In this document: one piece after another, positions 1 to 64,000 of the stretch
Numbering within the stretch: the first letter of the stretch is position 1
Layout of the letters: each line of letters opens with the position of its first letter
NCBI RefSeq assembly: GCF_024112395.2
Contig: NZ_CP078013.2
Span: 3,100,001 to 3,164,000 of the forward strand
Length of the DNA: 64,000 nucleotides
Source of the DNA: Pseudomonas pergaminensis
Lineage (GTDB): Bacteria; Pseudomonadota; Gammaproteobacteria; Pseudomonadales; Pseudomonadaceae
Reading direction: 5' to 3'
Position numbers and translations under genes: made by a program
Notes under the pieces: generated by a model
Database searches by the model: none
Told to the model about the DNA's origin: nothing
What the model saw: only the letters and a program-made list of their open reading frames with translations

Positions 1-308
1 CCCTTTGCTACTAGATCAGCGAAAATCCAGTGACAGTTCTTGCTTGTGTGGGATCGGTACCTTCTCCACTCCAACTTCAATGCTTTGTCATCTACCGTTA
101 AGACGATAGCTCTGAGGATGGAAGCTTTTCCAGATTCTTCGATGGCAAGAGCAGCAAGGGATGCAGCGGTAGCATAGCTTCCCGCGTCCAACAGGGTCTG
201 GGCATCAGTCGCCAATCGGCGGGCATTGGCGTTTGACGCATTGATTCCTTCTGCGATCTGGGCGCAATCCAAAAGCCCTTTGTAGGATTCCAGTTTGGTT
301 TGCTTCAT
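1..308 (-). CDS. AbiV-family abortive infection protein, 3' end beyond the window
   Basis: The first ~102 residues are visible; the gene runs off the left edge. The segment LLDAGSYATAASLAALAIEE followed by SGKA matches the typical N-terminal helix pair of AbiV proteins, a HEPN-like family known from Lactococcus phage abortive infection, where AbiV blocks late phage translation. Start is the ATG at 308 with MKQTKLESYKG. It is the last visible member of the minus-strand small-gene array. Family assignment rests on the motif pattern only; phage defence here is inference. Confidence 0.75.
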   Translation of the reverse strand, partial: MKQTKLESYKGLLDCAQIAEGINASNANARRLATDAQTLLDAGSYATAASLAALAIEESGKASILRAIVLTVDDKALKLEWRRYRSHTSKNCHWIFADLVAK

Positions 309-333
309 AGGTATTCAGTCATCCATGATATTC

Positions 334-660
334 CTAGCTGTTCCAGATCTTCCAAACAGGCTGCGAGGTCTCGCAGGCAGTGATCCAGTCGCCGATCTCC
401 TGAATCATTTCCTGGGCACGTTCTTCGTCGATTTCGCCGCCATCCAACTGCTCCCATACGAAGCCTAGGAACGCACCGACGTCGTTGGGGAATTTCACGT
501 GGTCTTGATGTAGGTTCGATTCAAGGAAAGGCACACCTTCTCGATCAGCGTCACCAAAGATCGCGACGTGGGAAATGTGCCATCCAGCTTCTATCTTTTG
601 TACCTTGAGCGTCGTGTTAGCTGACCACCGACGCGTCCAATAGGTGAGTTTGAAATCCAT
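334..660 (-). CDS. hypothetical 108-aa protein
   Basis: Complete soluble acidic protein starting MDFKLTYWTRRW. No signal peptide, membrane segment or known motif recognised. It lies 25 bp upstream of the AbiV-like gene on the same strand and could be co-transcribed with it. A hairpin repeat (about 680-754) separates it from the next upstream gene, the layout seen between many genes of this array. Function unknown. Confidence 0.6.
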   Translation of the reverse strand: MDFKLTYWTRRWSANTTLKVQKIEAGWHISHVAIFGDADREGVPFLESNLHQDHVKFPNDVGAFLGFVWEQLDGGEIDEERAQEMIQEIGDWITACETSQPVWKIWNS

Positions 661-679
661 AAGTAATCCTTCGCGTATG

Positions 680-754
680 GGGTAGACGCCAAAGCGGCGC
701 TCCTCTATGGCCTCGGCCCAGCATGGGCTGGGCTTGGGCGGTATCGCGCTTTCC
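680..754. repeat. array intergenic hairpin repeat, copy A
   Basis: Read on the minus strand: an AGGAAAG start, a hairpin GCCCAGC-CAT-GCTGGGC, then CCATAGAGGAGCGCCGC and GGCGTC. The same order of blocks recurs at 1285, 2191, 2896, 3191 and 5941. The 3' part resembles Pseudomonas REP palindromes (GTAGGAG...), but the conserved 5' block makes the unit longer than a REP. Confidence 0.6.
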
Positions 755-758
755 TGTG

Positions 759-950
759 TCAGGCGCGTTTAGCGCGCAGGGTAGCCAATGTAGCGTCAAT
801 CTTGGCCTCGGCGTCGCGGAACTCCGTTTCTTCCTCGCTACCAGTCACAAACGAAACAGACTCATGCCCCCAGCTCAGAATAATGAGGTCACGCAGCGTC
901 AGCTTGACGCTGATTTCCGAATCGAGGTTTTGCTCGGTGTATTTGTCCAT
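759..950 (-). CDS. hypothetical 63-aa protein
   Basis: Starts MDKYTEQNLDSEIS and ends in LRAKRA; the stop abuts repeat copy A. Longer in-frame extension upstream is possible but would overlap the preceding gene. No motif recognised. It begins 16 bp after the stop of the 100-aa gene upstream, so the two are probably translated from one transcript; a two-gene cassette (for example a toxin-antitoxin pair) is possible but not shown. Confidence 0.5.
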   Translation of the reverse strand: MDKYTEQNLDSEISVKLTLRDLIILSWGHESVSFVTGSEEETEFRDAEAKIDATLATLRAKRA

Positions 951-966
951 GCCGTTTTCCTGCAAT

Positions 967-1269
967 TCAGTAGCGTGGCGGCGGACTGACTGCTTGCTGA
1001 AAACCGCCGCCCTCCGGTAACTGGCTAGGAACCTTGAGGGCATCGCTTAAGGCTTGATCCTTTTCCTGAGTCAGTTGCACTGTCATCGAGGAACTAATCA
1101 AGTCATGCTCAACCAGCGCGGTCAGATAGCCCGTCACCTTCGATGCCGACGGCGACCAAAGAGCGGAGTCATGGCGATAGCGACGCACCTCGTCGACCAT
1201 CTTGGCAACGCATTGACGGGCTCGCGCGATGGTGTCGGGGCTGTCTTGCTCAATCTGGATCAAAGGCAT
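967..1269 (-). CDS. hypothetical 100-aa protein with MPLIQIEQ start
   Basis: Begins MPLIQIEQDSPDTIARARQ, sharing its first eight residues with the otherwise different 46-aa protein at 2282-2422. The start is the ATG at 1269; an adjacent GTG one codon upstream is also possible. The rest is helical and polar, with no recognised domain. An MP.. N-terminus recalls 4-oxalocrotonate tautomerases, but length and the rest of the sequence do not fit. Repeat copy B lies just upstream. Confidence 0.5.
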   Translation of the reverse strand: MPLIQIEQDSPDTIARARQCVAKMVDEVRRYRHDSALWSPSASKVTGYLTALVEHDLISSSMTVQLTQEKDQALSDALKVPSQLPEGGGFQQAVSPPPRY

Positions 1270-1284
1270 CACAGAGTTCCTTAT

Positions 1285-1357
1285 TCACGGACGCGGAAGC
1301 CGCGCCCTGGTACCGCCAAAGGCCCAATCAAGGACCGCTGGTGTGCAGCGATCTTTC
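1285..1357. repeat. array intergenic hairpin repeat, copy B
   Basis: On the minus strand it runs from TAGGAAAGATCGCTGCAC to GGCGCGGCTTCCGCGTCCGT. Both outer blocks are nearly identical to copy E at 3191-3284; the middle ~35 bp differs. It starts directly at the stop codon of the 78-aa gene. Confidence 0.65.
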
Positions 1358-1594
1358 CTACTCGAATTCCAGTAGCCCTTGCTGACGCGCCAGATCGACG
1401 GCATAAATAAAGATTTGCTCCGACACCGTCGAACGCGAACCACGATCTACCGGCCATTGTTGATCCCTGACGCTACTGCGCGCGATCACTATTGGTGCTG
1501 GAAGCCCTTGGGAGCAGAAATAGAGATCGAATCGCCCCTTGCTACCAAGATATGTGCAATCGCCAGGGAGTTTTGGATGCTGAGGTTGAGACAT
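1358..1594 (-). CDS. hypothetical 78-aa protein
   Basis: Starts MSQPQHPKLPGDCTYLGSKG. A compact protein with the segment GRFDLYFCSQGLP followed by a helical end, EQIFIYAVDLARQQGLLEFE. No family recognised. The stop codon merges into repeat copy B, as expected if gene and repeat form one unit. About 170 bp with no clear gene separate it from the stop-proximal side of the next upstream gene. Confidence 0.5.
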   Translation of the reverse strand: MSQPQHPKLPGDCTYLGSKGRFDLYFCSQGLPAPIVIARSSVRDQQWPVDRGSRSTVSEQIFIYAVDLARQQGLLEFE

Positions 1595-1766
1595 ATCGTT
1601 TTCCTCAATGATTCGGTTTTTCCTGGAGCGAGGTGGAGCACGCTTCAAGCGCTTCGCCTGTCAGCACATTCAGCTCAATCGCTCGCTCGCGAATGCCATC
1701 CAGATTATTTCTGTAGAAACCTGGCGACCCAGAACGCTGGATTGCAGGAATGGATTCGAGCCAGTG

Positions 1767-2171
1767 CTACATGTCTATCAAGCGATACAACAATTCCCTC
1801 AGAGGCCCAGCGACGGCTGAGGAAAATTGTGCGAGCGAAGAAGCTGCGGCCAACAGATCTGGAATGTGCTTTTGAAAATCGCCGTCATCGGGATCGATGT
1901 TGATGACACCATCATCCTCGGAATATGCGGAGTCGCTTGTTTCTATGAATCGGTCTAATGATCGGTTAATTCTGAGCAACGACGGGTAGAAGTTGAGGAT
2001 TACATTTTTCGCCTTTTCTGCATTGTCAGCTGCCTTTGCCCGTCTTTGGCTCAAGCTAGTAATGGCGGGAATTGCCACAGCTACGCAGATTGCTGCTACC
2101 GATCCTACGGCTTGGATCCAAGCTGCTTGTTCTGATGAAGATATGCTGGTCCACCACTGGATTAACGCCAT
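1767..2171 (-). CDS. small membrane protein, unknown function
   Basis: 134 aa. One clear hydrophobic segment (about residues 17-40, AAWIQAVGSVAAICVAVAIP) follows a short N-terminus starting MALIQWW; the remainder is a soluble helical domain. This 'TM + polar tail' layout is common in small membrane effectors of accessory regions, but no homology is recognised. The first five residues MALIQ resemble the MPLIQ start of two other genes in the array. Repeat copy C lies just upstream. Confidence 0.55.
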   Translation of the reverse strand: MALIQWWTSISSSEQAAWIQAVGSVAAICVAVAIPAITSLSQRRAKAADNAEKAKNVILNFYPSLLRINRSLDRFIETSDSAYSEDDGVINIDPDDGDFQKHIPDLLAAASSLAQFSSAVAGPLRELLYRLIDM

Positions 2172-2190
2172 ATCGAATCGCCCTTGCTAT

Positions 2191-2262
2191 ATCGTGGACG
2201 CGAAATCGGCGTCTCTATGCGGTTTTCCAGCCATACACTGCGCCTTGCCATATCAGCACGAC
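2191..2262. repeat. array intergenic hairpin repeat, copy C
   Basis: Minus-strand blocks GTCGTGCTG and GACGCCGATTTCGCGTCCAC match the outer blocks of copies B and E; the centre differs. It separates the 46-aa gene from the 134-aa membrane protein gene. Confidence 0.5.
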
Positions 2263-2281
2263 GCCGCCACGGTGGTCTTGG

Positions 2282-2422
2282 TTAGCCGCGAACATACTCC
2301 TCGGCTACCACGACAATGACCGTGCTTGGCAAATTGTGAATCCGCTCGACCATCTGCTCGATCTGGTTACGCACCTGCGCGATCAGCTCGGGGTTATATT
2401 GCTCAATCTGAATCAGTGGCAT
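2282..2422 (-). CDS. 46-aa protein with MPLIQIEQ start
   Basis: Encodes MPLIQIEQYNPELIAQVRNQ and 26 further residues, ending EEYVRG. The start is the ATG at 2422. The first eight residues are identical to those of the 100-aa protein at 967-1269, at different codons, and the first five resemble MALIQ at 1767-2171. It lies 27 bp downstream of the secreted-protein gene with no repeat between them. Function unknown; a truncated paralogue is possible. Confidence 0.5.
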   Translation of the reverse strand: MPLIQIEQYNPELIAQVRNQIEQMVERIHNLPSTVIVVVAEEYVRG

Positions 2423-2449
2423 TGTCAGTTTTCCGAGATGTTTTGGTAA

Positions 2450-2884
2450 TTACAGCTTCGTTTTTATACTGGGGTCTAAAACTCTCGGAGGGGACATCGT
2501 CGGCGCATATTTCACCCAGATGCGATAAACGGTGCCGGGCGAAACTGAACCAGCCGTACCACCAATTACACCCGCGACGGGGCCAATCACCGGAACAGAT
2601 TTGCTATCGATAAACTGACCTGACTGGTACAGAACGCTGTCACACATCTCTGGTGAAGGAGTTGTGCCGACTAATAAAACCTGGGTGTTTAGGTTAAGGC
2701 CACCACCTCTATTGATCTCGAAGAGTTCCTTAAACTCTTTCTCATTCTCGATCTTAATTAGGCAGGCAGCTCTGTAATTCCCGGTATCGCATATTGCGTC
2801 ACAACTGAGCTTTACCTCAGCAAACGACTGCTCGGATACCATCAGAGCGAATAGTGGTATTGCGAAAGCGAGACTGGATTTCAT
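2450..2884 (-). CDS. secreted/periplasmic protein, unknown function
   Basis: About 144 aa. Start chosen at MKSSLAFAIPLFALMVSEQS because a typical Sec signal peptide follows directly (cleavage likely after SFA). The mature part has several cysteines (CDAICD, ACLI, MCDSVL), suggesting disulphides in the periplasm, and a glycine-rich hydrophobic stretch near GPVAGVIGGTAGSVSPG. Longer in-frame upstream sequence belongs to repeat copy D. No family recognised. Confidence 0.6.
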   Translation of the reverse strand: MKSSLAFAIPLFALMVSEQSFAEVKLSCDAICDTGNYRAACLIKIENEKEFKELFEINRGGGLNLNTQVLLVGTTPSPEMCDSVLYQSGQFIDSKSVPVIGPVAGVIGGTAGSVSPGTVYRIWVKYAPTMSPPRVLDPSIKTKL

Positions 2885-2895
2885 GTGTTTCCCCC

Positions 2896-2984
2896 TGGTC
2901 GATCCCGAGAGCCGGAAGTGCCCGCCTCCTACTGGCGAAGCCCGCGACAATGGCGGGCTGATGGTACAGCGAGTTTTCCTACTT
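2896..2984. repeat. array intergenic hairpin repeat, copy D
   Basis: On the minus strand it begins AGTAGGAAAACTCGCTGTAC, has the hairpin GCCCGCCATTGTCGCGGGC and ends with GTAGGAGGCGGGCACTTCC. The 5' block overlaps the stop region of the 65-aa gene. Confidence 0.6.
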
Positions 2985-3176
2985 ACTGGGGCCATCAGTT
3001 GATACCAGCCGCTCCAGGTCCGACTTGGGCCCACCGGCGAATACAGCCAAGCGACACGAGGCGCTTGTGTGCGCCTCTTTCAAACCCCGTTGCTTACCGA
3101 AGCGGTAGCCGATATCGAACACACCGGCCACCAAAAGTAGGCCAATAAACACATACAGAATGGTCTCTACTGTCAT
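2979..3176 (-). CDS. 65-aa single-pass membrane protein
   Basis: Start chosen at MTVETILYVFIGLLLVAGVF because a hydrophobic helix starts immediately. The segment is followed by a basic turn (YRFGKQRG), giving one transmembrane helix with a cytoplasmic tail by the positive-inside rule. Its end overlaps repeat copy D. Small one-helix proteins of this kind can be toxins, holin-like or accessory subunits; nothing in the sequence decides between these. Confidence 0.5.
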   Translation of the reverse strand: MTVETILYVFIGLLLVAGVFDIGYRFGKQRGLKEAHTSASCRLAVFAGGPKSDLERLVSTDGPSK

Positions 3177-3190
3177 GCTCTTTCCCGTGG

Positions 3191-3284
3191 TCATTTCGCG
3201 GACGCGAAAACCGCGCCTCTCCTACGGCCTTAGCCCCGACTAGCGGAGCTTGGCGGTGCAGCGATGTTTCATCGGCGTTTTCCT
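3191..3284. repeat. array intergenic hairpin repeat, copy E
   Basis: Minus-strand blocks: AGGAAAACGCC, ATCGCTGCACCGCCAAGC, GGCCGTAGGAGAGGCGCGG and TTTTCGCGTCCGCGAAA. It is the fullest copy and serves as reference for the family. Confidence 0.65.
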
Positions 3285-3303
3285 GGGTACGGGTGACGGC
3301 TGG

Positions 3304-3531
3304 TCAGCCCTGGTCTCCCACACCCAGCTCAGTCAGCCGGCGAGCACGGCGCTTCTGTGCGTCATCGCGATACAACTGCACTGCCGGCGCAGCAACCAGC
3401 TGGGCGTCGTACAGCGCCTCGATATAACCAGTTGCATACGCCGTAGCAAACCGCACTTCCATCGGATGTTCTGCGGCGTCAATCAAGCCCAGTGCGTGGA
3501 CAATTTTGCTGTCCGGGGTTGCGGTGGCCAT
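3304..3531 (-). CDS. hypothetical 75-aa protein
   Basis: Starts MATATPDSKIVHALGLIDAA; alanine-rich helical protein with a basic segment KRRARR near the C-terminus. No known motif. It lies between repeat copy E downstream and a weaker repeat-like region upstream (about 3548-3612, hairpin GCCCGGTTCGCCGGGC). It looks like one more single-gene unit of the array. Confidence 0.5.
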   Translation of the reverse strand: MATATPDSKIVHALGLIDAAEHPMEVRFATAYATGYIEALYDAQLVAAPAVQLYRDDAQKRRARRLTELGVGDQG

Positions 3532-3547
3532 GTCGTCATTCCTTCGA

Positions 3548-3612
3548 TGTGGTGGATTCGCCCGGCGAACCGGGCTTGCGTGGTCAGACTGGGCGGTACA
3601 CCTGATGGCCCG
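3548..3612. repeat. weak copy of the array hairpin repeat
   Basis: On the minus strand CAGGTGTACCGCCC is followed by a GCCCGGTTCGCCGGGC hairpin. Position between two small genes and block order fit the array repeats, but identity to the other copies is low. A second repeat-like scrap lies inside the end of the VOC gene (about 3695-3735). Confidence 0.3.
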
Positions 3613-3687
3613 CCGTCACAGCAGAGGGCGAAGTGAACATGCGGATCATCGTCCTCGAATAGAATCCACATATTCAGCGAGTGTTTT

Positions 3688-4128
3688 TCAATGCCCTGTT
3701 ACGCTGCCGCGAAAGGCTGCCGGACCTGTCCGATGGTTCACTTCGATTTTCATCCCGTCTCCTATCGGACAATAGAACGCTGTCCATTGAACACCCAATA
3801 CTTCAAAACCATTGCTGATTTCCTCTGGGTGAAATCCTGCCTCGCTCATTTCAAGATGCTTTTCATGCACCTTCAAGGCTGTGTCCATGATAATGCCGAA
3901 GTGAAAGTTTGTAGGGTAAGCTGGCTGAATTGGCGACAATATTTCCGTGATGACAATAAAAGACTGATCGCTACCTTCGAGCATCGCGTACTCATATTCG
4001 GACTTCGACGATCCGGCTGGCGCAGGTGCCTTGCCCGCCTGCAGGATTTCATAATCAAAGAATCGGTTCAAAAACGCGCTTAAAGCCGTAACATCGCTGG
4101 AGCACAAATTAATATGGTTGAGTTTCAT
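3688..4128 (-). CDS. VOC (glyoxalase/dioxygenase superfamily) protein
   Basis: 146 aa. Start at MKLNHINLCSSDVTALSAFL. The N-terminal pattern (MKLNHINL..SDV..L..F....F.YE) and later HFGIIMDTALKVHEKHLEM segment are typical of the vicinal-oxygen-chelate fold; a metal site could use the first His and later acidic residues. Substrate cannot be told; resistance or thiol-conjugation roles are common in this superfamily. The last ~12 residues (AAFRGSVTGH) read into repeat-like DNA, so the original C-terminus may have been replaced. Confidence 0.75.
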   Translation of the reverse strand: MKLNHINLCSSDVTALSAFLNRFFDYEILQAGKAPAPAGSSKSEYEYAMLEGSDQSFIVITEILSPIQPAYPTNFHFGIIMDTALKVHEKHLEMSEAGFHPEEISNGFEVLGVQWTAFYCPIGDGMKIEVNHRTGPAAFRGSVTGH

Positions 4129-4216
4129 ACGAGCGCCTTTCAAAAATTTTCTGTTGTTTGAAGGTTCAGCTGTTAGCCAGGGTTAGATAACTCTCAAGCT
4201 CACATAGCGGCGGCGA

Positions 4217-4690
4217 TCAAATCCGACGCAATCGCAACAAGCCATTATCGAACCACCATATGGCAATGGATCCGTCCGGCATGGCAAGAATCGTCGGCGA
4301 CGGTGCTTTATTCGGTCCCCAGCTACCGCTCTCACATGCAACAGAAAAAGCCGACAGTGCCGGCCCACCGGCCTTGCGCACGGTCGCACGAGCATCAGCA
4401 TCGTTGTCGCGCCGCGTTGGTTTGATCGACGGCTTTTCACATGGTGCATCGGTCGCGTTTTGAACGTGATCCCAGAATAACCGGGTGGCAGTGATGCTCA
4501 AGCGTTTGCCCATCAAAGAAGGATCATCGTTGGACAGTGACTGTATGCGACCATTGCCCACGGTAGCACTGATGACTTCCCAGCGACCTTCAAGTTGACT
4601 TGCCGAGGCCACCGGTGGGGTGTTACCGGCATATGCAGTCGCGGATAAACTGACAGTGGCAGCGATCAATATGCCGAGTGGTTTTAACAT
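4217..4690 (-). CDS. secreted hypothetical protein
   Basis: 157 aa with a Sec signal peptide (MLKPLGILIAATVSLSATAYA). The mature part starts with LEGRWEVISATVGNG, a strand pattern like lipocalin-type or META-type small beta proteins, and ends SIAIWWFDNGLLRLRRI. Two cysteines (APCEKP, VACESG). It lies 29 bp downstream of the DUF3443 gene on the same strand, so the two exported proteins are probably made together. Function unknown. Confidence 0.55.
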   Translation of the reverse strand: MLKPLGILIAATVSLSATAYAGNTPPVASASQLEGRWEVISATVGNGRIQSLSNDDPSLMGKRLSITATRLFWDHVQNATDAPCEKPSIKPTRRDNDADARATVRKAGGPALSAFSVACESGSWGPNKAPSPTILAMPDGSIAIWWFDNGLLRLRRI

Positions 4691-4719
4691 AGTAATTGTC
4701 CGAGGGAATTTTAGTGAAA

Positions 4720-5763
4720 TTATCGAGATTCAGGCCGAACAGCCTGGGCAAATCGATTCGGGCGTACGGCGATTTCACCATGTTCCTGATCGAACAACAC
4801 ATCGTAAGCATAGAACGGCAACGTTCCTGCGTTGACGGAAACGCCATTACCCTTGCTAGGTTCAAAGCGCGTTTTAGCACCGTTGCGTTTGTCACCAGCT
4901 AGAAATACGACGCTTGGATTCTCGTCGCCTGCAGAACTCATCAGCGTGATGCGTGCCTGTGCTCCAGGCTGCCAACCCGGAGGGCGTTCAGCACCCCGTA
5001 TTGCAAGTCCGGGCGCACCGGTGTCGAGCAAAGTTGGTCCACAAAAACGCAGCGCACCTGGTCGATCAACCATGGTACAAGCGACAACAGTGCCAGGCGT
5101 TTTGGTGTCTCTTTGCAAAGTTATGAAACCTGCCAGATCATTTTGGTCTGGATTGAGGATAAGTTCCCCATTGCTCCCGCCGCGCTGTGGCAGATGGACG
5201 ATCCAGCTGTGTACGCCGATTGCAGTCAGTGGATTCGGGACGTTGCCGGTATTGAGCCGGGTTCCCATGATCGCTTGAAACCCCTGCCCAGCTTGTCCAG
5301 ATCCCATCAGACCATATTGAGCAGCTGTCAGAGTCGCTGCAGGGCAGTTCTTGCCAGCTACACAGGACACCCGTTCGACAGCTTGTACCGCAATCTTGCC
5401 TTTTACCGTACCGATCTGGATATCGGTGTAAGCGATGGTGCCGTCAAGCTGTACACCACTGCCATAGCTGTAGATCGCCGGTTGCACGCCCTGCGTGACG
5501 CCCGCGCTCAGCGTTGCCGCAGGCAAGATGCGCAGTCCGACCGATCCCGTGTCGAGTCCCACTTCAATCGGCCTTCCGTTGATCGTTACAGTTAAACTGT
5601 AGCGGGGCGTGCCTGATGGCTCGATCAAGACCTCGCGGATAGGTACGACACTGCGCTGTGCCTGCTCTGCAATTGCAGATGAGGCCAACACGAAACCAGC
5701 TGTTGCGAATCCGAAACGCAAAAATTTGCAAAGACGGCTCATTTTAATATTCTCGCGACTCAT
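4720..5763 (-). CDS. DUF3443-type exported protein with two DTG motifs
   Basis: 347 aa from the ATG at 5763, or 340 aa from the ATG at 5742 (MSRLCKFLRFGFATAGFVLA), which gives the better signal peptide. The 5763 ATG overlaps the TGA of a small upstream ORF (ATGA), pointing to translational coupling. Two D-T-G motifs, VGLDTGSVGL near residue 70 and LLDTGAPGLAI near 250, sit in positions resembling the two active-site loops of bilobal pepsin-like proteases; DUF3443 proteins have this pattern. Proteolysis is inference. Its neighbour downstream is another exported protein. Confidence 0.65.
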   Translation of the reverse strand: MSRENIKMSRLCKFLRFGFATAGFVLASSAIAEQAQRSVVPIREVLIEPSGTPRYSLTVTINGRPIEVGLDTGSVGLRILPAATLSAGVTQGVQPAIYSYGSGVQLDGTIAYTDIQIGTVKGKIAVQAVERVSCVAGKNCPAATLTAAQYGLMGSGQAGQGFQAIMGTRLNTGNVPNPLTAIGVHSWIVHLPQRGGSNGELILNPDQNDLAGFITLQRDTKTPGTVVACTMVDRPGALRFCGPTLLDTGAPGLAIRGAERPPGWQPGAQARITLMSSAGDENPSVVFLAGDKRNGAKTRFEPSKGNGVSVNAGTLPFYAYDVLFDQEHGEIAVRPNRFAQAVRPESR

Positions 5764-5801
5764 AAATTCCTAAACTCCGCCTTGAACTGGTCTGGTGTCA
5801 C
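5760..5801 (-). pseudogene. remnant of the 'TPxxFKAE' small ORF
   Basis: Reads V-TPDQFKAEFRNL-stop. It corresponds to the start of the 37-aa ORF at 11675-11788 (LTPEDFKAES...), is in the same position behind a recombinase end, and its TGA overlaps the ATG of the DUF3443 gene, just as the intact ORF overlaps the Abi_C gene. Truncation probably marks the cargo junction. Confidence 0.5.
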
Positions 5802-5812
5802 TTTGGTGCCCT

Positions 5813-5926
5813 TTAAATAATTCTCCGCACAATGTCACCAAGCCGTGCAGGATCGCGCTGTAGTACGTTTTGCCGTCGCGCTGCTGTGTGAAGGACACCG
5901 TCTTGCTCCAGCGAAATTTCATCCAT
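5813..5926 (-). pseudogene. remnant of a second tyrosine-recombinase-like gene
   Basis: Two separate pieces of the recombinase at 11788-12450 are recognisable: QQRDGKTYYSA and, in another frame, the complete C-terminus RDPARLGDIVRRII followed by a stop. They are joined at a shared GCG with loss of roughly 90 codons, so the gene was internally deleted. An intact 37-codon reading frame (MDEISLEQ...) crosses the join, but its first half is out of the original frame. It shows that the recombinase-led module existed twice in this array. Confidence 0.7.
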
Positions 5927-5935
5927 AGTGATCGC

Positions 5936-6154
5936 TCAATCCTGGGCGAGCGAAAGCATCACCCTTCTACGTCTTCGGCCCAGCGAGAGGGCCGGGCTTA
6001 GGATTACCTGATGCGTTGTCCTGGACAACAAACGTATACCTAGCCGGTCTTCCAACTGCCCGACCCGACGCGAAACAATCGTAGCGTCGCGTCCGATCAC
6101 TTTCGCGGCCTCGGTAAAACTGAGCGCCTCCACCACCGCCACAAACGCTGACAA
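5936..6154 (-). pseudogene. truncated LysR-type regulator, HTH part only
   Basis: The first ~52 residues (MSAFVAVVEALSFTEAAKVI ... LLSRTTHQVIL) are a standard LysR N-terminal winged helix-turn-helix. The reading frame then enters repeat copy F and ends; the ~230-residue effector domain is absent. The fragment could still bind DNA but cannot act as a normal LysR regulator. The break at the repeat suggests a recombination event there. Confidence 0.75.
5941..6005. repeat. array intergenic hairpin repeat, copy F
   Basis: Minus strand: AAGCCCGGCCCTCTCGCTGG, then GGCCGAAGACGTAGAAGG and GCTTTCGCTCGCCC. Closest to copy A. It interrupts a LysR-type gene. The 276 bp between the LysR start and the monooxygenase stop hold no gene. 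Confidence 0.5.
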
Positions 6155-6430
6155 TGTGACCGTTGGTGCCGAATTGACCCTGTTGCTGGCGTGACGCTGA
6201 CCTGCGTCAGCTCGCTAATAACCCAAAGCCAATGATCGTTTACATCACAAGAGCTTGGGTCAGCGAGATATCAGCAACTGGCTCAATCTAGCTCCGGCAG
6301 CAACATGCAGGGTTAATCGGACAAACCACTACCGGCCGCATACCTGTGCTGATTAACAGAGCTTTTTAGCTAACGCTTCATGACCTTTAATATAAAAAAT
6401 AACATGCGAAGTTGCCAAACAGATTTCATA

Positions 6431-7627
6431 TCAGCCGGTGCTTTTGGATACATACAACGGAAGATCAATTTTTTTAGAATTTCGAAGCAACAAATTGGAA
6501 AAACCTTTACGCAACGTCGGTTTTCCCGCGATGCGGATTAGACCTCTCAGCAGCTTAAGTCCAGTACGAGAGTGAGGCCAAAGCATGCGAGGCAGAATCT
6601 TAGGAACGCCTTGCCCTTCTCTTACAAACGGCCGCATGACGCGCTCATAAGAGGCAAGTGCAGAGGGAAGATCATCTGTTTTTGCTAACTCACCTGCCAA
6701 TACATAGCCGCCGACTATAGCTAATGTAGTGCCTATGCCAGACAACGGGGTAACGCACCAAGCAGAATCACCGGTAAGGACCACACGATTGTGGTGCCAG
6801 CGACGCATTCTTACCTGTCTAAGAACATCAAAATAGAAGTTGTCAGTCTTATTCATACCGTCAAGAATTCGCGGGAAGTGCCATCCCGCGTCGGAGAACT
6901 TCTCTTGCAGGAACTTTTTTTGTAGCTCTACAGGCCAGTCATTTTCGCCCTCTGGTTTTTTCTGCATACCCATATATACATGCACATTGCCCTCACGACC
7001 TGGCTTTAAGGTCGCTCCGATTCCACCTACAGTATTGTATTGCCGCGCGAATACACCATCGACTGAACCTTTGGGTATTGCGAAATAGGCGAGAGTCATG
7101 TCCATCCACTTCGGATTGTTCTCTCCTGGGAAAATCAATTCGCGAGTAGATGATCCTACACCCTCCGCCACAATCACAACATCGTATTGGGCACTTGGGC
7201 GATTCTGGAAGTGAACGGTGGTACCGCTTTCATCTTGTTCAACAGCCTTGATAGTTTCATTGAAAAAATAGGTTGATCGATTGCTCGCAGGCTCATAGAT
7301 CAATCGAGCAATGTCGCCACGCATTATTTCCAACTCAGCTGTTGGACCATCGCCAATATCATCGACTGTGAATCGCGCGATTGGATTGTCGTTTTCGTCT
7401 ACCCAATCAGTGCCTACCTCAGAGGTACGAAGAGCTAATGCCGCCCGCTCAAGCCCCATCATTCGCAGCACATCTCGACCTGCTCCTCGGACATCTACGT
7501 TTTGGCCTTCATCACGAAATGCGGGAGCTTTTTCAATAACAGTAACGTCAAAGCCATACTGGGAAAGCCACCATGCTGCGGTATTGCCAGCAACGCTTGC
7601 TCCACTGATGAGGATTTTTTTAGCCAT
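6431..7627 (-). CDS. FAD-dependent monooxygenase (PHBH/TetX-like)
   Basis: 398 aa from MAKKILISGASVAGNTAAWW. The N-terminal Rossmann motif (GASVAG...VIEKAP) binds FAD; the GD motif near residue 285 (VVLTGDSAWCVTPLSGIGTT) is typical of group A flavoprotein monooxygenases, which hydroxylate aromatic or tetracycline-like compounds with NADPH and O2. Start at 7627 is chosen over an 11-codon upstream extension because of the motif spacing. A MarR-family gene lies directly upstream with paired palindromes between, so control by that regulator is likely. Substrate unknown. Confidence 0.88.
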   Translation of the reverse strand: MAKKILISGASVAGNTAAWWLSQYGFDVTVIEKAPAFRDEGQNVDVRGAGRDVLRMMGLERAALALRTSEVGTDWVDENDNPIARFTVDDIGDGPTAELEIMRGDIARLIYEPASNRSTYFFNETIKAVEQDESGTTVHFQNRPSAQYDVVIVAEGVGSSTRELIFPGENNPKWMDMTLAYFAIPKGSVDGVFARQYNTVGGIGATLKPGREGNVHVYMGMQKKPEGENDWPVELQKKFLQEKFSDAGWHFPRILDGMNKTDNFYFDVLRQVRMRRWHHNRVVLTGDSAWCVTPLSGIGTTLAIVGGYVLAGELAKTDDLPSALASYERVMRPFVREGQGVPKILPRMLWPHSRTGLKLLRGLIRIAGKPTLRKGFSNLLLRNSKKIDLPLYVSKSTG

Positions 7628-7655
7628 GCAGATTCTCCTGTAATCCGCACACAAT

Positions 7656-7689
7656 ATCACGCATGATACAAAAAAACATCACGCGTGAT
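7656..7689. promoter_or_regulatory. tandem palindromic operator, probable MarR site
   Basis: Two 12-bp palindromes, ATCACGCATGAT (7656-7667, one mismatch) and ATCACGCGTGAT (7678-7689, perfect), centre-to-centre 22 bp, i.e. two helical turns on the same face. They lie between the marR-like stop and the monooxygenase start, the expected place for an operator of the monooxygenase promoter. Confidence 0.7.
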
Positions 7690-7697
7690 ATTTAATT

Positions 7698-8144
7698 CTA
7701 GCCTTCTAAATTTGCAATAAATCGTTGGAGTAACGCCACTAACATCGCTGCTTCCTCAGGCGTGAATCCATTAACGCCTTGTGCGTTCGTGTCGAGCAAA
7801 ACATGCCGTCCTAGAGCGGCAGTATCCCGACCGCTTGGTGTGATGCTTACAAGCGCAGCTCGCTTGTTTGTCGCTACAACGGCCCTCTCAATCAGGCCGG
7901 CCGCTTCTAGCTTATCAAGCGTCGCAACCATGGCTGGCTGTTTTACTGCAGATGCCTTCACGAGATCCCGCTGCAGCATAGGGCCGCGCCAAGACAGCCA
8001 TAGCAACGGGCCGATTAAAGTCAGCGATGTCCCATGTGACCTTAACGTAGCTTCTACCGTGCGATGAAATACGCGTTCTGCTCGCTTCGCGAGGTAGCTG
8101 GGAGCAACAGCCGCGTCGGGATGAATATCTTTGTCATTGTTCAT
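7698..8144 (-). CDS. MarR-family transcriptional regulator
   Basis: 148 aa from MNNDKDIHPDAAVAPSYLAK. The winged-helix part (LLWLSWRGPMLQRDLVKASA, then MVATLDKLEAAGLIERA and NKRAALVSITPSG) is the standard MarR arrangement of recognition helix and wing. MarR proteins act as ligand-released dimeric repressors. It precedes the monooxygenase by 70 bp that contain two palindromes, so it probably controls that gene. Confidence 0.88.
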   Translation of the reverse strand: MNNDKDIHPDAAVAPSYLAKRAERVFHRTVEATLRSHGTSLTLIGPLLWLSWRGPMLQRDLVKASAVKQPAMVATLDKLEAAGLIERAVVATNKRAALVSITPSGRDTAALGRHVLLDTNAQGVNGFTPEEAAMLVALLQRFIANLEG

Positions 8145-8231
8145 GCCAGCATTTTGTCGGAAATTGATGACTATCACTAGCCTGATGCTGAGTTAATCCG
8201 AATGGCATCCCCCGATCAGCGTTTTCCGTGA

Positions 8232-8408
8232 TTAGGACAGGGTGACGACTGGGCCACCCATGCGCTCGATCAGCTCGTCACTGCTGGACTCGTTCACATG
8301 GTCAACCGAACCGTTAATTTCATCGGCTCCGTGATCGTGGTCTTGAAACACCACCTCGGCATCCGGGTCCATTTTCTTCAACTGTCGGATCAGCTCTTTG
8401 ACTTTCAT
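8232..8408 (-). CDS. 58-aa acidic protein
   Basis: MKVKELIRQLKKMDPDAEVV then an Asp/His-rich segment (FQDHDHGADEIN) and a C-terminus ending PVVTLS. The opening V-K-E-L-I..L.K.DPDAEVV is common in small phage- and plasmid-borne proteins of unknown function. Complete with ATG and TAA; it stands alone between the ART-like gene and the MarR-like gene. Confidence 0.55.
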   Translation of the reverse strand: MKVKELIRQLKKMDPDAEVVFQDHDHGADEINGSVDHVNESSSDELIERMGGPVVTLS

Positions 8409-8484
8409 CTGCGCCTTTTTCCTATCGTCCTGTCCGCACCTAGCATAGCGTGCTGATTGCTTTGAAGTGGGTGATGTTCACTGG

Positions 8485-9129
8485 CTAACTTTGTCTTGGG
8501 GAAAAATGGCATTTGACACTTATAGTGCTCAATCTGCGCCTGTCGATTGTGTACTCATACTCCTGTAAATAGATGCTGTGAGCTGATGGGCCGGCGATTA
8601 TTGATTTCGCAGTTCCAGTTGTTTCCAAGATCACACCGCCTCTCCCTTCAGCGTTCAACCCACTGGCAAACATCTTGGCTACACTCTCTTTATCACTCCA
8701 AGCAGTACCAATTCTTCCGAGGTCGAATCTATCTAAATTTTCTCCACGATATAGGAGCAGCTCAGATCCGTCGTATCGAGGTAACCACTTCCAGAGCATG
8801 TCCATTAACAGGTCATCGTCATCAACAAGTGCTCGGATGTGGTGGTGTCCGACATGCCATTGGGTATGAAACCGATCTAGAAGCACAGAGTTTGTAGGCA
8901 CACAAGCGGCCATATCCCTGATGAATGTACGCCAATCATTTCTATGTCTAGCGATGTCGGAGCCGTTAAGGAGCGGCCCGTATTCATTGCCATCGAGGAT
9001 ATGGCTTAAGAGAGGCGGGTAATCTGATAGCCCAAGGTCAATCTCTGGTAACTTTTTTTGCCATTTTAGCTCGCTCAAATCGATGTCAATGCGCGAAGGG
9101 GCATTGTCAGCTTTCATCAGTTTCTTCAT
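8485..9129 (-). CDS. putative ADP-ribosyltransferase-fold toxin
   Basis: 214 aa, no signal peptide. The C-terminal half shows an R-S-E-like series: LLLYRGENLDRF (Arg), GTAWSDKESVAKMFASG (Ser/Thr motif and helix) and YLQEYEYTID (E-x-E), in the order and spacing of arginine-type mono-ADP-ribosyltransferases. The N-terminal ~100 residues are unassigned. The 128-aa gene upstream is only 13 bp away and may encode its antidote. Toxin role is inference from the motifs and the small two-gene layout. Confidence 0.5.
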   Translation of the reverse strand: MKKLMKADNAPSRIDIDLSELKWQKKLPEIDLGLSDYPPLLSHILDGNEYGPLLNGSDIARHRNDWRTFIRDMAACVPTNSVLLDRFHTQWHVGHHHIRALVDDDDLLMDMLWKWLPRYDGSELLLYRGENLDRFDLGRIGTAWSDKESVAKMFASGLNAEGRGGVILETTGTAKSIIAGPSAHSIYLQEYEYTIDRRRLSTISVKCHFSPRQS

Positions 9130-9142
9130 CGCTTTTTCCGAT

Positions 9143-9529
9143 CTATTTTGGGTTGGAGGCCGATGCCGCTATTTCGCGAAGATCACTGATGATTTTCGGA
9201 ACGACAACAGATAATTGACCGTCCCGCAATGCAGCATTTCTAATCGTGTTGGCCACGTCTTCGACGCGCCAATACTCCTCAATAAACCGCGCTGAAACTT
9301 CCGCTTTTTCATTGATGTAACTGCTGAGCAGAACGCCTGGCAAATGTGTCAACACAAAGCCCATTGCAACGCGCCCGTGCTGATTAACACATGCAACTAG
9401 TAGGGCAGTCATTTCCTCGAAGCGCCCATCCTTGGCCAGCTCGCGTAAAGCTCCAAAAGCAGGCTCGCTGACGTATTTTTGGTCCCAACTTTGAAAGAAC
9501 TCAGCAATGATTTCTTCTATCGCCCGCAT
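9143..9529 (-). CDS. hypothetical 128-aa protein, partner of the ART-like protein
   Basis: Starts MRAIEEIIAEFFQSWDQKYV; all-helical, soluble, with the pattern ALRELAKDGRFEEMTALLVA reminiscent of helical repeat or immunity proteins. It is followed 13 bp later by the ART-like gene, so both are likely translated from one message. Antitoxin/immunity function is a guess from context. A diverged hairpin repeat lies upstream (about 9556-9616). Confidence 0.5.
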   Translation of the reverse strand: MRAIEEIIAEFFQSWDQKYVSEPAFGALRELAKDGRFEEMTALLVACVNQHGRVAMGFVLTHLPGVLLSSYINEKAEVSARFIEEYWRVEDVANTIRNAALRDGQLSVVVPKIISDLREIAASASNPK

Positions 9530-9555
9530 AGTGCTGTCTCACCGAAAATGGTTAA

Positions 9556-9616
9556 TTAGCAGTCAAAGCTGCACTTCTTACGTCCTGAGCCCAGCATTCG
9601 GCAGGGTTCAGTGTTC
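9556..9616. repeat. diverged array hairpin repeat
   Basis: Minus strand GAATGCTGGGCTCAGGACGT and AAGAAGTGCAGCTTTGACTG keep the block order of copies A and F with several changes. It separates the lipoprotein gene from the two-gene ART-like unit. Confidence 0.35.
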
Positions 9617-9627
9617 CTCAAGATACT

Positions 9628-10602
9628 TCATGGCGTTTTCCCTTCAGCGCACCACTGTTCCCATTCAGCTATTTGGTCGTGCCTAACCATCGCTTCTTCC
9701 CCCATTTCCTCACGATAAGCATTCATCCACTGGTCAGAGCAGTCTCCAGCAGTGGCGATGTTTTGAATATTGTTAGATTTTCTTGATGGTACAACAGGGT
9801 GCTGAATGCCAGACCTATCTAGGTCATACAGTTCTGTCTCTCCAGTGGAATTATATCGGGTTATTCTGGCATACTCGCCTTGAAAAGGAGCAACGGTACG
9901 GCTGACGCTATTGTCATCATTAAAGAAGGTGGCAAGACCATCTTGTTTCCCATCAATGAAAGTTACCTCCATCTTAAGCTTTCCGTAATCCCACCACTCA
10001 CGATGCAGACCGTTCTCTTTACCGTTGTTCCATACGGTGGAAAATACCTGGGTACCATTTCCCTGCCAGCGATCATCCGTACCGTCTAATGTGCCCTTTT
10101 TATAGCCTTGGCTCAGGAGCTTTCCTTGCCCGCTGGGGTTATAAATTTCAAGTCGCCCGTCGAATTTGCCATCGTTGAAGGCAGCGGACAGGCTCAGCCG
10201 ACCCTTGGAGTCGTAGATAGTCCATTTACCCGATGCCAAACCCTTATTAAACTCGCCTTCCAAGCGCACAAGTCCGGAGTTGCTCCTGCAAGCGATTTTT
10301 CCGTCTCGTAAGCCTTCACTGGCGCCAACGTCGCAAATTAGAGACGGAGTAGGAAGGGTTTCTTGGCGGTTTGCTGGCTCTACATTACGGAAGTGAAGGC
10401 CAAGCAGATCAGTTTCTGGGCCATTAATAAGTGTCTTCATGGGAGCATTCGTGACGTATCCAGAAAATGGCTTGTTATCTTTGCCTGAATATATCTTGCC
10501 CCCAGATATGCGGGCGTTATCCCAATCAAGGGTATCACTCCCGCATCCCACAAGAGCGGTGCCCAGAAATACTGCAAAAAGCCCTAATTTTATTCCGTTC
10601 AT
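9628..10602 (-). CDS. lipoprotein with MORN-like (toxin-antitoxin YwqK-type) repeats
   Basis: 324 aa from MNGIKLGLFAVFLGTALVGC, a lipoprotein signal peptide with lipobox LVGC; the mature start is Cys-Gly-Ser. Several repeats of the type DGKFDGRLEIYNPSGQ, KGTLDGTDDRWQGNG and NGKENGLHREWWDYGKLKM are MORN_2 repeats as in the YwqK family. The C-terminus has CSDQWMNAYREEMG. Probably anchored in a cell membrane facing the periplasm. The 240 bp between it and the Abi_C stop hold only a short fragment without a start. Confidence 0.65.
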   Translation of the reverse strand: MNGIKLGLFAVFLGTALVGCGSDTLDWDNARISGGKIYSGKDNKPFSGYVTNAPMKTLINGPETDLLGLHFRNVEPANRQETLPTPSLICDVGASEGLRDGKIACRSNSGLVRLEGEFNKGLASGKWTIYDSKGRLSLSAAFNDGKFDGRLEIYNPSGQGKLLSQGYKKGTLDGTDDRWQGNGTQVFSTVWNNGKENGLHREWWDYGKLKMEVTFIDGKQDGLATFFNDDNSVSRTVAPFQGEYARITRYNSTGETELYDLDRSGIQHPVVPSRKSNNIQNIATAGDCSDQWMNAYREEMGEEAMVRHDQIAEWEQWCAEGKTP

Positions 10603-10842
10603 TATGTTGCTCCTATTACGTGACTTTCTGGGCTGACGCCTAAATGTGTGAAAGCTGTTCGAAACTTTTCCCATCGACCCTGAATTTTCACCAATTGTGG
10701 CCTGCTCTTGCGGTGCTTCTATTTGAAGGCGGTTGCCATGGTCGAGTGCTTTGGGTGATATGGTCAAAAGCTTCCTATGGTGCATCAGGATCAATGGCGA
10801 CCCACGCTTTCGTGCCGTGGTAGTCATCGCCGCCTATTACAA

Positions 10843-11682
10843 TCAGTCCTCCACCTTTGCGGCTCGCTCGTCCCAGGTTTCAAGAACGAATGCGGCAATT
10901 GTGTGTGCTGCATGCACTGCTAACCGGGCGTGTCTAGGTTTTAGTCTGTAAGGTCGCTTCACAGGACCATGTGCTGAGCTTCCATGCGTGCGCAGCGCGC
11001 CGATCCCATTCACTGTGGCCATGATCCCACTGATAATTTCCTGAAGATCTCGCTCCTCTACAATCGATGCGTCTAGTCCAAGATCTGCTTTGACGACCTT
11101 CCATACTGATTGAAGGTCCTGCTTGGCTGGCATTGAGAGGTGTGAATGTTCCTCAATATAAATTTTGAAAATCGTTTCTAATATGTTGCACGCCGCTGAT
11201 ACTGCTTCTCTTGGGCTTGCCACGACATTTTTCAAAGCGCGGTCGAATTCAAAATCAATCACATCTAGGTTCCGAGCCTTAACGAGCTCTGCCAGAGATT
11301 TTGTAGCAATACCTTGTCCATGGCTAAGAATTCCGCCAGAGCTATATGAGAAACCAGCTCTGGCCAGAGCGTCCTTGATTTTTTTTACCCTCAACTTATG
11401 CGCCTCAACGGCAGCTTCGGGTTGCCAAAAGGAGGAACTGGGTTCCGGTGCATCCAGATATTTTTCGACAATTCGCCCAATAATCGAAAGCGCGCGGTCG
11501 CCACTCTCCTTGTTTATTCGTCTCAACCAGTCAAGCGCCTTTACCGGCTTGCTTCCCTCGGGAGGATCACCAGGTGCTTCTGCGTACATAAACAAGCTAT
11601 CTAAGCTTGCGTGAGTTTCGGCCTCTGCTACCGCGTCAGCGACCGCGGCGAGTACGAAGGCGGGTACCGGAAACTTATTCAT
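10843..11682 (-). CDS. Abi_C (abortive infection C-terminal domain) protein
   Basis: 279 aa. The C-terminal ~90 residues (LRTHGSSAHGPVKRPYRLKP and AHTIAAFVLETW) match the pattern of the Abi_C domain, a HEPN-related module found in phage abortive-infection proteins; the R....AHG motif is intact. The N-terminal ~180 residues are helical and unassigned. Its ATG overlaps the end of a 37-aa ORF (ATGAATAA), which overlaps the recombinase-like gene, so all three are one transcriptional and translational unit. Defence role is inference. Confidence 0.7.
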   Translation of the reverse strand: MNKFPVPAFVLAAVADAVAEAETHASLDSLFMYAEAPGDPPEGSKPVKALDWLRRINKESGDRALSIIGRIVEKYLDAPEPSSSFWQPEAAVEAHKLRVKKIKDALARAGFSYSSGGILSHGQGIATKSLAELVKARNLDVIDFEFDRALKNVVASPREAVSAACNILETIFKIYIEEHSHLSMPAKQDLQSVWKVVKADLGLDASIVEERDLQEIISGIMATVNGIGALRTHGSSAHGPVKRPYRLKPRHARLAVHAAHTIAAFVLETWDERAAKVED

Positions 11683-11788
11683 AATCAGAGAACTCGGCCA
11701 TACAGTTGGTGATCGATTTCTTGCCGCCCCATCTCCAGCGCAGGGACTCGGCTTTGAAATCCTCCGGGGTCAATCTTTGAACCAACAT
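11675..11788 (-). CDS. 37-aa ORF linking recombinase-like gene and cargo
   Basis: Encodes MLVQRLTPEDFKAESLRWRW plus 17 residues. Its ATG shares one base with the recombinase TGA (TGATG) and its last codons overlap the start of the Abi_C gene. A truncated copy of its beginning (TPDQFKAE) lies behind the recombinase remnant at 5.8 kb, so the ORF is a conserved part of the module rather than chance. Too short for any family assignment; a small accessory or DNA-binding protein is possible. Confidence 0.55.
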   Translation of the reverse strand: MLVQRLTPEDFKAESLRWRWGGKKSITNCMAEFSDYE

Positions 11789-12450
11789 CAAATAATTCTC
11801 CGCACTATGTCGCCCAGACGGGCTGGATCACCTGCGCATAGCTTCTTGACTGCTTCCAGACTCTCGATGCCCAATATCTCGCTGATGTGCCGTAAGTCGA
11901 TGCCGCGGCGTTTCAACTTGACCGCAAGTGTGCGGCGTCCAGACTGTGCACTGGCTCCCTCGATCCCGGCCGTGCTGAACAGGCGTGTATAGAGTCGGCT
12001 GAGCTGGTTCGCGCTGTAGTACGTTTTACCGTCACGCTTCTGAGCGCTGATCTTCAACCCCTCGCCAGTGCGACCGGACACGAACAATGGCGAGTCAGGA
12101 TCAAGTCCACGAAAGGCCATCACTCTGGTTGAAACGCCGTGACCACGTGCGAGGCGTTCGGCAAGGTGCGCGTCTATGGCATTAGTCAACTTCTTGCTGG
12201 TCCAGCACAACGGCCTGGAGCGATGGTTGTAGGCGATTTCTGCGCGCACCAAGGAGTCGATCAGCACAGTGCCAGATTCTGTGAGGTAGTCGCTCACGCG
12301 AAGGCGGCAGATCTCTGTCACGGTCATGCCGGTGCCAAAACATGTAAGCAGCAGCGCCGCATCACGACCGCCATTCTCCGGGCTGCTCACTTTGGCGACT
12401 CGTACAGCGTGTTCTAGCTGCTCATCTTCGATAACGATCGCCTTGGGCAT
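11788..12450 (-). CDS. tyrosine-recombinase-like protein lacking canonical catalytic residues
   Basis: 220 aa. The catalytic-domain outline of phage integrases is clear: GRDAALLLTCFGTGMTVTEI (box I), KTYYSANQLSRLYTRLFSTA and SGRRTLAVKLKRRGIDLRHI then SEILGIESLEA. But the box I Arg is Thr (GTGMTVTE for TGLRxSE), the HxxR His is absent, LGH reads LGI and no Tyr follows; only the second Arg fits. It lacks the N-terminal core-binding domain as well. Direct strand cleavage is therefore unlikely; it may bind DNA or act with a partner. It heads the small-gene array. Confidence 0.7.
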   Translation of the reverse strand: MPKAIVIEDEQLEHAVRVAKVSSPENGGRDAALLLTCFGTGMTVTEICRLRVSDYLTESGTVLIDSLVRAEIAYNHRSRPLCWTSKKLTNAIDAHLAERLARGHGVSTRVMAFRGLDPDSPLFVSGRTGEGLKISAQKRDGKTYYSANQLSRLYTRLFSTAGIEGASAQSGRRTLAVKLKRRGIDLRHISEILGIESLEAVKKLCAGDPARLGDIVRRII

Positions 12451-12500
12451 ACTTCACTCTAAATGCTGATTTACCATCAATCCTGACATAGTACGTCAAC

Positions 12501-12524
12501 AAAAAGGCCGGGGATAGCCCGGCC
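12501..12524 (-). terminator. rho-independent terminator at the head of the array
   Basis: Perfect stem AGGCCGGG / CCCGGCCT followed, on the minus strand, by five T. It would stop minus-strand transcription arriving from the right and insulate the recombinase-led array. Confidence 0.7.
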
Positions 12525-12668
12525 TGCTCGATGTATCTGGTGTTCACGGAAAATGAGAGGGGGCATATAGGGATATAGGTGTAAGCAATAAGCCAGAATG
12601 ACTTTAGATATGCAGTCGCATGCTGTAAGCATTGACTATGGGGCTAAACCAGAACCGTGTCGGCGGTC

Positions 12669-12849
12669 TGCTTTTGGCCCAGAGTGTGTAAAAACGCTTC
12701 GCCAAAATTGAAGTGTGCGCGCCTACGTTAAATCTGAAATTTATCGGCACATCAGCAGATGTGGATTTCGCGTAGAAACGCGATTTTCAGTCCGGTTTTG
12801 AGTAGCGGTCGCGCTCAAAACTGTTTTTACACAGCCTCGTCCAAAAGCT
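12669..12849. mobile_element. MITE-like element, ~180 bp
   Basis: Ends are inverted repeats: left GCTTTTGG...AGTGTGTAAAAAC, right (reverse complement) GCTTTTGG...GCTGTGTAAAAAC, over about 27 bp with a few mismatches. The inside has no coding capacity and contains further hairpins (GTTTTGAG/CTCAAAAC). No transposase nearby. The rest of 12451-13222 holds the terminator and no convincing gene. Confidence 0.55.
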
Positions 12850-13222
12850 GAAATTCGGGTCAGAGGGATACGGTGGACCGGCGTCTGCGCACCTCGACGG
12901 ATCCCCAACCTACTTCACTCCGAGGAAGAGGTGGGAGCAATACGCGCAGCGCTAGTAGCGCAGTAGAAATCTCAGGAACAGCTGAAGCCGTTAGATCTCG
13001 ATGCGGAAGGTCAGATCGGCTCATAACATCTAGATGGAATTTTGGTGTGGGCTTTTTGGTAGGATCTGTGCTTGAGGTGATTTTTAACCGGACGAAGTTC
13101 TCTAACTAAGCTGGCTCCTTTTTGAGTTTGATCGGATTTATGCAATATCGCCGGCTTGAGATAAATAGTAGTATCTGAGAGTCGTATAGGATTTTTGCGT
13201 AAACACCTGATGGAGTTGAATA

Positions 13223-14170
13223 ATGAGAACTCGGAAATTTAGAACATTGAATCTTGGGAAAATTACCGTTATCGCGGTAATTTCTCTTATAATTGGTATC
13301 TGGATTGGTGCCTGGTGGTGGGTTTCCAATCCATCAGACTTTATCAAAAAACTGACGAATCAACCGTTAGCAGATACCTTCAGCAGCGTTAATGCCCTTT
13401 TCGCGGGGCTAGCATGTGCTGGCGTACTCATCACGATTTATCTTCAAATGCGCGAATTGAGTGTGACTGCAGATGATCTAAAGAAGACAGCAGAAGCCAA
13501 CACAGCCACGGCGCGTGCGATTAGTGATACAGCCTTGGCTAACGGTGAAATGGCTCGGGCCAGTCTTAAAGTTGCCATCCATGCGGACGAGCGATCAGTG
13601 CTAGATCTATTTCAGGTGTACTGCAGCCAATATTTTCAGGACGTGAAAAACTCTTCAATGAGCGTACTGATTCCATGTGTAGCCAGCAAGGAGTACTTTG
13701 ATTTTTTAGTGAGCCGTTTTTTTGTCGCAGAACAACTCTCTCTCCCATCAAGTTGCTGGAAGAGAGTGTCAAAGGTCACATATTCCAAGAGCTATGACGA
13801 ATTCATCATTCAGGAGCAGCACCACCGCTACAAACTCGACGAACTTATTAATTTTTTTACCATGTTGACTGGCCGTGATAACGCTCGTGAAATCATCTTG
13901 CGTTGTGACTTTTCTTATTCTTGGTGGCGGCCATTGTTTTGGATGATCGCGTCTCAGCAAGAACGCCGTGTTAATGAGCGTCCACGTGTTCGAGCCTATG
14001 CTACACCATTGTATTTTTTAAAGGTGGTGAAAAAGTTAGATGAAATTTATGGTTTTGAGCCGTTTCCATCTGATGCTGAGATGTGGGATTTCATTGTTCA
14101 TCACCCAAAAATTCAAAGTTACTATTTGGATCCAGCGCACGGAGCGCATCTGTCCAAAAGCGCGGTATGA
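13223..14170 (+). CDS. two-helix membrane protein, unknown function
   Basis: 315 aa. Hydrophobic segments at about residues 13-33 (ITVIAVISLIIGIWIGAWWW) and 55-75 (VNALFAGLACAGVLITIYLQ), then a short heptad-like stretch (TADDLKKTAEANTATARA) and a ~200-residue cytosolic domain. The region is clearly lower in GC than its surroundings, a sign of recent transfer. This layout is common for stand-alone membrane-anchored accessory proteins; no family was recognised. It is the only long plus-strand gene in this stretch. Confidence 0.65.
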   Translation: MRTRKFRTLNLGKITVIAVISLIIGIWIGAWWWVSNPSDFIKKLTNQPLADTFSSVNALFAGLACAGVLITIYLQMRELSVTADDLKKTAEANTATARAISDTALANGEMARASLKVAIHADERSVLDLFQVYCSQYFQDVKNSSMSVLIPCVASKEYFDFLVSRFFVAEQLSLPSSCWKRVSKVTYSKSYDEFIIQEQHHRYKLDELINFFTMLTGRDNAREIILRCDFSYSWWRPLFWMIASQQERRVNERPRVRAYATPLYFLKVVKKLDEIYGFEPFPSDAEMWDFIVHHPKIQSYYLDPAHGAHLSKSAV

Positions 14171-14665
14171 GGGCAAACTCATCAACTTCAAGCTACACCT
14201 TACTCAGGATATGGCGTTGTAGATCGCCAGCTGCCGATTTGTCGCCGACAACCACATACCTAACACCTGTCGGCGAGCAGGCGACTACCTTGCTGCACGA
14301 GACGACCGGTATGTGGTTAAAACCGGTATTTCGACTTACAGACATGGCCGGCAGTTATCGCTGCATAGCTGACACCCGCTGGCAAATCACGAACGGCAGC
14401 TACTTTGGGATTGACCGCTTCTAGCCGAAAGCAGTTCGTTATACGAATTAATATTGACCATAGTTTGGCTTGCCGGGCGTGACCTTGAACTCATGGGATA
14501 GCCAGCACCACCGGTGGGGCTATGGGGCAAAAATGGGGCAAACCATGCCATTCAATGCCCATTAGGCGTTTATGCGAGGAGGCAAGAACAGGCGTTACAG
14601 ACAGCAAACACGGGGCTATAGCGCCAAAGCTGTCTCATACCCCAGCACAATCGGGATGTGCTTTG
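14171..14665. other. no gene; possible integrase-attachment-like DNA
   Basis: No supported gene. Near 14520-14550 the repeated word TGGGGCAAAAATGGGGCAAA occurs in a context often seen at the edge of integrase genes in Pseudomonas islands, but no integrase or tRNA is adjacent. Confidence 0.3.
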
Positions 14666-14878
14666 TCAGAGAGGATTGGTTCGTAACTTCGCCAGGCCCT
14701 GCTTGATGTGCCCAGCGTTTTCGCCGATCAAGAACAGCGCACCACGTACGTTATTGCCAACCTCATCAAGGCCTTGCTTTTCGCTTTGGAGAGTCAATTC
14801 CATCAGCGCAGCTTCTAACGCGAGCTGATTCTCGTACATTCGTTCAAGCAGATCCGGCAGTGAGTATTCCCCTGACAT
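14666..14878 (-). CDS. hypothetical 70-aa protein
   Basis: MSGEYSLPDLLERMYENQLA followed by a helical region with GNNVRGALFLIGENAGHIKQ. Predicted all-helical and soluble. Similar short proteins with the same EN..LE.AL.EL pattern occur on Pseudomonas islands, but no function is known. It is isolated, with no partner gene. Confidence 0.55.
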   Translation of the reverse strand: MSGEYSLPDLLERMYENQLALEAALMELTLQSEKQGLDEVGNNVRGALFLIGENAGHIKQGLAKLRTNPL

Positions 14879-15363
14879 GTGTGCTGTCTCATCTAAAAGG
14901 CCTAAGCATAGCAGCGCTTACCAAATTGATGCGTGCTTAGAAATTGCTACGAGAACGGCAGCTCAATGCCTGGTGGGCAGAGCTGGCGGTGGTATTAAAG
15001 AAGGCTATGTCCAATCCATCGTCGGGAGGATCGTTTCGGTCGTATGCGATTATAAGCTGCCGTCCGCGAAGGGCAGCAGTCGGCAGAGATCAGCCCTTCA
15101 CAAAGATCTGCTTTGGGGTGAATAGTTGCCATCGGGCATGCCGCCTCCAGAGGCGCCCGGCAGAGGCCTACTTGTACTTAGCGCTTAAGGACCACGCTGA
15201 AGTCAATTGCTGACAAGAACGCTTTACATGTCAGCATAGGTAGCGTATCTCCAGAATGAAGGGCTGCCTTTTAAGTGACATGCTAAACCGCAGTCCTGGT
15301 CTGGAACTCAGCCGGTTCGATTATTTAAAACCTTAAAATATTCTCCTTAAACCATAGGCTCAC
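14879..15363. other. no gene seen
   Basis: Only short shadow frames. AT-rich before the GIY-YIG gene (TTATTTAAAACCTTAAAATA around 15321), which may contain its promoter. Confidence 0.4.
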
Positions 15364-15945
15364 ATGAAAAATGATAGCAATGCTGTGATTCGTTTTGCTG
15401 TTCAAAATTATTTTGGCGGGAAAATGCCAAAAGCCGCAATCGCTACCGGCTACACTCACGCGCAGATAAAAAATTGGGTAGACGACGTGGTCGTTGCGAG
15501 GGTCTCCACTGCGAGGTACGTGATGGCAGTGGCACTGATACCAGAGTTTCAGGTTGTTTGTGAGCACGCCCAGTACGATTGTAATGAAAGTTTGTCTCCT
15601 CAGCTCAATGTAATGCTTAACGGGCATGCTGATCACCCGGGGGTGTATGCTTTTTATGATAGTTTTTGCAACTTGATTTATATTGGGAAGGCAAACGCCT
15701 CTCTAAAGAAAGAGATCACAAGCGCGATAGCCCGAGAGGTAGACTTGCCTTTCCCTAAGACAGCTGTTGTGCCTGAGAATAGAAAATCTGTGGTTCGTTA
15801 CATCTCGGCCTATGACGTGGGCGGAATGGATCACTCAGATTACCCCCGTCACGTGGAATCTCTAATTTTGAGATTGAACAAGCCACTTTTGAACAAACAA
15901 GTAGGTAAATTAACAAAGATTTTGCCGAAAATGCCTGAGCTGTAA
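15364..15945 (+). CDS. GIY-YIG nuclease-domain protein
   Basis: 193 aa. The motif GVYAFYD...NLIYIGKAN (about residues 96-116) is the GIY-YIG active-site strand pair, and HVESLILRLNKPLLNKQ near the end supplies the conserved Glu and Asn of the family. The N-terminal ~80 residues start with a helix-turn-helix-like stretch (GGKMPKAAIATGYTHAQIKN) that may bind DNA. Lower GC than flanks. Stand-alone, so it could be a restriction-type or mobile-element nuclease; specificity unknown. Confidence 0.75.
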   Translation: MKNDSNAVIRFAVQNYFGGKMPKAAIATGYTHAQIKNWVDDVVVARVSTARYVMAVALIPEFQVVCEHAQYDCNESLSPQLNVMLNGHADHPGVYAFYDSFCNLIYIGKANASLKKEITSAIAREVDLPFPKTAVVPENRKSVVRYISAYDVGGMDHSDYPRHVESLILRLNKPLLNKQVGKLTKILPKMPEL

Positions 15946-16115
15946 ACTATCAATGACGCTATTAGCTGCGGGGATGGTCACGTAACAGTTGAGTCCAATG
16001 AGGCTCGTGATGTGACGTGTTGATAAATGTTCAAAGCCCGCTTTTGGAGGATCGTGCCCTGTTTTTACGGGGCGACAATCTCCCCCTTAACTGCCGGTCT
16101 CTAATGGCTGAAATT

Positions 16116-16301
16116 GGCCGATTGTGTTGAAAAAGTCGGCTTTCCCGAAACACTCGAATATTGAGGGATGAAAACACCTCAGTTGCACGCTGCTACGCGA
16201 AATCCGAGTCCTGAACCTTCTGCCAAAAATTCAGATTTCAATCTCAGGCGCGTACTTTTCTGGCGCGGAATTCGAAGCCGACTTTTTCAACAGAATCGGC
16301 C
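16116..16301. mobile_element. MITE-like element, ~186 bp
   Basis: Near-perfect 27-bp terminal inverted repeats GGCCGATT-N-TGTTGAAAAAGTCGGCTT (left) and its reverse complement (right). No coding capacity inside. Similarity of the repeats to ends of Pseudomonas insertion sequences is likely, but no matching transposase is in the window. The remainder of 15946-16841 holds no intact gene. Confidence 0.65.
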
Positions 16302-16395
16302 GAGAGCTCAGTCATAGCTGCTCCATGTTGACAGAGCTTCCGAAGAACATTTTGACATGGCTCTAGAACAGTAGTTTCAGATTGAAAAAATAGAA

Positions 16396-16431
16396 TTATG
16401 CCCCCAGTTATGCCCCCAGTTATGCCCCCAA
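16396..16431. repeat. three tandem 12-bp repeats
   Basis: Unit TTATGCCCCCAG occurs three times in a row (last copy ends AA). Such direct repeats can be integrase arm sites or slippage products; no integrase gene adjoins. Confidence 0.6.
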
Positions 16432-16841
16432 TTGCACAGGGTGTACGAGCGATCGCGAATGGCGATTTCTGACATGGACCAGGGTGGCCGTCAGCGGCCT
16501 CCAGTGTACGCCAGTCTCGGCTTGTTCGGAGCATGCCTGATGATTGGTTGCCCAGGGCAGGGCGTCAAGCGCACTTTAGGACCGTACAGCGTCCTTGCGC
16601 ATCTATCATTTTCAACTTGATCGCTGCTCGGCAAACCCAGGCGGCTGGTCTACGTGAGCCGTAGCTAGGCGCGCTGTCCGTCGCGCGCGTGACAGTGATG
16701 GCACCGGCTACGACTGCCACGACAGCCATGCCGGTCGAGTGAGAATGAATCAGGCCATGCTTGGACTACGGCTCGTCGCGCGGATGGCCACGGCCTTGGT
16801 GATCGTGCCTTCTGACTCGCTACATTCCGAGTTGGTCGAGC

Positions 16842-17200
16842 CGCGTGCAGATGGTATGGAGTCGCATCATTTTGCCGGACACCTCTTCGCTCGCGCTCGA
16901 CAACCTAGCGGGCACTGATCCGGCTGGTTACGCTGGCCTTGAGGATGGTGTCGATTGGCTCTGGGATCGCATCTTTGCAGGTGCTGCGTTGACGACATTG
17001 CTGGGTGTCGGTGCGGAGTTGGCCGCACCGGAGAATCGCCAAAACGGTGATCGCGTCATCATCGCAGGGCGTCACAGCATACAGGACAGCGTGAATGAGG
17101 TGGGGCAGGAGATGACCCGACGCAACCTCAACATCCAGCCAACGCTGACTGAGCATCCAGATTGCCGGTCCGCGTCATCGTCATTCGCGATCTGATTCTG
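16842..17200 (+). pseudogene. trbI: trbI (VirB10-like) C-terminal fragment
   Basis: Residues SRIILPDTSSLALDNLAGTD through FAGAALTTLLGVGAEL and VGQEMTRRNLNIQPTLT are the highly conserved C-terminus of TrbI of the Tn4371/RP4-type mating apparatus. The 5' two thirds are missing and the last codons are frameshifted (PVRVIV appears in another frame after position ~17160). It is followed by a DUF2274 gene exactly as in Tn4371-like ICEs, so this is debris of a second, unrelated conjugative element. Confidence 0.8.
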
Positions 17201-17241
17201 GGGCCGTAACAGCTTCTGTTCTTCGATCGGGGGATATCAAG

Positions 17242-17463
17242 ATGAGCGCATCGCGCAAGCTGCGGCTGGGGCCGCTCTCCAGGACCGAGAGCGTCAAGCC
17301 GACCACCATGTGCCCAGCGAGATTGAAAGCCGACTTGGACCGCTATGCGGCATTACACGGTCAAGCGTATGGCGAGACCGTCGATGCAGCGACTCTCATT
17401 CCGTACATGCTGGAGGCCATTATGGTATGGGACAGAGGATTTAAGAAGGGCGACCCGAAGTAG
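17242..17463 (+). CDS. DUF2274 protein
   Basis: 73 aa, MSASRKLRLGPLSRTESVKP then LKADLDRYAALHGQAYGE and TLIPYMLEAIMVWDRGFKKG. This is the small ribbon-helix-helix-like DUF2274 protein that follows trbI in Tn4371-family ICEs. It appears intact but has lost its operon. About 120 bp of non-coding DNA follow. Confidence 0.8.
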   Translation: MSASRKLRLGPLSRTESVKPTTMCPARLKADLDRYAALHGQAYGETVDAATLIPYMLEAIMVWDRGFKKGDPK

Positions 17464-17585
17464 CCGCGTAGGACACACTAGGCTTACGGTCCCACACTGC
17501 GCGTTCGGGGATCCTGGAGCCTGGATTGAGCGCGAGGGACCGGTTCAACTTGGCTAGGGAACGGTCCTCAAGGGCGGCTGGACTG

Positions 17586-18104
17586 TTAGCCGAGCCGGCC
17601 ATGGCGTTCGAGTATTCGCATCAAAATGCTGTTCGCATGACTGAAGTTCTCGCGCTGATCGCGAAGCTCATAGGCCCATTTTTCGCCATGGAAGAGATTG
17701 TTGCGTAGGCGCCAGACGATCATCAGGAGAACTAACATTCGGTCGCGTGGGGTGTCGTTCACTCCTTCAACAACCTCCTGAACGAGACTAAGGTGGTCTG
17801 AGGGCCGGAGTTTCAGGTGAGGGAAATGGTGAGTCAATTCACCGTCGGCATAGTAACGGTTCCGAAAATAGGCAAGCTCCCCCTCGTAGAGCTCAGCTCC
17901 TAGCGTTCCGTCCAAAGACCAGGCATCGATTCGATCGCGGATGCGATCAGTCCGGGCGTGGTTCTCCATGATCTGTGCCTCGAAAAGACTCCAAAGAAAG
18001 GCGAAGTCGAATATGACGCGACGATCAAGATCTGGTAGGCGCCGAAAGCCGGGGGCTCGGGCTTCAAGCCATTGTTCACTTGCACTAAGTTCCTTGTCAG
18101 TCAT
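17586..18104 (-). CDS. HEPN-like protein
   Basis: 172 aa, all helical. Near residue 135 the motif IVWRLRNNLFHGEKW contains RNNLFH, the R-x4-H signature of HEPN ribonucleases, preceded by a helix typical of the fold. The protein starts 3 bp after the stop of the GIY-YIG gene and is the last gene of a tight four-gene operon. HEPN proteins in such settings usually cleave RNA during phage infection; that role here is inference. Confidence 0.65.
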   Translation of the reverse strand: MTDKELSASEQWLEARAPGFRRLPDLDRRVIFDFAFLWSLFEAQIMENHARTDRIRDRIDAWSLDGTLGAELYEGELAYFRNRYYADGELTHHFPHLKLRPSDHLSLVQEVVEGVNDTPRDRMLVLLMIVWRLRNNLFHGEKWAYELRDQRENFSHANSILMRILERHGRLG

Positions 18105-18107
18105 GGC

Positions 18108-18611
18108 TCAGTCGTCCAAGTATTCGTTGCGTGGGTCCAAGTCCGAAAAGTCCGTTAGCGTGTCGCAGTTCAGACAGTGGTGCATCTGTGATGCATTTTG
18201 AAAGTGCATGCCGCACAGGCAGCCGCAGTAGGGGCAGCATTCATGGATCTCAAGATCGCCCCATTCCCATACCCCAAGATACTCCGGCACAGCGTCACGG
18301 TCATAGCCAATGACCTGGAACGCATCAGCGTTCTTGGCGACAAATCCGTCTAGGCCAGCGCGCATGAGAATGGGCAAGATATCTGCAGGCTCGATTGCGA
18401 ACCACTCGCCGCGCACATGGGTCGACTCGAAGTGCTGATGAAGCTGGCGTTCAAGCTGAAAGGCATCGGCTACTTCGATCCATCCGAGCAGTTTCAGATC
18501 AAGAGGGTTACCGGTCTGGAGATTGCGCTTACGCTCCTCGATGTTCTTCGCCACCCCGATCTTGATAGGAGAGCATCCGTTTTCATCTTCGCCAATGAAA
18601 TAGACCGGCAA
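18108..18611 (-). CDS. T5orf172/MUG113-type GIY-YIG nuclease with zinc ribbon
   Basis: 167 aa. The N-terminal half (MPVYFIGEDENGCSPIKIGV, AKNIEERKRNLQTGNPLDLK and QLERQLHQHFESTHVRGEWF) is the compact GIY-YIG variant known as T5orf172 or MUG113. The C-terminus has two Cys pairs, CPYCG...CGMH and HHCLNCD, a likely zinc ribbon. It lies 18 bp after the Lit-like frame and 3 bp before the HEPN gene. Probably a nucleic-acid nuclease in a multi-gene defence operon. Confidence 0.75.
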   Translation of the reverse strand: MPVYFIGEDENGCSPIKIGVAKNIEERKRNLQTGNPLDLKLLGWIEVADAFQLERQLHQHFESTHVRGEWFAIEPADILPILMRAGLDGFVAKNADAFQVIGYDRDAVPEYLGVWEWGDLEIHECCPYCGCLCGMHFQNASQMHHCLNCDTLTDFSDLDPRNEYLDD

Positions 18612-18629
18612 GTTATTTCCCGTAGGCCT

Positions 18630-19553
18630 TCAACCGAGCCGGTCGAGCAGCATTTCGACCATTTCTTTGTTCGAGTAGGCGACAATGTCGAGCGGAAGGT
18701 TTTCCTGCCGCATAAGCGCGATTAGGGCACAGGCCGTGAAGGCCCAGAATGATGAATCGGCTGGCAGAGTGTAGCCACGGATCATTGCTGTCAGCCGTTC
18801 GGTGATCGGCGGATATTCGCAATTGCCCCAACGTGCATGGGGCGGCGTCATCGCATGAACGATGACGGCGGCGAGCGTGATGCCCATCGCACGCTTGTTC
18901 TGGACCTGGGCGAAATCGTGTCCGTGTACCTTCGCATAGGCGGCGAGCTCGCTTGTCATGAAAGTTCGGGCATATGTGTCGCAGGCGATTTCCTCTTCAG
19001 GTCGCGTAGAGGGCGCGCATTTATCGGCGCAGAACATGACGTGCTGGAATTCGTGTAGCAGGGCGAAGGCCAAGGCGAGCGCAACAAGGTCGAATGCCGC
19101 CATGTGCTGAATGTTGTTCAGGCCATCACGGTCGGCGCTAGGCAGGGGGATGTCCGCCGGCCAGGATACGTCTGAGGTCTGTTCGGCTGTGATGAGCGAT
19201 TGGGCGGCGGCGATGCGCTGCTTGTAGTCGAATTCATATTAGCCGCGTTCTTCATCGACACTGAGGGCTTGGTCGAGCGGTAACCCGTTGGATGTCGCGA
19301 CAACTAAGGCTGGTGCGTACACTTCGATGGCCCGCCACGAGCTGAAGCCAAGCAGCCAGAACAAGTCGATCGTCTTAGTGTCGAACTGGATACGTTTCCC
19401 GTTGGCATTCATCGTCACCCCCTTTCTACTTGGCGCGACCTCGACGACATGGCCGTATTGGCTCCAAAGACCGCTGATTTCATCGGCTCGTTCGGGCACG
19501 GCGCCGCGGAGGAGATGTAGGATGATCGTCCGATCAGATGGCTCATTCGTCAT
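18630..19553 (-). pseudogene. Lit-like (peptidase U49) protein split by an in-frame TAA
   Basis: One continuous frame of 308 codons with a TAA at 19239-19241 (codon 105). The downstream part carries ALLHEFQHVMF, an HExxH zinc-protease motif, and EEEIACDTYA, as in the Lit family, whose E. coli member cleaves EF-Tu to exclude T4 phage. Coding continues in frame straight across the stop (…VDEERG-stop-YEFDYKQ…), so this is a single nonsense change rather than two genes. Reinitiation at the ATG at 19103 could still give a protein with the HExxH core. It overlaps the upstream gene by 11 bp. Confidence 0.7.
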
Positions 19554-20997
19554 TGTCGTTGTCTATTCTGTGCTCGTGGGGGGCAGGTGGTTGGCGACGG
19601 TCACGCGGCTTGCTCGTCACAGCGGGTTTGCCGTCCATCTGTAGATGAGTGATCGATGAGATGACTGAGTTCGCCCAAATCGTGCTGCATTCGATGTCGC
19701 CATCGCGTTCAAACCAGTGGGTCGCGCCGGGGATGAGATCAAACGGGATGGGATGTGTTGCCAATGGGTTGTGAAACACTTCCAGTTCCTGACACCAAGC
19801 TTCGCCCCACGGCCAGAGTGCTTGGTATTCGGCACTGTCGACGGCAAGGTTGAAATCGATAGGCTCTAATGCGCCCGGAGTTCGGTCGAAAAGAATGCCG
19901 CGCCTAATCATCGTCAGCCCGGGCGGTCGCCATCCTGCCAAGAAACCCATGCGGTTGAATTTGGCGAGCGTTGCAGAATTACTGAAGATGACGGCCGAGA
20001 GGTGTGCGAAATTTGGGTCGCGGAAGAGCCCAGCAGGAATGCTGTGTTGGCCCGTCAGATTTGCGATCGGCACTCCAATCGCGCGACGATCAGTGCCATC
20101 TCCGGTGACGTCCGCGCGTAAGCCGTAAAGGTAGGTGGGAAGAGCCTCGCGGCTCCAAACCATGGAGCCGAAATCATGGAAGTCGGCGATCGCTAGGGCG
20201 AACGGCTGTCCTTTTACATGGTCCAGTTCATGATAGTTGCGCTGGAGTTTGCCGCGCAGCGTCTTTGCGAATCGTTCCGCCGGGTTGCCTGTGAGCCGTT
20301 CAATGCGATCCTTTGGGGCATGAACCCATTTCCCGATGCCGCCGGCGCGTGGAAGCTCGGAGTTTGCTGTAACTGCCTCAATCCAACATGCGTTACCTTC
20401 CTTCTCGATCAAGAAGTCGGGAGAGACATGGTCTTGTCGGACGTTCAAACCCTGCTCACGAAAGCAACTGAAAAGGTAGAGCTCGAACAGGCGGGACGCG
20501 AAGTTGTTGGTTTGAAAATCCGAGACGAAATTGGCGTCGGGGTTGGGAAGCGCGAGGTAGCATTCGCCGACCGCCATGAGCGCCGGCAGGTGGTTGATAG
20601 TGGTTGTCAGCAGCTGGAACTCAGGAGACGTCCCACGCGGCCCCGGTTTCAGCAAATGCGGGCGACGCCTGAGTCCTGGCGGCAATGGTTCAGGTGGATC
20701 ACTGGCACGCATAGCGACGGTGAGTCGGTCTAGTGCCGCCTCGGGTGTGGAGTAGGGCCCGCTTTCATCTACTTTGATCCAACAGTGGTCGATGCGGCGG
20801 CGCATGGCCAGATATGCGAAAGCTCCTGTGTCCGGATCAAGAAGAATGCAGCCGGTTACGCCACCAGTTCTGGCCTGATAGGCACTGAAAATATGTGCGG
20901 GGTCGAAATTGGGACCGTGCTCGAGCGACAGGGCATAAAGCTCGAATTGGCGCTGGCTGATTAAGGTGAAAAGTCGAGTTTCGCCTGTTGCGGACAT
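19543..20997 (-). CDS. 484-aa protein with PD-(D/E)XK-like centre
   Basis: First gene of the four-gene operon. Around residues 165-210, ASRLFELYLFSCFREQGLNV is followed by SPDFLIEKEGNACWIEAVTA, which has the strand-helix order and the D...E spacing of restriction-endonuclease-like folds, though the usual Lys is Val (E-A-V). The N-terminal 100 residues and the C-terminal 250 are unassigned. It overlaps the start of the Lit-like gene. Its role may be sensor or nuclease; not recognised as a known defence protein. Confidence 0.55.
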   Translation of the reverse strand: MSATGETRLFTLISQRQFELYALSLEHGPNFDPAHIFSAYQARTGGVTGCILLDPDTGAFAYLAMRRRIDHCWIKVDESGPYSTPEAALDRLTVAMRASDPPEPLPPGLRRRPHLLKPGPRGTSPEFQLLTTTINHLPALMAVGECYLALPNPDANFVSDFQTNNFASRLFELYLFSCFREQGLNVRQDHVSPDFLIEKEGNACWIEAVTANSELPRAGGIGKWVHAPKDRIERLTGNPAERFAKTLRGKLQRNYHELDHVKGQPFALAIADFHDFGSMVWSREALPTYLYGLRADVTGDGTDRRAIGVPIANLTGQHSIPAGLFRDPNFAHLSAVIFSNSATLAKFNRMGFLAGWRPPGLTMIRRGILFDRTPGALEPIDFNLAVDSAEYQALWPWGEAWCQELEVFHNPLATHPIPFDLIPGATHWFERDGDIECSTIWANSVISSITHLQMDGKPAVTSKPRDRRQPPAPHEHRIDNDNDE

Positions 20998-21048
20998 GGT
21001 CGGCCTCTTAGCCCTGTATGTAGCAGATGCGCGAATTCAAGTCCCTCT

Positions 21049-21258
21049 TCACAAGGACTCCGCTGCGGCAAGGATGTCGGTGGACTCCCAGTTGTCGATC
21101 TGGCGGATGGTCACGAGCTCACGGCCCCAGACGCCCCAATTCGCGGTCAATGGTGCCTGTGCCAGGGGATTGTGGATATAGGTGATTGGCCGAACCTGAC
21201 GCGAGAGGTTGCCAAGGCCAACCCGTGACCAGATCACGCCAGAGATATCCGCAAACAT
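21049..21258 (-). CDS. short hypothetical, probably a gene remnant
   Basis: 69 aa containing ITYIHNPLAQAPLTANWGVW and ELVTIRQIDNWE, which look like the inside or end of a longer protein. No promoter or ribosome site is obvious and the start abuts a truncated DUF3800 gene on the other strand. Probably a leftover from rearrangement upstream of the four-gene operon. Confidence 0.3.
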   Translation of the reverse strand: MFADISGVIWSRVGLGNLSRQVRPITYIHNPLAQAPLTANWGVWGRELVTIRQIDNWESTDILAAAESL

Positions 21259-21261
21259 GCG

Positions 21262-21711
21262 AAACAGGTCTGGATGTTTCCGAACCTGACGTCATTCACG
21301 AGTATATATGCCAGGATGAGTCGCTATTACAGCAGGCGCTTGGCCGGCATCCGCTTGGTACACGTCCAGCAGTTGGAGGTGGAGAAGATTCTGTGCGAGG
21401 GAAAAATGACGGCCGAAAACCTGAGCCGCTCCGTGGATCTGCCCTACACCCCGCAGTTTGACTACCGGTTCGAGGAAGAAGCCAGCATCGAGTTTGCGCA
21501 ATCGCATGAGGCCATCGGCGTGCAGCTGGCCGACATCGTTGCGAGCACTGTGATGCGCTACTTTCGCGACACTGACGCCGCCACACCCGTGTCGAGCGAA
21601 CTGCCCGAGGCCATGATGCGACTCATCGACGAGGGCGATGGGCGATGGGCGAAGAGGCTATGGCCTCAATCAAGTAGTAGCTACAGCCAACGTCCGACAT
21701 GCCGAATGAGT
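21262..21711 (+). pseudogene. truncated and frameshifted DUF3800 gene
   Basis: Translation VWMFPNLTSFTSIYARMSRY through EFAQSHEAIGVQLADIV and VMRYFRD closely parallels the C-terminal third of the intact DUF3800 protein at 57384-58466. The N-terminal two thirds are gone. Near 21642-21660 the 7-mer GGGCGAT is tandemly duplicated; removing one copy restores the frame to the ancestral end RGYGLNQVVA ... VRHAE. So a slippage duplication broke an already truncated gene. Confidence 0.8.
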
Positions 21712-21781
21712 GATTCAACTCTGGTGTCATCCACCAGCCCGGCCCACCCCCGTGCGGCGGACACCTGAGCGCAGTAGAGGG

Positions 21782-23383
21782 TCAAGGCAGGGAGGCATCC
21801 AGCGCTGTTTCGAAGGCGGATGCGTTGCCCCTCAGAACGTGATCTAAACTTCCGAATACATTCCGAAGCTCTTGCCGGTAGGCGGCCTTCGTTGGCAAGT
21901 TGGCCCCCTGGATCACGGCGGTCAGGAATGACGCTGCAACATCCGCCATCTTCGGATCGCCCTGGAGTTGCACATGGTTGCGAATGGCGATTTCTAGCAG
22001 ATACGCCTTGAAGGAAGCAGATAGTTTCTCACTCGGAATGATGTCTTGCAGCATTGCGCCAAGCACCTTAGTAGCCTCCTTGGAGATGTAGTGGCGATCA
22101 AAATTACCGGCAGAACGCGTTGCCTGCGGGATTTCAGAGTCATCCATCCGCGCGCACTGCTCAGCCCAATCCGTGGCGATGCTGACGAGGCGATAGAGGA
22201 TATAGTGAAAGGGCGTCGGCCACTCCTGATAGGCATTTTCGTCGCGTGATCCGGACATTTGCTTGAGGATATTTTCGGCGAAGTCGTCAAAATAGTGCAG
22301 CCACATATGGTCTTGGAGTCCCTGGTGGATGCCTTCGTGCACCATGATCTCAAAGAGCGTGATGCCGGAATTGATTGGACAGCGAAACCGCCCACTCTGC
22401 TGGTAGGAGCCTAGCGGCTGGTTAAGCTTCCCGGCCAAATTCCGGTCTTCATCCAAGCGGCGGCATACTGAGTCACCTATTGCCGCCTCCAAGCCGTTCT
22501 TCACCGCCATGGCTGCGTCAGCGAAGAAAAAGCGAAGTAACCGATTGCTTTCCGGCAAATACAAGCGGCTTCCACCATTAAGATTTTGATTGTTTTTCAG
22601 CTCGACATAGAGGCGGCTTCCCGGCGCGTCCAGCAATGCTTCGATGTAATGCGCTACGAAGTCGGAGCGTATTGCTTCGTCAGTCTCCAGCAGTTTTAGA
22701 CAGAAATGTGGGTGCGCCTGCGCCAAGTGAACGATCAAGTCAGGTGAGGTGAGCAGATTCAACAGGATCTCCCGGGCTTGTAGGCTGGCCTGGTCTCGCT
22801 CCGCGCATCTTGATTTCAATGTTTGCAACACGCGGCGCCACTGTTTGCGCCAGGCTGAAGGGGATTTAGGGGCTTCCCCACGCAGGAGCGCAGCCAGTTC
22901 ATTCTTGGAATTGCCCCGGTTTTCGATCCAGCGCACCAGCCAAGACTGTTGCTGGGTCAGGGAAATGAGTGTCGGCAGTTGGGGTTCGACCAGCAGCACC
23001 AGCTCATCGTAGCGTTTCGTCAGGTGCAGATTTTCGATCAGCTCACGAAAGACGTGAACTCGCCCTCGGGCCAGTATCGGAAAGCGTGTTCGCCAAAAGA
23101 AGTAAAGCGCTACCGAGAGCAGCAGCAGATACACCGCACTGGAACTGTCGAGCCCCCATTTCCAAGGCCCCAAGCTGTAGTACAGCCCAAGTTGCACCAA
23201 GGCCGGGGCGAACACCAAGTAGTGGACAAGAAAAAGCACTGTTCCACCCACGACCCAATCCACCCAGGTCGTGCAGAAGCGTAGCCGGAGTCGGTTAGTG
23301 GGAGAGATGAGCGCCCACACGGCTGCGATGACTCCCAATATGGTGAGCAGGCCGGTAGTGTCTATAGGAGCGGAGGCCGTCAT
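21782..23383 (-). CDS. 533-aa membrane protein, unknown function
   Basis: Three hydrophobic segments in the first ~95 residues (TGLLTILGVIAAVWALI, VVGGTVLFLVHYLVFAPAL, AVYLLLLSVALYFFW) anchor a ~430-residue helical cytosolic domain. No catalytic motif recognised; an HEGIHQGLQDH segment near residue 350 has two His but is not an HExxH. It follows the TrlF gene on the same strand but is separated from it by 154 bp with a terminator hairpin, so it probably has its own promoter. Confidence 0.65.
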   Translation of the reverse strand: MTASAPIDTTGLLTILGVIAAVWALISPTNRLRLRFCTTWVDWVVGGTVLFLVHYLVFAPALVQLGLYYSLGPWKWGLDSSSAVYLLLLSVALYFFWRTRFPILARGRVHVFRELIENLHLTKRYDELVLLVEPQLPTLISLTQQQSWLVRWIENRGNSKNELAALLRGEAPKSPSAWRKQWRRVLQTLKSRCAERDQASLQAREILLNLLTSPDLIVHLAQAHPHFCLKLLETDEAIRSDFVAHYIEALLDAPGSRLYVELKNNQNLNGGSRLYLPESNRLLRFFFADAAMAVKNGLEAAIGDSVCRRLDEDRNLAGKLNQPLGSYQQSGRFRCPINSGITLFEIMVHEGIHQGLQDHMWLHYFDDFAENILKQMSGSRDENAYQEWPTPFHYILYRLVSIATDWAEQCARMDDSEIPQATRSAGNFDRHYISKEATKVLGAMLQDIIPSEKLSASFKAYLLEIAIRNHVQLQGDPKMADVAASFLTAVIQGANLPTKAAYRQELRNVFGSLDHVLRGNASAFETALDASLP

Positions 23384-23469
23384 TGGAGCTGTTGCATCCT
23401 TCCGTTGGTCGATGGGATTACACCCAGGTGCAATTTGCGTCCATACCGGTGCAAAGCATCAAGGTGAGG

Positions 23470-23497
23470 AAAACCGATGTTTGTTCCCAAACATCGG
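23470..23497 (-). terminator. terminator behind the TrlF gene
   Basis: Perfect 10-bp stem CCGATGTTTG / CAAACATCGG with a 4-base loop, followed by TTTT on the minus strand. It lies 40 bp after the TrlF stop. Confidence 0.75.
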
Positions 23498-23536
23498 ACA
23501 ATCAATCTACGCATCGAGAGCTCAATGCCGCAGCCG

Positions 23537-26533
23537 TTAGCGATCCAGCCTAACCCTCAATCGACGTGCGCGTTCGCGGAAAGCCTCTTCGCCGCCCTCC
23601 AGAATGTCGCAAACCGCCTTGCGAATAGCAGTGTTCTCAAGGCCGCCAGAAGTGTATTTGAATGGGGGCAACCCACCAGCAGGATGCGGTCCGGCGTCGG
23701 CGACAATGATTTGGTCCGCATCGGTGTTGATGACAAGGTTGGCATTGTGCGTGACCATGATTACCTGGCGTTTGGCCTTGGCCGCGATAAATAGGGCGAC
23801 CAACTCCTCGAACACAGATTTGGGGTCCAAGTTCTCCTCTGGCTGATCGATGATAAGTGGCCGATCGTCAGCATCGTCCAGTGCCAAGTAGAGAAGGAGA
23901 AGTACGATTCCCCGCGTTCCAGGCGACAGTTTGCGGATATCCATTCCGTCATAGACTATTTCGTATCGCACCGAGATGTGATCGGTGGCGAAAAGCCAGT
24001 GCGCGAACTGCTTCAACCAGCCACGAAACTCTACTTGTTGATTCTGGCCAAAAGGGGCCTGGCTCAGAAGGTCGCGCATGTATAGCGAAATGAAGTTCGC
24101 CATCGCTGCCTGTACGTCGGCAGCCGACCCTGTTTCCCATGCTGATCGTAGGGTTGTGTCCGCCAGAGCGATTAGTGCACCGCGGCCTTGGAATGGCCCG
24201 GCCTTCCGTCGGTCGAGAAGGTCTTCTTCAGCCACAGCTCCCCAGGTGGCAACGTCGACGACGCGGCGAACCGAGAACCCGAGCTTGCGAAGTGTGCCGG
24301 TGGACGCATTCAAGCGCGCCATCAGCGGTCCATAAAGATCGGAGAGCGAATTCTGCTCATTGATGATCGCCTGAAATACTCGGCCATAAGCCTCATCGCG
24401 CTCGCTTTGGAGCTCCTTACGACGCGCGCCAGCGCCTTGAGCGTCGGCTAGGCGTGATTGAAGGGTAATGAGCGCGGCGTTCTCTTGGGCGATGCGCTTT
24501 GACAGGGTGGAGTACTGACCGCGAATGATATTGTCGGCGCTTAGTAGGACCTCCAGCCGGGCCATTTCAGCCAACAGCGTATTGAGGGTTAATTTGGAGA
24601 GGTCAGCAGTATCTGGAAAGAACGGCGTGTTCAGGTCGCTGGTCGGCGTGGTCGGACCTGTGAGCGCTGCAATTTGCAGATCGGACCATGTGACATAGCT
24701 GGTCAAACTCGTATCGACATCGCCTTTATAGATCAGCAGAAATTCATCCCATTGCTCCTGATTGAGGCCGCTGAGAACATGCCGCTCCTTGGCTTGGCGA
24801 AGCAGCTCGGGGGCCTTGGTATTGCGAGTGCTGACGACCTCATCCTGCAGAGCAACGAATGTCCGGCGCTGATTGCCGTAGGCCTGGATCGTGCCGCGCA
24901 GCGTCTGCACGGCCTGTCCGAGCTGGGTATGGCGAATGGCCTGCGCCTCAGTTCCCTTTACGACAAGCTTGGCGAGATCTTCGTTGTAACTTTTGATCTG
25001 GCCGGTCTTTTGCGTGACTTGCAGCGCTAGGCCTGTGACAGCAGCTTCCTTTTCAATCTCCGTGGCAATGCGCTCGGATAAATCGGCGATTGCCTCAGCC
25101 TCCCGTTCTCTGGCCTGCTGGAAACGGGCGGTGCGAAAATCCCTTAATTCGGCAAAGTCGATAGCGCCGTCAAGATCATCCTGCGGGTGGGCATCAAAGA
25201 TCACACGCTCTATCTCCGCAATAAGTCCATCGGAGACGCCAGCAGAGGAGCAAAGCTCCTCTACGAATTGCTGCGACAAGTAGCGCGCTCGGGGAAAGGC
25301 TAAATGACCGTTTGCATCGCGACCGTCGAGGAAGCGTGTGACTGAAGCACCTCCACCCCATGTCAGCGTTGCAGTCGCGTGGCCAAGCAACTGGCGGGCA
25401 CGGACGAGAAATGAGGGGCTGATATTTGCGCTCGCACTCCAGCTACCTGGGGTGATTGCGTCACAGCCGGCTGCAATCATGTCAGCAAGCGCGGTCTTGC
25501 CTGAGCCGCGCGCGCCGATGATTGCGATGAGCCCAGGATTAAGTGGTATGTCCGGAGTTGCTGCCCAACTCGCGTCTCCGATAGCTATGTTCGAGATAAC
25601 TTGGGAAGGCATGGCTGTGGACGGCGATTCGCTGCCGACATAAGCACGACCTTCGGGGTCGATACAAGCCTGGCGTAGGGCATCGAACTCTAGACCACCC
25701 TTGATCCACGAATAACGCTCTTCAACCGGCTGGCCTACGGTTTTCTGGTCGTGTGCGTCGCTGCCGTGGAGGCAGGGCTTGCAGCCGCCATATCGCTCCT
25801 TCAGCTGGTCGAGCGTCACGCCCTTACGACCAGACCAGAACTCGCGCTGTGCCGTACTACTTGAGAAGATGATGTGGGCGAACTTTTCGATCTCCTGACG
25901 CATGGTTGCGTCTGCGGCTTGGCGCAACCCCGAAGTTCCGTCGCCCGTCGCGCCTGCAACCGCGATGAGGATGTTGGTCTTCGCCCAATCGCTCTCTCGC
26001 ATAACGCGGCGAAGCTGGTCAAAACTTACCTTGAATTGCGTGGCACCGTGCGAAAGCGCCGCACGGTCATCGAGAATGCTAGTGTCGGCTTTCTTCCCGA
26101 GCGAAATCAGATCTTGGCGAGTGCAGTTGAAGGTATCGCCATGCGCCTGGAACTGAAGGCGCTGAAGGATGCGGTGCAGTTCTGCGACGTGGTTCGGGTC
26201 TTCAGGGCTGACTAGGAGATGCAAATTGACGAAGCCAGACTTTGCAGCGACATCTAAACGCAATTCGACGTTGGGAAAAATGAGCTGCACATCTTTTAAA
26301 CGGCCAGCCGCCTTTTGCCTTAGCACCTCTTCGTAAGTGTCAGTAAGATAATAGTCAGTCACCGCCAGCGCCTCAATTTTCGGCGCGACTGTCTCAAGTT
26401 TTTTGAGGTAGACATCCCAAGGGGAGTCGCTGCCAAACTGATTATTTAGGACAGTTCCCGGCGCATGGATGTGCGGTTCCCAGCGACGCCATTCAGACCC
26501 ACGACCAATCATTTGCTCATCCTTGGCGGCCAT
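23537..26533 (-). CDS. TrlF-family PHP domain / SMC-like ATPase
   Basis: 998 aa. The N-terminus (EPHIHAPGT, later ALAVTDYYLTD) is a PHP phosphoesterase-type metal site. An ABC/SMC ATPase follows: Walker A IIGARGSGKTALAD near residue 340, a long coiled-coil middle (about 470-720), signature LSPGTRGIVLLLLYLALDDA near 870, Walker B RPLIIDQPEENLDP near 895 and H-loop VMVTHNANLV-like near 925. This is the domain order of TrlF proteins, which cluster with defence genes. PHP phosphoesterase plus ATP-gated control is a plausible nuclease switch; not demonstrated. Confidence 0.8.
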   Translation of the reverse strand: MAAKDEQMIGRGSEWRRWEPHIHAPGTVLNNQFGSDSPWDVYLKKLETVAPKIEALAVTDYYLTDTYEEVLRQKAAGRLKDVQLIFPNVELRLDVAAKSGFVNLHLLVSPEDPNHVAELHRILQRLQFQAHGDTFNCTRQDLISLGKKADTSILDDRAALSHGATQFKVSFDQLRRVMRESDWAKTNILIAVAGATGDGTSGLRQAADATMRQEIEKFAHIIFSSSTAQREFWSGRKGVTLDQLKERYGGCKPCLHGSDAHDQKTVGQPVEERYSWIKGGLEFDALRQACIDPEGRAYVGSESPSTAMPSQVISNIAIGDASWAATPDIPLNPGLIAIIGARGSGKTALADMIAAGCDAITPGSWSASANISPSFLVRARQLLGHATATLTWGGGASVTRFLDGRDANGHLAFPRARYLSQQFVEELCSSAGVSDGLIAEIERVIFDAHPQDDLDGAIDFAELRDFRTARFQQAREREAEAIADLSERIATEIEKEAAVTGLALQVTQKTGQIKSYNEDLAKLVVKGTEAQAIRHTQLGQAVQTLRGTIQAYGNQRRTFVALQDEVVSTRNTKAPELLRQAKERHVLSGLNQEQWDEFLLIYKGDVDTSLTSYVTWSDLQIAALTGPTTPTSDLNTPFFPDTADLSKLTLNTLLAEMARLEVLLSADNIIRGQYSTLSKRIAQENAALITLQSRLADAQGAGARRKELQSERDEAYGRVFQAIINEQNSLSDLYGPLMARLNASTGTLRKLGFSVRRVVDVATWGAVAEEDLLDRRKAGPFQGRGALIALADTTLRSAWETGSAADVQAAMANFISLYMRDLLSQAPFGQNQQVEFRGWLKQFAHWLFATDHISVRYEIVYDGMDIRKLSPGTRGIVLLLLYLALDDADDRPLIIDQPEENLDPKSVFEELVALFIAAKAKRQVIMVTHNANLVINTDADQIIVADAGPHPAGGLPPFKYTSGGLENTAIRKAVCDILEGGEEAFRERARRLRVRLDR

Positions 26534-26920
26534 AGACCGTCCTCATGACCATCTTTGAAGACCTGCTCGGCGTGACCGAAGCAGACGTATTTCTAACACT
26601 TTATAAGATTTCTGAAGGGATGAGCACTTAGCTAGGCACAGCAATGCCGGCTCTCCAAGAACTAAGTCGATCTTTTGGAAGGAGGGATGAGGTATCTGCA
26701 ACGTCGGCGCGGCAGTAGTTCAGCAATTCTGCGTACACGAAGATTCGTAACCGTCCGGGCAAGTCATCTAGCGTAGCTGGCTCTATTGTTTTACGAGATT
26801 GCGCAACGATGAAGCTCAGCCCTCAATGTCGATCAGGGACTGCCGGGCATCATCACCCCAGTCAGACCCGATCAAAGCACTTTCTCGTGCTATCAACAAT
26901 TGAAACGCTTGAGATTCCTT

Positions 26921-28972
26921 TCAAGCGTTGCTGGATAACTTAAACTTGCCGACTACGCTGCGAAGTTCATTAGCGAGCAATGAAAGCTCGTCAGCCGTTA
27001 CGGCGTTGTCCTCTACGCCTTCCATGACGATTAAGCTGCTGTTTCGAATGCCGATGACGTTGCGATTGATATCCTCTGAGACCGAATGTTGCTGCACCGC
27101 CGCACTTGCAATCTGAGTGTTCATGCCCACAATTCCGTCTACTGCTTCATTGATCTGGTTCAGGCTGCCAGACGCTTGGCTCGCTGCCTGAATGCATTCC
27201 CTAGCTCGGGTTTGCCCAGCTTTCATCTGTTGAACAGCGGCATCAGTAGCGCCTTGCAACTGTTGGATGATCCGTCGAATTTCTTCTGTGGAGTTTTGTG
27301 TGCGCGAGGCCAGAGTCCGCACTTCGTCAGCCACGACCGCGAAACCACGGCCTTGCTCGCCAGCTCGCGCCGCCTCGATGGCCGCGTTAAGGGCCAGCAG
27401 GTTAGTCTGATCCGCGATGGTACTGATGACCTCGATGACACCACCGATTTCTTTGCTGTGTGTCGCTAACGCTTCGACTTTGCTTGCACTGAGCTCCACT
27501 TCGTTGGCCAACGCCTCAATAGCGGCACTTGTTTCAATCATAACTTTCAAGCCGTCGTTAGACGCACTGCTTGCAGATTCAGCGGCACGTGCTGCGCCCT
27601 CGGTATTCTGGGCCACGTCGGCAACGCTCGCGGTCATTTCGTTGATGGCAGTAGCAACCTGCTCGGTTTCAGCCTGTTGTGAGTTCATTGAGGCTTTGGC
27701 TTGGCCTATGGAGATCTCTAGTCGCTTTGCCGCATCTGAGACTGAATGCGAGCTACGCTCCACCTGGCTCAGTGAGCCAGAGAAGGCCGTTACCATGCGG
27801 TTAAGTCCCTCGCCTACATCACCGATTTCATCGTGGCTGTTGATTCGGACGCGCGCGCTCAGATCGCCTTGAGCAATACGTGCCGTCACAGCTAGGAGCT
27901 CATCAACCCCAATCCGCAGAGCCTTGTAGATGCCGACGAACGCATAGAGCAGCAGTATCGCAATGGCGATAAATAGCTCAGTGCCGAAAGTACGCTCATT
28001 ACTCAGTGTATTCAGACGCTCATCAATTCGAATTCGCAGCGATTCCTGCATCTGATCCTGAGCTTTGTAAAACTGAGCAACGACGGCGTTTCCACGCTCG
28101 CCCAAGGTGTTGGCATTCACGTTTGAGCGCTTGCTCGGATCAAGGTAGTCCACCAGGTCTTTACGCAGATTTTCCAGGTCGGTAATGGCTGTTGTTACAG
28201 ACGGCTGAACTACACCAGATAATTTCGGCTCTTCTCGGCGAAGCAGGGAAAGGCTCTGCTGCAACTCTTGACGCATTAGCAGCTCATGTTTCAACAAAGT
28301 CTGGGCAAAAATACGAGTGGTGTCGTCCAGAGGACGGTCAGCGCTAAAACCGCTGGCCAGACCGCGAATCTGTCCGACCAGATTTATTTGCCGAGGCAGA
28401 CGTATAGAGCTTAGATCGATGAGGTACAACGAACCTGCTTCTTCGTCCAAAATCATGCCGGAAGTGGCCGTAATGTAGTAAACGAAATTCATTAGGTCGG
28501 TTAACTGGTCGTTCCACGCGGAAAAGATCACCAAAGGTGCTTCGCCTGCTTTGGCGCGTTCAACCAGCTGCACACTAGCGGTACGCAACGTCTGAACTCG
28601 GTCTGTCGTTGCCAGTTGGGTGCTAAATTTTGCGTCCTGCGCAGCAAGAGTCGCATAGGCATCGTTAAGCTTTTCAGCATTGCGTGCTGCATTGGCTACT
28701 GCGTTGGTGTCACCGCTGAGCATGCCGTGTGTCAGCGCCCTCTGAATCATGGTTAGACGCAGGATAGGGGTGACGTCCAACAAGTATTGTTGACCCACCT
28801 GTTCATGCTTGATGCCCGTGATGCTCGTGTTCAGTGAAAGCATCACCCGGGTGCCTAGCAGGAGCAGAGGAATCAGGACAATAAATCCCAAAATTGCGAA
28901 TTTCATGGGGAATCGAACACGGTTGGTAACGAACAGGGCAGGCGCTAATAAATTCATCGGGTTCTCGATCAC
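26921..28972 (-). CDS. methyl-accepting chemotaxis protein, IS66 passenger
   Basis: 683 aa. N-terminal membrane helix ([20 protein letters not shown]), a ~300-residue ligand-binding helical domain, a second membrane helix near residue 340 ([20 protein letters not shown]), HAMP domain ([24 protein letters not shown]) and the cytoplasmic signalling domain with the hairpin tip [20 protein letters not shown] and [12 protein letters not shown]. It would signal to CheA/CheW in the membrane. It lies downstream of tnpC inside the transposon, so it may be transcribed with the transposition genes. Ligand unknown. Confidence 0.92.
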
Positions 28973-29243
28973 TCAAGGTCTGTGAGTGCTTTCTTAGGCG
29001 TTAAAAAGTGCCCATCTCTCATTTATGGGTATGAGGTAATGAAAGCATTCCAAGAGATCTTCCTCAAAAGCCGCTTACTCTCCTTTGTTACAGGATCGAA
29101 TTGCCGCGTTTCTCTTGGTACGAAAACTATCGGCTGAACCGGGCGAAGCTGTAGGGAGGAATGCATGGATAACCAGCATAAAGGCTAAGTAGACCGGTAA
29201 TGGCACCAGTTGGAGGTGCGTCCGGGCATCCCGTCTTGCGCAA

Positions 29244-30770
29244 CTAAACCGGTCGCCACCTATGCGGTAGTAGCTCCGCAATCTCACTTGCCCGCTGCGT
29301 CGGCAGGCGCGTGAGGACGTCCTTCAAATAAGCATACGGATCATGGCCGTTGAGTCGCGCCGATTGGATCAAACTCATGATCGCCGCTGCACGTTTACCG
29401 CTGCGTAACGATCCCGCGAACAGCCAGTTCGAACGCCCAAGAGCCCACGGCCGGATTTGATTCTCGCACCAGTTATTATCGATGGGCACGGCACCGTCAT
29501 CGAGATAGCGCGTCAGCGCTATCCAGCGTTTGAGACTGTAATCCAGCGCCTTGGCGATGGCCGAACCCTCAGGCACAAGCTGTCTTTGGGCGATCATCCA
29601 GGTATGAAGTGCGTCGGCGATTGGCGCTGCTTTTTCCTGCCGTATTCGCTGCCGATCACCCGGCTCCAGCTCTCGGACTTCTCGTTCAGCTTCGTACAAG
29701 GCCGCGATGTAGTTCAGCGCTTTTTCGGCGACCTGGCTCTTGTTGGTCGCGTGCAAGTCTAAGAACTTCCGGCGGGCATGGGCCATGCAGCCGATCTCCG
29801 TAACGCCCAGTTCAAAGCCTGCCTTGTAGCCGGCAAAGTCATCGCAGACCAGCTTGCCGTTCCAACTGCCCAAGAAGGCTCGGGCATGTTCGCCAGCGCG
29901 GCTCGGGCTGAAGTCGTAAACGACCGCCGCCAGGTTGGAGAACTGACTGGTGGCATAGGCCCAGACGTAAGCGCGATGAGTTTTTTTCGCACCAGGCGTC
30001 AGCATTTGTACCGGCGTCTCGTCGGCGTGAACGACGTCGTGCGTCAGCACGGCTTCGCGCAGCGCATCAACCAGCGGCTGTAATTGCACGCCGCAGTTGC
30101 CCACCCACTGCGCCAAGGTCGAACGGGCGATGGGCAGCCCGGCGCGGCCGAAGATTTTCTCTTGGCGATACAGCGGCAGATGGTCGGCAAACTTGGCCAC
30201 CATGATGTGGGCCAGCAGGCCTGCGGTCGGGACGCCTTTGTCGATGACGTGCGCCGGTACCGGCGCCTGGATCAGTGTTTCGCACTGTTCGCAGGCCCAC
30301 TTTCCACGGATGTGGCGTTCGACTGTGAACACGCCGGGCGTGTAGTCGAGCTTTTCGCTGGCGTCTTCGCCGATGCGCTTGAGTGCGCAGCCGCACTGGC
30401 AGTGGCTGTTGTCCGGTTCGTGATGGATCAGTGTGCGAGGAAACTGCGGTGGCAGCGGTGCGCGCTTGGGTTGCTGGCGCACTTTGGCTTCGACAGGTGC
30501 CGGTTGCAGCGCCTCAAACTCGGCTTCGATAGCGGCGATATCCGTATCGATCAAGTCGTCGAGCAGGCTGGCTTGATCCGGGCTCAACTGCTCGCTGCGC
30601 TTGGTAAACTTGAAGCGTTTGAGCAGCGCGATCTCGTGGGCCAGCTTCTCGTTGACCGATTTGTGATGAGTGATTTGCTTGTCCATCGTCTCGACGCGCT
30701 GGATCAACTGCGCCGCCAAGGCACGCAGTTCTTCAGGGTTTAATTGATCGAGATTCGGATGCGAAGTCAT
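29244..30770 (-). CDS. tnpC: IS66 transposase TnpC
   Basis: 508 aa from MTSHPNLDQLNPEELRALAA. An N-terminal coiled coil and basic region are followed by a zinc-binding part (CQCG..., ACEQCET) and the DDE catalytic domain with VVHADETPVQML, LVCDDFAGYKAG and DNNWCENQIRPWALGRSNW. A longer in-frame extension upstream was not used because IS66 TnpC proteins begin at this position. It is the last transposition gene; the passenger chemoreceptor follows after ~270 bp without a gene. Confidence 0.95.
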   Translation of the reverse strand: MTSHPNLDQLNPEELRALAAQLIQRVETMDKQITHHKSVNEKLAHEIALLKRFKFTKRSEQLSPDQASLLDDLIDTDIAAIEAEFEALQPAPVEAKVRQQPKRAPLPPQFPRTLIHHEPDNSHCQCGCALKRIGEDASEKLDYTPGVFTVERHIRGKWACEQCETLIQAPVPAHVIDKGVPTAGLLAHIMVAKFADHLPLYRQEKIFGRAGLPIARSTLAQWVGNCGVQLQPLVDALREAVLTHDVVHADETPVQMLTPGAKKTHRAYVWAYATSQFSNLAAVVYDFSPSRAGEHARAFLGSWNGKLVCDDFAGYKAGFELGVTEIGCMAHARRKFLDLHATNKSQVAEKALNYIAALYEAEREVRELEPGDRQRIRQEKAAPIADALHTWMIAQRQLVPEGSAIAKALDYSLKRWIALTRYLDDGAVPIDNNWCENQIRPWALGRSNWLFAGSLRSGKRAAAIMSLIQSARLNGHDPYAYLKDVLTRLPTQRASEIAELLPHRWRPV

Positions 30771-30853
30771 GCCGCCGATTTTGCCAGAGAGGGCTAGTGG
30801 CGGCGATAGACTGATGGGCCAATTGCGCTGGCAAGCAGGCCATGGCAGGCGAA

Positions 30854-31189
30854 TTAGAGCACCGTGATGGCTGCTCCGGAACCGACGCGTTGCCAAGGCA
30901 AGCCGAGCACCAAGGCTTGAAGTTGCTCTGCATCCAACTCGACTTCAGAGCCGTGCCGCACGCCCGGCCAAAAAAAACGTCCTTGATTCAAGCGCCGGGC
31001 AGCAAGCCAAATCCCCAAGCCATCATGCACCAGCACTTTCATGCGATTGGCACGACGGTTGGCAAACAGATAAGCACAGTGCGGCTTCGCCGCACCGAAC
31101 ACCGCCACGACCCGCGCCAGCGCAGTTTCAGTGCCTGCGCGCATGTCCATGGGCTCGGTGGCAAGCCAGATGGAGTCGATGCGGATCAT
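30854..31189 (-). CDS. tnpB: IS66 accessory protein TnpB
   Basis: 111 aa from MIRIDSIWLATEPMDMRAGT, the canonical IS66 TnpB (IS66 Orf2) start; KPHCAYLFANRRANRMKVLV and GRFFWPG are typical. The ATG overlaps the tnpA stop (4 bp), the usual coupling in this family. Required for transposition with TnpA and TnpC in studied members. Confidence 0.95.
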   Translation of the reverse strand: MIRIDSIWLATEPMDMRAGTETALARVVAVFGAAKPHCAYLFANRRANRMKVLVHDGLGIWLAARRLNQGRFFWPGVRHGSEVELDAEQLQALVLGLPWQRVGSGAAITVL

Positions 31190-31518
31190 CGCAGCAGGTC
31201 TCGCAGGGAAGCAGAACACGCCGCTGCATTTTCTGCCGGCCAACTCACCACGACTACGCCTTTTGAATGCGGCACTTCGATTCGGATCGTGGCAGGAAGG
31301 GCCTGATGCATCGGCACCGGCGGCGATGTCTTGACCGGGATGAAGGCGGTTTGAAGTGTCAGGTTTTTCTGTGCATGCACCCGAATCCATTTATGGACGA
31401 GGTTTGCATTGAGGTTGTGGGTCAAGGCGACATTGGCAATTGAAGTGTCAGGTTGGGCGCACTCAGCAATGACCTGGGCCTTGAAGGACTTGGAATAGGA
31501 ACGGCGTTCTTGTGGCAT
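31186..31518 (-). CDS. tnpA: IS66 accessory protein TnpA
   Basis: 110 aa from MPQERRSYSKSFKAQVIAEC. Contains the helix-turn-helix typical of IS66 Orf1/IS3-like TnpA (TSIANVALTHNLNANLVHKW). It is transcribed inward from the right end of the element. Just upstream, 31544-31575 hold a perfect 12-bp inverted repeat ATGGTGTCCACC with an 8-base loop that may be an operator or transposase site. Confidence 0.92.
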   Translation of the reverse strand: MPQERRSYSKSFKAQVIAECAQPDTSIANVALTHNLNANLVHKWIRVHAQKNLTLQTAFIPVKTSPPVPMHQALPATIRIEVPHSKGVVVVSWPAENAAACSASLRDLLR

Positions 31519-31843
31519 GGGCGTCCGCTTAAAAAGGCTAAAAATGGTGTCCACCTATATTTGGGTGGACACCATCGCCTCAAGCGACGGTGTCAGGAAG
31601 GTGTGTTGCCCGGACGGTTACGAAGATTCCACATTCCATCGCAGCCTCGAGTCGAACCGTCATTCAGACATCACGATGCCGCTGGCATGGTCCACCTGTT
31701 GCATCATGTGCGGATCGTCCTTAATTTGGGAACTCGGAAGGTGTGTTGGCTGTTCGCTTACGGCTTGTTTAAGTAATAATGATTTTGATAATTTTGCATC
31801 CTACTTATTCTTCACTTAGGTCTTTAGGTTCACAGGGCACGGC

Positions 31844-32680
31844 TTAGACTTTCTTCTTTGGTTTGTTGGTCTTTGGGGATAGCGAGGACGGGGATCGCAG
31901 ATTTCCTGGTACTCGGAAAATGACAAGGTGGCGCGTCACTTGGCTGCCATGGGGAACAAACGACTCATACCAGACGCACTCTTCAAGACTGGCAGGCGGA
32001 TCGCTACGCTCCACGATTTCCAAAGTCCCCAGGAATCCCAACTTCACGTTAGTGTTCTGATAAGCGCCAGCTTGGTTGCAATATTTCCGAGCAGCATCCT
32101 TGTCGAGATGGCCATGGTGGCGCTTCATTTCAATTATGAGCCGATGGGTACCGAAGCCGGCATAGATATCGGCTCTGCCCGTTGCGACTCCTTCAACCTC
32201 CGTTTTCAGGTCGCAGGAAGGAAAGTTACCGGCTAGCCATTGCCACAGGTCATTCTGTAGGTCGAACTCGGTAGCATCCGGGTCACGCAAGTAATTTCCG
32301 CGGTCAGCAAGTTCTTTGACTCCTGCATCTTGTCTGCTTTGGCAGAACAAGATGATTTGCAACATCATCTCGTCGAAATCTGCGCGAACCTCATTTTCGT
32401 AGTCAAGGCACTGAGTAAGTGCCATGGCCATACCGCGAAGAAGCTTCTGGACGATGGGGTTCGCGATACGACGTTCTCGCCCAATTCGCGTACATAGCGC
32501 TTGCTCCAGAGCTTCCGCCGCTGCAACGGAAATTTCTGGAGGGAGCCTGTCATAGTTGAGTGCCCTTAGCAGCTGTGGATAAGGAGAGGCACTTGACGAC
32601 TTTCCCGCAGGCACACTGCCGTCCTTCAGCTGGGTGATGCGAGCTCGCAGCAAGTTTGATGTGTCGGCGTGTACCTGCAT
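31844..32680 (-). CDS. PD-(D/E)XK nuclease-like protein, last part of the ABC-three-component-like operon
   Basis: 278 aa from the first ATG. The core DLKTEVEGVATGRADIYAGF followed by THRLIIEMKRHHG has the G-R-A-D-I ... I-E-M-K pattern of restriction-endonuclease-like nucleases. The open frame continues ~45 codons upstream of this ATG into the end of the preceding gene (…GYSSPIEASFVRERGLLGHL…) without a good start, which suggests that the two were once one protein now broken by a frameshift. Likely the effector of the operon. Confidence 0.65.
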   Translation of the reverse strand: MQVHADTSNLLRARITQLKDGSVPAGKSSSASPYPQLLRALNYDRLPPEISVAAAEALEQALCTRIGRERRIANPIVQKLLRGMAMALTQCLDYENEVRADFDEMMLQIILFCQSRQDAGVKELADRGNYLRDPDATEFDLQNDLWQWLAGNFPSCDLKTEVEGVATGRADIYAGFGTHRLIIEMKRHHGHLDKDAARKYCNQAGAYQNTNVKLGFLGTLEIVERSDPPASLEECVWYESFVPHGSQVTRHLVIFRVPGNLRSPSSLSPKTNKPKKKV

Positions 32681-32732
32681 CCAGCTGTTTTCACTGAGCA
32701 GTTCGTCGAGATGCCCAAGGAGGCCACGTTCT

Positions 32733-33818
32733 CTAACAAAACTGGCTTCTATTGGGCTGGAGTAGCCTGCCTAGACCGCCTTGGGTCTGGAATGAGCTGT
32801 CTGCGTCGTACACGATCAACAGCTGTTCCATTACTGACCAAGCTTTTAGCCAGCTTGGTTTCTGCAAATCCGAAGCCGCGCGCTGTGTGGCTATAACCAG
32901 TCTAGCCCACTGGATATCACGATCACTTCGAGTCTCTAACCAATCTGGGAGCTGGTAGCGATTGAGTTGCCGTGCTCGGTCGGAGACCGCTTTCGTTAGT
33001 CCCTGAAGGGAAGGGCGTAGTTCTAGTTCAGAAGCCTCACGCCAGAAGCCTCGAACCAAATCAATGGCGAAGCAGTACGCGGTCGCATCCGCGCGATCAT
33101 CGTCAGTATGTTGAGCTCGCTTGAGCAATGTGTATGCAGTTTCCAACTCCAAAAGCACTTTGTCGATAGATTCAGCATCTAAGGCTAGTGACAGGTGGGC
33201 AAGTCCAAGCTCAAAAGAGGCTTCCCCTTCGGCTTCTGTCGTATTGCGTAACCGATCTAGCGTGGCAAGTAACTCACCGTCACGCCATACATGGAAGGCA
33301 GCCCCAGTAAGCTTTGCTGCATGCGCCGCAAAGATTCCATCGGGATCGGAATCTAGACTAGCCATAATTCTTAAGGGCGAAAATTTGCTTATGACACCTG
33401 TCAATGCAAGTCGAAATAGCGCCTCTAGCGCGTAGGCAGCGAGAAGATTCTGCATTGGCTCGGAGCGGTTCTCTACCCGCAGTTCCAAAGCTTTCGTCAG
33501 TCGAGCAGATATCCTCTCACGTAGAGAGGAGCTGCTGATAACAGTGTTAGCGGCGTCCCTAAATGAGCAGGCGTTGTCGGTTTCGGCGAATCCACGAAGC
33601 AGTAGTGCATCAAGCACCTCTGTATCCTGAAGTTCGGCTTCGCTTGCTAAGCAGGCAAATACATCCAGGTAAGGTGCTCTTGCCACAATGTCAGCTTCGG
33701 ATTCAATGGCTCTTACACCTCCTAGAGAAGAAACGGTTATTGAAGTCCCCGATTCAAGATGATCTTCGATGAGGCTTAGGACTGATACGGTGGCGTGGCC
33801 CAAGTGACTACCAGACAT
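32733..33818 (-). CDS. helical protein of the ABC-three-component-like operon
   Basis: 361 aa from MSGSHLGHATVSVLSLIEDH; this ATG overlaps the ATPase stop by 11 bp. Almost entirely helical with repeat-like pairs (LGLAHLSLALDAESIDKVLL and DRADATAYCFAIDLVRGFWR), no catalytic motif. The last residues (GGLGRLLQPNRSQFC) run into a different frame that continues as the nuclease gene, so it may be the N-terminal half of a frameshifted ~680-residue protein. Scaffold or sensor role would be inference. Confidence 0.55.
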   Translation of the reverse strand: MSGSHLGHATVSVLSLIEDHLESGTSITVSSLGGVRAIESEADIVARAPYLDVFACLASEAELQDTEVLDALLLRGFAETDNACSFRDAANTVISSSSLRERISARLTKALELRVENRSEPMQNLLAAYALEALFRLALTGVISKFSPLRIMASLDSDPDGIFAAHAAKLTGAAFHVWRDGELLATLDRLRNTTEAEGEASFELGLAHLSLALDAESIDKVLLELETAYTLLKRAQHTDDDRADATAYCFAIDLVRGFWREASELELRPSLQGLTKAVSDRARQLNRYQLPDWLETRSDRDIQWARLVIATQRAASDLQKPSWLKAWSVMEQLLIVYDADSSFQTQGGLGRLLQPNRSQFC

Positions 33819-35748
33819 AACCACCTTCCGGGGCGACACGACATCTCTCATCTCCCAATGCACTGATAACAGAAGGAGCATTGGCGCTGGCGACCAGTAT
33901 CTGCAATCCAGCGGTTTCATCTGCCACCTTGCGCAGCTCCTGCAGTAAGCTTGCGAGATCGCTTTCGCTGGTTTCCTCTGCGCCGGGCGAATCGATGATC
34001 AGTAGCCCCGGATGGCGACCAACTCCGCACTCTTGACCGATGCGCAGCAGTGCGATGGCTGTGGCGATACGCAGCCTCAGTCGTTCGCCAGGCGTTAATT
34101 TGCTGAATGACGTTTTTTGGCCACCCTTGATAACGCTCATCCGCGATTCTGAGCTGAGTTGAATGTGTTCCAAGCCTAACGCTCCGAAAGCATTTCCCAG
34201 TCGAAGGATTTCTTGGTTGAGTTTTTCAAGGAGATCTCCTTTGCTGGCATCGAAGGCTAACTTGGCTTCATCGTGCGCGATGCTGACCAGCACTATGTCT
34301 TCTGGAGGTTGATGCCCGACAGGTGGAGTGTTGTGCTCCTGAAGTGCGCCTTCCAGACGTGCTATTACCAATTCCGCATCACGACGTTGTTGGAATGCGT
34401 TGCTTTTCGTAGCTGCGTCTAGCTCACCTTTTGCGCTCTTCAAATCTGTTTCGACTTTCTTGTGATTGAACTCCAGCTGTTTGAGCAACGACTTGGCATT
34501 GGTCAGGGCGTTGCTTGATAGAGCAAAGCGGTCGTTAGCTTCCTCAATTGCATCGCTGGGATCATCCGAATCCAGCATGATGGGCTCGGAGCAAAGAGAG
34601 CAGCTCTGATCTTCACCTTCACGGCGGATCCGCTCCTTGGGAACGGCTGTCTCACACCGGGGGCAACAGCTAGGTAACAGGCCATTGAAAAATGCTGTTG
34701 TGACCAGATTTTCTCGTAGGTTTCGTAGTGCACGCTCATCGGCGTCTGCGGTGCTCTGAAGGGCTGAAATTTCTATCGTCGCGTTTACGAGGCTTTGCTC
34801 AAGAGCAAGTGTCTGTGTGGATAGATCAGATATTTTGACGGAAAGTCTGTCCAGTGATTGCGCGGTGACCAACTCTGAACTGTTTGACTTAAGCACCTCA
34901 CGCGCGATCTTTAGATCGGAGGCGATTCTTTCCCGTGACAGGCTTGTACGGTCTGAGGTGGCAGCCGTGATGCGGCTGGCATGTTCGAGCTGTTGCTCCA
35001 GTTCTTTCTTCACGGTTGCCGCCTGCATGACGGTACTCGCCCATGGCAGGCCCACAAAAAGTTGGAGCATTCGTGCGGGAAGACCACCCATGACGACATC
35101 TCCCAACAGAACCTTGTGGTCACCGCCGAAATAGAGACCGCCGGAAAGAGCGGTCCATCCATGAGAGATGGTGATGCCGCCTTCATCATTCTTCTGTCTG
35201 GAGGGAATGGGGTCTAGATCGAAGGTGTTCATCATGAATCTGGACATCGCTGCAGCGAATCCCTCGTCGCTGCTGAACCGGTCGACCTCGTCGAATGCTC
35301 CATCCGGTCGGCACTTTATGAGTGCACCGTTTGGCTTCTTGTTAGTGACATCAAATTCTACGGCTTACTGCCGTTCATCCAGGTTGAAACTGACCCGAAC
35401 CCAGTCTAACCAACTGCGCACGTCGTCCTGCAGGCCCTTAGGCTCGCCGCGCAAACACCAAAGAATAATTTCTAGTACGCTGGACTTACCAACCAGGTTG
35501 GATTTCCCTGTGTTTCCGTGACTAGTAACCGCCCAGACGCCGGAGGAAAGGTCCGACCAACTGAAGTCAATCGGATCGGTCAGCTTCCCTTGCTTTTTCC
35601 CCCGGAATTTGACACTAGTGATAGTCAGAGTTGGCGTCGGGCGAGTGGCCCTGTCTGCGGAGATGCCTCGTCTATGCAACGAGGCTTCGGCCTGCTCAAC
35701 GGAGAGACCAGCACGGTTGGATACAGTTTCAAGCCAGCTCATGGTCAT
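33808..35748 (-). pseudogene. SMC/Rad50-like ATPase split by an in-frame TAA
   Basis: A single 647-codon frame interrupted at codon 128 by TAA (35365-35367). Before it lies the Walker A-like segment TSHGNTGKSNLVGKSSVLEI; after it a coiled coil, a zinc-hook-like pair CCPRCETAVP / CSLC near 360-385, the second coil, the ABC signature LTPGERLRLRIATAIALL near 550 and Walker B GLLIIDSPGAEE near 583. The protein sequence continues normally across the stop (…NLDERQ-stop-AVEFDVTNKK…). Layout resembles the DUF3732-type ATPases of ABC-three-component systems. Without readthrough the ATPase would be inactive. Confidence 0.7.
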
Positions 35749-36422
35749 GCGGTTTGTCCCTGCATAATTTCGTTCAAGCGATTGCGAACACGATCCGTTA
35801 TGGGCGCGATGATGTGCTTGAGTTCAGTGTCGGCGTACTCGGCTTGAAGGTACTGACGATCCTTCAGAGCTTTCCCCCCGGTATCGCCAGCGACTCTTGC
35901 AACGACCGTGGCTCGTTCCTTGTACCAAGAGATTTCTACAGCCTTTTCCGCCAAATCTGTCATCGCTTGCCGTCCCTGGGCGGTCAACAAATAGACATGT
36001 TCTCGAACATGCCCAGGGACACCCTGTCGGCGGATGCGTACGAGTCCTGCGGAACAGAGGATTGATAGCGCATTGTCCAGGGGTTCAAATGCGCCAAAGT
36101 GGTAGCGAATCATAGGTAGGCGACGAAGATCCGGTTCCCGCGAGTCGAGTATATTTTGGGCGAGATCTAGCAGGGATTGTTCGTTTGTGCTCTCGAACTC
36201 GATGAGCAATTCGTTCGCAAGGTAGTCAGGATTGCGCATCCAGAAATCTAATGCTTGCAATCGTGATTGCGCGCGTAGAATTGCTACTACGTCAGCTCCC
36301 CAAGCGTCATTGGTGACATTGGTGGAGGCGGCATCAATACAGGCGAGAAGGCGTACCGCACTTTGGCGATCGCTTGCTACTGGGAGTAAGCTCAAAATTT
36401 CACTTCCCCATGGTTTCTGCAC
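35745..36422 (-). CDS. winged-helix protein, first gene of the ABC-three-component-like operon
   Basis: 225 aa. The central part (LPMIRYHFGAFEPLDNALSI, LCSAGLVRIRRQGVPG, YLLTAQGRQAMTDLAEKA) fits a winged-helix domain such as the 'middle component' of ABC-three-component systems. Its stop overlaps the ATPase ATG by 4 bp, so the genes are coupled. The 265 bp between it and the relaxase stop hold no gene and should contain its promoter. Confidence 0.6.
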   Translation of the reverse strand: MQKPWGSEILSLLPVASDRQSAVRLLACIDAASTNVTNDAWGADVVAILRAQSRLQALDFWMRNPDYLANELLIEFESTNEQSLLDLAQNILDSREPDLRRLPMIRYHFGAFEPLDNALSILCSAGLVRIRRQGVPGHVREHVYLLTAQGRQAMTDLAEKAVEISWYKERATVVARVAGDTGGKALKDRQYLQAEYADTELKHIIAPITDRVRNRLNEIMQGQTA

Positions 36423-36687
36423 CCTTTGAAAGGTGCCTTGATGTGTGACTGAGCATGAGATTCCTTGCCTATGCTGAAAGTGACATTAAGGCACATTAAC
36501 ATCATTGGGCCGCCACTTGCGACGAGGGATCTTGGCGGCCTTGGTCACACAATAGGGGGAAGCGACACATTCGAGCGGTCGCCTAACTGAGACCAAGTCA
36601 GTGTAGCTTTGGAATGGGTTTGGCGCTGCTGAAGAGTGAAAGGCTGCGTTTGGCCGAAAGCGCACAACGCCGTGGTACCGCGGAAAT

Positions 36688-38412
36688 TTAATGTTCTACG
36701 ATTTTAAGAAAAGGGTTGTCGGGTGGTATCAATTCAAAAAAATGCTTCGGACTCTCAATCAAGTACCCCTTTAAGGTTGTTTTCTTCCTAGGGCCTTGCA
36801 CTTGGCATGTCCAGATATTTAAACCGTTGTCTCGCTTTTTGTGAACCTTCAGCTTCTCAAACTGCTTCTGCACCCAGCGCCATTCTTCAATTTCTAGATC
36901 GGCCCCCCGTGAGATACCAGGAAACTCCTGCGCGTAGCGTTGGAAGAGGCCAGGTGTGACCAGTAATACGCTGCCACTCACCGTGTGGATTTTGGCCTTG
37001 CTGTCATTGATGATCAGTGTGTGGCTCAGGATGCCTTCTTTGACCCAATTCAGGAAGACCTGGCCTGGGTTGTCCGAAGGCGGGCTTGATACTTCGAGGG
37101 CGCTTTCTGACGATGCGTCACTGACTTCCGACTCCTCCAACTCGAACATATCCAACAGTGTTCCGAGATAGTCGGCGTCCCCCATGAGCCCGGGATCTGG
37201 TTGCGACGGGATTTGACCTGATCCTTTACTGACAGCTTTGGGCGTCGGTGCTGATGTCTGAGCGTCAGTCGAGTGGTCATAAACTGCAACGCTCACCGTT
37301 CCGCTGAAAGTCTCGGGCCGGTCTTCGTTCCCCCAAATCAATGCGGGTTGGAGGCGCAGAAAAGTGAAACTCTGCTGCCAGTTGTCTTGCGCGACAAGCG
37401 CGGTCCAAATGGCTTTGCCGTCGGGTGTAGACTCAACCAATCCATGTGACTGCAGCTCGTCAAACACCGCGAGATTGGACGAGGGAATGCCCTCAATCGA
37501 TTGCGACAGCAGATAGGCTCGCAGCTTGTCGGTGACTGTCTTACTGACCAGCCACAGGGCGTCTTGAGTGAGCCATCCCGCGGCACCCGGCTGGTTGAGT
37601 TTCAACTCGTGCTGAACCAGATGACGCAGTCCGCTGATCAAATGATGTTGCAGCGAATGATTCGGCGCTTGCAGCGCCTTGCTCGGGTTGCCACCGATGT
37701 TCTGTGCGGTGGAAACGCGGTCGGCCTGCATCACCAACTCACCGAGCACTCCGGCACGTTCGTACTGACCTGCCAGGACATACAGCAGACTGGCCCACAG
37801 TGATGGAAATCCGCTGAGCCAGTCCATGATAGGTCTGTCGAGAATCTGGGTGTAGAGCAAGCCTGCGGCCGCGCCATGCAGGTGGTAGTCGCGCCCCTTG
37901 ACGTAGCGAAAACGGTAGGGCTGATTCAGGGGGCCCTGCCAAGGATGCCAGACACTACCGTCTTGGCGTTCGACCAACAGGTCCACGGCAATCTTGCCAA
38001 TGTCATGCAGCAGGGCGCCGTAGGCGATGCCAGCGGACCAAACGTCGGTCTGAGCGGCTTGGTCTTCGGGGGCGGCACCTGTGGGCAGCAGATACGACTG
38101 ACGCAGTTTCAGACTACAGGCGACCAGCTCCAGGCCATGGTCGAGCATGCCACCGAGATAAGCATGATGGTGCGTCTCACTGGCCGGGAGTTGTTGGACC
38201 AGCTCGATGTAGCGATGGATCGGATTTAAATAGAGCTGCCTGAACTGTTGATGGGAGAGGGCGGTGTACTGCCAAATGCGATCAAGCAACTGGCGGCGGT
38301 GCTCGGCTGCTAACAAGCTCTGGGGCGATTCGATGGGCAGGTAGCCTTCGGCGACGTTTACGGTGGGTGGCGGAGGAGGTTTTTGCCTTTTTTGGCGAAA
38401 CAGACTGAGCAT
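36688..38412 (-). CDS. traI: MobH-type ICE relaxase (TraI_2, TIGR03760)
   Basis: 574 aa. The N-terminal TraI_2 domain has the HD-like metal motifs HHHAYLGGMLDHGLEL and YGALLHDIGKIAVDLL, which in MobH relaxases nick oriT to start conjugative transfer. The C-terminal third is a second conserved part (VSGSVLLVTPGLFQRY and KQFEKLKVHKKRDNG) of ICE relaxases. It is the most distal transfer gene; candidate oriT should lie in flanking non-coding DNA, but none is recognisable here. Confidence 0.92.
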   Translation of the reverse strand: MLSLFRQKRQKPPPPPTVNVAEGYLPIESPQSLLAAEHRRQLLDRIWQYTALSHQQFRQLYLNPIHRYIELVQQLPASETHHHAYLGGMLDHGLELVACSLKLRQSYLLPTGAAPEDQAAQTDVWSAGIAYGALLHDIGKIAVDLLVERQDGSVWHPWQGPLNQPYRFRYVKGRDYHLHGAAAGLLYTQILDRPIMDWLSGFPSLWASLLYVLAGQYERAGVLGELVMQADRVSTAQNIGGNPSKALQAPNHSLQHHLISGLRHLVQHELKLNQPGAAGWLTQDALWLVSKTVTDKLRAYLLSQSIEGIPSSNLAVFDELQSHGLVESTPDGKAIWTALVAQDNWQQSFTFLRLQPALIWGNEDRPETFSGTVSVAVYDHSTDAQTSAPTPKAVSKGSGQIPSQPDPGLMGDADYLGTLLDMFELEESEVSDASSESALEVSSPPSDNPGQVFLNWVKEGILSHTLIINDSKAKIHTVSGSVLLVTPGLFQRYAQEFPGISRGADLEIEEWRWVQKQFEKLKVHKKRDNGLNIWTCQVQGPRKKTTLKGYLIESPKHFFELIPPDNPFLKIVEH

Positions 38413-38645
38413 CACGGCCTCCCGGGAAATGGCGGAATCAGTGGCCTTTTAGCCTTTTCGGGTAGGGCTCTTACCCTTGAATCCCCATTCCCCTTCCAAC
38501 CCTTGCCTATCCTTTTGGCGCGCTTCCGTTTGTGCGGCAATAGGAATATCGATTAATGCTGGTGCCGTTTTTTGCTGAGTACGCGTGCTGGCGCGAAAAA
38601 GGAAAGTGTCGGTACACTGCGGTGCGAATTTTATTGGGTCTTGCC

Positions 38646-38840
38646 ATGAACCTCACTGACGCCACGCTCGTGCTGCTGCTCGCAGCACGTATCCATGGAA
38701 CAGACGAAGCCGTCAGGGCCTCGGCGAAAAGCGTGGTCAAGAAGCTTCCGCGCAGCAAGCGTGATCTGATCTACAAGGTGATCGACAGCCGAAGTCCACT
38801 CGAACTGGTGGATTACCTGGCGGAGAATCTGGATACGTAA
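38646..38840 (+). CDS. 64-aa conserved ICE protein
   Basis: MNLTDATLVLLLAARIHGTD followed by KSVVKKLPRSKRDLIYKVID; small helical protein transcribed divergently from the relaxase gene. Start is the ATG at 38646; an upstream in-frame extension to 38556 lacks support. Similar small ORFs stand beside MobH relaxase genes of this ICE class. The divergent promoter region (38413-38645) may hold regulatory or transfer sites. Confidence 0.55.
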   Translation: MNLTDATLVLLLAARIHGTDEAVRASAKSVVKKLPRSKRDLIYKVIDSRSPLELVDYLAENLDT

Positions 38841-38921
38841 CGGCGTACTGCGGTTACGGGACTACATCATGTTCTTTGCGTCAGGGCTCCGCAGTGTGGG
38901 GATTTTTCTGGGCATAGAAAA

Positions 38922-38945
38922 AGGGTCCAACTCGTGTTGGACCCT
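38922..38945 (-). terminator. terminator behind the ArdC-like gene
   Basis: Perfect 10-bp stem AGGGTCCAAC / GTTGGACCCT with loop of four, followed on the minus strand by five T. It separates the ArdC-like gene from the relaxase region and could also act on the short plus-strand gene. Confidence 0.8.
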
Positions 38946-38974
38946 ATGAAGCGTTTGCAGCGATGAGGTGACGA

Positions 38975-39937
38975 TCAAGCTCCATCGTTCATGCGTCGCG
39001 AGTCATCCATTACCGTCTGCCTCAGTTGCTGCTCCAGGTTGAGCACATACTCCGAAGCGCATCGGGCCTGGCCACTGGCGCGGAAAATCGCGCGATTGTC
39101 AGCCTTGAGCAGGCCGAGCCAGGAGTCGATGTAGCCCTCGTGCCTCAGCTCTCCCTGAATGCCGGCATAAGCACATAAAAAAGCAGCACCCATTTCTGCG
39201 ATCAACTCTTCGAATGCATAGCCTGGCGAGCCGAATGGGCAAGGTGAGGTCACGCCATCACGCTGCAATCGAGAATGGTGTCCGGTCCAGTGCGTCAGCT
39301 CGTGAAGCGCGGTGGCGTAGTACCCACCTTGATCATGAAATTGCGCTTTTGTTGGCAGTTGGATGAGATCCCTGATCGGGTGGTAAAAAGCTTCGTCGGC
39401 AAATCGATGAATGATGTTTGCGCCCGAACGTAACAACAGATTTTCTGCAGCGCCATTGGGGAAGAAGGGATCGCTCGGCTCCGTCTCGAGCACGGTTTCG
39501 TTGAGCGTTTCGAGCCCTTCCGTTTGCTCGATGTTGAACAGAAGATGCGTCCTGAGAATGCCAAAGTGAGCGACCTTGGGCTGGCCGTTCTCATCCAGTA
39601 CGGGTTGGCCTGATTCGGTCTGTTCCTCGCGTTCCATCGGTTTGTAGAGCACTGCCAGGGTGCTGTGCTCACCCTTCCGGATGTGCCCGCCGGCTTTTTT
39701 GGCTTGATTGAAGGTCAACCAGCGATCTTGAGTGAACCCCTGCAACCTGGCCTCGGCCCAGAGCAACGGTAAATTGATGCCCGAATAGGGGCGCTGTGTG
39801 ATGGCGTTAATGGGGTAGGGTTGATGATGACGGACGTCAGCTAGGCCACTTGAGGACCAGGGTTTGATCCAGGGGGCTACGCCTTGGTCTAACGCGGTAA
39901 CGATCTTGTCAGTCACGTCTTGGTAGATATTGCGCAT
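38975..39937 (-). CDS. ArdC-like antirestriction protein (zincin-like)
   Basis: 320 aa from MRNIYQDVTDKIVTALDQGV. The N-terminal ssDNA-binding domain (APWIKPW, YSGINLPLLW, WLTFNQAKKAGGHIRKGEH) is followed by a metallopeptidase-like site ATALHELTHWTGH and the later Glu in FEELIAEMGAAFL. ArdC proteins protect incoming single-stranded conjugative DNA from restriction in the recipient. Common on this ICE class between the relaxase and TraG regions. Confidence 0.85.
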   Translation of the reverse strand: MRNIYQDVTDKIVTALDQGVAPWIKPWSSSGLADVRHHQPYPINAITQRPYSGINLPLLWAEARLQGFTQDRWLTFNQAKKAGGHIRKGEHSTLAVLYKPMEREEQTESGQPVLDENGQPKVAHFGILRTHLLFNIEQTEGLETLNETVLETEPSDPFFPNGAAENLLLRSGANIIHRFADEAFYHPIRDLIQLPTKAQFHDQGGYYATALHELTHWTGHHSRLQRDGVTSPCPFGSPGYAFEELIAEMGAAFLCAYAGIQGELRHEGYIDSWLGLLKADNRAIFRASGQARCASEYVLNLEQQLRQTVMDDSRRMNDGA

Positions 39938-40070
39938 GGCATTTTCCTCGGAGAAAACGGAGGAACGCCTTTCCCGTCGGGGAGGGTTCCCCGGTGGGTG
40001 TTGGTTGGATTGGATGCAGGACTGCGCGCAGTCTAAGTGTGGATCAGTGGTAGGGTCTGGCCATTTGCGG

Positions 40071-40400
40071 TCAGCGTTGCTGCTCTTCCGCAAGCGCTAT
40101 CAGTAGGGCGTTAGGTTGGTCTGCTGCCTGAAGCTGGCTGAGGCTTAGTCGCAGCAATGGTTCATGATCTGCATCACTCGCTGAGACGAACTTGGCTACC
40201 TCAAACACCACGTAGGGTGCGTTTGGATCGGCCAGGTAAGCTTCGAAGGCTGCGCGTACGACGTTGCTCAGCCTGTCGAGCTGCTGTTTTTCAGGATGAT
40301 TAGAACCATCGAGCAATATTGCCTGTTGCCACGCGTCTGGAGTGAACACAACGGGCAAGCGCAGAGTGTTCAGTGCTTCGCTTGTGAGTGAGTCGGACAT
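40071..40400 (-). CDS. conserved ICE hypothetical, 109 aa
   Basis: From MSDSLTSEALNTLRLPVVFT to ALAEEQQR. Start at 40400 is preceded by GGAGGTACGCC on the minus strand, a good ribosome site. Acidic soluble protein upstream of the ArdC-like gene and probably transcribed with it. No function known. About 450 bp of non-coding DNA separate it from the plus-strand DUF3742-like gene. Confidence 0.6.
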   Translation of the reverse strand: MSDSLTSEALNTLRLPVVFTPDAWQQAILLDGSNHPEKQQLDRLSNVVRAAFEAYLADPNAPYVVFEVAKFVSASDADHEPLLRLSLSQLQAADQPNALLIALAEEQQR

Positions 40401-40853
40401 GGCGTACCTCCGTTGATAGCGCGAAGAAACCTGTCCCATAGGGGAAAGAATTCCCCCGCAGTGGGTTGAAGAAAAGCAAGAGGGTTTGGGACGAGCCGAG
40501 CTCGAAATACGCTCGGGAGAGCAGTAGGCGTTCATCACCCGTGAAACGTGATCGTGCGAGCCACCGAACGCTAATCGCACTTGGGGGGGAACCATCACCG
40601 GAGTGACGTAGCTTTGAAGGCTCTGGCTACCTGGGAAGGTGCTGTCGATAACAGCGATCCGTATCCTCTATGTAGCTGGATGATATGGATGGGGCAACGG
40701 CCATAGAGGCGCGGGTGCACGAGCTGCGTCTTCTGTCTTCCAGTGAAGATTTTTCGGCTAGGTAAACTGATAAACGGTCAGGCACGGACGGTTTTCGGTA
40801 GTAGGCTATTACTCCTCTCTCAACCATGAAGACGCTCAGAAGAGGTCGAGACC

Positions 40854-41237
40854 ATGCCGACTCAAAACCGTGTTGAGGTTTCCCGCGTCCACCAATGGGC
40901 ATATACCTGTGGCATGTCGATAAAACGCGAGTATCGCAAGTTTAAAGCATTTGAATCCCGCACGGCGGAGCGTGCGGTGACGGCAGGTATGCCCGCAGGC
41001 AAGCTGCTTGTTCGCGGGAGTTTTTTAGTCTTCAAGTTGGCAGTTGCTGCAGGACTGCTTCTAGTTAGCTTATGGCTCACAGTGTCGGTGATAATCCTTA
41101 TCGCCTTGTGTTGGGCCATTGCGAATGGAACACCTATCAAACCTAAGGATGCTCTCCGTTACAAAGCATATGGCGATCCATATGGTGAGTATGAGTATGG
41201 TCGCGCCCCCGGTCAGCCTGATTTAAAAGACCTTTAG
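40854..41237 (+). CDS. DUF3742-like membrane protein
   Basis: 127 aa (or 107 from the ATG at 40914). A basic N-terminus (SIKREYRKFKAFESRTAE) precedes a hydrophobic region with two helices (FLVFKLAVAAGLLLVSLWLT and IILIALCWAIA) and a tail with YGDPYGEYEYG. DUF3742 proteins of this shape are encoded convergently to traG in this ICE class, exactly the arrangement here (17 bp apart). Confidence 0.65.
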   Translation: MPTQNRVEVSRVHQWAYTCGMSIKREYRKFKAFESRTAERAVTAGMPAGKLLVRGSFLVFKLAVAAGLLLVSLWLTVSVIILIALCWAIANGTPIKPKDALRYKAYGDPYGEYEYGRAPGQPDLKDL

Positions 41238-41253
41238 TCGAGCTCTTCACTCC

Positions 41254-42792
41254 CTACTTTAAGGCCTTTCCAGCAGACATCAGAGCTCCAGTGCCCCTTG
41301 CACCAGCGTCCTGCGCTTGAGCTGCTCCTTTGCTAAGCATGCCGTCGGCGATTGAGCCAACGCTATATCCTGCCCAGCTCATTGCAGCCAAAAACAACAT
41401 TGGAAGGACGACGAACATTGCCCCCATCACATACTCAATCACCTGTGCCGTGACGGTCCCATCCATGAAGCCAGATGTCGGCAGCGACAAGAGCACCTGA
41501 TTGGAGGCCGACACTTGGTTGTACAAAGTGTCGAGCATGCTGGAGTCGACCCAGCGGGCCAACTCCCACCAGAAGGTCAGCATGTGCAGCGTGAACAGCG
41601 CGAACGTCACCGTCATGACAGTCTTCAACTGGTAGGTACTGACCAGCAGGATCAGTGGCAAGCTGATGATGACACCCATGATCAGGAAAGCCTGCACCAT
41701 CGGCAGGGCGGCGCGTAGCGCATTCATTGCCGGAAAGTTGCTGAACGAACCAAGGGCTAGCCCAGTGTTGGTGGCTAAGTTGTTGAGCCCCTGATTGATC
41801 GACCCGCCGCGAGCACTGGAGCCGTAGTCCTGGTACACCTGTCCGGGCGACATGGACATCGATTGTTGGCGCGGGCTGACCAGCTCGCGCAGGGTGGCGT
41901 CCTCAATCTCGTTACTCGAACGGCCAGTCAACCAACCTTTCAGCTGAGTCAGCAGCGAAGGATCGACTTGCTCGATCAACCGTTCGCGCAATCCGACACC
42001 GCTGTCACTCCACCACTGTTTGCAAGTGGGGTAGCCCGCGCCATTCTCCAACCGTGGCAAGGAAATGTCTCGGGTTTCATCGTAGGGCCAACTGACCCGC
42101 GATGTCCGTGAGCGATCGGTGTCGTAATAGCCCGGAGTGTCGAGAAAATAGCTTGAGCCGATCCAGGACGCATCATGACTTTGCGCCTTGTCCAGCTGCG
42201 GACGATTGGTGAACAGCCGAGAGCGGGAATAGCCGTAGCAGTCGCGAGTAAAGTCAGCGACTTCCTGTAGCAGGACCTGACTGTCGATGCGGGAACTGTC
42301 GATCTCCATGCGCATCTGCCGGATATCCGGTGCGCAGGGAATGGAGGCGGTAGCCGCCGCGGTCACTCCTTTGTTTAAGGCATGCACCAGAAACCACCAG
42401 ACCGGCACGTTGGCCGAGCGTTCGCCGATGGTGTTGAAAGTGGTGCCCCAAGCGGTTTCCGCTGGCTTGGCCACACTGACACCGCAGCGTTGGCTCGCTG
42501 CGTCATCGAACGCCATTGACGTGAGGCTCAATGGAAAGACCGGCGCGCAGCCGAACAAGACGACGATGTAAGCCAGCCACAGCCGGTTCTCGATCCGCGG
42601 TACAGAGAGCAATCCCTTGTTGCCTTCATCCGCGCCTTGCTGACGGGCCGACAACCATTCTTGCAAGATGATTGCACCAAAGGGGGCGGCGAACAGGCCA
42701 GTATCGGACAGGACGTTCCAGATACCGTTGTTGATGATCCATGCCAGCAGGGAGAGGTAAAACTCCAGGTAGCTGCTGGTGCTCATGAGCAT
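41254..42792 (-). CDS. traG: TraG N-terminal-like conjugation membrane protein
   Basis: 512 aa, polytopic: hydrophobic segments near the N-terminus (LSLLAWIINNGIWNVLS, LAYIVVLFGCAPVFPLSL) and C-terminus (PMVQAFLIMGVIISLPLILL, LFTLHMLTFWWELARW, YVMGAMFVVLPMLFLAAM). Matches the TraG_N inner-membrane protein of ICE type IV secretion, implicated in mating-pair stabilisation. Two adjacent ATGs (42792, 42786) are possible starts. It follows a small membrane protein gene by ~10 bp. Confidence 0.9.
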   Translation of the reverse strand: MLMSTSSYLEFYLSLLAWIINNGIWNVLSDTGLFAAPFGAIILQEWLSARQQGADEGNKGLLSVPRIENRLWLAYIVVLFGCAPVFPLSLTSMAFDDAASQRCGVSVAKPAETAWGTTFNTIGERSANVPVWWFLVHALNKGVTAAATASIPCAPDIRQMRMEIDSSRIDSQVLLQEVADFTRDCYGYSRSRLFTNRPQLDKAQSHDASWIGSSYFLDTPGYYDTDRSRTSRVSWPYDETRDISLPRLENGAGYPTCKQWWSDSGVGLRERLIEQVDPSLLTQLKGWLTGRSSNEIEDATLRELVSPRQQSMSMSPGQVYQDYGSSARGGSINQGLNNLATNTGLALGSFSNFPAMNALRAALPMVQAFLIMGVIISLPLILLVSTYQLKTVMTVTFALFTLHMLTFWWELARWVDSSMLDTLYNQVSASNQVLLSLPTSGFMDGTVTAQVIEYVMGAMFVVLPMLFLAAMSWAGYSVGSIADGMLSKGAAQAQDAGARGTGALMSAGKALK

Positions 42793-42802
42793 AGTGATGA
42801 CC

Positions 42803-43111
42803 TCACAATCGGGTGAGCTCGAAGCAGATAGAAAGCACGAGTCCCAATACTCCGATGCGTTTCACACGCTGTTGATCTTGTGGTCGATTTCGGTAGCGCC
42901 TTAGCAGGTCCCACCAGAGTGCTAAGAGGACGCCGTAGAGCAGGGCACGCCACCACCGCAGGTGAGGCCGTATCGATTCCAAGGCTTGCTGCCAGATCTC
43001 GAAACTGCCCAGCGCAGTGCGGCCGATCCAGGCGACCAGTGCGGCGGTCAGGACCATCACCGTGGCAATTCCCAGACCTGAAAGCAAAGTGAATAGCTGC
43101 GGGCGTTTCAT
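42803..43111 (-). CDS. small ICE membrane protein
   Basis: 102 aa with three hydrophobic stretches (LLSGLGIATVMVLTAALVAW, WWRALLYGVLLALWWDLLRR, IGVLGLVLSICFEL). Sits between TIGR03755 and TraG genes with only 3 bp to the upstream stop, so it is part of the transfer operon. No individual function known; such small membrane proteins are a regular component of this module. Confidence 0.75.
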   Translation of the reverse strand: MKRPQLFTLLSGLGIATVMVLTAALVAWIGRTALGSFEIWQQALESIRPHLRWWRALLYGVLLALWWDLLRRYRNRPQDQQRVKRIGVLGLVLSICFELTRL

Positions 43112-43114
43112 GGC

Positions 43115-44497
43115 TCACTTGCGCCTGGCGTTAGCATCGTTGAGTCGGCCAAGTTCAGGGTCGCCTTGCTCGACGGTACGCGAAGCATCGGCGCCTCCGG
43201 CATGTCGATCGAGTACAAGGCTGGCGGTATTGGTAGCCAACATTTGTCGGACCTGCAGCTCAGTCTGCAGTAGGCGTATTTCACGCTCCAGCGTGTCGAT
43301 GTTTTTCGTCAAGGCCGTTTGGGCCGGTTCGGCGGAAGTGATGTTCGGTTCGTGGCTGCCTGCCAGCAGCGTGCGTAATAGCAGGAGCGCTTTGTCGAGT
43401 ACGCTGGACAGGGCTGTCTCACTGGCCAGGCGCCGCGCCAGGAGTTCCTGATCAGGATCGTCGCGCAGGGCTTCGATCACACCACGGGTCACTGGCAGCA
43501 TCGGGCTGGAGGCTTTGCTCAGATTGTCAGGGGTAGGCGGCAGAGGCCCGGACAGCAATCCTTGCAGGGTCTTGAGATGTTCACCGTAGGCCTCCTGGAT
43601 CAGCGGCGTCAGTCCGCTGCCAGCGGTAGCCCGCAGACTCTCGCAGGTGTCGCAGGTTGCGACTTCGGTCTCGCCCAACACTCGAACAGCCCATTCGGAT
43701 TCCTCTTGCGGTGAGGTCCATGCCTGGCAAATAGCGCCGCCCAGGCAATCACTGCTACTGATCGAGGCGCTGTCGTCCACGGACCGGTTATGCAGCAGGT
43801 TGTAGCCCGCGCGCACCACATCGGAGGTTGCCCGGATGGGTGTTTGTCCGCTACCTCCAGCCTTCTGCCCGCCGACCCATGACACCCCATTATTGCCGTT
43901 ACGGGCCTCGGTGTTTTTCACCGCGGCCACCGCATCACCGCCGGTTTTTTCGAGGTTGCCCTGCATCTCCTGGTTCTTGGCCAATGCGCCCCAGCCGGCT
44001 TGGCCGACCTTGTCAGCCATCTTCTCGGCCATGGCCTGGCAGGTCAGTTTGGAACGGTCGAAGTCGATGCGCCCTTGCATCACCCCGTTACTCAACAACT
44101 CATAAAGCCCGGGGTTGGCGCGCTGGATGATCAACGCAGGCAGCGACATCACCGCTTGGGTCGCGTTCTGCACAATGCTGCCCATGATCTGCTGGAACCC
44201 TTCGGTGACGCCGTTCAACTGGTTTTGCAAGGTGTTGGTGAGGCTCATGTTTCCGCACATCATGTTCGCCTGCCAGGACCCGCCGACACCGAGTCCGTTG
44301 GGGCGATAGAGCGAGCTCGGCGAGCCCGCTGCCGAGCCACCACCGATGGTGTACATCACCCGGTCGTCGAGCACTTCGCCCTGAGTGCCTAGACGGTAAT
44401 CGTCCTCGGCGGCCTGGGCATGCGTGGCCACGGCGAGCAGCCCGCAGAGCAACAAACTCATCGGGCCCAGCCATGATCCTACGAGAAGTCGACTCAT
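43115..44497 (-). CDS. ICE protein TIGR03755 (PFL_4711 family)
   Basis: 460 aa with a Sec signal peptide (LLVGSWLGPMSLLLCGLLAV...AQA). Mature part has TraH-like features: MMCGNMSLTNTLQNQLNGVT, EGFQQIMGSIVQNATQAVMS, and cysteines (SSDCLGGAICQAW, ATCDTCESL). In TIGR03755 proteins this resembles the periplasmic TraH assembly factor of F-type systems. Overlaps the TIGR03756 stop by 4 bp. A C-terminal helical region (about 380-430) may form coiled coil. Confidence 0.85.
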   Translation of the reverse strand: MSRLLVGSWLGPMSLLLCGLLAVATHAQAAEDDYRLGTQGEVLDDRVMYTIGGGSAAGSPSSLYRPNGLGVGGSWQANMMCGNMSLTNTLQNQLNGVTEGFQQIMGSIVQNATQAVMSLPALIIQRANPGLYELLSNGVMQGRIDFDRSKLTCQAMAEKMADKVGQAGWGALAKNQEMQGNLEKTGGDAVAAVKNTEARNGNNGVSWVGGQKAGGSGQTPIRATSDVVRAGYNLLHNRSVDDSASISSSDCLGGAICQAWTSPQEESEWAVRVLGETEVATCDTCESLRATAGSGLTPLIQEAYGEHLKTLQGLLSGPLPPTPDNLSKASSPMLPVTRGVIEALRDDPDQELLARRLASETALSSVLDKALLLLRTLLAGSHEPNITSAEPAQTALTKNIDTLEREIRLLQTELQVRQMLATNTASLVLDRHAGGADASRTVEQGDPELGRLNDANARRK

Positions 44498-45450
44498 GAC
44501 GTACCACCTTTGAAGTCGATGCTGAACAGGAAGGTCTGTCCCTCACGCTTGCAGCAGCTATAGGGACGCCACAGCGACCAGGAGTAGCCGCCATCCGCGC
44601 TCTGCACCGGATCGCTAGGGAAGGTGGCACATGTGGGTTGAACCAGAGGGGAGAGCAATTGCCATTTGTGGGTCGAAGCGTCGTTTTCAACGATTGGGCC
44701 AGGCGGCCAATAACCATCGCGTGGTACGGGTATGAGCGGGAAATACACGTGCGGCTGTCCGTTACGGGTAATCACATCACCCGCCCGCTGCGCCATCACC
44801 GCAGCGGCTTTGAAATCGTCGGGCTGCACCAAAAATCCTTGCCGCGGATAGACGTTGCCCCACATGTTTCCTGCGAACTGACGACCGATTTCACGGATCC
44901 CGGGCACGAGCGACTCGGGGTAAAGACTTTCCGGGATGCCATGACGCCAGGCCAGTGAGTCCAAAGTGCTCAGGTAGTAGGGCATGAACGCAGTAGCGCC
45001 GCTGGCGCAGGCGTAGCCGGATTGCGAGGCCAGTTGTGTGGCGGCCCAGCCCCCGGGGTGACCAATGCCATCAACGTTTTTAAAACGAGGCAGGTTATCG
45101 CGTTGGTTGTTCGGCGTGATCAGGTTACCGCCTCCTTCCGCACCGCTGATGGGAGAGGAGAGCGCGGCCATCTCGGTCCAAGGATTGGCACCGGTGGTGG
45201 CATAGCTGGAGACCACCAGCTCAGGAAGGAAATGACGAACTTTGGTTGAGGTTTTCACGGTGCAGCCGAAGGGGGTGCAGAGCAACCAAAAGCAGATGCC
45301 GACGACCTTGTATTCGAGGCAGTCCGGAGAGAGCACGGAGGCGGTAATGCTGCCAGTATCCAGCGCTACGCTTGGCCCCGATGCCAGCAGAATGCTCAGC
45401 ACTAAAGGATGTAACTTCTGGGGCGAAATATGCGGGCAGGCAGCAGACAT
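44494..45450 (-). CDS. ICE protein TIGR03756 (PFL_4710 family), TraU-like
   Basis: 318 aa with signal peptide (LHPLVLSILLASGPSVALD). Many cysteines and the segments GICFWLLCTPFGCTVKTSTK and YACASGATAFMPYYLSTLDS match the TraU-like periplasmic proteins of this ICE family. Translationally coupled to TIGR03755. The TIGR03757 gene that normally precedes it is missing; a small XRE gene stands there instead. Confidence 0.87.
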   Translation of the reverse strand: MSAACPHISPQKLHPLVLSILLASGPSVALDTGSITASVLSPDCLEYKVVGICFWLLCTPFGCTVKTSTKVRHFLPELVVSSYATTGANPWTEMAALSSPISGAEGGGNLITPNNQRDNLPRFKNVDGIGHPGGWAATQLASQSGYACASGATAFMPYYLSTLDSLAWRHGIPESLYPESLVPGIREIGRQFAGNMWGNVYPRQGFLVQPDDFKAAAVMAQRAGDVITRNGQPHVYFPLIPVPRDGYWPPGPIVENDASTHKWQLLSPLVQPTCATFPSDPVQSADGGYSWSLWRPYSCCKREGQTFLFSIDFKGGTS

Positions 45451-45565
45451 GATCCAGGCTCTGGGTGTATGGCCTGGACAGGTTCAATGATCGAAAGGAG
45501 GGTGTCAGTGAGAAAGCCGAACGCAGGATCGTCGGTTTACAGCGATTTTCTAGATCAGCAGAGGG

Positions 45566-45820
45566 TCATTCAGCGCTCAGCTTACGAGCAAGCGCGTCAG
45601 ACTCGATGAGCAATTGATCCGTTTTGATCTCGAAAATGTTGGCGAGTTTGCAGAGGACCAATAACGACGGGTTGCCGACCCCTCGTTCGATTTGACTCAC
45701 ATAGGTACGATCCACCTCGGCCATGAGCGCCAATTGCTCCTGGGTGAGATTCTTCACGCGTCGCATCGAGCGGATATTTTCCGCCAGTTGCAGACGGAGC
45801 TGTTCGTAGTCTTGAGTCAT
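45566..45820 (-). CDS. XRE-family helix-turn-helix regulator
   Basis: 84 aa, essentially one HTH domain: LAENIRSMRRVKNLTQEQLA, LMAEVDRTYVSQIERGVGNP, SLLVLCKLANIFEIKTDQLL. Phage-repressor-like; probably a dimeric repressor. It is divergent from the 92-aa gene (157 bp between starts), so it may control that promoter and the cargo gene beyond, or the TIGR03756 operon downstream of itself. Confidence 0.9.
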   Translation of the reverse strand: MTQDYEQLRLQLAENIRSMRRVKNLTQEQLALMAEVDRTYVSQIERGVGNPSLLVLCKLANIFEIKTDQLLIESDALARKLSAE

Positions 45821-45977
45821 GCGCGCAAACTGCGCCTTGAGGGACTCTCAATCCACGGGATATAGTCTACATTGGTCTGATTGGGCGCTTTTTTGATCCT
45901 CAAGCCAATTGATGGCTTTGTTTCTATGCTGCTTGAACAGACCCAGCGTTAATAAATAATCGAAAGCTAAGGTGTCT

Positions 45978-46250
45978 ATGAACGAAAATTACGTTTCAAT
46001 TCCTGCGGCGGATGGTTGTCCGAGTCTTCTGACACCTTGGGGCAACGAATTTGCCCCGATGATCGAGCGTGGCGTGCAATGCGCCCAGGCTTGGCTCGAT
46101 ACTCCCGGCGAGATCCCACTGTGGTGGGAGCTGGTGCAAGCGCGCAAAACCTTTCCTATCGGTGACTGCCAGGACGCCTTTGAAGCCGGGTTTCTGTTGA
46201 GGATTCAGCAGCGGCTTCAGCGCGGCACACGGATACCTGTATCGACTTGA
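45978..46250 (+). CDS. small ICE-associated hypothetical protein
   Basis: 90 aa from MNENYVSIPAADGCPSLLTP (ATG at 45978, preceded by an AAGGTG-type site; another ATG lies two codons upstream). Acidic-aromatic protein with LDTPGEIPLWWELVQARKTF and EAGFLLRIQQRLQ. Divergent from the XRE gene. Unknown function; similar short proteins accompany accessory regions of this ICE class. The following 246 bp hold no gene. Confidence 0.55.
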   Translation: MNENYVSIPAADGCPSLLTPWGNEFAPMIERGVQCAQAWLDTPGEIPLWWELVQARKTFPIGDCQDAFEAGFLLRIQQRLQRGTRIPVST

Positions 46251-46496
46251 CTACCCGATTGCATTTAGCCTGTCCTAGCACTTGGCATAGGCCAGCAGGA
46301 TGCGGTCCTAAATCACTTCTGGTTTTTAGGTACAGCGTCTTTGTCCGATGTTTGCTCTGAGACTCGCGGTGCCCTCGACGAAAGCGAGTGGGCATGGGGT
46401 TACGCAATTAGTCTCGATATGTGCCAGCAATCCACCGATTTCTCTTATTTTCCGCGCGGCAACCGCACCAGCATATCTTCAAGAGGGCACAACACG

Positions 46497-47762
46497 ATGG
46501 TAAACAAACTCGATTTGCATTTTGAAATGAAAAAGATGCTCCGCGTAAAAACTGCCATCCTCTGTCGCTCACCAGGTGACTCCCTCTTAGACATCGTCGC
46601 TTCTGATCGTGAAGCGTTCTCCGGCATTCGTGTGTTGTTCGCGAGCGATGAGGGAGGGGTTCCATTGCAAGGTTTGGGCCGGTCAGATAATCCGAATGTG
46701 CCCGTGGTTCCTCTATTTGCTGGAAAGGGAATTTTTGCATTTTCCGATGCTATCGAGAAGCAAATGCGCAGCGGTAGTGCGCCGTTGGAGTTTCCATTCT
46801 TCTCATTACTGGATACAAATTTTCTTACCGAATTACCGGGCTTTTTTCGTCATGAGAATTCGAAGCATCGCGAAAAGGTGCGTGCCACCCTACAGTTTAT
46901 TGAAGATCAGGGCGGACGCGGTTTCGATTGGATGTTTGCATCGTTGGAAAACCTACGTGAAGTGGTAAAGCCTAATAATCCATGGCCGTACCAGAAAGTT
47001 GCGGCTGCAAAGATGTTTGATGCCATGATGCATGCCCCTGAGGTCAGGGAAAGGGTGCTAAAGGGGCACGCTGAGCAGATTCAAGATTACATATCCGCAG
47101 CTGAGGAAATGTGGGATTCATTCCTGACCAATCGGGATGTATGGGCCTGCATCCAACGGCGAGATATGATGCAATCGATAATGTTACGTGCGCTGCTGGA
47201 GTGCTGGAATGGTCGAAGCGTAGATGATGGTATTCGCTGCTTAGTGGATTTCTGTCTTGATAATTTTGACGCCATGCCCTTGAAGGAGCTTTACTTTGGC
47301 TGGAAGGCTCTGAGCGGATTCGCTGATAAGCAGACTAGAATGCCCATCTTTGACGAGCCCGCGTTGCGGAACCCAAACGCGGATTCGACTAACAGGATTT
47401 CTGCGCTTGCGTGGGATCTTTATATGTTTCGACATTGTGAAACGCTGATGACAGAAAGGAAGGGTAATCAGTTCATAATTCCTGTTGTAACCACGCTTGA
47501 TGATGGTTTGTTAAAAGCCATTAAGAGCTGTCCTCTAAGAGCGCTTTTGATTCACGATGAGGCACGAAAAGTAGAAGCGATATTTGACGATGAAATTGAG
47601 TTTTCTACTTGCCTAGATCGCGCACTTTCGAATGAAACAAAGATGCGAATTAATGATCCAGTACGTATAGCCAGGCCGAAGCGTATCTCGAAGCATGATC
47701 TGAGTTATTTGATAAACAGCTTGGAGTCAGAAGTGAAGAAGGCTGCGAAAGCAAGAGCGTAG
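46497..47762 (+). CDS. putative PIN-like nuclease cargo protein
   Basis: 421 aa from MVNKLDLHFEMKKMLRVKTA (ATG at 46497). FPFFSLLDTNFLTELPGFF has the leading 'LDTN' Asp of PIN-like ribonucleases, and the distal ISALAWDLYMFRHCETLM then IPVVTTLDDGLLKAI parallels the acidic second half of PIN folds (D..E and T-x-D-x-x-L). The fold call is tentative. Lower GC than neighbouring transfer genes. It sits on the opposite strand between VirB4 and the TIGR03756 region, a typical ICE cargo site. Confidence 0.5.
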   Translation: MVNKLDLHFEMKKMLRVKTAILCRSPGDSLLDIVASDREAFSGIRVLFASDEGGVPLQGLGRSDNPNVPVVPLFAGKGIFAFSDAIEKQMRSGSAPLEFPFFSLLDTNFLTELPGFFRHENSKHREKVRATLQFIEDQGGRGFDWMFASLENLREVVKPNNPWPYQKVAAAKMFDAMMHAPEVRERVLKGHAEQIQDYISAAEEMWDSFLTNRDVWACIQRRDMMQSIMLRALLECWNGRSVDDGIRCLVDFCLDNFDAMPLKELYFGWKALSGFADKQTRMPIFDEPALRNPNADSTNRISALAWDLYMFRHCETLMTERKGNQFIIPVVTTLDDGLLKAIKSCPLRALLIHDEARKVEAIFDDEIEFSTCLDRALSNETKMRINDPVRIARPKRISKHDLSYLINSLESEVKKAAKARA

Positions 47763-47971
47763 CCGGGGTCTCATTAATAACGGCGGAAAATTTATATTGA
47801 ACTGACAGATAATAAAAATTCTGAAAACGCCCCGCACGCGATGGCCAGTAACAGACCGGCCTGCTAAGTGTGGAATACGAATACAATCGGCTTTTCAGTT
47901 GTCGTGCAAACGCCTGGTCAGCTGCGATGCAGTTTCGGAGTTAAATCTCTGAAAGAGCAGTAACTGAATAG

Positions 47972-50731
47972 CTATTTCGATGTAGATTTTATTCCTCGTG
48001 CTCTATCGATCCGTTCAGCTACCCGGTAAGCCGCTTCCAACTCTGAACAGCCGTTCTCCTGCATCAATGTCCAGCGCTCGGCTTTTTCCTCGGGTTCCGT
48101 CATGGCCAAGGCGAGATAGAGGCTGGGTGGTACGGCTCGAAACAGCGTTTCGAGTTTTTTCGACAGCACGACCCCCTCAGTGTATTTCCCGGGCTCCTTA
48201 CTGGCGGAGAGCAACAAGGCTTTCTGTGCCGGGGTGAGCTTCCTGAAGCGGGCGATTTCCTCTATCTCCGCTGGTGGCATGTTCAAACAAATCCACCATT
48301 CGATCATGTTGAGCATGGTCTGCGCGGCAGTGGGGAAGTCGGCAAGGTTTTGCGTCGCCAGCCAGAACCAGGCCCCGAGCTTGCGCCACATTTTCGTCCC
48401 TTTGACCACAAATGGCGCCAGTAGCGGGTTCTTGGTGATGATATGGCCTTCGTCGGTGACCATGATGATTGGTCGGCCCAAGTACTGGTCGCGCTCGGCA
48501 AGGTTGTTCACGGTGTTCATCAGGCTGATGTAGCTGATGGACATCTGGGCTTCGTAGCCTTCGCGAGCGTACGTGGCCAGATCGACAACGGTAACATCGC
48601 TTTCGGGCCAAGGCGTGCCCTCGCGATCGAACAGATCGCCCTCGAATCCCTGACAAAACAGATCAATGGATTCGCCCATTTCCTGGGCCCGTTCACGACG
48701 CTTCTCCGGTAAGTGCAAGTCGGCGGCGGTGCGCAGCAAGGCGTCACGTACGTCGCGGGTCAGTACCTGGCGAGCCGCCGCGACACACGCCTGCGCCGCA
48801 TCGAGAATGCACTCCCGAATCAGGCTGCGATCGGCTCGACTCAGGCGGGCTTCTTCTTTGGCCTCGCCGCCGGTGATCATCAGCCGAGCGGTGATTTCGA
48901 GTTCCCCGAGAACATCGCGCTGGTCTTCGCGACTGGTTACCACCTCATCGTCCCACTCATCAATCGACAGACTCGCCACCTGATCTGGCTGCTCGACTAG
49001 ACGGTAAGCATCAGCGAAAGGCGCGAGGCTGACCAAGGCGCCAGGTTTCAATTGGACCTTGTTGACCGACAAACCCTGCGTCGCGAAGTAGTCGCCTTGT
49101 AAGCCAAATGAGTTTCCGGCTTCGACGATAAACAGGCGAGGACGGTACACCGCCATGACTTGCATCAGCAGGGTGACCAGGGTGGCCGACTTGCCGGCAC
49201 CGGTCGGGCCGAACAACAGCAGATGCCCGTTCATGGCCCGGTCCAGGCGTGATAACGGGTCGAAGCTCAATAGCGAGCCGCCGCGGTTGAACAGGGTGAT
49301 GCCCGGGTGGCCGGTACCGGTGCTTCGGCCCCACACCGGGACGAGGTTCGCCAGGTGCTGGGCGAACATCAGGCGGGTGTACCAGTTGCGTGTATCGCGG
49401 GCCGGGTTATAGGCCATCGGCAACCAACGCAGGTAGCTGTTGCAGGCGGCGACTTCATCGCCTTCGCGTACCGGTTGCAGCCCCGCGCCCAACAGCGCGT
49501 TGGCCAGGCTGACCGAGCGCTGGTGCAGTTGCTGTTCATCGTGACCACGCACGTAGAACGCCAGCGTGCCGCGGTACAGCTTGTGCTGGCGACCGATGAT
49601 CGCACGAGCCTCTTCGACATCCTGACGGGTCTGGGTCGAGGCCAGGTTTTCACCGATAGCTTTGCGCGCCAATCGGTTTAACTGGTCTTCGAGCATATCC
49701 TGCGGCTTGACCACCAAGGTCAGACTCATCACCGTGCCTTCGGGTAACTGGTCGAACAGGGCATTGACTGCATCACCCTTACGGGATTCTCCGGTGAGTT
49801 GACCAATCGACGGTGCCCGTCGCAGTTTGTCCACCACCATGACCCGATGGGGTTGCCCATCGAAGTACCAGAGTCCTCGTTGCACATCCGAACACGGTTC
49901 GTTGAAGAACAACCGTTCGGCGAAGTCGTGATCGAAGGGCAATTCCAGCGACCCGCCATTAGCAGGCTCCGGATAGGCAACACGTTTGTAAAAATCCTCG
50001 GGCGCTTCATCGGTGAGCCTGGGCGTCGGATTGAACCAGGGCAATAACCAGGCATACAAACCGTGGCCATCAACTGGTACTGATTGCACGCCGCACGCCT
50101 GCAACGAAGCCGCAATACGTTCGCAAGCCTGCTGCAGGGATTGCACCGGGGTGAGTCCCGTCTCCTCGGCGCCAGACTCAAGCCAGCGATAGATCACCAG
50201 GCGCACCCGGCGGTTATTGCCGCGCCAGGGCAGGCTCGTCACCACCTTATCCTCGAACAGCCCGCCGGGCTTGGCGATGGCCTTCAGATGACGGCGAGTG
50301 AGTTCCAAGTATGCCTCGGTGAAGATCGTGCCTCGGGCGCTGTCCTGAATATAATCGGTGAGACGCGTCAGGTAGGGGGTGAAGTCGTTGTCATCCTGGC
50401 AGAAAAACTGCGCCACCCAAGGCGCTTGGTCCAGCTCATCAAAACTGTCCTGTAGGGCATCCTCAAGGGCATCGCGGGCGGCCATCAACCAATCGGGTTC
50501 GCGCCCTTCGGTGCCGATGGGCAGTAACTCAAACACCGCGCCCACTGAGCGATTGTCATCAAGCAGAAAACACTGCTCGGTATCGAGGTATTCGACCCAA
50601 GGCAGGTGATCGGTGAAGCTGGGGTTGTGTGCATAGAGTGCGGCGTCATCGGCCAACGTGGCGCGAGGACGTAATGGGGTGCGCCAGGCTTTCCACGCGC
50701 CAGTGCGGTTACCCGAATCGTCGCTACGCAT
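47972..50731 (-). CDS. traC: conjugative ATPase TraC/VirB4 (TIGR03744)
   Basis: 919 aa. The ATPase that powers ICE type IV secretion at the inner membrane. Walker A LLFGPTGAGKSATLVTLLMQ near residue 509 and Walker B RPIIMVTDEGHIITKNPLLA near 760 are intact; the N-terminal TraC_F_IV domain occupies the first ~450. The ATG overlaps the stop of the lipoprotein gene (TAATG), showing coupling. Length is normal for the family. Confidence 0.95.
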   Translation of the reverse strand: MRSDDSGNRTGAWKAWRTPLRPRATLADDAALYAHNPSFTDHLPWVEYLDTEQCFLLDDNRSVGAVFELLPIGTEGREPDWLMAARDALEDALQDSFDELDQAPWVAQFFCQDDNDFTPYLTRLTDYIQDSARGTIFTEAYLELTRRHLKAIAKPGGLFEDKVVTSLPWRGNNRRVRLVIYRWLESGAEETGLTPVQSLQQACERIAASLQACGVQSVPVDGHGLYAWLLPWFNPTPRLTDEAPEDFYKRVAYPEPANGGSLELPFDHDFAERLFFNEPCSDVQRGLWYFDGQPHRVMVVDKLRRAPSIGQLTGESRKGDAVNALFDQLPEGTVMSLTLVVKPQDMLEDQLNRLARKAIGENLASTQTRQDVEEARAIIGRQHKLYRGTLAFYVRGHDEQQLHQRSVSLANALLGAGLQPVREGDEVAACNSYLRWLPMAYNPARDTRNWYTRLMFAQHLANLVPVWGRSTGTGHPGITLFNRGGSLLSFDPLSRLDRAMNGHLLLFGPTGAGKSATLVTLLMQVMAVYRPRLFIVEAGNSFGLQGDYFATQGLSVNKVQLKPGALVSLAPFADAYRLVEQPDQVASLSIDEWDDEVVTSREDQRDVLGELEITARLMITGGEAKEEARLSRADRSLIRECILDAAQACVAAARQVLTRDVRDALLRTAADLHLPEKRRERAQEMGESIDLFCQGFEGDLFDREGTPWPESDVTVVDLATYAREGYEAQMSISYISLMNTVNNLAERDQYLGRPIIMVTDEGHIITKNPLLAPFVVKGTKMWRKLGAWFWLATQNLADFPTAAQTMLNMIEWWICLNMPPAEIEEIARFRKLTPAQKALLLSASKEPGKYTEGVVLSKKLETLFRAVPPSLYLALAMTEPEEKAERWTLMQENGCSELEAAYRVAERIDRARGIKSTSK

Positions 50732-51147
50732 TACAAGTCTTCCTGACGTTCACCCGGCAATGCGTACTGCACACGTTGGTAGAACGGAAAGACGGTCGAG
50801 TAACCTGGGATCGGCGCCTGCTCGGTACCACTCAGGTGCGGATATACGTACAGCACCAGATCGGGATTGGGCAAGCGAGGGAACAGATTGCGAATCTCGT
50901 TCTCCGCTGTGCGCGTATACGGTTCTTGGAGAGCAACGGAAAAATCTGCTTGAGCCAACGGACGGCGTAACTGCTGCCGAGCATCCAACAGTTGCTGCTG
51001 AGTGCCTTGCGACCCGGCACCGTTCCAGATGCCCAACATGGTTTGCTCGCCATGGGGCAGCAGCGTGTCCTTGTCGGTGGAACACCCCGCCAGGACCCAG
51101 CAAAACACGCTAATCAAGGTCAGGCAGAGAGGCATGGTCTTTTTCAT
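50731..51147 (-). CDS. ICE lipoprotein TIGR03751
   Basis: 138 aa from MKKTMPLCLTLISVFCWVLA, lipobox VLAGC with mature Cys-Ser-Thr. Likely the outer-membrane-anchored VirB7-like or TraV-like partner of the secretion core. It contains PNPDLVLYVYPHLSGTEQAP, conserved in this family. It overlaps the TIGR03752 gene end. Confidence 0.88.
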   Translation of the reverse strand: MKKTMPLCLTLISVFCWVLAGCSTDKDTLLPHGEQTMLGIWNGAGSQGTQQQLLDARQQLRRPLAQADFSVALQEPYTRTAENEIRNLFPRLPNPDLVLYVYPHLSGTEQAPIPGYSTVFPFYQRVQYALPGERQEDL

Positions 51148-52627
51148 GGCGAACGCTCCGGCCCTTGGGCTCGTAGTCGATGGTGATTTCATGATCGAGG
51201 TGCAGTGCGACTTGGGCGGCCGGAGGCACGTACACGGCAGCAAAGGCTTCGCCATACAGTTTGTTCACCCACTCGCGGATGTCGCTGACCCCACCACTGA
51301 GAATTGAATTCAGTGCGCTATTGCCACTGCTGCTGGTGACTCCTAGCGTACTGCCGCCCGAACTGATCACGCTGCTGTTGTTCCGCTCATCCCCGAGCAG
51401 CGCTGCGACACCGGCACCGGCGGCAGTGATCAGGCTCTGGCTGCCGAGGTATTGCTGGGCGTTCGAGCGGCGCTGGCCAGCGATGCAAGGAATGCCATAC
51501 GGATCGGACAAGTAACCGAGCCCGCCACGGATCTTGTCGGTGTTCGAGCTCTGGGCGGTGGATGCATTGCGGCTGGCGACTGCCTTCGGCTGAGGCACCG
51601 TGCGGATACTGCCGTCGGTAAACACAAAGGTAATTGACTCGACCTGTCCGCGTACGCACGACAGGGTCCAGTCGCCGGAGGCTGTACCGCTCATCACGGC
51701 CCCTGCGACGTCCGGCAGGTCGATGCCGTTGGCTGTCAGGTTCTCCGGACCGACCAGCACCTTAAAGGGGTAGGGATCATTCACGGTGCCGTCCACCGGG
51801 ACCCGACCGATCAGCGCGGTCATGGCGACTGAGCCCATCAATGTCGCGTTTTCGGGAATGGTGTAGACCGGCTTCGCGCCTTCGGTACGATCAGCGGAGC
51901 GTGTTAGATCACGTTCACTCTTGGCAACCTCGCGTAACTGCTTCTGGCTGCGGTCGATGGCGTTGTCCTTCAAACCCTCCAGTGAGTTGAAGGCAGTAGG
52001 CGGATTCAGGGCGGACGCGGTCTTGGTTTTGCCTCGGGCATCGGTGGACGGAGCATCCGAGGGCTCAATCCACTGCAGCGCATCATCGGCTGAGTGCTGC
52101 CTTTCGAACTGCGCCCCGTCGCCCGGCTCAAGCCCCAATCCAACCGGCATATCCTTGCCTTTGCCGGTCAGCCCCGACAGCTGTTCCTGCAACTGCGTCA
52201 GCAGACCACGGGCCTGGCGACTGTCTTGTTCCGCTTTGAGTCGGGCCTCGTTGGCTTGTCGGCGGCCTTCGTCGACCTGTTGGGTTACGCTGCCAAGCGC
52301 GGTCTGGATGCGCGAATCGACACTATTTTCCCGCTCACGAAGGCGGTTGTTCTCCGTCTGCAGCGAATCGTTGTGTTTTTTCAGGCCGAGCATGTCGCTG
52401 CGCATGGCCTTCACCTGGCCGACCAAGGTGGCAACCGTGTCGCGTGGGGTATCACCCGCAATACCGAGCGACTTGGCCTGCTCGGCGGATAACTGGAGGT
52501 TGTCCTGAGCAGGCGGACTGTCTGACGAAGGCGAGGTACCACCCGCAACCCAAGTTTTCAGGATGATGAACACCACGCCTAGCAGCACAGCCGGTACCAA
52601 CCATTTGAGCACGGCGTTAGCTTTCAT
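51110..52627 (-). CDS. ICE protein TIGR03752, TraB/VirB10-like
   Basis: 505 aa from MKANAVLKWLVPAVLLGVVF with an N-terminal membrane anchor, a coiled coil (about residues 75-160), and a C-terminal beta domain (GSVAMTALIGRVPVDGTVND, YPFKVLVGPENLTANGIDLP, ITAAGAGVAALLGDERNNSS). This is the VirB10/TraB-type channel component spanning the envelope. Tail overlaps the lipoprotein gene by 38 bp. Confidence 0.9.
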   Translation of the reverse strand: MKANAVLKWLVPAVLLGVVFIILKTWVAGGTSPSSDSPPAQDNLQLSAEQAKSLGIAGDTPRDTVATLVGQVKAMRSDMLGLKKHNDSLQTENNRLRERENSVDSRIQTALGSVTQQVDEGRRQANEARLKAEQDSRQARGLLTQLQEQLSGLTGKGKDMPVGLGLEPGDGAQFERQHSADDALQWIEPSDAPSTDARGKTKTASALNPPTAFNSLEGLKDNAIDRSQKQLREVAKSERDLTRSADRTEGAKPVYTIPENATLMGSVAMTALIGRVPVDGTVNDPYPFKVLVGPENLTANGIDLPDVAGAVMSGTASGDWTLSCVRGQVESITFVFTDGSIRTVPQPKAVASRNASTAQSSNTDKIRGGLGYLSDPYGIPCIAGQRRSNAQQYLGSQSLITAAGAGVAALLGDERNNSSVISSGGSTLGVTSSSGNSALNSILSGGVSDIREWVNKLYGEAFAAVYVPPAAQVALHLDHEITIDYEPKGRSVRHEKDHASLPDLD

Positions 52628-53429
52628 CGTCAGCACCTCGTGCAACGGGCGGGAGCGGCACGGCGTGTTCGAGGCCGGCACCGTGGGTGACGAGGTAGGC
52701 AACCGTGGTGTCTTCAGGGCTGCCGACAGGCCCGAGGAAAGCATGCTGGAAGGACGCGGCGAACAACTTTGCCTGAAGCTGACGCGGATCGAGTTGCACC
52801 GTCACTGATCCAAGGTTGCGTAACTTCACCGCCGTCACCCAGTAATCACCTAGTCGCCAGGCGGCGATGGGCGTGCTGGACACGTTTTCGGTCGGCAGCA
52901 GGGTCGGTAGTTCGGTGCGCCGCTTGAGGGGGGCGCGGCGTACGCCGGGTAGGGATTCTACGGTGCGCAGCGGCGCGTACAGGCTTTGCGCGGCGTAGCG
53001 CGTCAACGCGACAGGGATCGGCGTACGTTCTGGAACAGGGGCGGTGCTGGATTCCGTCTCGGTAGTCTGCACCGGAGCATTCTTGATAATACGCACGGGT
53101 TCCAGCGGTTGGTCGCCAGGCGTGGCTGCAATGTCCAATAGGATGATCTCGCCCGTCGCGACCGATTGCAGTTGTAACCGGGTAGGTGCAATGGCTTCTG
53201 ACGCGCGCAGGTACAGCGTGCCGCCGGTAGATTGCACGCGCAGCTTGCCGGTCAGAGTTGAGGGGACGCCGACTCGGACATCCTCATCGACAAAGACCAC
53301 CCGCTCCTGATTGATAACCAGCGGGACCGCGAGGGGCAGGCGTTCCCAGTGCATCAACTCGACGGCCTGCGCTGCAACTCCCCACAGCATCAGTGTGGCG
53401 GTGAGTCCCAGAATAAAAATCCGCGTCAT
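52617..53429 (-). CDS. ICE protein TIGR03749, TraK/VirB9-like
   Basis: 270 aa with signal peptide (MTRIFILGLTATLMLWGVAA). The beta-rich part (INQERVVFVDEDVRVGVPST, LRVQSTGGTLYLRASEAIAP) resembles the periplasmic/outer-membrane VirB9/TraK component. Overlaps both neighbours by a few bases, so it is tightly coupled to the TIGR03746 and TIGR03752 genes. Confidence 0.88.
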   Translation of the reverse strand: MTRIFILGLTATLMLWGVAAQAVELMHWERLPLAVPLVINQERVVFVDEDVRVGVPSTLTGKLRVQSTGGTLYLRASEAIAPTRLQLQSVATGEIILLDIAATPGDQPLEPVRIIKNAPVQTTETESSTAPVPERTPIPVALTRYAAQSLYAPLRTVESLPGVRRAPLKRRTELPTLLPTENVSSTPIAAWRLGDYWVTAVKLRNLGSVTVQLDPRQLQAKLFAASFQHAFLGPVGSPEDTTVAYLVTHGAGLEHAVPLPPVARGADDES

Positions 53430-54067
53430 GGCTCACCTCCAGGCACAGCGATTTTTTGCGGCGTGCCCTGATAACAGTCCAGTGCCAGCCCCCATTTATT
53501 ACGTTCGGGGTCGAGATCAAAACGCACCACGCGTAAGGGATAACGCACCACCACTCGTTTCACCGGTTCGGCCGCGTAGTACTCATCGGCGTTGAGGTCG
53601 AGAGTGACCAGCCAGCTATCGCGATCGAGTTGCTTGACCCTGAATTCTGGATCTTCGCTATAGCCTCGGCCCAGAATTTCGTAGACGCCACGCACCCGCT
53701 GGCGGAGTTCGCCGGCGGCCTTGCGGTATTCGTAGTCACCATCAAGGAAGGTCTTGCAGGAGGGTGTCAGATAAGACTGCAAGCCATAGATGGCGCGTCG
53801 ATAGTCCTTCTCACCATCCGAGGGCCAGCGGTTGAGCTGACCAAAGATGTACAGGGCAAAGGCATACACATTCTCTGAGGGAATATCCCACCATTTGCGG
53901 GTACTGCCCGAGCGTAGATCTGGTGGTACATGCACGGTCAGATCGGTCGGTGCCGAGCGCCAGCCGTACCAGAGCCCGGCACAGAGCAGGGCGAGGAGAA
54001 TCACCGCCAGGCGCAGGCTGAAGATATGGGCCTGTTGGGCGTCCACCTTGTTCCGAAATCGGCTCAT
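53426..54067 (-). CDS. ICE protein TIGR03746, TraE/VirB8-like
   Basis: 213 aa from MSRFRNKVDAQQAHIFSLRL; one N-terminal membrane helix (LAVILLALLCAGLWYGW) followed by a periplasmic domain with PSENVYAFALYIFGQLNRWP and SWLVTLDLNADEYYAAEPVK. This fits the assembly factor class TraE/VirB8. Start overlaps the TIGR03750 stop (ATGA). Confidence 0.9.
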   Translation of the reverse strand: MSRFRNKVDAQQAHIFSLRLAVILLALLCAGLWYGWRSAPTDLTVHVPPDLRSGSTRKWWDIPSENVYAFALYIFGQLNRWPSDGEKDYRRAIYGLQSYLTPSCKTFLDGDYEYRKAAGELRQRVRGVYEILGRGYSEDPEFRVKQLDRDSWLVTLDLNADEYYAAEPVKRVVVRYPLRVVRFDLDPERNKWGLALDCYQGTPQKIAVPGGEP

Positions 54068-54477
54068 GGCAACCACCGGGACAGGGCAGGACGCAGCCGA
54101 CGTGAACGGCGGACCGTCCAGGCACCGGAGTGGAGGATCAAACTGCCGCGACCCAAGCGCCAACGGCTAGCCAGTACCCATTCGAGTTTGCGGTACAACC
54201 AGGTCTCGGGGCGAGCCCGTTTGGCCCGGCGCAATAGCGTGCCACCGGCAAATAGAACCAGTGCCATGCCTGCGATCATGCCGGTCGGCGCTGTGGCAAT
54301 GGAAGCGGTGGCGATCGCCAGAGGAACGCCCAGCACAAAGCCGACGAGTGCGCCGACACCGAGCGCCACCCACATCTCATCATTGGTCAAACCGCGCAAT
54401 ACGGCGGGATCACGATTGAGTCGCTCAGGCAGAAAAACCAAGGTGCCGTCGGCAAGGCGTTCGATAGTGTCGTTCAT
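54064..54477 (-). CDS. ICE membrane protein TIGR03750, TraL/VirB3-like
   Basis: 137 aa: conserved N-terminus IERLADGTLVFLPERLNRDP then LRGLTNDEMWVALGVGALVG and two membrane helices (VALGVGALVGFVLGVPLAIA, GMIAGMALVLFAGG), C-terminus basic. Corresponds to the pilus-associated TraL/VirB3 class. Spaced 7 bp from the TIGR03745 stop. Confidence 0.9.
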   Translation of the reverse strand: MNDTIERLADGTLVFLPERLNRDPAVLRGLTNDEMWVALGVGALVGFVLGVPLAIATASIATAPTGMIAGMALVLFAGGTLLRRAKRARPETWLYRKLEWVLASRWRLGRGSLILHSGAWTVRRSRRLRPALSRWLP

Positions 54478-54484
54478 GTCGACC

Positions 54485-54856
54485 TCACAGAATCGCAGCA
54501 GCCTTGGTCAGGAACCAGATGATGATCACCACCAGCAGCGCTCCAATGCCGACCACCGCACCCAAGTCCTTCCAAGTCTTGCGCTGGTTCTGCACGTCGG
54601 CATAGACGGTCAGCGAGTGCCAAGCTACGCCGAGAAAAGCGAGCAGGGCGATCAGCAGGCCGAGGAGAATGCCGCCGTCGTAGGCGTAGTTTTTGATCGT
54701 CTCGATCAACCCAGAACCTTCACCACGTGAAGGGGCTTCCATGGTAGGAAGCTCGGCAAAAGCCAGGCTTGGACCGAGCACCAGCAGCAGACCAATCAAG
54801 CGCTGACTGGCATTATCACGCAGGTTGTTTTTCAGGGGGACAAGGCACTTGAGCAT
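54485..54856 (-). CDS. ICE membrane protein TIGR03745, pilin-like
   Basis: 123 aa from MLKCLVPLKNNLRDNASQRL; signal-like helix ending SLAFA, then two hydrophobic helices (GGILLGLLIALLAFLGVAWH and LGAVVGIGALLVVIIIWFLT) joined by a short basic loop. Size and topology are those of a TraA/VirB2-type pilin precursor. Start at 54856 has GGAGAT upstream on the minus strand. Confidence 0.88.
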   Translation of the reverse strand: MLKCLVPLKNNLRDNASQRLIGLLLVLGPSLAFAELPTMEAPSRGEGSGLIETIKNYAYDGGILLGLLIALLAFLGVAWHSLTVYADVQNQRKTWKDLGAVVGIGALLVVIIIWFLTKAAAIL

Positions 54857-54873
54857 GACGGCGATCTCCTGGT

Positions 54874-55107
54874 TTAGGAAAGGGTGAAGAACATCAGAAC
54901 CAACAGCGCGAGCAACACGCGTGCAGTGCTGCCACCGAAGGCACCGAATCGCACGCTGCCTGCGGCCCAACCCCGGTAAGCCGTCCACATCACCCAGGCA
55001 CACCACAGCAAAGCCAGAACGAGGACCATGGACAGCCACAGCGTCGAACTGCTCTGCGGTGAGAAACCGGATGCGTTTTGGAACGCGGAGTTCTGAGCGT
55101 CAGTCAT
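54874..55107 (-). CDS. ICE protein TIGR03758 (PFL_4701 family)
   Basis: 77 aa from MTDAQNSAFQNASGFSPQSS with two membrane helices (TLWLSMVLVLALLWCAWVMW and TARVLLALLVLMFFTL). Small integral membrane component between RAQPRD and TIGR03745, the standard place. An ATG two codons upstream (55113) overlaps the RAQPRD stop and is an equally good start. Confidence 0.87.
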   Translation of the reverse strand: MTDAQNSAFQNASGFSPQSSSTLWLSMVLVLALLWCAWVMWTAYRGWAAGSVRFGAFGGSTARVLLALLVLMFFTLS

Positions 55108-55109
55108 GC

Positions 55110-55445
55110 TCATGGCGGCGGCTCCGCTGACGGAGTGTCAAGGCGGTAATCACCAACCAATTCAATGGAGTCGCGGGGCTGAGCGCGGGAAGGGGACAGG
55201 TAGTCCCGAACTCCGTGGCGGATGCGCTGGATGTCTCGAGTCAGCCGGGGATAGTCGAAGCGATAGCGTTCGTCGGGTTCAGACCTGTTGGTTGTCTCGG
55301 CTCGTGCCGCTAGACGTTCTAGAGTGTCGAGTTGCTGCTGCACTAGGCTGAGCTGTTCCTGCTCATGAGCAGATGCGGCATAACTGTTGTCATCGACGAT
55401 AGCAAGCGAGAACAGTAACAAGCAGCGAAAGGGGGTAGTTGGCAT
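55110..55445 (-). CDS. RAQPRD-family ICE protein (TIGR01690)
   Basis: 111 aa with an N-terminal signal sequence (FRCLLLFSLAIVDDNSYAAS). The family motif is visible as SRAQPRDSIELVGDYR near the C-terminus, after the helix LVQQQLDTLERLAARAE and RYRFDYPRLTRDIQRIRHGV. Periplasmic protein of unknown role, first gene of this half of the secretion operon; the 583-aa cargo gene diverges from it. Confidence 0.92.
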   Translation of the reverse strand: MPTTPFRCLLLFSLAIVDDNSYAASAHEQEQLSLVQQQLDTLERLAARAETTNRSEPDERYRFDYPRLTRDIQRIRHGVRDYLSPSRAQPRDSIELVGDYRLDTPSAEPPP

Positions 55446-55581
55446 GATGCTGGCCCATATGGATCTGGGAACAGAATCAAGTCAGAGGTCGAATTGTTCA
55501 TTAAGAAACTTGAGGTGTGATCAATCGCTTTTTCGGGGAGTGGACTGATAGGCTGTTTGCGACACTCAAGGAGAAGGACCG

Positions 55582-57333
55582 ATGTTTGATTACGTGGGAA
55601 GATTTCCTATTCCGGCCGACTTGCTACCGCAGCGGTTGCGCTCACTGCTAGAGCCAGTGGGGACTGATCCGTTGCAGAGAGTCGAGGTGAGTAGTTTCAC
55701 GGAAACCGAACGCTCAGAGTCGAACCGCGAGACGGTTCATATGTTGATGGCTGTCGTTCCCGATGACGGTAACGCGATACCCGTTCTACATAGTCAGGGT
55801 GCGGTGGCGCACGGGGTTCCGACTCCAAGTGAGAAAGGGAGCGTGAAAGACTTCACACCGAATGTGAGTGGGTATGACTACATCGTTGCCTCCTGGGGCA
55901 GCAGCTTGTTCTTCACATACACCTTGGCCGAGAAGGTATGGATGGCGTTGGGTTTAACGCCACGATGCATTGGCAATGAGCATCAGCGTTTGGTTTACGA
56001 CGATTTGAGCCTTCCAGAGTTCGGAGTCGCTGAAGGTGAGGTTTCGCTGCAATACCACTTCAAGCCGTCCCGGGATGTTAATTGGTTCATGTCAAACGAG
56101 TATCTGCGCAAGTATCTGTGGTTGAGGGGGGGACGCGGCGTTCGCCATTTCTTCTATCAGGCGACGCTCGCAGACAGCCCGCAACTGCGCAAGCTGATGA
56201 ACGGGGAACGTTTTCATTCTCTTGGCGAGCCGGGAAGCTGGCTTGATGGCGATCTTCGGGAAACAGAGAACGGCTTACTGCTCCAGGTATGGGCGACAGT
56301 AGTGGCAGTTTCCTGCAACCTCTGCCCTCAGCAGACAGCTGATGGGCTGACTTGGCCAGGTGTTGCTGGAAAGGTTACGCACGCTAGTGCCAATGACATC
56401 ATGAGAAATGATACGACGGTCTATCTCGACGACAGATTTCTCGAACGCTATGAACAAAACAGCTTGTACGGAAGCACACCTGTAGACGCGCATGGTGGCT
56501 GGTATTGCAGTCCATCTTATCTTGGGCAGTGGTCTTTCACTCGGTGCCGGCGAATCGGGCGAAACCTAATCGAGGTGGATCTACGGGATCTGTATAAAGG
56601 CGTCCCGGAGCGGGAAACATTGCATGCTCATGTCCACGCCCTGGATCCTGCGATCGTGAAACAGTGCGACCTGACTGAAGAACACATCGTTTCCAAAGTT
56701 GATCGGTTCCTCACGCAAATGCTGTCCTTGGGAGAAAACCTTTCTCGGCTTGGGACCGCGCTGGGCATCGAAAAACCGGCTGTCGAACTGCTCGGGTTCT
56801 CACGGGAAGAAGTTGCAGCCGATGGCTGGCTACATTATCCGCAGGTTGCAAAACTCGCTCAGTTCGCGCCCTTGGACATGACCCAGCAGGCCTTTCTCGC
56901 TCGATGCAAATCCATCCATGAAATTTGGCAGAAGCTGCCCGACGGTTTCCTCAAACAGCTTCTGGAAGCTATGGGGGTCCCGAGAAAGTTGATCGCAACT
57001 TTGGGGAAGCTAAAGCTTCTGCAGTGCTTACTGAACATCCTGACCAGGTTCGACGAAAACTGCGAGGCATCGGACGCACTAAAAAGCAAGGATGAACCAG
57101 AAGGCTGGAATGCGAAAAACAGCGACATTGCAATGCTGTTCGTCACCTACGATCTTCGCATTGCCGATGCCCATGACGCCGTGAGCAAGATCGAGAGGTT
57201 GCAGGATCAAGACTTCGACACGGCTACATTGCATCAAGGTTATGGTCGTGCGCTCGACTTTGTCCTAGATGGCGTCATCGACGCCTTCACGGCAATCAAT
57301 AGTCCCCTGGGCCGTATTCTGGCACGCGCATGA
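55582..57333 (+). CDS. 583-aa hypothetical, partner of a DUF3800 protein
   Basis: Starts MFDYVGRFPIPADLLPQRLR, with GGAGAA 8 bp upstream. Soluble, no signal peptide. N-terminal half is mixed alpha/beta with DYIVASWGSSLFFTYTLAEK and YDDLSLPEFGVAEGEVSLQY; C-terminal half is helical. No catalytic motif recognised. Its TGA overlaps an ATG of the DUF3800 gene, so the two proteins are made together. The pair lies on the opposite strand inside the secretion operon, between RAQPRD and TIGR03747 genes. Confidence 0.7.
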   Translation: MFDYVGRFPIPADLLPQRLRSLLEPVGTDPLQRVEVSSFTETERSESNRETVHMLMAVVPDDGNAIPVLHSQGAVAHGVPTPSEKGSVKDFTPNVSGYDYIVASWGSSLFFTYTLAEKVWMALGLTPRCIGNEHQRLVYDDLSLPEFGVAEGEVSLQYHFKPSRDVNWFMSNEYLRKYLWLRGGRGVRHFFYQATLADSPQLRKLMNGERFHSLGEPGSWLDGDLRETENGLLLQVWATVVAVSCNLCPQQTADGLTWPGVAGKVTHASANDIMRNDTTVYLDDRFLERYEQNSLYGSTPVDAHGGWYCSPSYLGQWSFTRCRRIGRNLIEVDLRDLYKGVPERETLHAHVHALDPAIVKQCDLTEEHIVSKVDRFLTQMLSLGENLSRLGTALGIEKPAVELLGFSREEVAADGWLHYPQVAKLAQFAPLDMTQQAFLARCKSIHEIWQKLPDGFLKQLLEAMGVPRKLIATLGKLKLLQCLLNILTRFDENCEASDALKSKDEPEGWNAKNSDIAMLFVTYDLRIADAHDAVSKIERLQDQDFDTATLHQGYGRALDFVLDGVIDAFTAINSPLGRILARA

Positions 57334-57383
57334 TGTGGCAGGGCCTGGAGGCATTTTACAATGTGGGGAGACCAACCTTGAGC

Positions 57384-58466
57384 ATGACGTTCTATCTCGA
57401 CGAGAGTGGTCATAGCGGTGACATAGTCAACAGCGGCGACGGCTTCGACTTCAAAGGGCAACCGTACTTCGTACTGGCTGCGGTGGGGGTGAGTGACGAG
57501 TCGGCAGTTGTCACTCGAATCGACGAGCTGCGCGTATTGCACAGGATTTCACCTGGTGAACTTAAGTCCAAGTCTCTGATGGCCAAGCCCAAATTTGTTT
57601 TGGAGGTTATAGACTATCTGGAGTCTATCGGTGCGCCTCTGTTTGTCGAACTCGTGGATAAACGCTATTTCATTTGCGTGCATATCACGAGTTTTCAGTT
57701 GCTACCATCTTGCATGGGGTTCCCCAAAGGCGCACCCATGGCCTTCCTTAGGAATACTGTTGCGGACTTTCTGAATGCTGAAGCTCCGGATCAGGTGCTC
57801 CACGCATTTGTCCAAGCCTGCCTAGAGCCTTCTGAGGCGCACCTGCTGCAGTCTCTTTCATTGCTTCAGGATCTGGGCGTGCGCCTTCTGGACATCCCAG
57901 GGAAGAAAGATATTGCCCGAGGCGTAGTCATGATGGTGGAAGATGCCCGTAACGAGTATCTGGAACTCAAGGAGCAGGATCCTGACGCATTTCTCCAGTT
58001 CCTTCCGCCACCTGATCACAACAAGCGCAGCAAGCGTGTTTGGATGCTTCCCAATCTGACCTCGTTTGCCAACATCTACGCGCGCCTGAATCTCTACTTC
58101 AGACGAAATCTGCAAGGTGTCCACATCGTTCACGATCAGCAGTTGGAACTCGAGGATATCCTGCATCTGGGGAAAGCGACCGTGGAAGCCCAGAAGGACC
58201 AAAGCCAGGTTCCATACACTCCACACTCGGACTTTATTTTCGAAGAGATGGCTACTTTCACGTTTGCGCAGTCGCACGAGGGCATTGGCCTGCAGATAGC
58301 GGATGTCGTGGCGGGGGCGGTGATGCGCTACTTCAGGGATAGCCAGAGTGCAACGGTAAATCCTGATCTGGCAAAGGCCGTCGAGCGCTTGATCAGCACA
58401 TCCGATGCTCGAACCGGTTATGGGGTCAATCAGGTCGTGGCCTCGCAAGATGTGCGGTACGCTTAG
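57384..58466 (+). CDS. DUF3800 protein (predicted RNase H-like fold)
   Basis: 360 aa from MTFYLDESGHSGDIVNSGDG; the open frame also allows a start at 57330 overlapping the upstream stop. The opening YLDESG with an early Asp and the C-terminal SHEGIGLQIADVVAGAVMRY are the hallmark ends of DUF3800, predicted to adopt an RNase H-like nuclease fold. A truncated relative lies at 21262-21711. With the 583-aa protein it forms a two-gene cargo, perhaps a defence module. Confidence 0.8.
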   Translation: MTFYLDESGHSGDIVNSGDGFDFKGQPYFVLAAVGVSDESAVVTRIDELRVLHRISPGELKSKSLMAKPKFVLEVIDYLESIGAPLFVELVDKRYFICVHITSFQLLPSCMGFPKGAPMAFLRNTVADFLNAEAPDQVLHAFVQACLEPSEAHLLQSLSLLQDLGVRLLDIPGKKDIARGVVMMVEDARNEYLELKEQDPDAFLQFLPPPDHNKRSKRVWMLPNLTSFANIYARLNLYFRRNLQGVHIVHDQQLELEDILHLGKATVEAQKDQSQVPYTPHSDFIFEEMATFTFAQSHEGIGLQIADVVAGAVMRYFRDSQSATVNPDLAKAVERLISTSDARTGYGVNQVVASQDVRYA

Positions 58467-58540
58467 CTAGGAGGGCTGCGGCCATCAAGCACGCGTATCA
58501 TCGTATCGACTGAAATAAAAAATCAGCACTTGTGTTGCAC

Positions 58541-59272
58541 TTAAATATATTTTTTGAACGTCGCTGCGGTGATAGCTGTCGTTACTCCGAGCAACACCGC
58601 GCAAGGCAAAAAAACGGCCATCGGATTGAGCGAAAAGGGCAGTGACAGGTAAATGATCCAGGGCACGATCAGCAGTGGTATCACTGCGCGCTTGGCGCGG
58701 TGATAGACAAAACTGCTTTCACGCCCCGCGCCGAATTTGCGCAGGTCACGGCGCATCAAACCATCTACAAAACCAGTGAACATGGCCAACAGAAACAAGG
58801 GTGTCGCCAGAACCAGAATGGTCAGGCGCACCACGAAGGTGAAGGTGACATACACCGCTGCCAGCATGAAATCCTCAATGCTTACGTAGAGCTGATTGGT
58901 CCAACTCCAGAAGCCGTTACTCTGGCTCGACGCGCGTGCCTGCTGGGCAAAATCCGCAAAGCCAGTCTTGACCACCAACCACTGATTGAGGACGTCCAGC
59001 CACTGGATAATCGCCTTTTCAGGTTGTCGAAGAATGAGTGAAGCTTTGAAGTGCTCGCTGAGCCATCCCAATTCGCTATTCAACATGGCTTGGCTGTGCC
59101 GCCAACCCTGATCGCCCCAGAACAGCAGCAAACCAGCGAACTCGATGAGGATGGAAAACAGCAATGAGGCGATCAGCAAGCCGATGATGCGTAAAACCAA
59201 ACCAATCGCCGAGACGATTAATCCCGGGCGCTGGATCGGTTGTGGCGGCGTGTTCTGTACGGAAGTTGCCAT
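58541..59272 (-). CDS. ICE membrane protein TIGR03747
   Basis: 243 aa with membrane helices near residues 20-50 (IGLVLRIIGLLIASLLFSIL), 140-165 (AVYVTFTFVVRLTILVLATP) and 205-230 (VIPLLIVPWIIYLSLPFSLN). Conserved WGDQGWRHSQAMLNSELGWL is typical. Inner-membrane protein encoded next to traD; it overlaps the end of traD by 55 bp. Confidence 0.9.
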   Translation of the reverse strand: MATSVQNTPPQPIQRPGLIVSAIGLVLRIIGLLIASLLFSILIEFAGLLLFWGDQGWRHSQAMLNSELGWLSEHFKASLILRQPEKAIIQWLDVLNQWLVVKTGFADFAQQARASSQSNGFWSWTNQLYVSIEDFMLAAVYVTFTFVVRLTILVLATPLFLLAMFTGFVDGLMRRDLRKFGAGRESSFVYHRAKRAVIPLLIVPWIIYLSLPFSLNPMAVFLPCAVLLGVTTAITAATFKKYI

Positions 59273-61467
59273 CGTTTACTCCATCGCGCGCCGTCAAGTG
59301 GATGCCGCCACGGCGCCCACCGAATACGTGTTTGGTGAATCGAAACCTGTGGTGGGGTAGGGCTACCCACCTGATCCAAATCGAAGTTGGTAGTTGGGCC
59401 GCCACCGCTTGCGCTCCACCACTGTCCCGCCTGCGCGTTGTATGCCGCCCGCATCCGTTGAGTGAGTTCCTGCAGGTCCTTGGGCATGGCGTCGTCGTTG
59501 GAGGGTTTGGGTAAAGGCATGCGGACTTTCCAGAGCTGCCCACCGGCCTGGAAGGAGAACATTTGCCCCTTGGGCAAACTGACGATATGAGCAGGCTCGA
59601 TCAACGGCACACTGGTGCTGCTGACACGGTCCTGTGAGGACGAGGTGAAGTCCGTGTTGGCCTCCGGATCGGAGGTGTCAGTCGCGCCCGACACCAGGGT
59701 CTTGGTCAGCACGTTAACCTTGGGTAACTGCTGGGTGAGCAGTTCAGCGGTGGCGGTTTCGCGCACGCGGAGCATCTGCAGGGTGTTGAAGTTGCCGATC
59801 ACTTGGCCAGCCTTAGCTCGGTTGCCGATACGTGCCTCGATATCGCTAAGGGTCTGGGTGTAGGCGGTTACCCGGACGCCGGCACCGCCACCCTTGTTGA
59901 TCAGCGGGATGAACTCGTCGCCCATCAACTCGTTGAACTCATCAGCGTGCAGATTGATCGGCAACTTGTCACTGTTGTTGCTCGATTGGGGCAGGCCATG
60001 GTCAATGCCGTGTTTATAGATGTGTCCCGCCACCGAGACCAAGTCGGCGAACATGGAATTGCCCACAGCGGCAGCCACCTCGGCATCGGTCAGCGCATCC
60101 AGGCCAACGTAAACGATGCCGCGTTTTCGGATGATTTGCATCCAGTCGAAGATTGGCCGCGGGTCATCTAAATCGGTGTAGTTGGGAGCCAGTAACTGGG
60201 CGGTCTTGCCGGTGGTGAGTTTCTCCAGCAGCGGCAGTAGCGACGCAACGATTTTGTCGAAGTAAGTACGGTCGTAGCGTACCGCCGAACGCAGCCCGTC
60301 CATTACTGGATCAAATACCCGCTTCACCGCCAGGTACTGCTCGATGGCCACCACGCGTTTTTCGCGTCCCACCATATGCCGGGGGATGTTCTTCTCGGTG
60401 AGCTTGCCTTCAAGCTGTACGATCACTTCCCACGCTTTCGGATCGGTTCTGGCGAAAAACTGTTGCGCGTATTCGATGAACAATGCGTCGATGTTGACCA
60501 CATGCCGCTGGATTTGGAGGTAGTCCGGACGTCGTCCCAACTCGATCAACGCCCGGGCGATGATGTTGACGAAACGCCAGGCGAATTCACGGAAAGCCGC
60601 GGAGTTTCCCTCGCCACTGAGCTGTCCAGCAATGCGTGACGCCACTTCCGAAATGCGTCCAAAACGTCCCACTGCGTTGTAGCGTGCGGAGATCTCCGGC
60701 CAGCCCAGATGGAAAACATAGAACTCATTTTCTCGACCGGCGCGTTTGGCTTCTACGTACATGCGTTTGAGCAAATCGGCATCGCCCTTCGGATCGAAGA
60801 CGATCACCACCTCGTGTTCAACGCGATGAATGTCTTGGGTGATGTACACCTCGGCGAGCCGCGTCTTGCCAACACGGGTCGTGCCCAGCACGAGGGTATG
60901 CCCGACTCGTTCACCCAGCGGCAGACTGACTTCCGTTTCGTCGGGCTCAACCCCATGCAACAGCGGTGAGCCACCGACTGGGGGTAAAGGGCGCAATGGA
61001 TTAAAGACGCTATCCCAGGCCGTGACACGGGCCAGTGTCGAGAGCGGAAATGGCGCATGTTCCAGGCGACGTTCGAGTCCACGTGCCAGGCGGTAACGGG
61101 TCGGTTGGTCGACGTAGTGAGCGACGGCCGGATCCTGGGCCTCGACCAAGCGCTGGGTGTGCAGGCGGGTCCAGCGAAAGCCGCGGCCCATGAACAGACG
61201 TTTGCGGCTCACCGAAATCTGCCGGCTGGTCAGCTCGTAGCGCGGCAGCCGGCGGATATTGCGCCGATAGCGCAACACCTCCCAGGCTTGTCGGAGGCGG
61301 ATCAAACCGAACAGGGCATAGGCCAGAGCCGCAATCAGACCGATCTCGGGTGATAGGGCCACGGCCCAGGGCGAATACACGCATAACACCGCCGCGGCGA
61401 CGCAGATCGCCACGGTATACAGCTCGACTGCGGGCCGGAGTTTGGACTCCATCGCATGCTCGGCCAT
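59218..61467 (-). CDS. traD: coupling ATPase TraD (TIGR03743, SXT/TOL type)
   Basis: 749 aa. Two N-terminal membrane helices (VAICVAAAVLCVYSPWAVAL and following), then the motor domain with Walker A LVLGTTRVGKTRLAEVYITQ near residue 190 and HEVVIVFDPKGDADLLKRMY. It docks the relaxase-DNA complex to the secretion channel. Its C-terminus (ARWSKRW...) overlaps the TIGR03747 start, an unusual long overlap for this family and possibly a slightly extended tail. Confidence 0.95.
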   Translation of the reverse strand: MAEHAMESKLRPAVELYTVAICVAAAVLCVYSPWAVALSPEIGLIAALAYALFGLIRLRQAWEVLRYRRNIRRLPRYELTSRQISVSRKRLFMGRGFRWTRLHTQRLVEAQDPAVAHYVDQPTRYRLARGLERRLEHAPFPLSTLARVTAWDSVFNPLRPLPPVGGSPLLHGVEPDETEVSLPLGERVGHTLVLGTTRVGKTRLAEVYITQDIHRVEHEVVIVFDPKGDADLLKRMYVEAKRAGRENEFYVFHLGWPEISARYNAVGRFGRISEVASRIAGQLSGEGNSAAFREFAWRFVNIIARALIELGRRPDYLQIQRHVVNIDALFIEYAQQFFARTDPKAWEVIVQLEGKLTEKNIPRHMVGREKRVVAIEQYLAVKRVFDPVMDGLRSAVRYDRTYFDKIVASLLPLLEKLTTGKTAQLLAPNYTDLDDPRPIFDWMQIIRKRGIVYVGLDALTDAEVAAAVGNSMFADLVSVAGHIYKHGIDHGLPQSSNNSDKLPINLHADEFNELMGDEFIPLINKGGGAGVRVTAYTQTLSDIEARIGNRAKAGQVIGNFNTLQMLRVRETATAELLTQQLPKVNVLTKTLVSGATDTSDPEANTDFTSSSQDRVSSTSVPLIEPAHIVSLPKGQMFSFQAGGQLWKVRMPLPKPSNDDAMPKDLQELTQRMRAAYNAQAGQWWSASGGGPTTNFDLDQVGSPTPPQVSIHQTRIRWAPWRHPLDGARWSKRWQLPYRTRRHNRSSARD

Positions 61468-61476
61468 GACCCAGAC

Positions 61477-61992
61477 TCACTGTTCCAGTGAGGTGGCTGT
61501 GATTAAGACAGGGTAGTGCTCAATTTTCAGGCGAGAGGCGATGTCGTTGCCGTTGACCGGCAGGATGGTGATGCCCGGCGCGGCTGCTCGAATTCGGGCC
61601 AGGGCTTCAGTATCGGTCACTTCGACGGCGAGGCCGGCCGCCCCGATTTCTTGCAGTTCAGTCGCACGCTGATGCAGCCAAGCCAACGATTGGGGATCCT
61701 CCCCGACAAGAAAAAATGGCTGCAAGCCCGGCATGTCCAGAGTGCGAGTTGTGATTTGGCCTGGGCTCAAGTGAGAGCTGCGCACGGGCAGTATCCAGGT
61801 TTCATCGGCAAATGCAGATAGGTCTGCATGTATGGCCCGAGCAGGCCGGGTCTTGTTGTTTATTGGCGGCCTGGAAGCTTCAAACTGGGGGTGGGTGAAA
61901 CCGCCAGGCTGACCGTCTGCAAATGACAGTCCAGGCTGGGCGAGCGCAGCCAAGAGCATGGCGAAGTAGTACGCATTGGGAATATGCTTCAT
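61477..61992 (-). CDS. ICE protein TIGR03765 (PFL_4695 family)
   Basis: 171 aa with Sec signal peptide (YYFAMLLAALAQPGLSFA). C-terminal half LVGEDPQSLAWLHQRATELQ, AAGLAVEVTDTEALARI, ITILPVNGNDIASRLKIEHY is the conserved family part. Periplasmic; function unknown. It overlaps the transglycosylase gene by 4 bp upstream and traD follows after 9 bp. Confidence 0.9.
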   Translation of the reverse strand: MKHIPNAYYFAMLLAALAQPGLSFADGQPGGFTHPQFEASRPPINNKTRPARAIHADLSAFADETWILPVRSSHLSPGQITTRTLDMPGLQPFFLVGEDPQSLAWLHQRATELQEIGAAGLAVEVTDTEALARIRAAAPGITILPVNGNDIASRLKIEHYPVLITATSLEQ

Positions 61993-62537
61993 GGTGGTGT
62001 GCCCTGTTTAAAGGAAACCTGTAGTCCGTCGAGTAGTTGGGAAAAGCCGGCGCGGTAACGCGCGGCCGGCGTTCCTCCTGCCGGGCGGTGATATCGGCCA
62101 GCAGCTGACACCCAATCACCGGTGACGGCGTGATGCCCTTGCAGCAGCGCGGCAGTTACGGCCAGATTGCGGTAGGGTTCGAGGGCTTCGCAGGGACTGG
62201 AAAAATGCTGTCCGTGATAACCCAGGTTGATTTGCCCAAGCCCGGCATCGACCCGCTTGGCGTCATACCGAGCAAGCGCCTGAAGCAAGGCGTGACAGGC
62301 GGTCTGACGATTGGCGAAACGGTAAGAGCTACCGGCAATATTCAGCGTCCAGGGCCAGGGCAGCAGTCGACCACGGAGGCGGGCGCCACTCTCCTGCAGG
62401 GCAATCGCGAACAACACCGTGGAAGGGACGTTGGCGTCATGCGCTGCCAGTTGATAAGCCGGAGGCGGAAGTTCGTCTGCCCGGACGGCGTGCACCGTCA
62501 GCAGGAGCGCAATAGCAATCAATCGAGACGTTGCCAT
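61989..62537 (-). CDS. lytic transglycosylase (SLT) of the ICE
   Basis: 182 aa with signal peptide (SRLIAIALLLTVHAVRA). VPSTVLFAIALQESGARLRG carries the catalytic Glu of SLT-type lytic transglycosylases, and VDAGLGQINLGYHGQHF plus NLAVTAALL are the later conserved motifs. It opens peptidoglycan for assembly of the secretion apparatus, as VirB1 does. Overlaps its neighbours at both ends. Confidence 0.9.
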   Translation of the reverse strand: MATSRLIAIALLLTVHAVRADELPPPAYQLAAHDANVPSTVLFAIALQESGARLRGRLLPWPWTLNIAGSSYRFANRQTACHALLQALARYDAKRVDAGLGQINLGYHGQHFSSPCEALEPYRNLAVTAALLQGHHAVTGDWVSAAGRYHRPAGGTPAARYRAGFSQLLDGLQVSFKQGTPP

Positions 62538-63238
62538 TGTCCATTCACCTGCTGAAATGTGACGGGTAACGGTCTCGGGGCTCCCAGGCTGAACCAGCGA
62601 CCACGGTCATGGTTCAGTGTGATCTGCCGGCGTTGGACCTTGGCCGGATCGATGTCTGCTTGCCGAGCCCAGCGACGGACACGTTCATCCTTGCCCTGGC
62701 TGCCCACCAGATAGATATCGAACGCCGTATCACTGCTTTGCAGACGCTGCGCTTCAGCGGTGCACGCAGGGCAATGGTCTTCGACAAACAGAGCACGGCG
62801 CGGCTCTACCGGTGAGCTAGCAGCGGGCGGGGATGCCATACCCTGAATCGGCAACAGCCCCGGAAACAGCTTGGCCCAAGCTGCGGTGTAGGCGTTTTGG
62901 TAAGCCAGCTCGCGCTGGGCACGTTTGGCTTCCAGCGCTACCTGCAATTCGGCATAGCGCTGACGCTCTTGGTCGTTCTCTGCTTCGACGCCGAGTGCAG
63001 TCAGCGGATCGAGATTCGGGCTCCAAAAACCACGCGGGCCTGCCTGGATCTGTTCGAAGCGTGTCCACTCCTGCTCCGTCAGACCCCAGCTTGCCGCCTG
63101 TTCGGAGTGCGAACGCTCCAGCGGAGCAGACTGCGTGTCCTGGGTCCGTGACGGTGTCGTGACGGGGTTGCCCAGCGCAGCGCCCGTGCTCAGCAATGAA
63201 ACGAAACAGACGATGGGGCTCAGCAGCGCTCTGTTCAT
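62519..63238 (-). CDS. ICE protein TIGR03759 (PFL_4693 family), Trx-like
   Basis: 239 aa with signal peptide (LLSPIVCFVSLLSTGAALG). N-terminal half WGLTEQEWTRFEQIQAGPRG, SPNLDPLTALGVEA is the family marker; the C-terminal half (ALFVEDHCPACTAEAQRLQS) has a CPAC dithiol in a thioredoxin-like context, so a periplasmic disulphide role is plausible. Overlaps the transglycosylase gene. Confidence 0.9.
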   Translation of the reverse strand: MNRALLSPIVCFVSLLSTGAALGNPVTTPSRTQDTQSAPLERSHSEQAASWGLTEQEWTRFEQIQAGPRGFWSPNLDPLTALGVEAENDQERQRYAELQVALEAKRAQRELAYQNAYTAAWAKLFPGLLPIQGMASPPAASSPVEPRRALFVEDHCPACTAEAQRLQSSDTAFDIYLVGSQGKDERVRRWARQADIDPAKVQRRQITLNHDRGRWFSLGAPRPLPVTFQQVNGQWQRLD

Positions 63239-63247
63239 GATCGCTTC

Positions 63248-63919
63248 TCAAGGGAGGTGCACGGTCTGATCTGGGTGAGCGTTCACCGCGAAGATAGCCG
63301 CGTTCGGCTCCAGCACCTTCAGTTGCCATGTGCCGAACTGCTCGCCGTTGTGCAGCAACTGGATATCATTGAGCGAGCGACTGTCAGGAGGTGCGACCGC
63401 CAGAAAGCGCTCGCCACCGCGGTACTCGACGCTCAACACTGAAAATGGAGGCAGGAGCGGGGCAGGCTTGGGCTGAGCGTTTTTTTTCGGCTTGGCCGAG
63501 GAAGGCGTCGGTGGTGGGAGTGGTGGCTGGCTTTTGAGGTCCAGGAGTTGCTGCTCGACGTGCTCAAGTCGTGCGGGTAGCGCGATCATGTCGGCTTCGG
63601 TGGCACGGGCTGCCAGACCGTCACGTAGCTCCTGTAACTCTTGCGCCCATTGATCCAACATCGGATCGAGGGTATTGGCCTGTTGCTCACCGGTATCGAC
63701 CATCTGCTTGAGATCTTTCAGTGCGTACTGCAGCTTCTCCTGTGCATCCTTGATAGCGCTCGAATCACGTTGCAGGGCGTCTAGCGTCTGGAGGTGCTGG
63801 GCATTCGCGTCTTGTAGCTCGGTCACGCGTTGATACTGGTTATACAAACCACCGCTCAGCCCGGAGACCGCCAGGCAAAGTGAGCCAACAATAAGGGTTT
63901 GAAACGTCGAGGCTTTCAT
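63248..63919 (-). CDS. membrane-anchored coiled-coil protein
   Basis: 223 aa. N-terminal membrane helix (LIVGSLCLAVSGLSGGLYNQ), long coiled coil (about residues 28-130, heptads through LQTLDALQRDSSAIKDAQEK), a Pro/Lys linker and a C-terminal beta part (PFSVLSVEYRGGERFLAVAP ... GEQFGTWQLKVLEPNA) resembling pilus-assembly PilP- or TraB-like tails. Start overlaps the upstream stop (ATGA). Found at this place in related ICEs; no firm function. Confidence 0.7.
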   Translation of the reverse strand: MKASTFQTLIVGSLCLAVSGLSGGLYNQYQRVTELQDANAQHLQTLDALQRDSSAIKDAQEKLQYALKDLKQMVDTGEQQANTLDPMLDQWAQELQELRDGLAARATEADMIALPARLEHVEQQLLDLKSQPPLPPPTPSSAKPKKNAQPKPAPLLPPFSVLSVEYRGGERFLAVAPPDSRSLNDIQLLHNGEQFGTWQLKVLEPNAAIFAVNAHPDQTVHLP

Positions 63920-64000
63920 AGGCGTGCCTCCGGCTGATGGGACGAGGTTGGTGTGACCCGTACCATGCCTGCATCATTGTTCTGCTGTTCAAAGCAGACC
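63916..64000 (-). CDS. C-terminus of an upstream ICE gene, cut by the window edge
   Basis: The last 27 residues are seen: VCFEQQNNDAGMVRVTPTSS and HQPEARL before TGA. Too little to identify; a PilL/PilN-like or other pilus-region gene would be expected at this place. Coupled to the next gene by an ATGA overlap. Confidence 0.5.
   Translation of the reverse strand, partial: VCFEQQNNDAGMVRVTPTSSHQPEARL

Follow-up and report, generated by a model that had tools for sequence, protein, structure and literature searches.

Organization of the module and its second copy

In the window (the whole stretch of 64,000 nucleotides that was analyzed), a recombinase-like gene, a 37-aa ORF, and an Abi_C gene follow a short left-end motif on the minus strand, and a second, deleted copy of the module lies farther along the same strand:

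12553-12542, minus strand: left end of the module, TTTTCCGTGAAC, 103 nt before the recombinase-like gene
12525-12505, minus strand: terminator-like hairpin and T run between the left end and the gene, seen by eye in relatives too
12450-11788, minus strand: recombinase-like gene, 220 aa (PF00589, E 2.8e-11), its stop lying within TGATG
11788-11675, minus strand: 37-aa ORF, beginning on the ATG of the recombinase TGATG and stopping within the start of the Abi_C gene
11682-10843, minus strand: Abi_C gene (cargo), abortive-infection C terminus (PF14355, E 3.8e-17)
5886-5815, minus strand: second recombinase-like copy, an internally deleted pseudogene (blastn against the first copy)
5813-5760, minus strand: remnant of the start of the small regulator gene, TPDQFKAE, overlapping the next gene
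5763-4720, minus strand: second cargo gene, weakly aspartyl-protease/DUF3443-like (below Pfam cutoffs)

The first-pass annotation had described a base-by-base overlap of the recombinase-like gene, the 37-aa ORF, and the Abi_C gene, and the coordinates from 12450 to 10843 bear this out. The Abi_C domain scored 62.6 bits against a PF14355 cutoff of 24, and PADLOC matched AbiJ (E 6e-11) at residues 164 to 269 only. In the second copy, an out-of-frame fusion joins QRDGKTYYSA to DPARLGDIVRRII, the 13 residues also seen in the first copy, and VTPDQFKAE follows, overlapping the gene at 5763-4720 through ATGA; the remnant that had been reported, with the same last 13 residues, a TPxxFKAE start, and an ATGA overlap, is thus present at 5886-5760. 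The likeness of the two copies is not due to chance, because blastn aligns them in segments of 34 and 40 bp at E values of 2e-8 and 1e-6. The second cargo gene is indeed a different gene, although the DUF3443 label it had been given is weak (E 0.089); this match and that to Asp_protease_2 (E 4e-4) are both below the Pfam cutoffs.

The window recombinase finds matches at E 1e-20 or better in 14 of 398 sampled Pseudomonas genomes, two of them being members of the sister family described below and at least two being partial. Abi_C homologs at E 1e-20 occur in 7 of the 398 genomes and lie directly behind the recombinase in two, that of the window and G385. The other five are absent from the 14 recombinase-positive genomes, and Abi_C therefore also occurs without the recombinase, as read at three of these five loci (L104 to L106). 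At L106, a 55% identical Abi_C homolog adjoins a sequence that presumably resembles a true integron attC site.

The recombinase-like family and its catalytically complete sister family

The recombinase-like protein is confidently predicted to have a tyrosine-recombinase catalytic-domain fold, its AlphaFold2 model having a pLDDT of 91.3 and XerA (5hxy, TM 0.67) as the best PDB match. The protein lacks Arg-I and has no Tyr after residue 154. Among 115 relatives (a list that includes fragments), the residues of an active tyrosine recombinase, R-H-R-H-Y, are all present in one. At the Arg-I position, where the window protein has T, 94 relatives have T, K, M, A, or S and 8 have R; the column of the nucleophilic Tyr is a gap in 110 and Y in 3; and the second Arg is retained as R in 104. 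The product of the window gene, called recombinase-like in the first-pass annotation, is unlikely to be an active recombinase, since catalytic residues are missing.

A sister family, 31 to 36% identical to the window family, has the five catalytic residues in 94 of 120 members (a list again including fragments, from the best 120 of 720 proteins at E 1e-3). All nine sister loci inspected singly are catalytically complete. Two chromosomal loci, L049 and L050, that matched the window protein at 31 to 33% identity are complete. On plasmids, the sister family was found in 486 records at E 1e-5, 385 of them below 60% identity, and tblastn with the window recombinase returned 378 plasmid records, with identity reaching at least 60% in 51 of them. 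In 41 of the 398 genomes there is a match to the sister protein at E 1e-15, a figure that includes the window family and many fragments. A search of the window genome for a complete recombinase of this type found the window gene itself as the sole match. A phage origin was ruled out, with no match among 50,697 phage records. On plasmid Rms163 (L069), the array has a complete recombinase at its head and, farther inside at about 14074 to 14599, a broken window-family member together with the start of a regulator.

The small gene behind the recombinase

In relatives, a small regulator-type gene overlaps the recombinase-like gene, and the 37-aa ORF is the decayed, truncated beginning of such a gene. 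A complete small gene of about 58 to 64 aa (LTPxEFKAEYRRRGW...) is present in L004/L018, L009, L029, L031, L032, and L033. In L008/L021 the ORF continues with an internal stop, and it is cut at differing lengths in the window, L006, L019, L024, and the second window copy. Because these cut points differ, the junction within the small ORF is not fixed, and a single junction point there is ruled out. Contrary to the proposal, sequence identity does not end at one site inside this ORF; the junction that recurs exactly lies between cassettes, at GGAAANC.

The recombinase stop overlaps an ATG (TGATG or TAATG) in 26 of 30 loci, the exceptions being L006, L023, L034, and L035; these 30 include five places twice, under two locus names each (L002/L016, L004/L018, L007/L020, L008/L021, and L010/L037). 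The gene starting at the overlap varies. It is of the KorA/TrfB type in L036 and L037 (Pfam KORA above the cutoff, E 2.4e-7 and 4.3e-6) and, by look, in L011. A PapB-type regulator occurs in Aeromonas L055 and, behind a sister-family recombinase, in pA506 (E 1e-11 and 3e-15); other gene types occur in L005/L022, L030, and L038, and a membrane-type protein (by look) takes the regulator place in L003 and L017. The regulator of about 58 aa matched helix-turn-helix (HTH) models below the cutoff only, the L038 regulator had no HTH match in the model search, and the start of the L065 regulator was assigned manually to agree with its relatives. TrfB/KorA is thus one of several alternative genes at the place of the small ORF. 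A TrfB fragment, suggested for the window by plasmid annotation, was rejected, as the remnant belongs to the other family, LTPxEFKAE. Different genes follow the recombinase-like gene in relatives, in agreement with the varying cargo of the first-pass annotation.

Rows of genes on plasmids and the GGAAANC core

On Pseudomonas plasmids, the recombinase-like gene heads rows of up to about 60 short co-directional genes, with 65 annotated genes from the regulator onward in L060 and 45 in L057, and the sister family heads the same kind of row. Before the row lies a promoter-like stretch with palindromes, followed by a leader of about CATTGAAGCGAATCACTGAGGA (by eye, eight loci). Many junctions between the genes are only 7 to 21 nt long, and the core GGAAANC recurs in them. 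In L060, the core is found in 47 of 61 junctions, and 53 of 63 sense cores sit in junctions, which make up 23% of the array; the 63 sense cores compare with 5 antisense cores and with a shuffle mean of 11 (maximum, 25). Sense and antisense counts are 41 versus 6 in L058 and 39 versus 2 in L057. Strict GGAAANC occurs in 68 of 86 gaps of seven other arrays or array parts, from 13 of 14 in L066 and 12 of 14 in L067 down to 5 of 9 in L061. With a relaxed core, the rows behind complete recombinases have 44 versus 4 (L069), 16 versus 3 (L049), 28 versus 11 (L070), 11 versus 3 (L050), and 7 versus 3 (L071). These array sets were chosen for the presence of a recombinase-like gene. A Burkholderia array is also enriched in cores (10 versus 2; shuffle mean, 1.8).

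The Aeromonas plasmids L055 and L038 carry a recombinase-like gene, a regulator-type gene, and small co-directional genes in the same order. GGAAANC is not enriched in these Aeromonas arrays (2 versus 1 and 0 versus 0), which perhaps have another junction motif.

Breakpoints between related rows

Breakpoints were collected without conditioning on the core from 11 array loci on 11 plasmids (pSTY, one from P. paraeruginosa, and nine from P. aeruginosa) out of the 378 plasmid records, with alignments below 93% identity or shorter than 120 nt excluded. The core is present in both sequences at 48 of 81 breakpoints, in one at 11, and in neither at 22, compared with 4.4% per sequence at a random array position; these breakpoints are not all independent, because several of the 11 arrays are close relatives. 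Some of the 22 core-free breakpoints resemble ordinary indels, and some lie within the hairpin leader described below. The seven arrays whose gaps were counted are a subset of the 11.

Related arrays differ by single genes. Gene 0659, for example, stands behind four genes, 3703, 3708, 3702, and, in L068, 4233; at each junction, the left neighbor supplies the sequence up to GGAAAN and the right gene supplies CGCGCC-ATG. Other swaps between GGAAAN and C place 3709 behind four genes, 3703 behind three, and 3702 before four. A comparison conditioned on the core, covering 926 unique core occurrences in loci of every kind, arrays or not, yielded 48 same-right/different-left and 43 same-left/different-right pairs, some of which are ordinary divergent homologs rather than swaps. 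Identity at swaps is 0.16 to 0.42 on the differing side, with 0.53 to 0.58 at the base next to the core, and 0.92 to 1.0 on the shared side. Base N comes mostly from the left unit, being shared in 0.72 of same-left and 0.35 of same-right pairs, with genes 3708 and 4233 as exceptions. As far as these sequence comparisons go, cassettes appear to be exchanged at one exact core, which is unlike that of integrons. The loading point of the first-pass annotation can be kept insofar as cargo units are joined and exchanged at exact junctions behind the recombinase-like gene; its site is not inside the small ORF.

The left end and its flanks

When up to one mismatch is allowed, the left end TTTTCCGTGAAC, whose reverse complement contains GGAAAA, is found at -95 to -118 in 25 of 30 distinct upstream regions for the window family and, at nearly the same distance, in 12 of 20 for the sister family. 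These counts leave out hits below 60% identity, starts after query residue 16, upstream regions shorter than 160 nt, and repeats of one region. The eight bases before the core of the left end fit the array profile modestly (p 0.02). Sequence to the left of TTTTCCGTGAAC differs in most loci. One chromosomal target is common to both families, with incomplete recombinases in L003 and L019 and complete ones in L073 and L076; here, 1.38 to 1.40 kb of the 1.45 kb of flank compared is shared, and identity stops 0 to 8 nt from the left end. A flank of about 125 nt immediately left of this motif (window about 12673 to 12554) is common to L006, L026/L048, L028/L050, and L075, where the recombinase is complete or incomplete and the farther flanks differ; it may represent a target site or the terminus of a different element.

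Part of the window as a probable, partly decayed row

The window from about 12553 to 686 on the minus strand is probably a chromosomal, partly decayed cassette row. Besides the module and its second copy, it contains the following features:

10775-10769, minus strand: degenerate core GGAAGCT, end of the recombinase and Abi_C unit (comparison with L043)
9641-9635, minus strand: core GGAAAAC, gene junction (core scan)
8227-8221, minus strand: core GGAAAAC, gene junction (core scan)
6026-5927, minus strand: hairpin leader before the recombinase remnant, core degenerate (GGACAAC; nhmmer E 1.5e-14)
3283-3182, minus strand: core GGAAAAC (3283-3277) and hairpin leader, right boundary of the stretch 3556-3276
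2979-2973, minus strand: core GGAAAAC and hairpin-like leader (core scan)
2434-2428, minus strand: core GGAAAAC, gene junction (core scan)
2228-1598, minus strand: cassette, with cores at 2228 and 1604
960-748, minus strand: cassette, with cores at 960 and 754
759-666, minus strand: core and hairpin leader of the next cassette (nhmmer E 2.9e-16)

Between 12450 and the window start, the ORFs that match a family, as well as the seven longest, are on the minus strand, and the longest plus-strand ORF has 174 aa. The 12.7 kb contains 14 minus-strand cores and 1 on the other strand, and shuffles of the array part of the window give a mean of 4.4 and a maximum of 9; by reading, 9 of the 14 lie at gene junctions and 5 lie inside genes. 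Left of the window start, the core density drops to the background level; within the window, a single core lies in the stretch 4001-8000. A pair of genes at 8177-6431, which we take to be a MarR-like regulator and an FAD-dependent monooxygenase-like gene, lies in this core-poor middle of the row.

Several window segments recur elsewhere. L043 is 96.7% identical to window 12552-10772 over 1,781 nt; identity stops at 10772, and the equivalent position of L043 has GGAAACC and then a different gene. The stretch 3556-3276 is also present on plasmid NZ_CP093029 and has its right end in common with L066, with strict cores in both. The unit 2228-1604 is 88% identical in the P. aeruginosa plasmids L060 and L071, where it lies behind other genes, and the copies have A, C, and G at core position N. 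A copy of the 212-nt unit 960-749 with 95.3% identity stands behind the regulator of L031, a plasmid of P. syringae HS191. For both units, the plasmid copies have an imperfect core on the right-hand side (GGAAGA and GAAGAAC). The occurrence of two window units on plasmids, with identity ending at cores, indicates that the window region was built by the same process as the plasmid rows.

The window modules could also be two degenerate plasmid insertions whose cargo was joined by deletion, with no cassette system active now. The varied truncation of the small ORF, the deleted second copy, the decayed cores, and the search of the genome, which found no complete recombinase, all fit such an origin, but single window units found elsewhere with identity ending at cores speak against it, and we consider it unlikely as a full account. 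As a picture of the present state, it is compatible with the cassette row.

A candidate cassette platform

We consider it likely that the rows represent a cassette platform that is common on Pseudomonas plasmids and is integron-like without being an integron. Its architecture, core, and breakpoints are directly visible in the loci compared. A complete platform consists of the left end TTTTCCGTGAAC, a gene of 220 to 226 aa with a tyrosine-recombinase fold, and a small DNA-binding regulator (KorA/TrfB, PapB, or another HTH-like type), whose gene, in platforms with a window-family recombinase, overlaps the recombinase gene by TGATG or TAATG; a promoter-like palindromic stretch, a leader, and a long row of short co-directional genes then follow. 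Each unit ends with RGGAAAN and the next starts with C, often 3 to 8 nt before its ATG, and units are gained, lost, and swapped through exchange within GGAAANC. This exchange would be site-specific recombination by the complete sister recombinase, acting in cis or in trans, which would recognize both GGAAANC and the left end as its places of exchange. The incomplete window form, which would bind without cutting, may be a DNA-binding accessory, a regulator, or a fossil, and the small regulator, together with the palindromic promoter-like region, would control the expression of the row. In the window, the regulator is truncated, and the defense-type Abi_C gene now takes its place.

The main doubt about this mechanism arises because the information flanking the core is weak and many cores are Shine-Dalgarno-like in position. 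The 22 of 81 core-free breakpoints, the 5 of 14 window cores inside genes, the core-poor stretch 4001-8000, the unenriched Aeromonas arrays, the poor HTH matching of the 58-aa and L038 regulators, the lack of a complete recombinase in the window genome, and the imperfect right-hand cores of the plasmid unit copies also count against the platform. A broader proposal, which we put forward tentatively and hold somewhat less probable than its opposite, is that the platform is a second, independently evolved bacterial cassette-capture system, built on an XerD-like, catalytic-domain-only recombinase and a dead, KorA/PapB-coupled sister. Such a system would move promoterless single-gene cassettes with the 7-bp core GGAAANC under the recombinase's own regulated promoter, its sites would be plasmids and fixed chromosomal places, and the dead sister would head its own arrays as a binding or control factor.

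Rather unlikely, in our assessment, is that the rows are ordinary tight operon-like plasmid arrays in which GGAAANC is a favored Shine-Dalgarno sequence and reshuffling is illegitimate, selected for a kept ribosome-binding site. In L060, 36 of the 53 junction cores do lie 1 to 11 nt before the next annotated start, at the Shine-Dalgarno place, and the core is short, with little information in its flanks (profile). However, the other 17 are separated by at least 21 nt from the next annotated start (some may precede unannotated genes), and window units stop at cores (3283 and 754) that are followed by a hairpin leader and not by a start. The trailing C of GGAAANC is outside the Shine-Dalgarno sequence, and unrelated pairs break at a single base, directly behind GGAAAN. 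A core is found within 40 nt upstream of 37 of 64 array genes versus 1 of 17 backbone genes of a like plasmid, taken as a control.

It is improbable that the window recombinase-like protein is itself active through an unusual active site. The second Arg and the fold are kept, 51 plasmid records carry relatives at 60% identity or more, and window-family members head arrays with single-gene swaps, but Arg-I is replaced and the Tyr column is a gap in most relatives, and the window protein has no Tyr in its C-terminal part, after residue 154.

The hairpin leader

A leader of about 100 nt is repeated before many cassettes, at 759-666, 3283-3182, and 6026-5927 in the window and in L029, L031, L036, L040, L042, L049, and L050. 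It has one well-kept stem, in which three of seven pairs are changed on both sides, and a second stem by eye. Rfam gave no match, either in seven loci at the gathering score or in window 1-13000 at E 1. A role of this hairpin as the recombination site, an analogue of attC, would suit its repeated, conserved stem and the few breakpoints inside it but is very improbable, since many junctions of 7 to 21 nt without a hairpin still exchange at GGAAANC. Because it starts right after the core and runs into the next gene, the hairpin is better read as the leader of some cassettes.

Comparison with known systems

Integrons comprise IntI, attI, attC cassettes, and Pc. The integron features used in this comparison are also given in the accessible part of PMC4542609. 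Like integrons, the platform is headed by a recombinase gene, carries mostly unknown genes in long co-directional rows, has single-gene units that are swapped at a short exact core, and is apparently expressed from one upstream promoter. Unlike in integrons, the recombinase is not IntI and is transcribed in the array direction, the core is GGAAANC, a dedicated regulator gene and the left end TTTTCCGTGAAC are present, and many junctions, at 7 to 21 nt, are too short for attC. The window recombinase scored 16.7 bits with the IntI model TIGR02249 (cutoff, 265) and 17.4 bits with NF011946 (cutoff, 435). Because it is not of the IntI type and many junctions are too short for attC, the platform was classed as integron-like and not as an integron. 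Its recombinases resemble XerC/XerD and other Xer-type recombinases in fold and, weakly, in sequence; unlike these, they have 220 to 226 aa without an N-terminal core-binding domain, and catalytic residues are missing from the window family.

Integron-like elements (ILEs) in rulB of Pseudomonas are described in the accessible part of PMC4542609 as having three recombinases, of 385 and 525 aa for two of them, and as integrating into rulB with a 3-bp repeat. The platform shares with them its integron-like character and its occurrence in Pseudomonas, and plasmid pA506 has rulAB beside its platform. Rows of single-gene cassettes, a feature of the platform, are absent from the ILE description as far as that part of the source extends, and an ILE in rulB was rejected as an identity for the platform on the same basis, being a different element. 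Cassette rows with a GGAAANC core were not found described among the open-licence PubMed Central papers that the searches listed, including the accessible parts of PMC4542609, PMC4554452, and PMC5424326.

If the platform exists as proposed, integrons would not be the sole gene-cassette platform, and dozens of unknown small plasmid genes, in rows where some genes bear names such as ArdR, NinX, GNAT, and Abi, could be read as exchangeable units with known borders, which would explain much plasmid variability in Pseudomonas. It would also offer a short, exact core for testing and, in the active and the dead recombinase, a natural pair for comparison. A 2.6-kb insertion that distinguishes L039 from L003 was considered as a cassette and rejected; it is a different mobile element, with a 7-bp flanking repeat and GTGGCCGGATG repeats.
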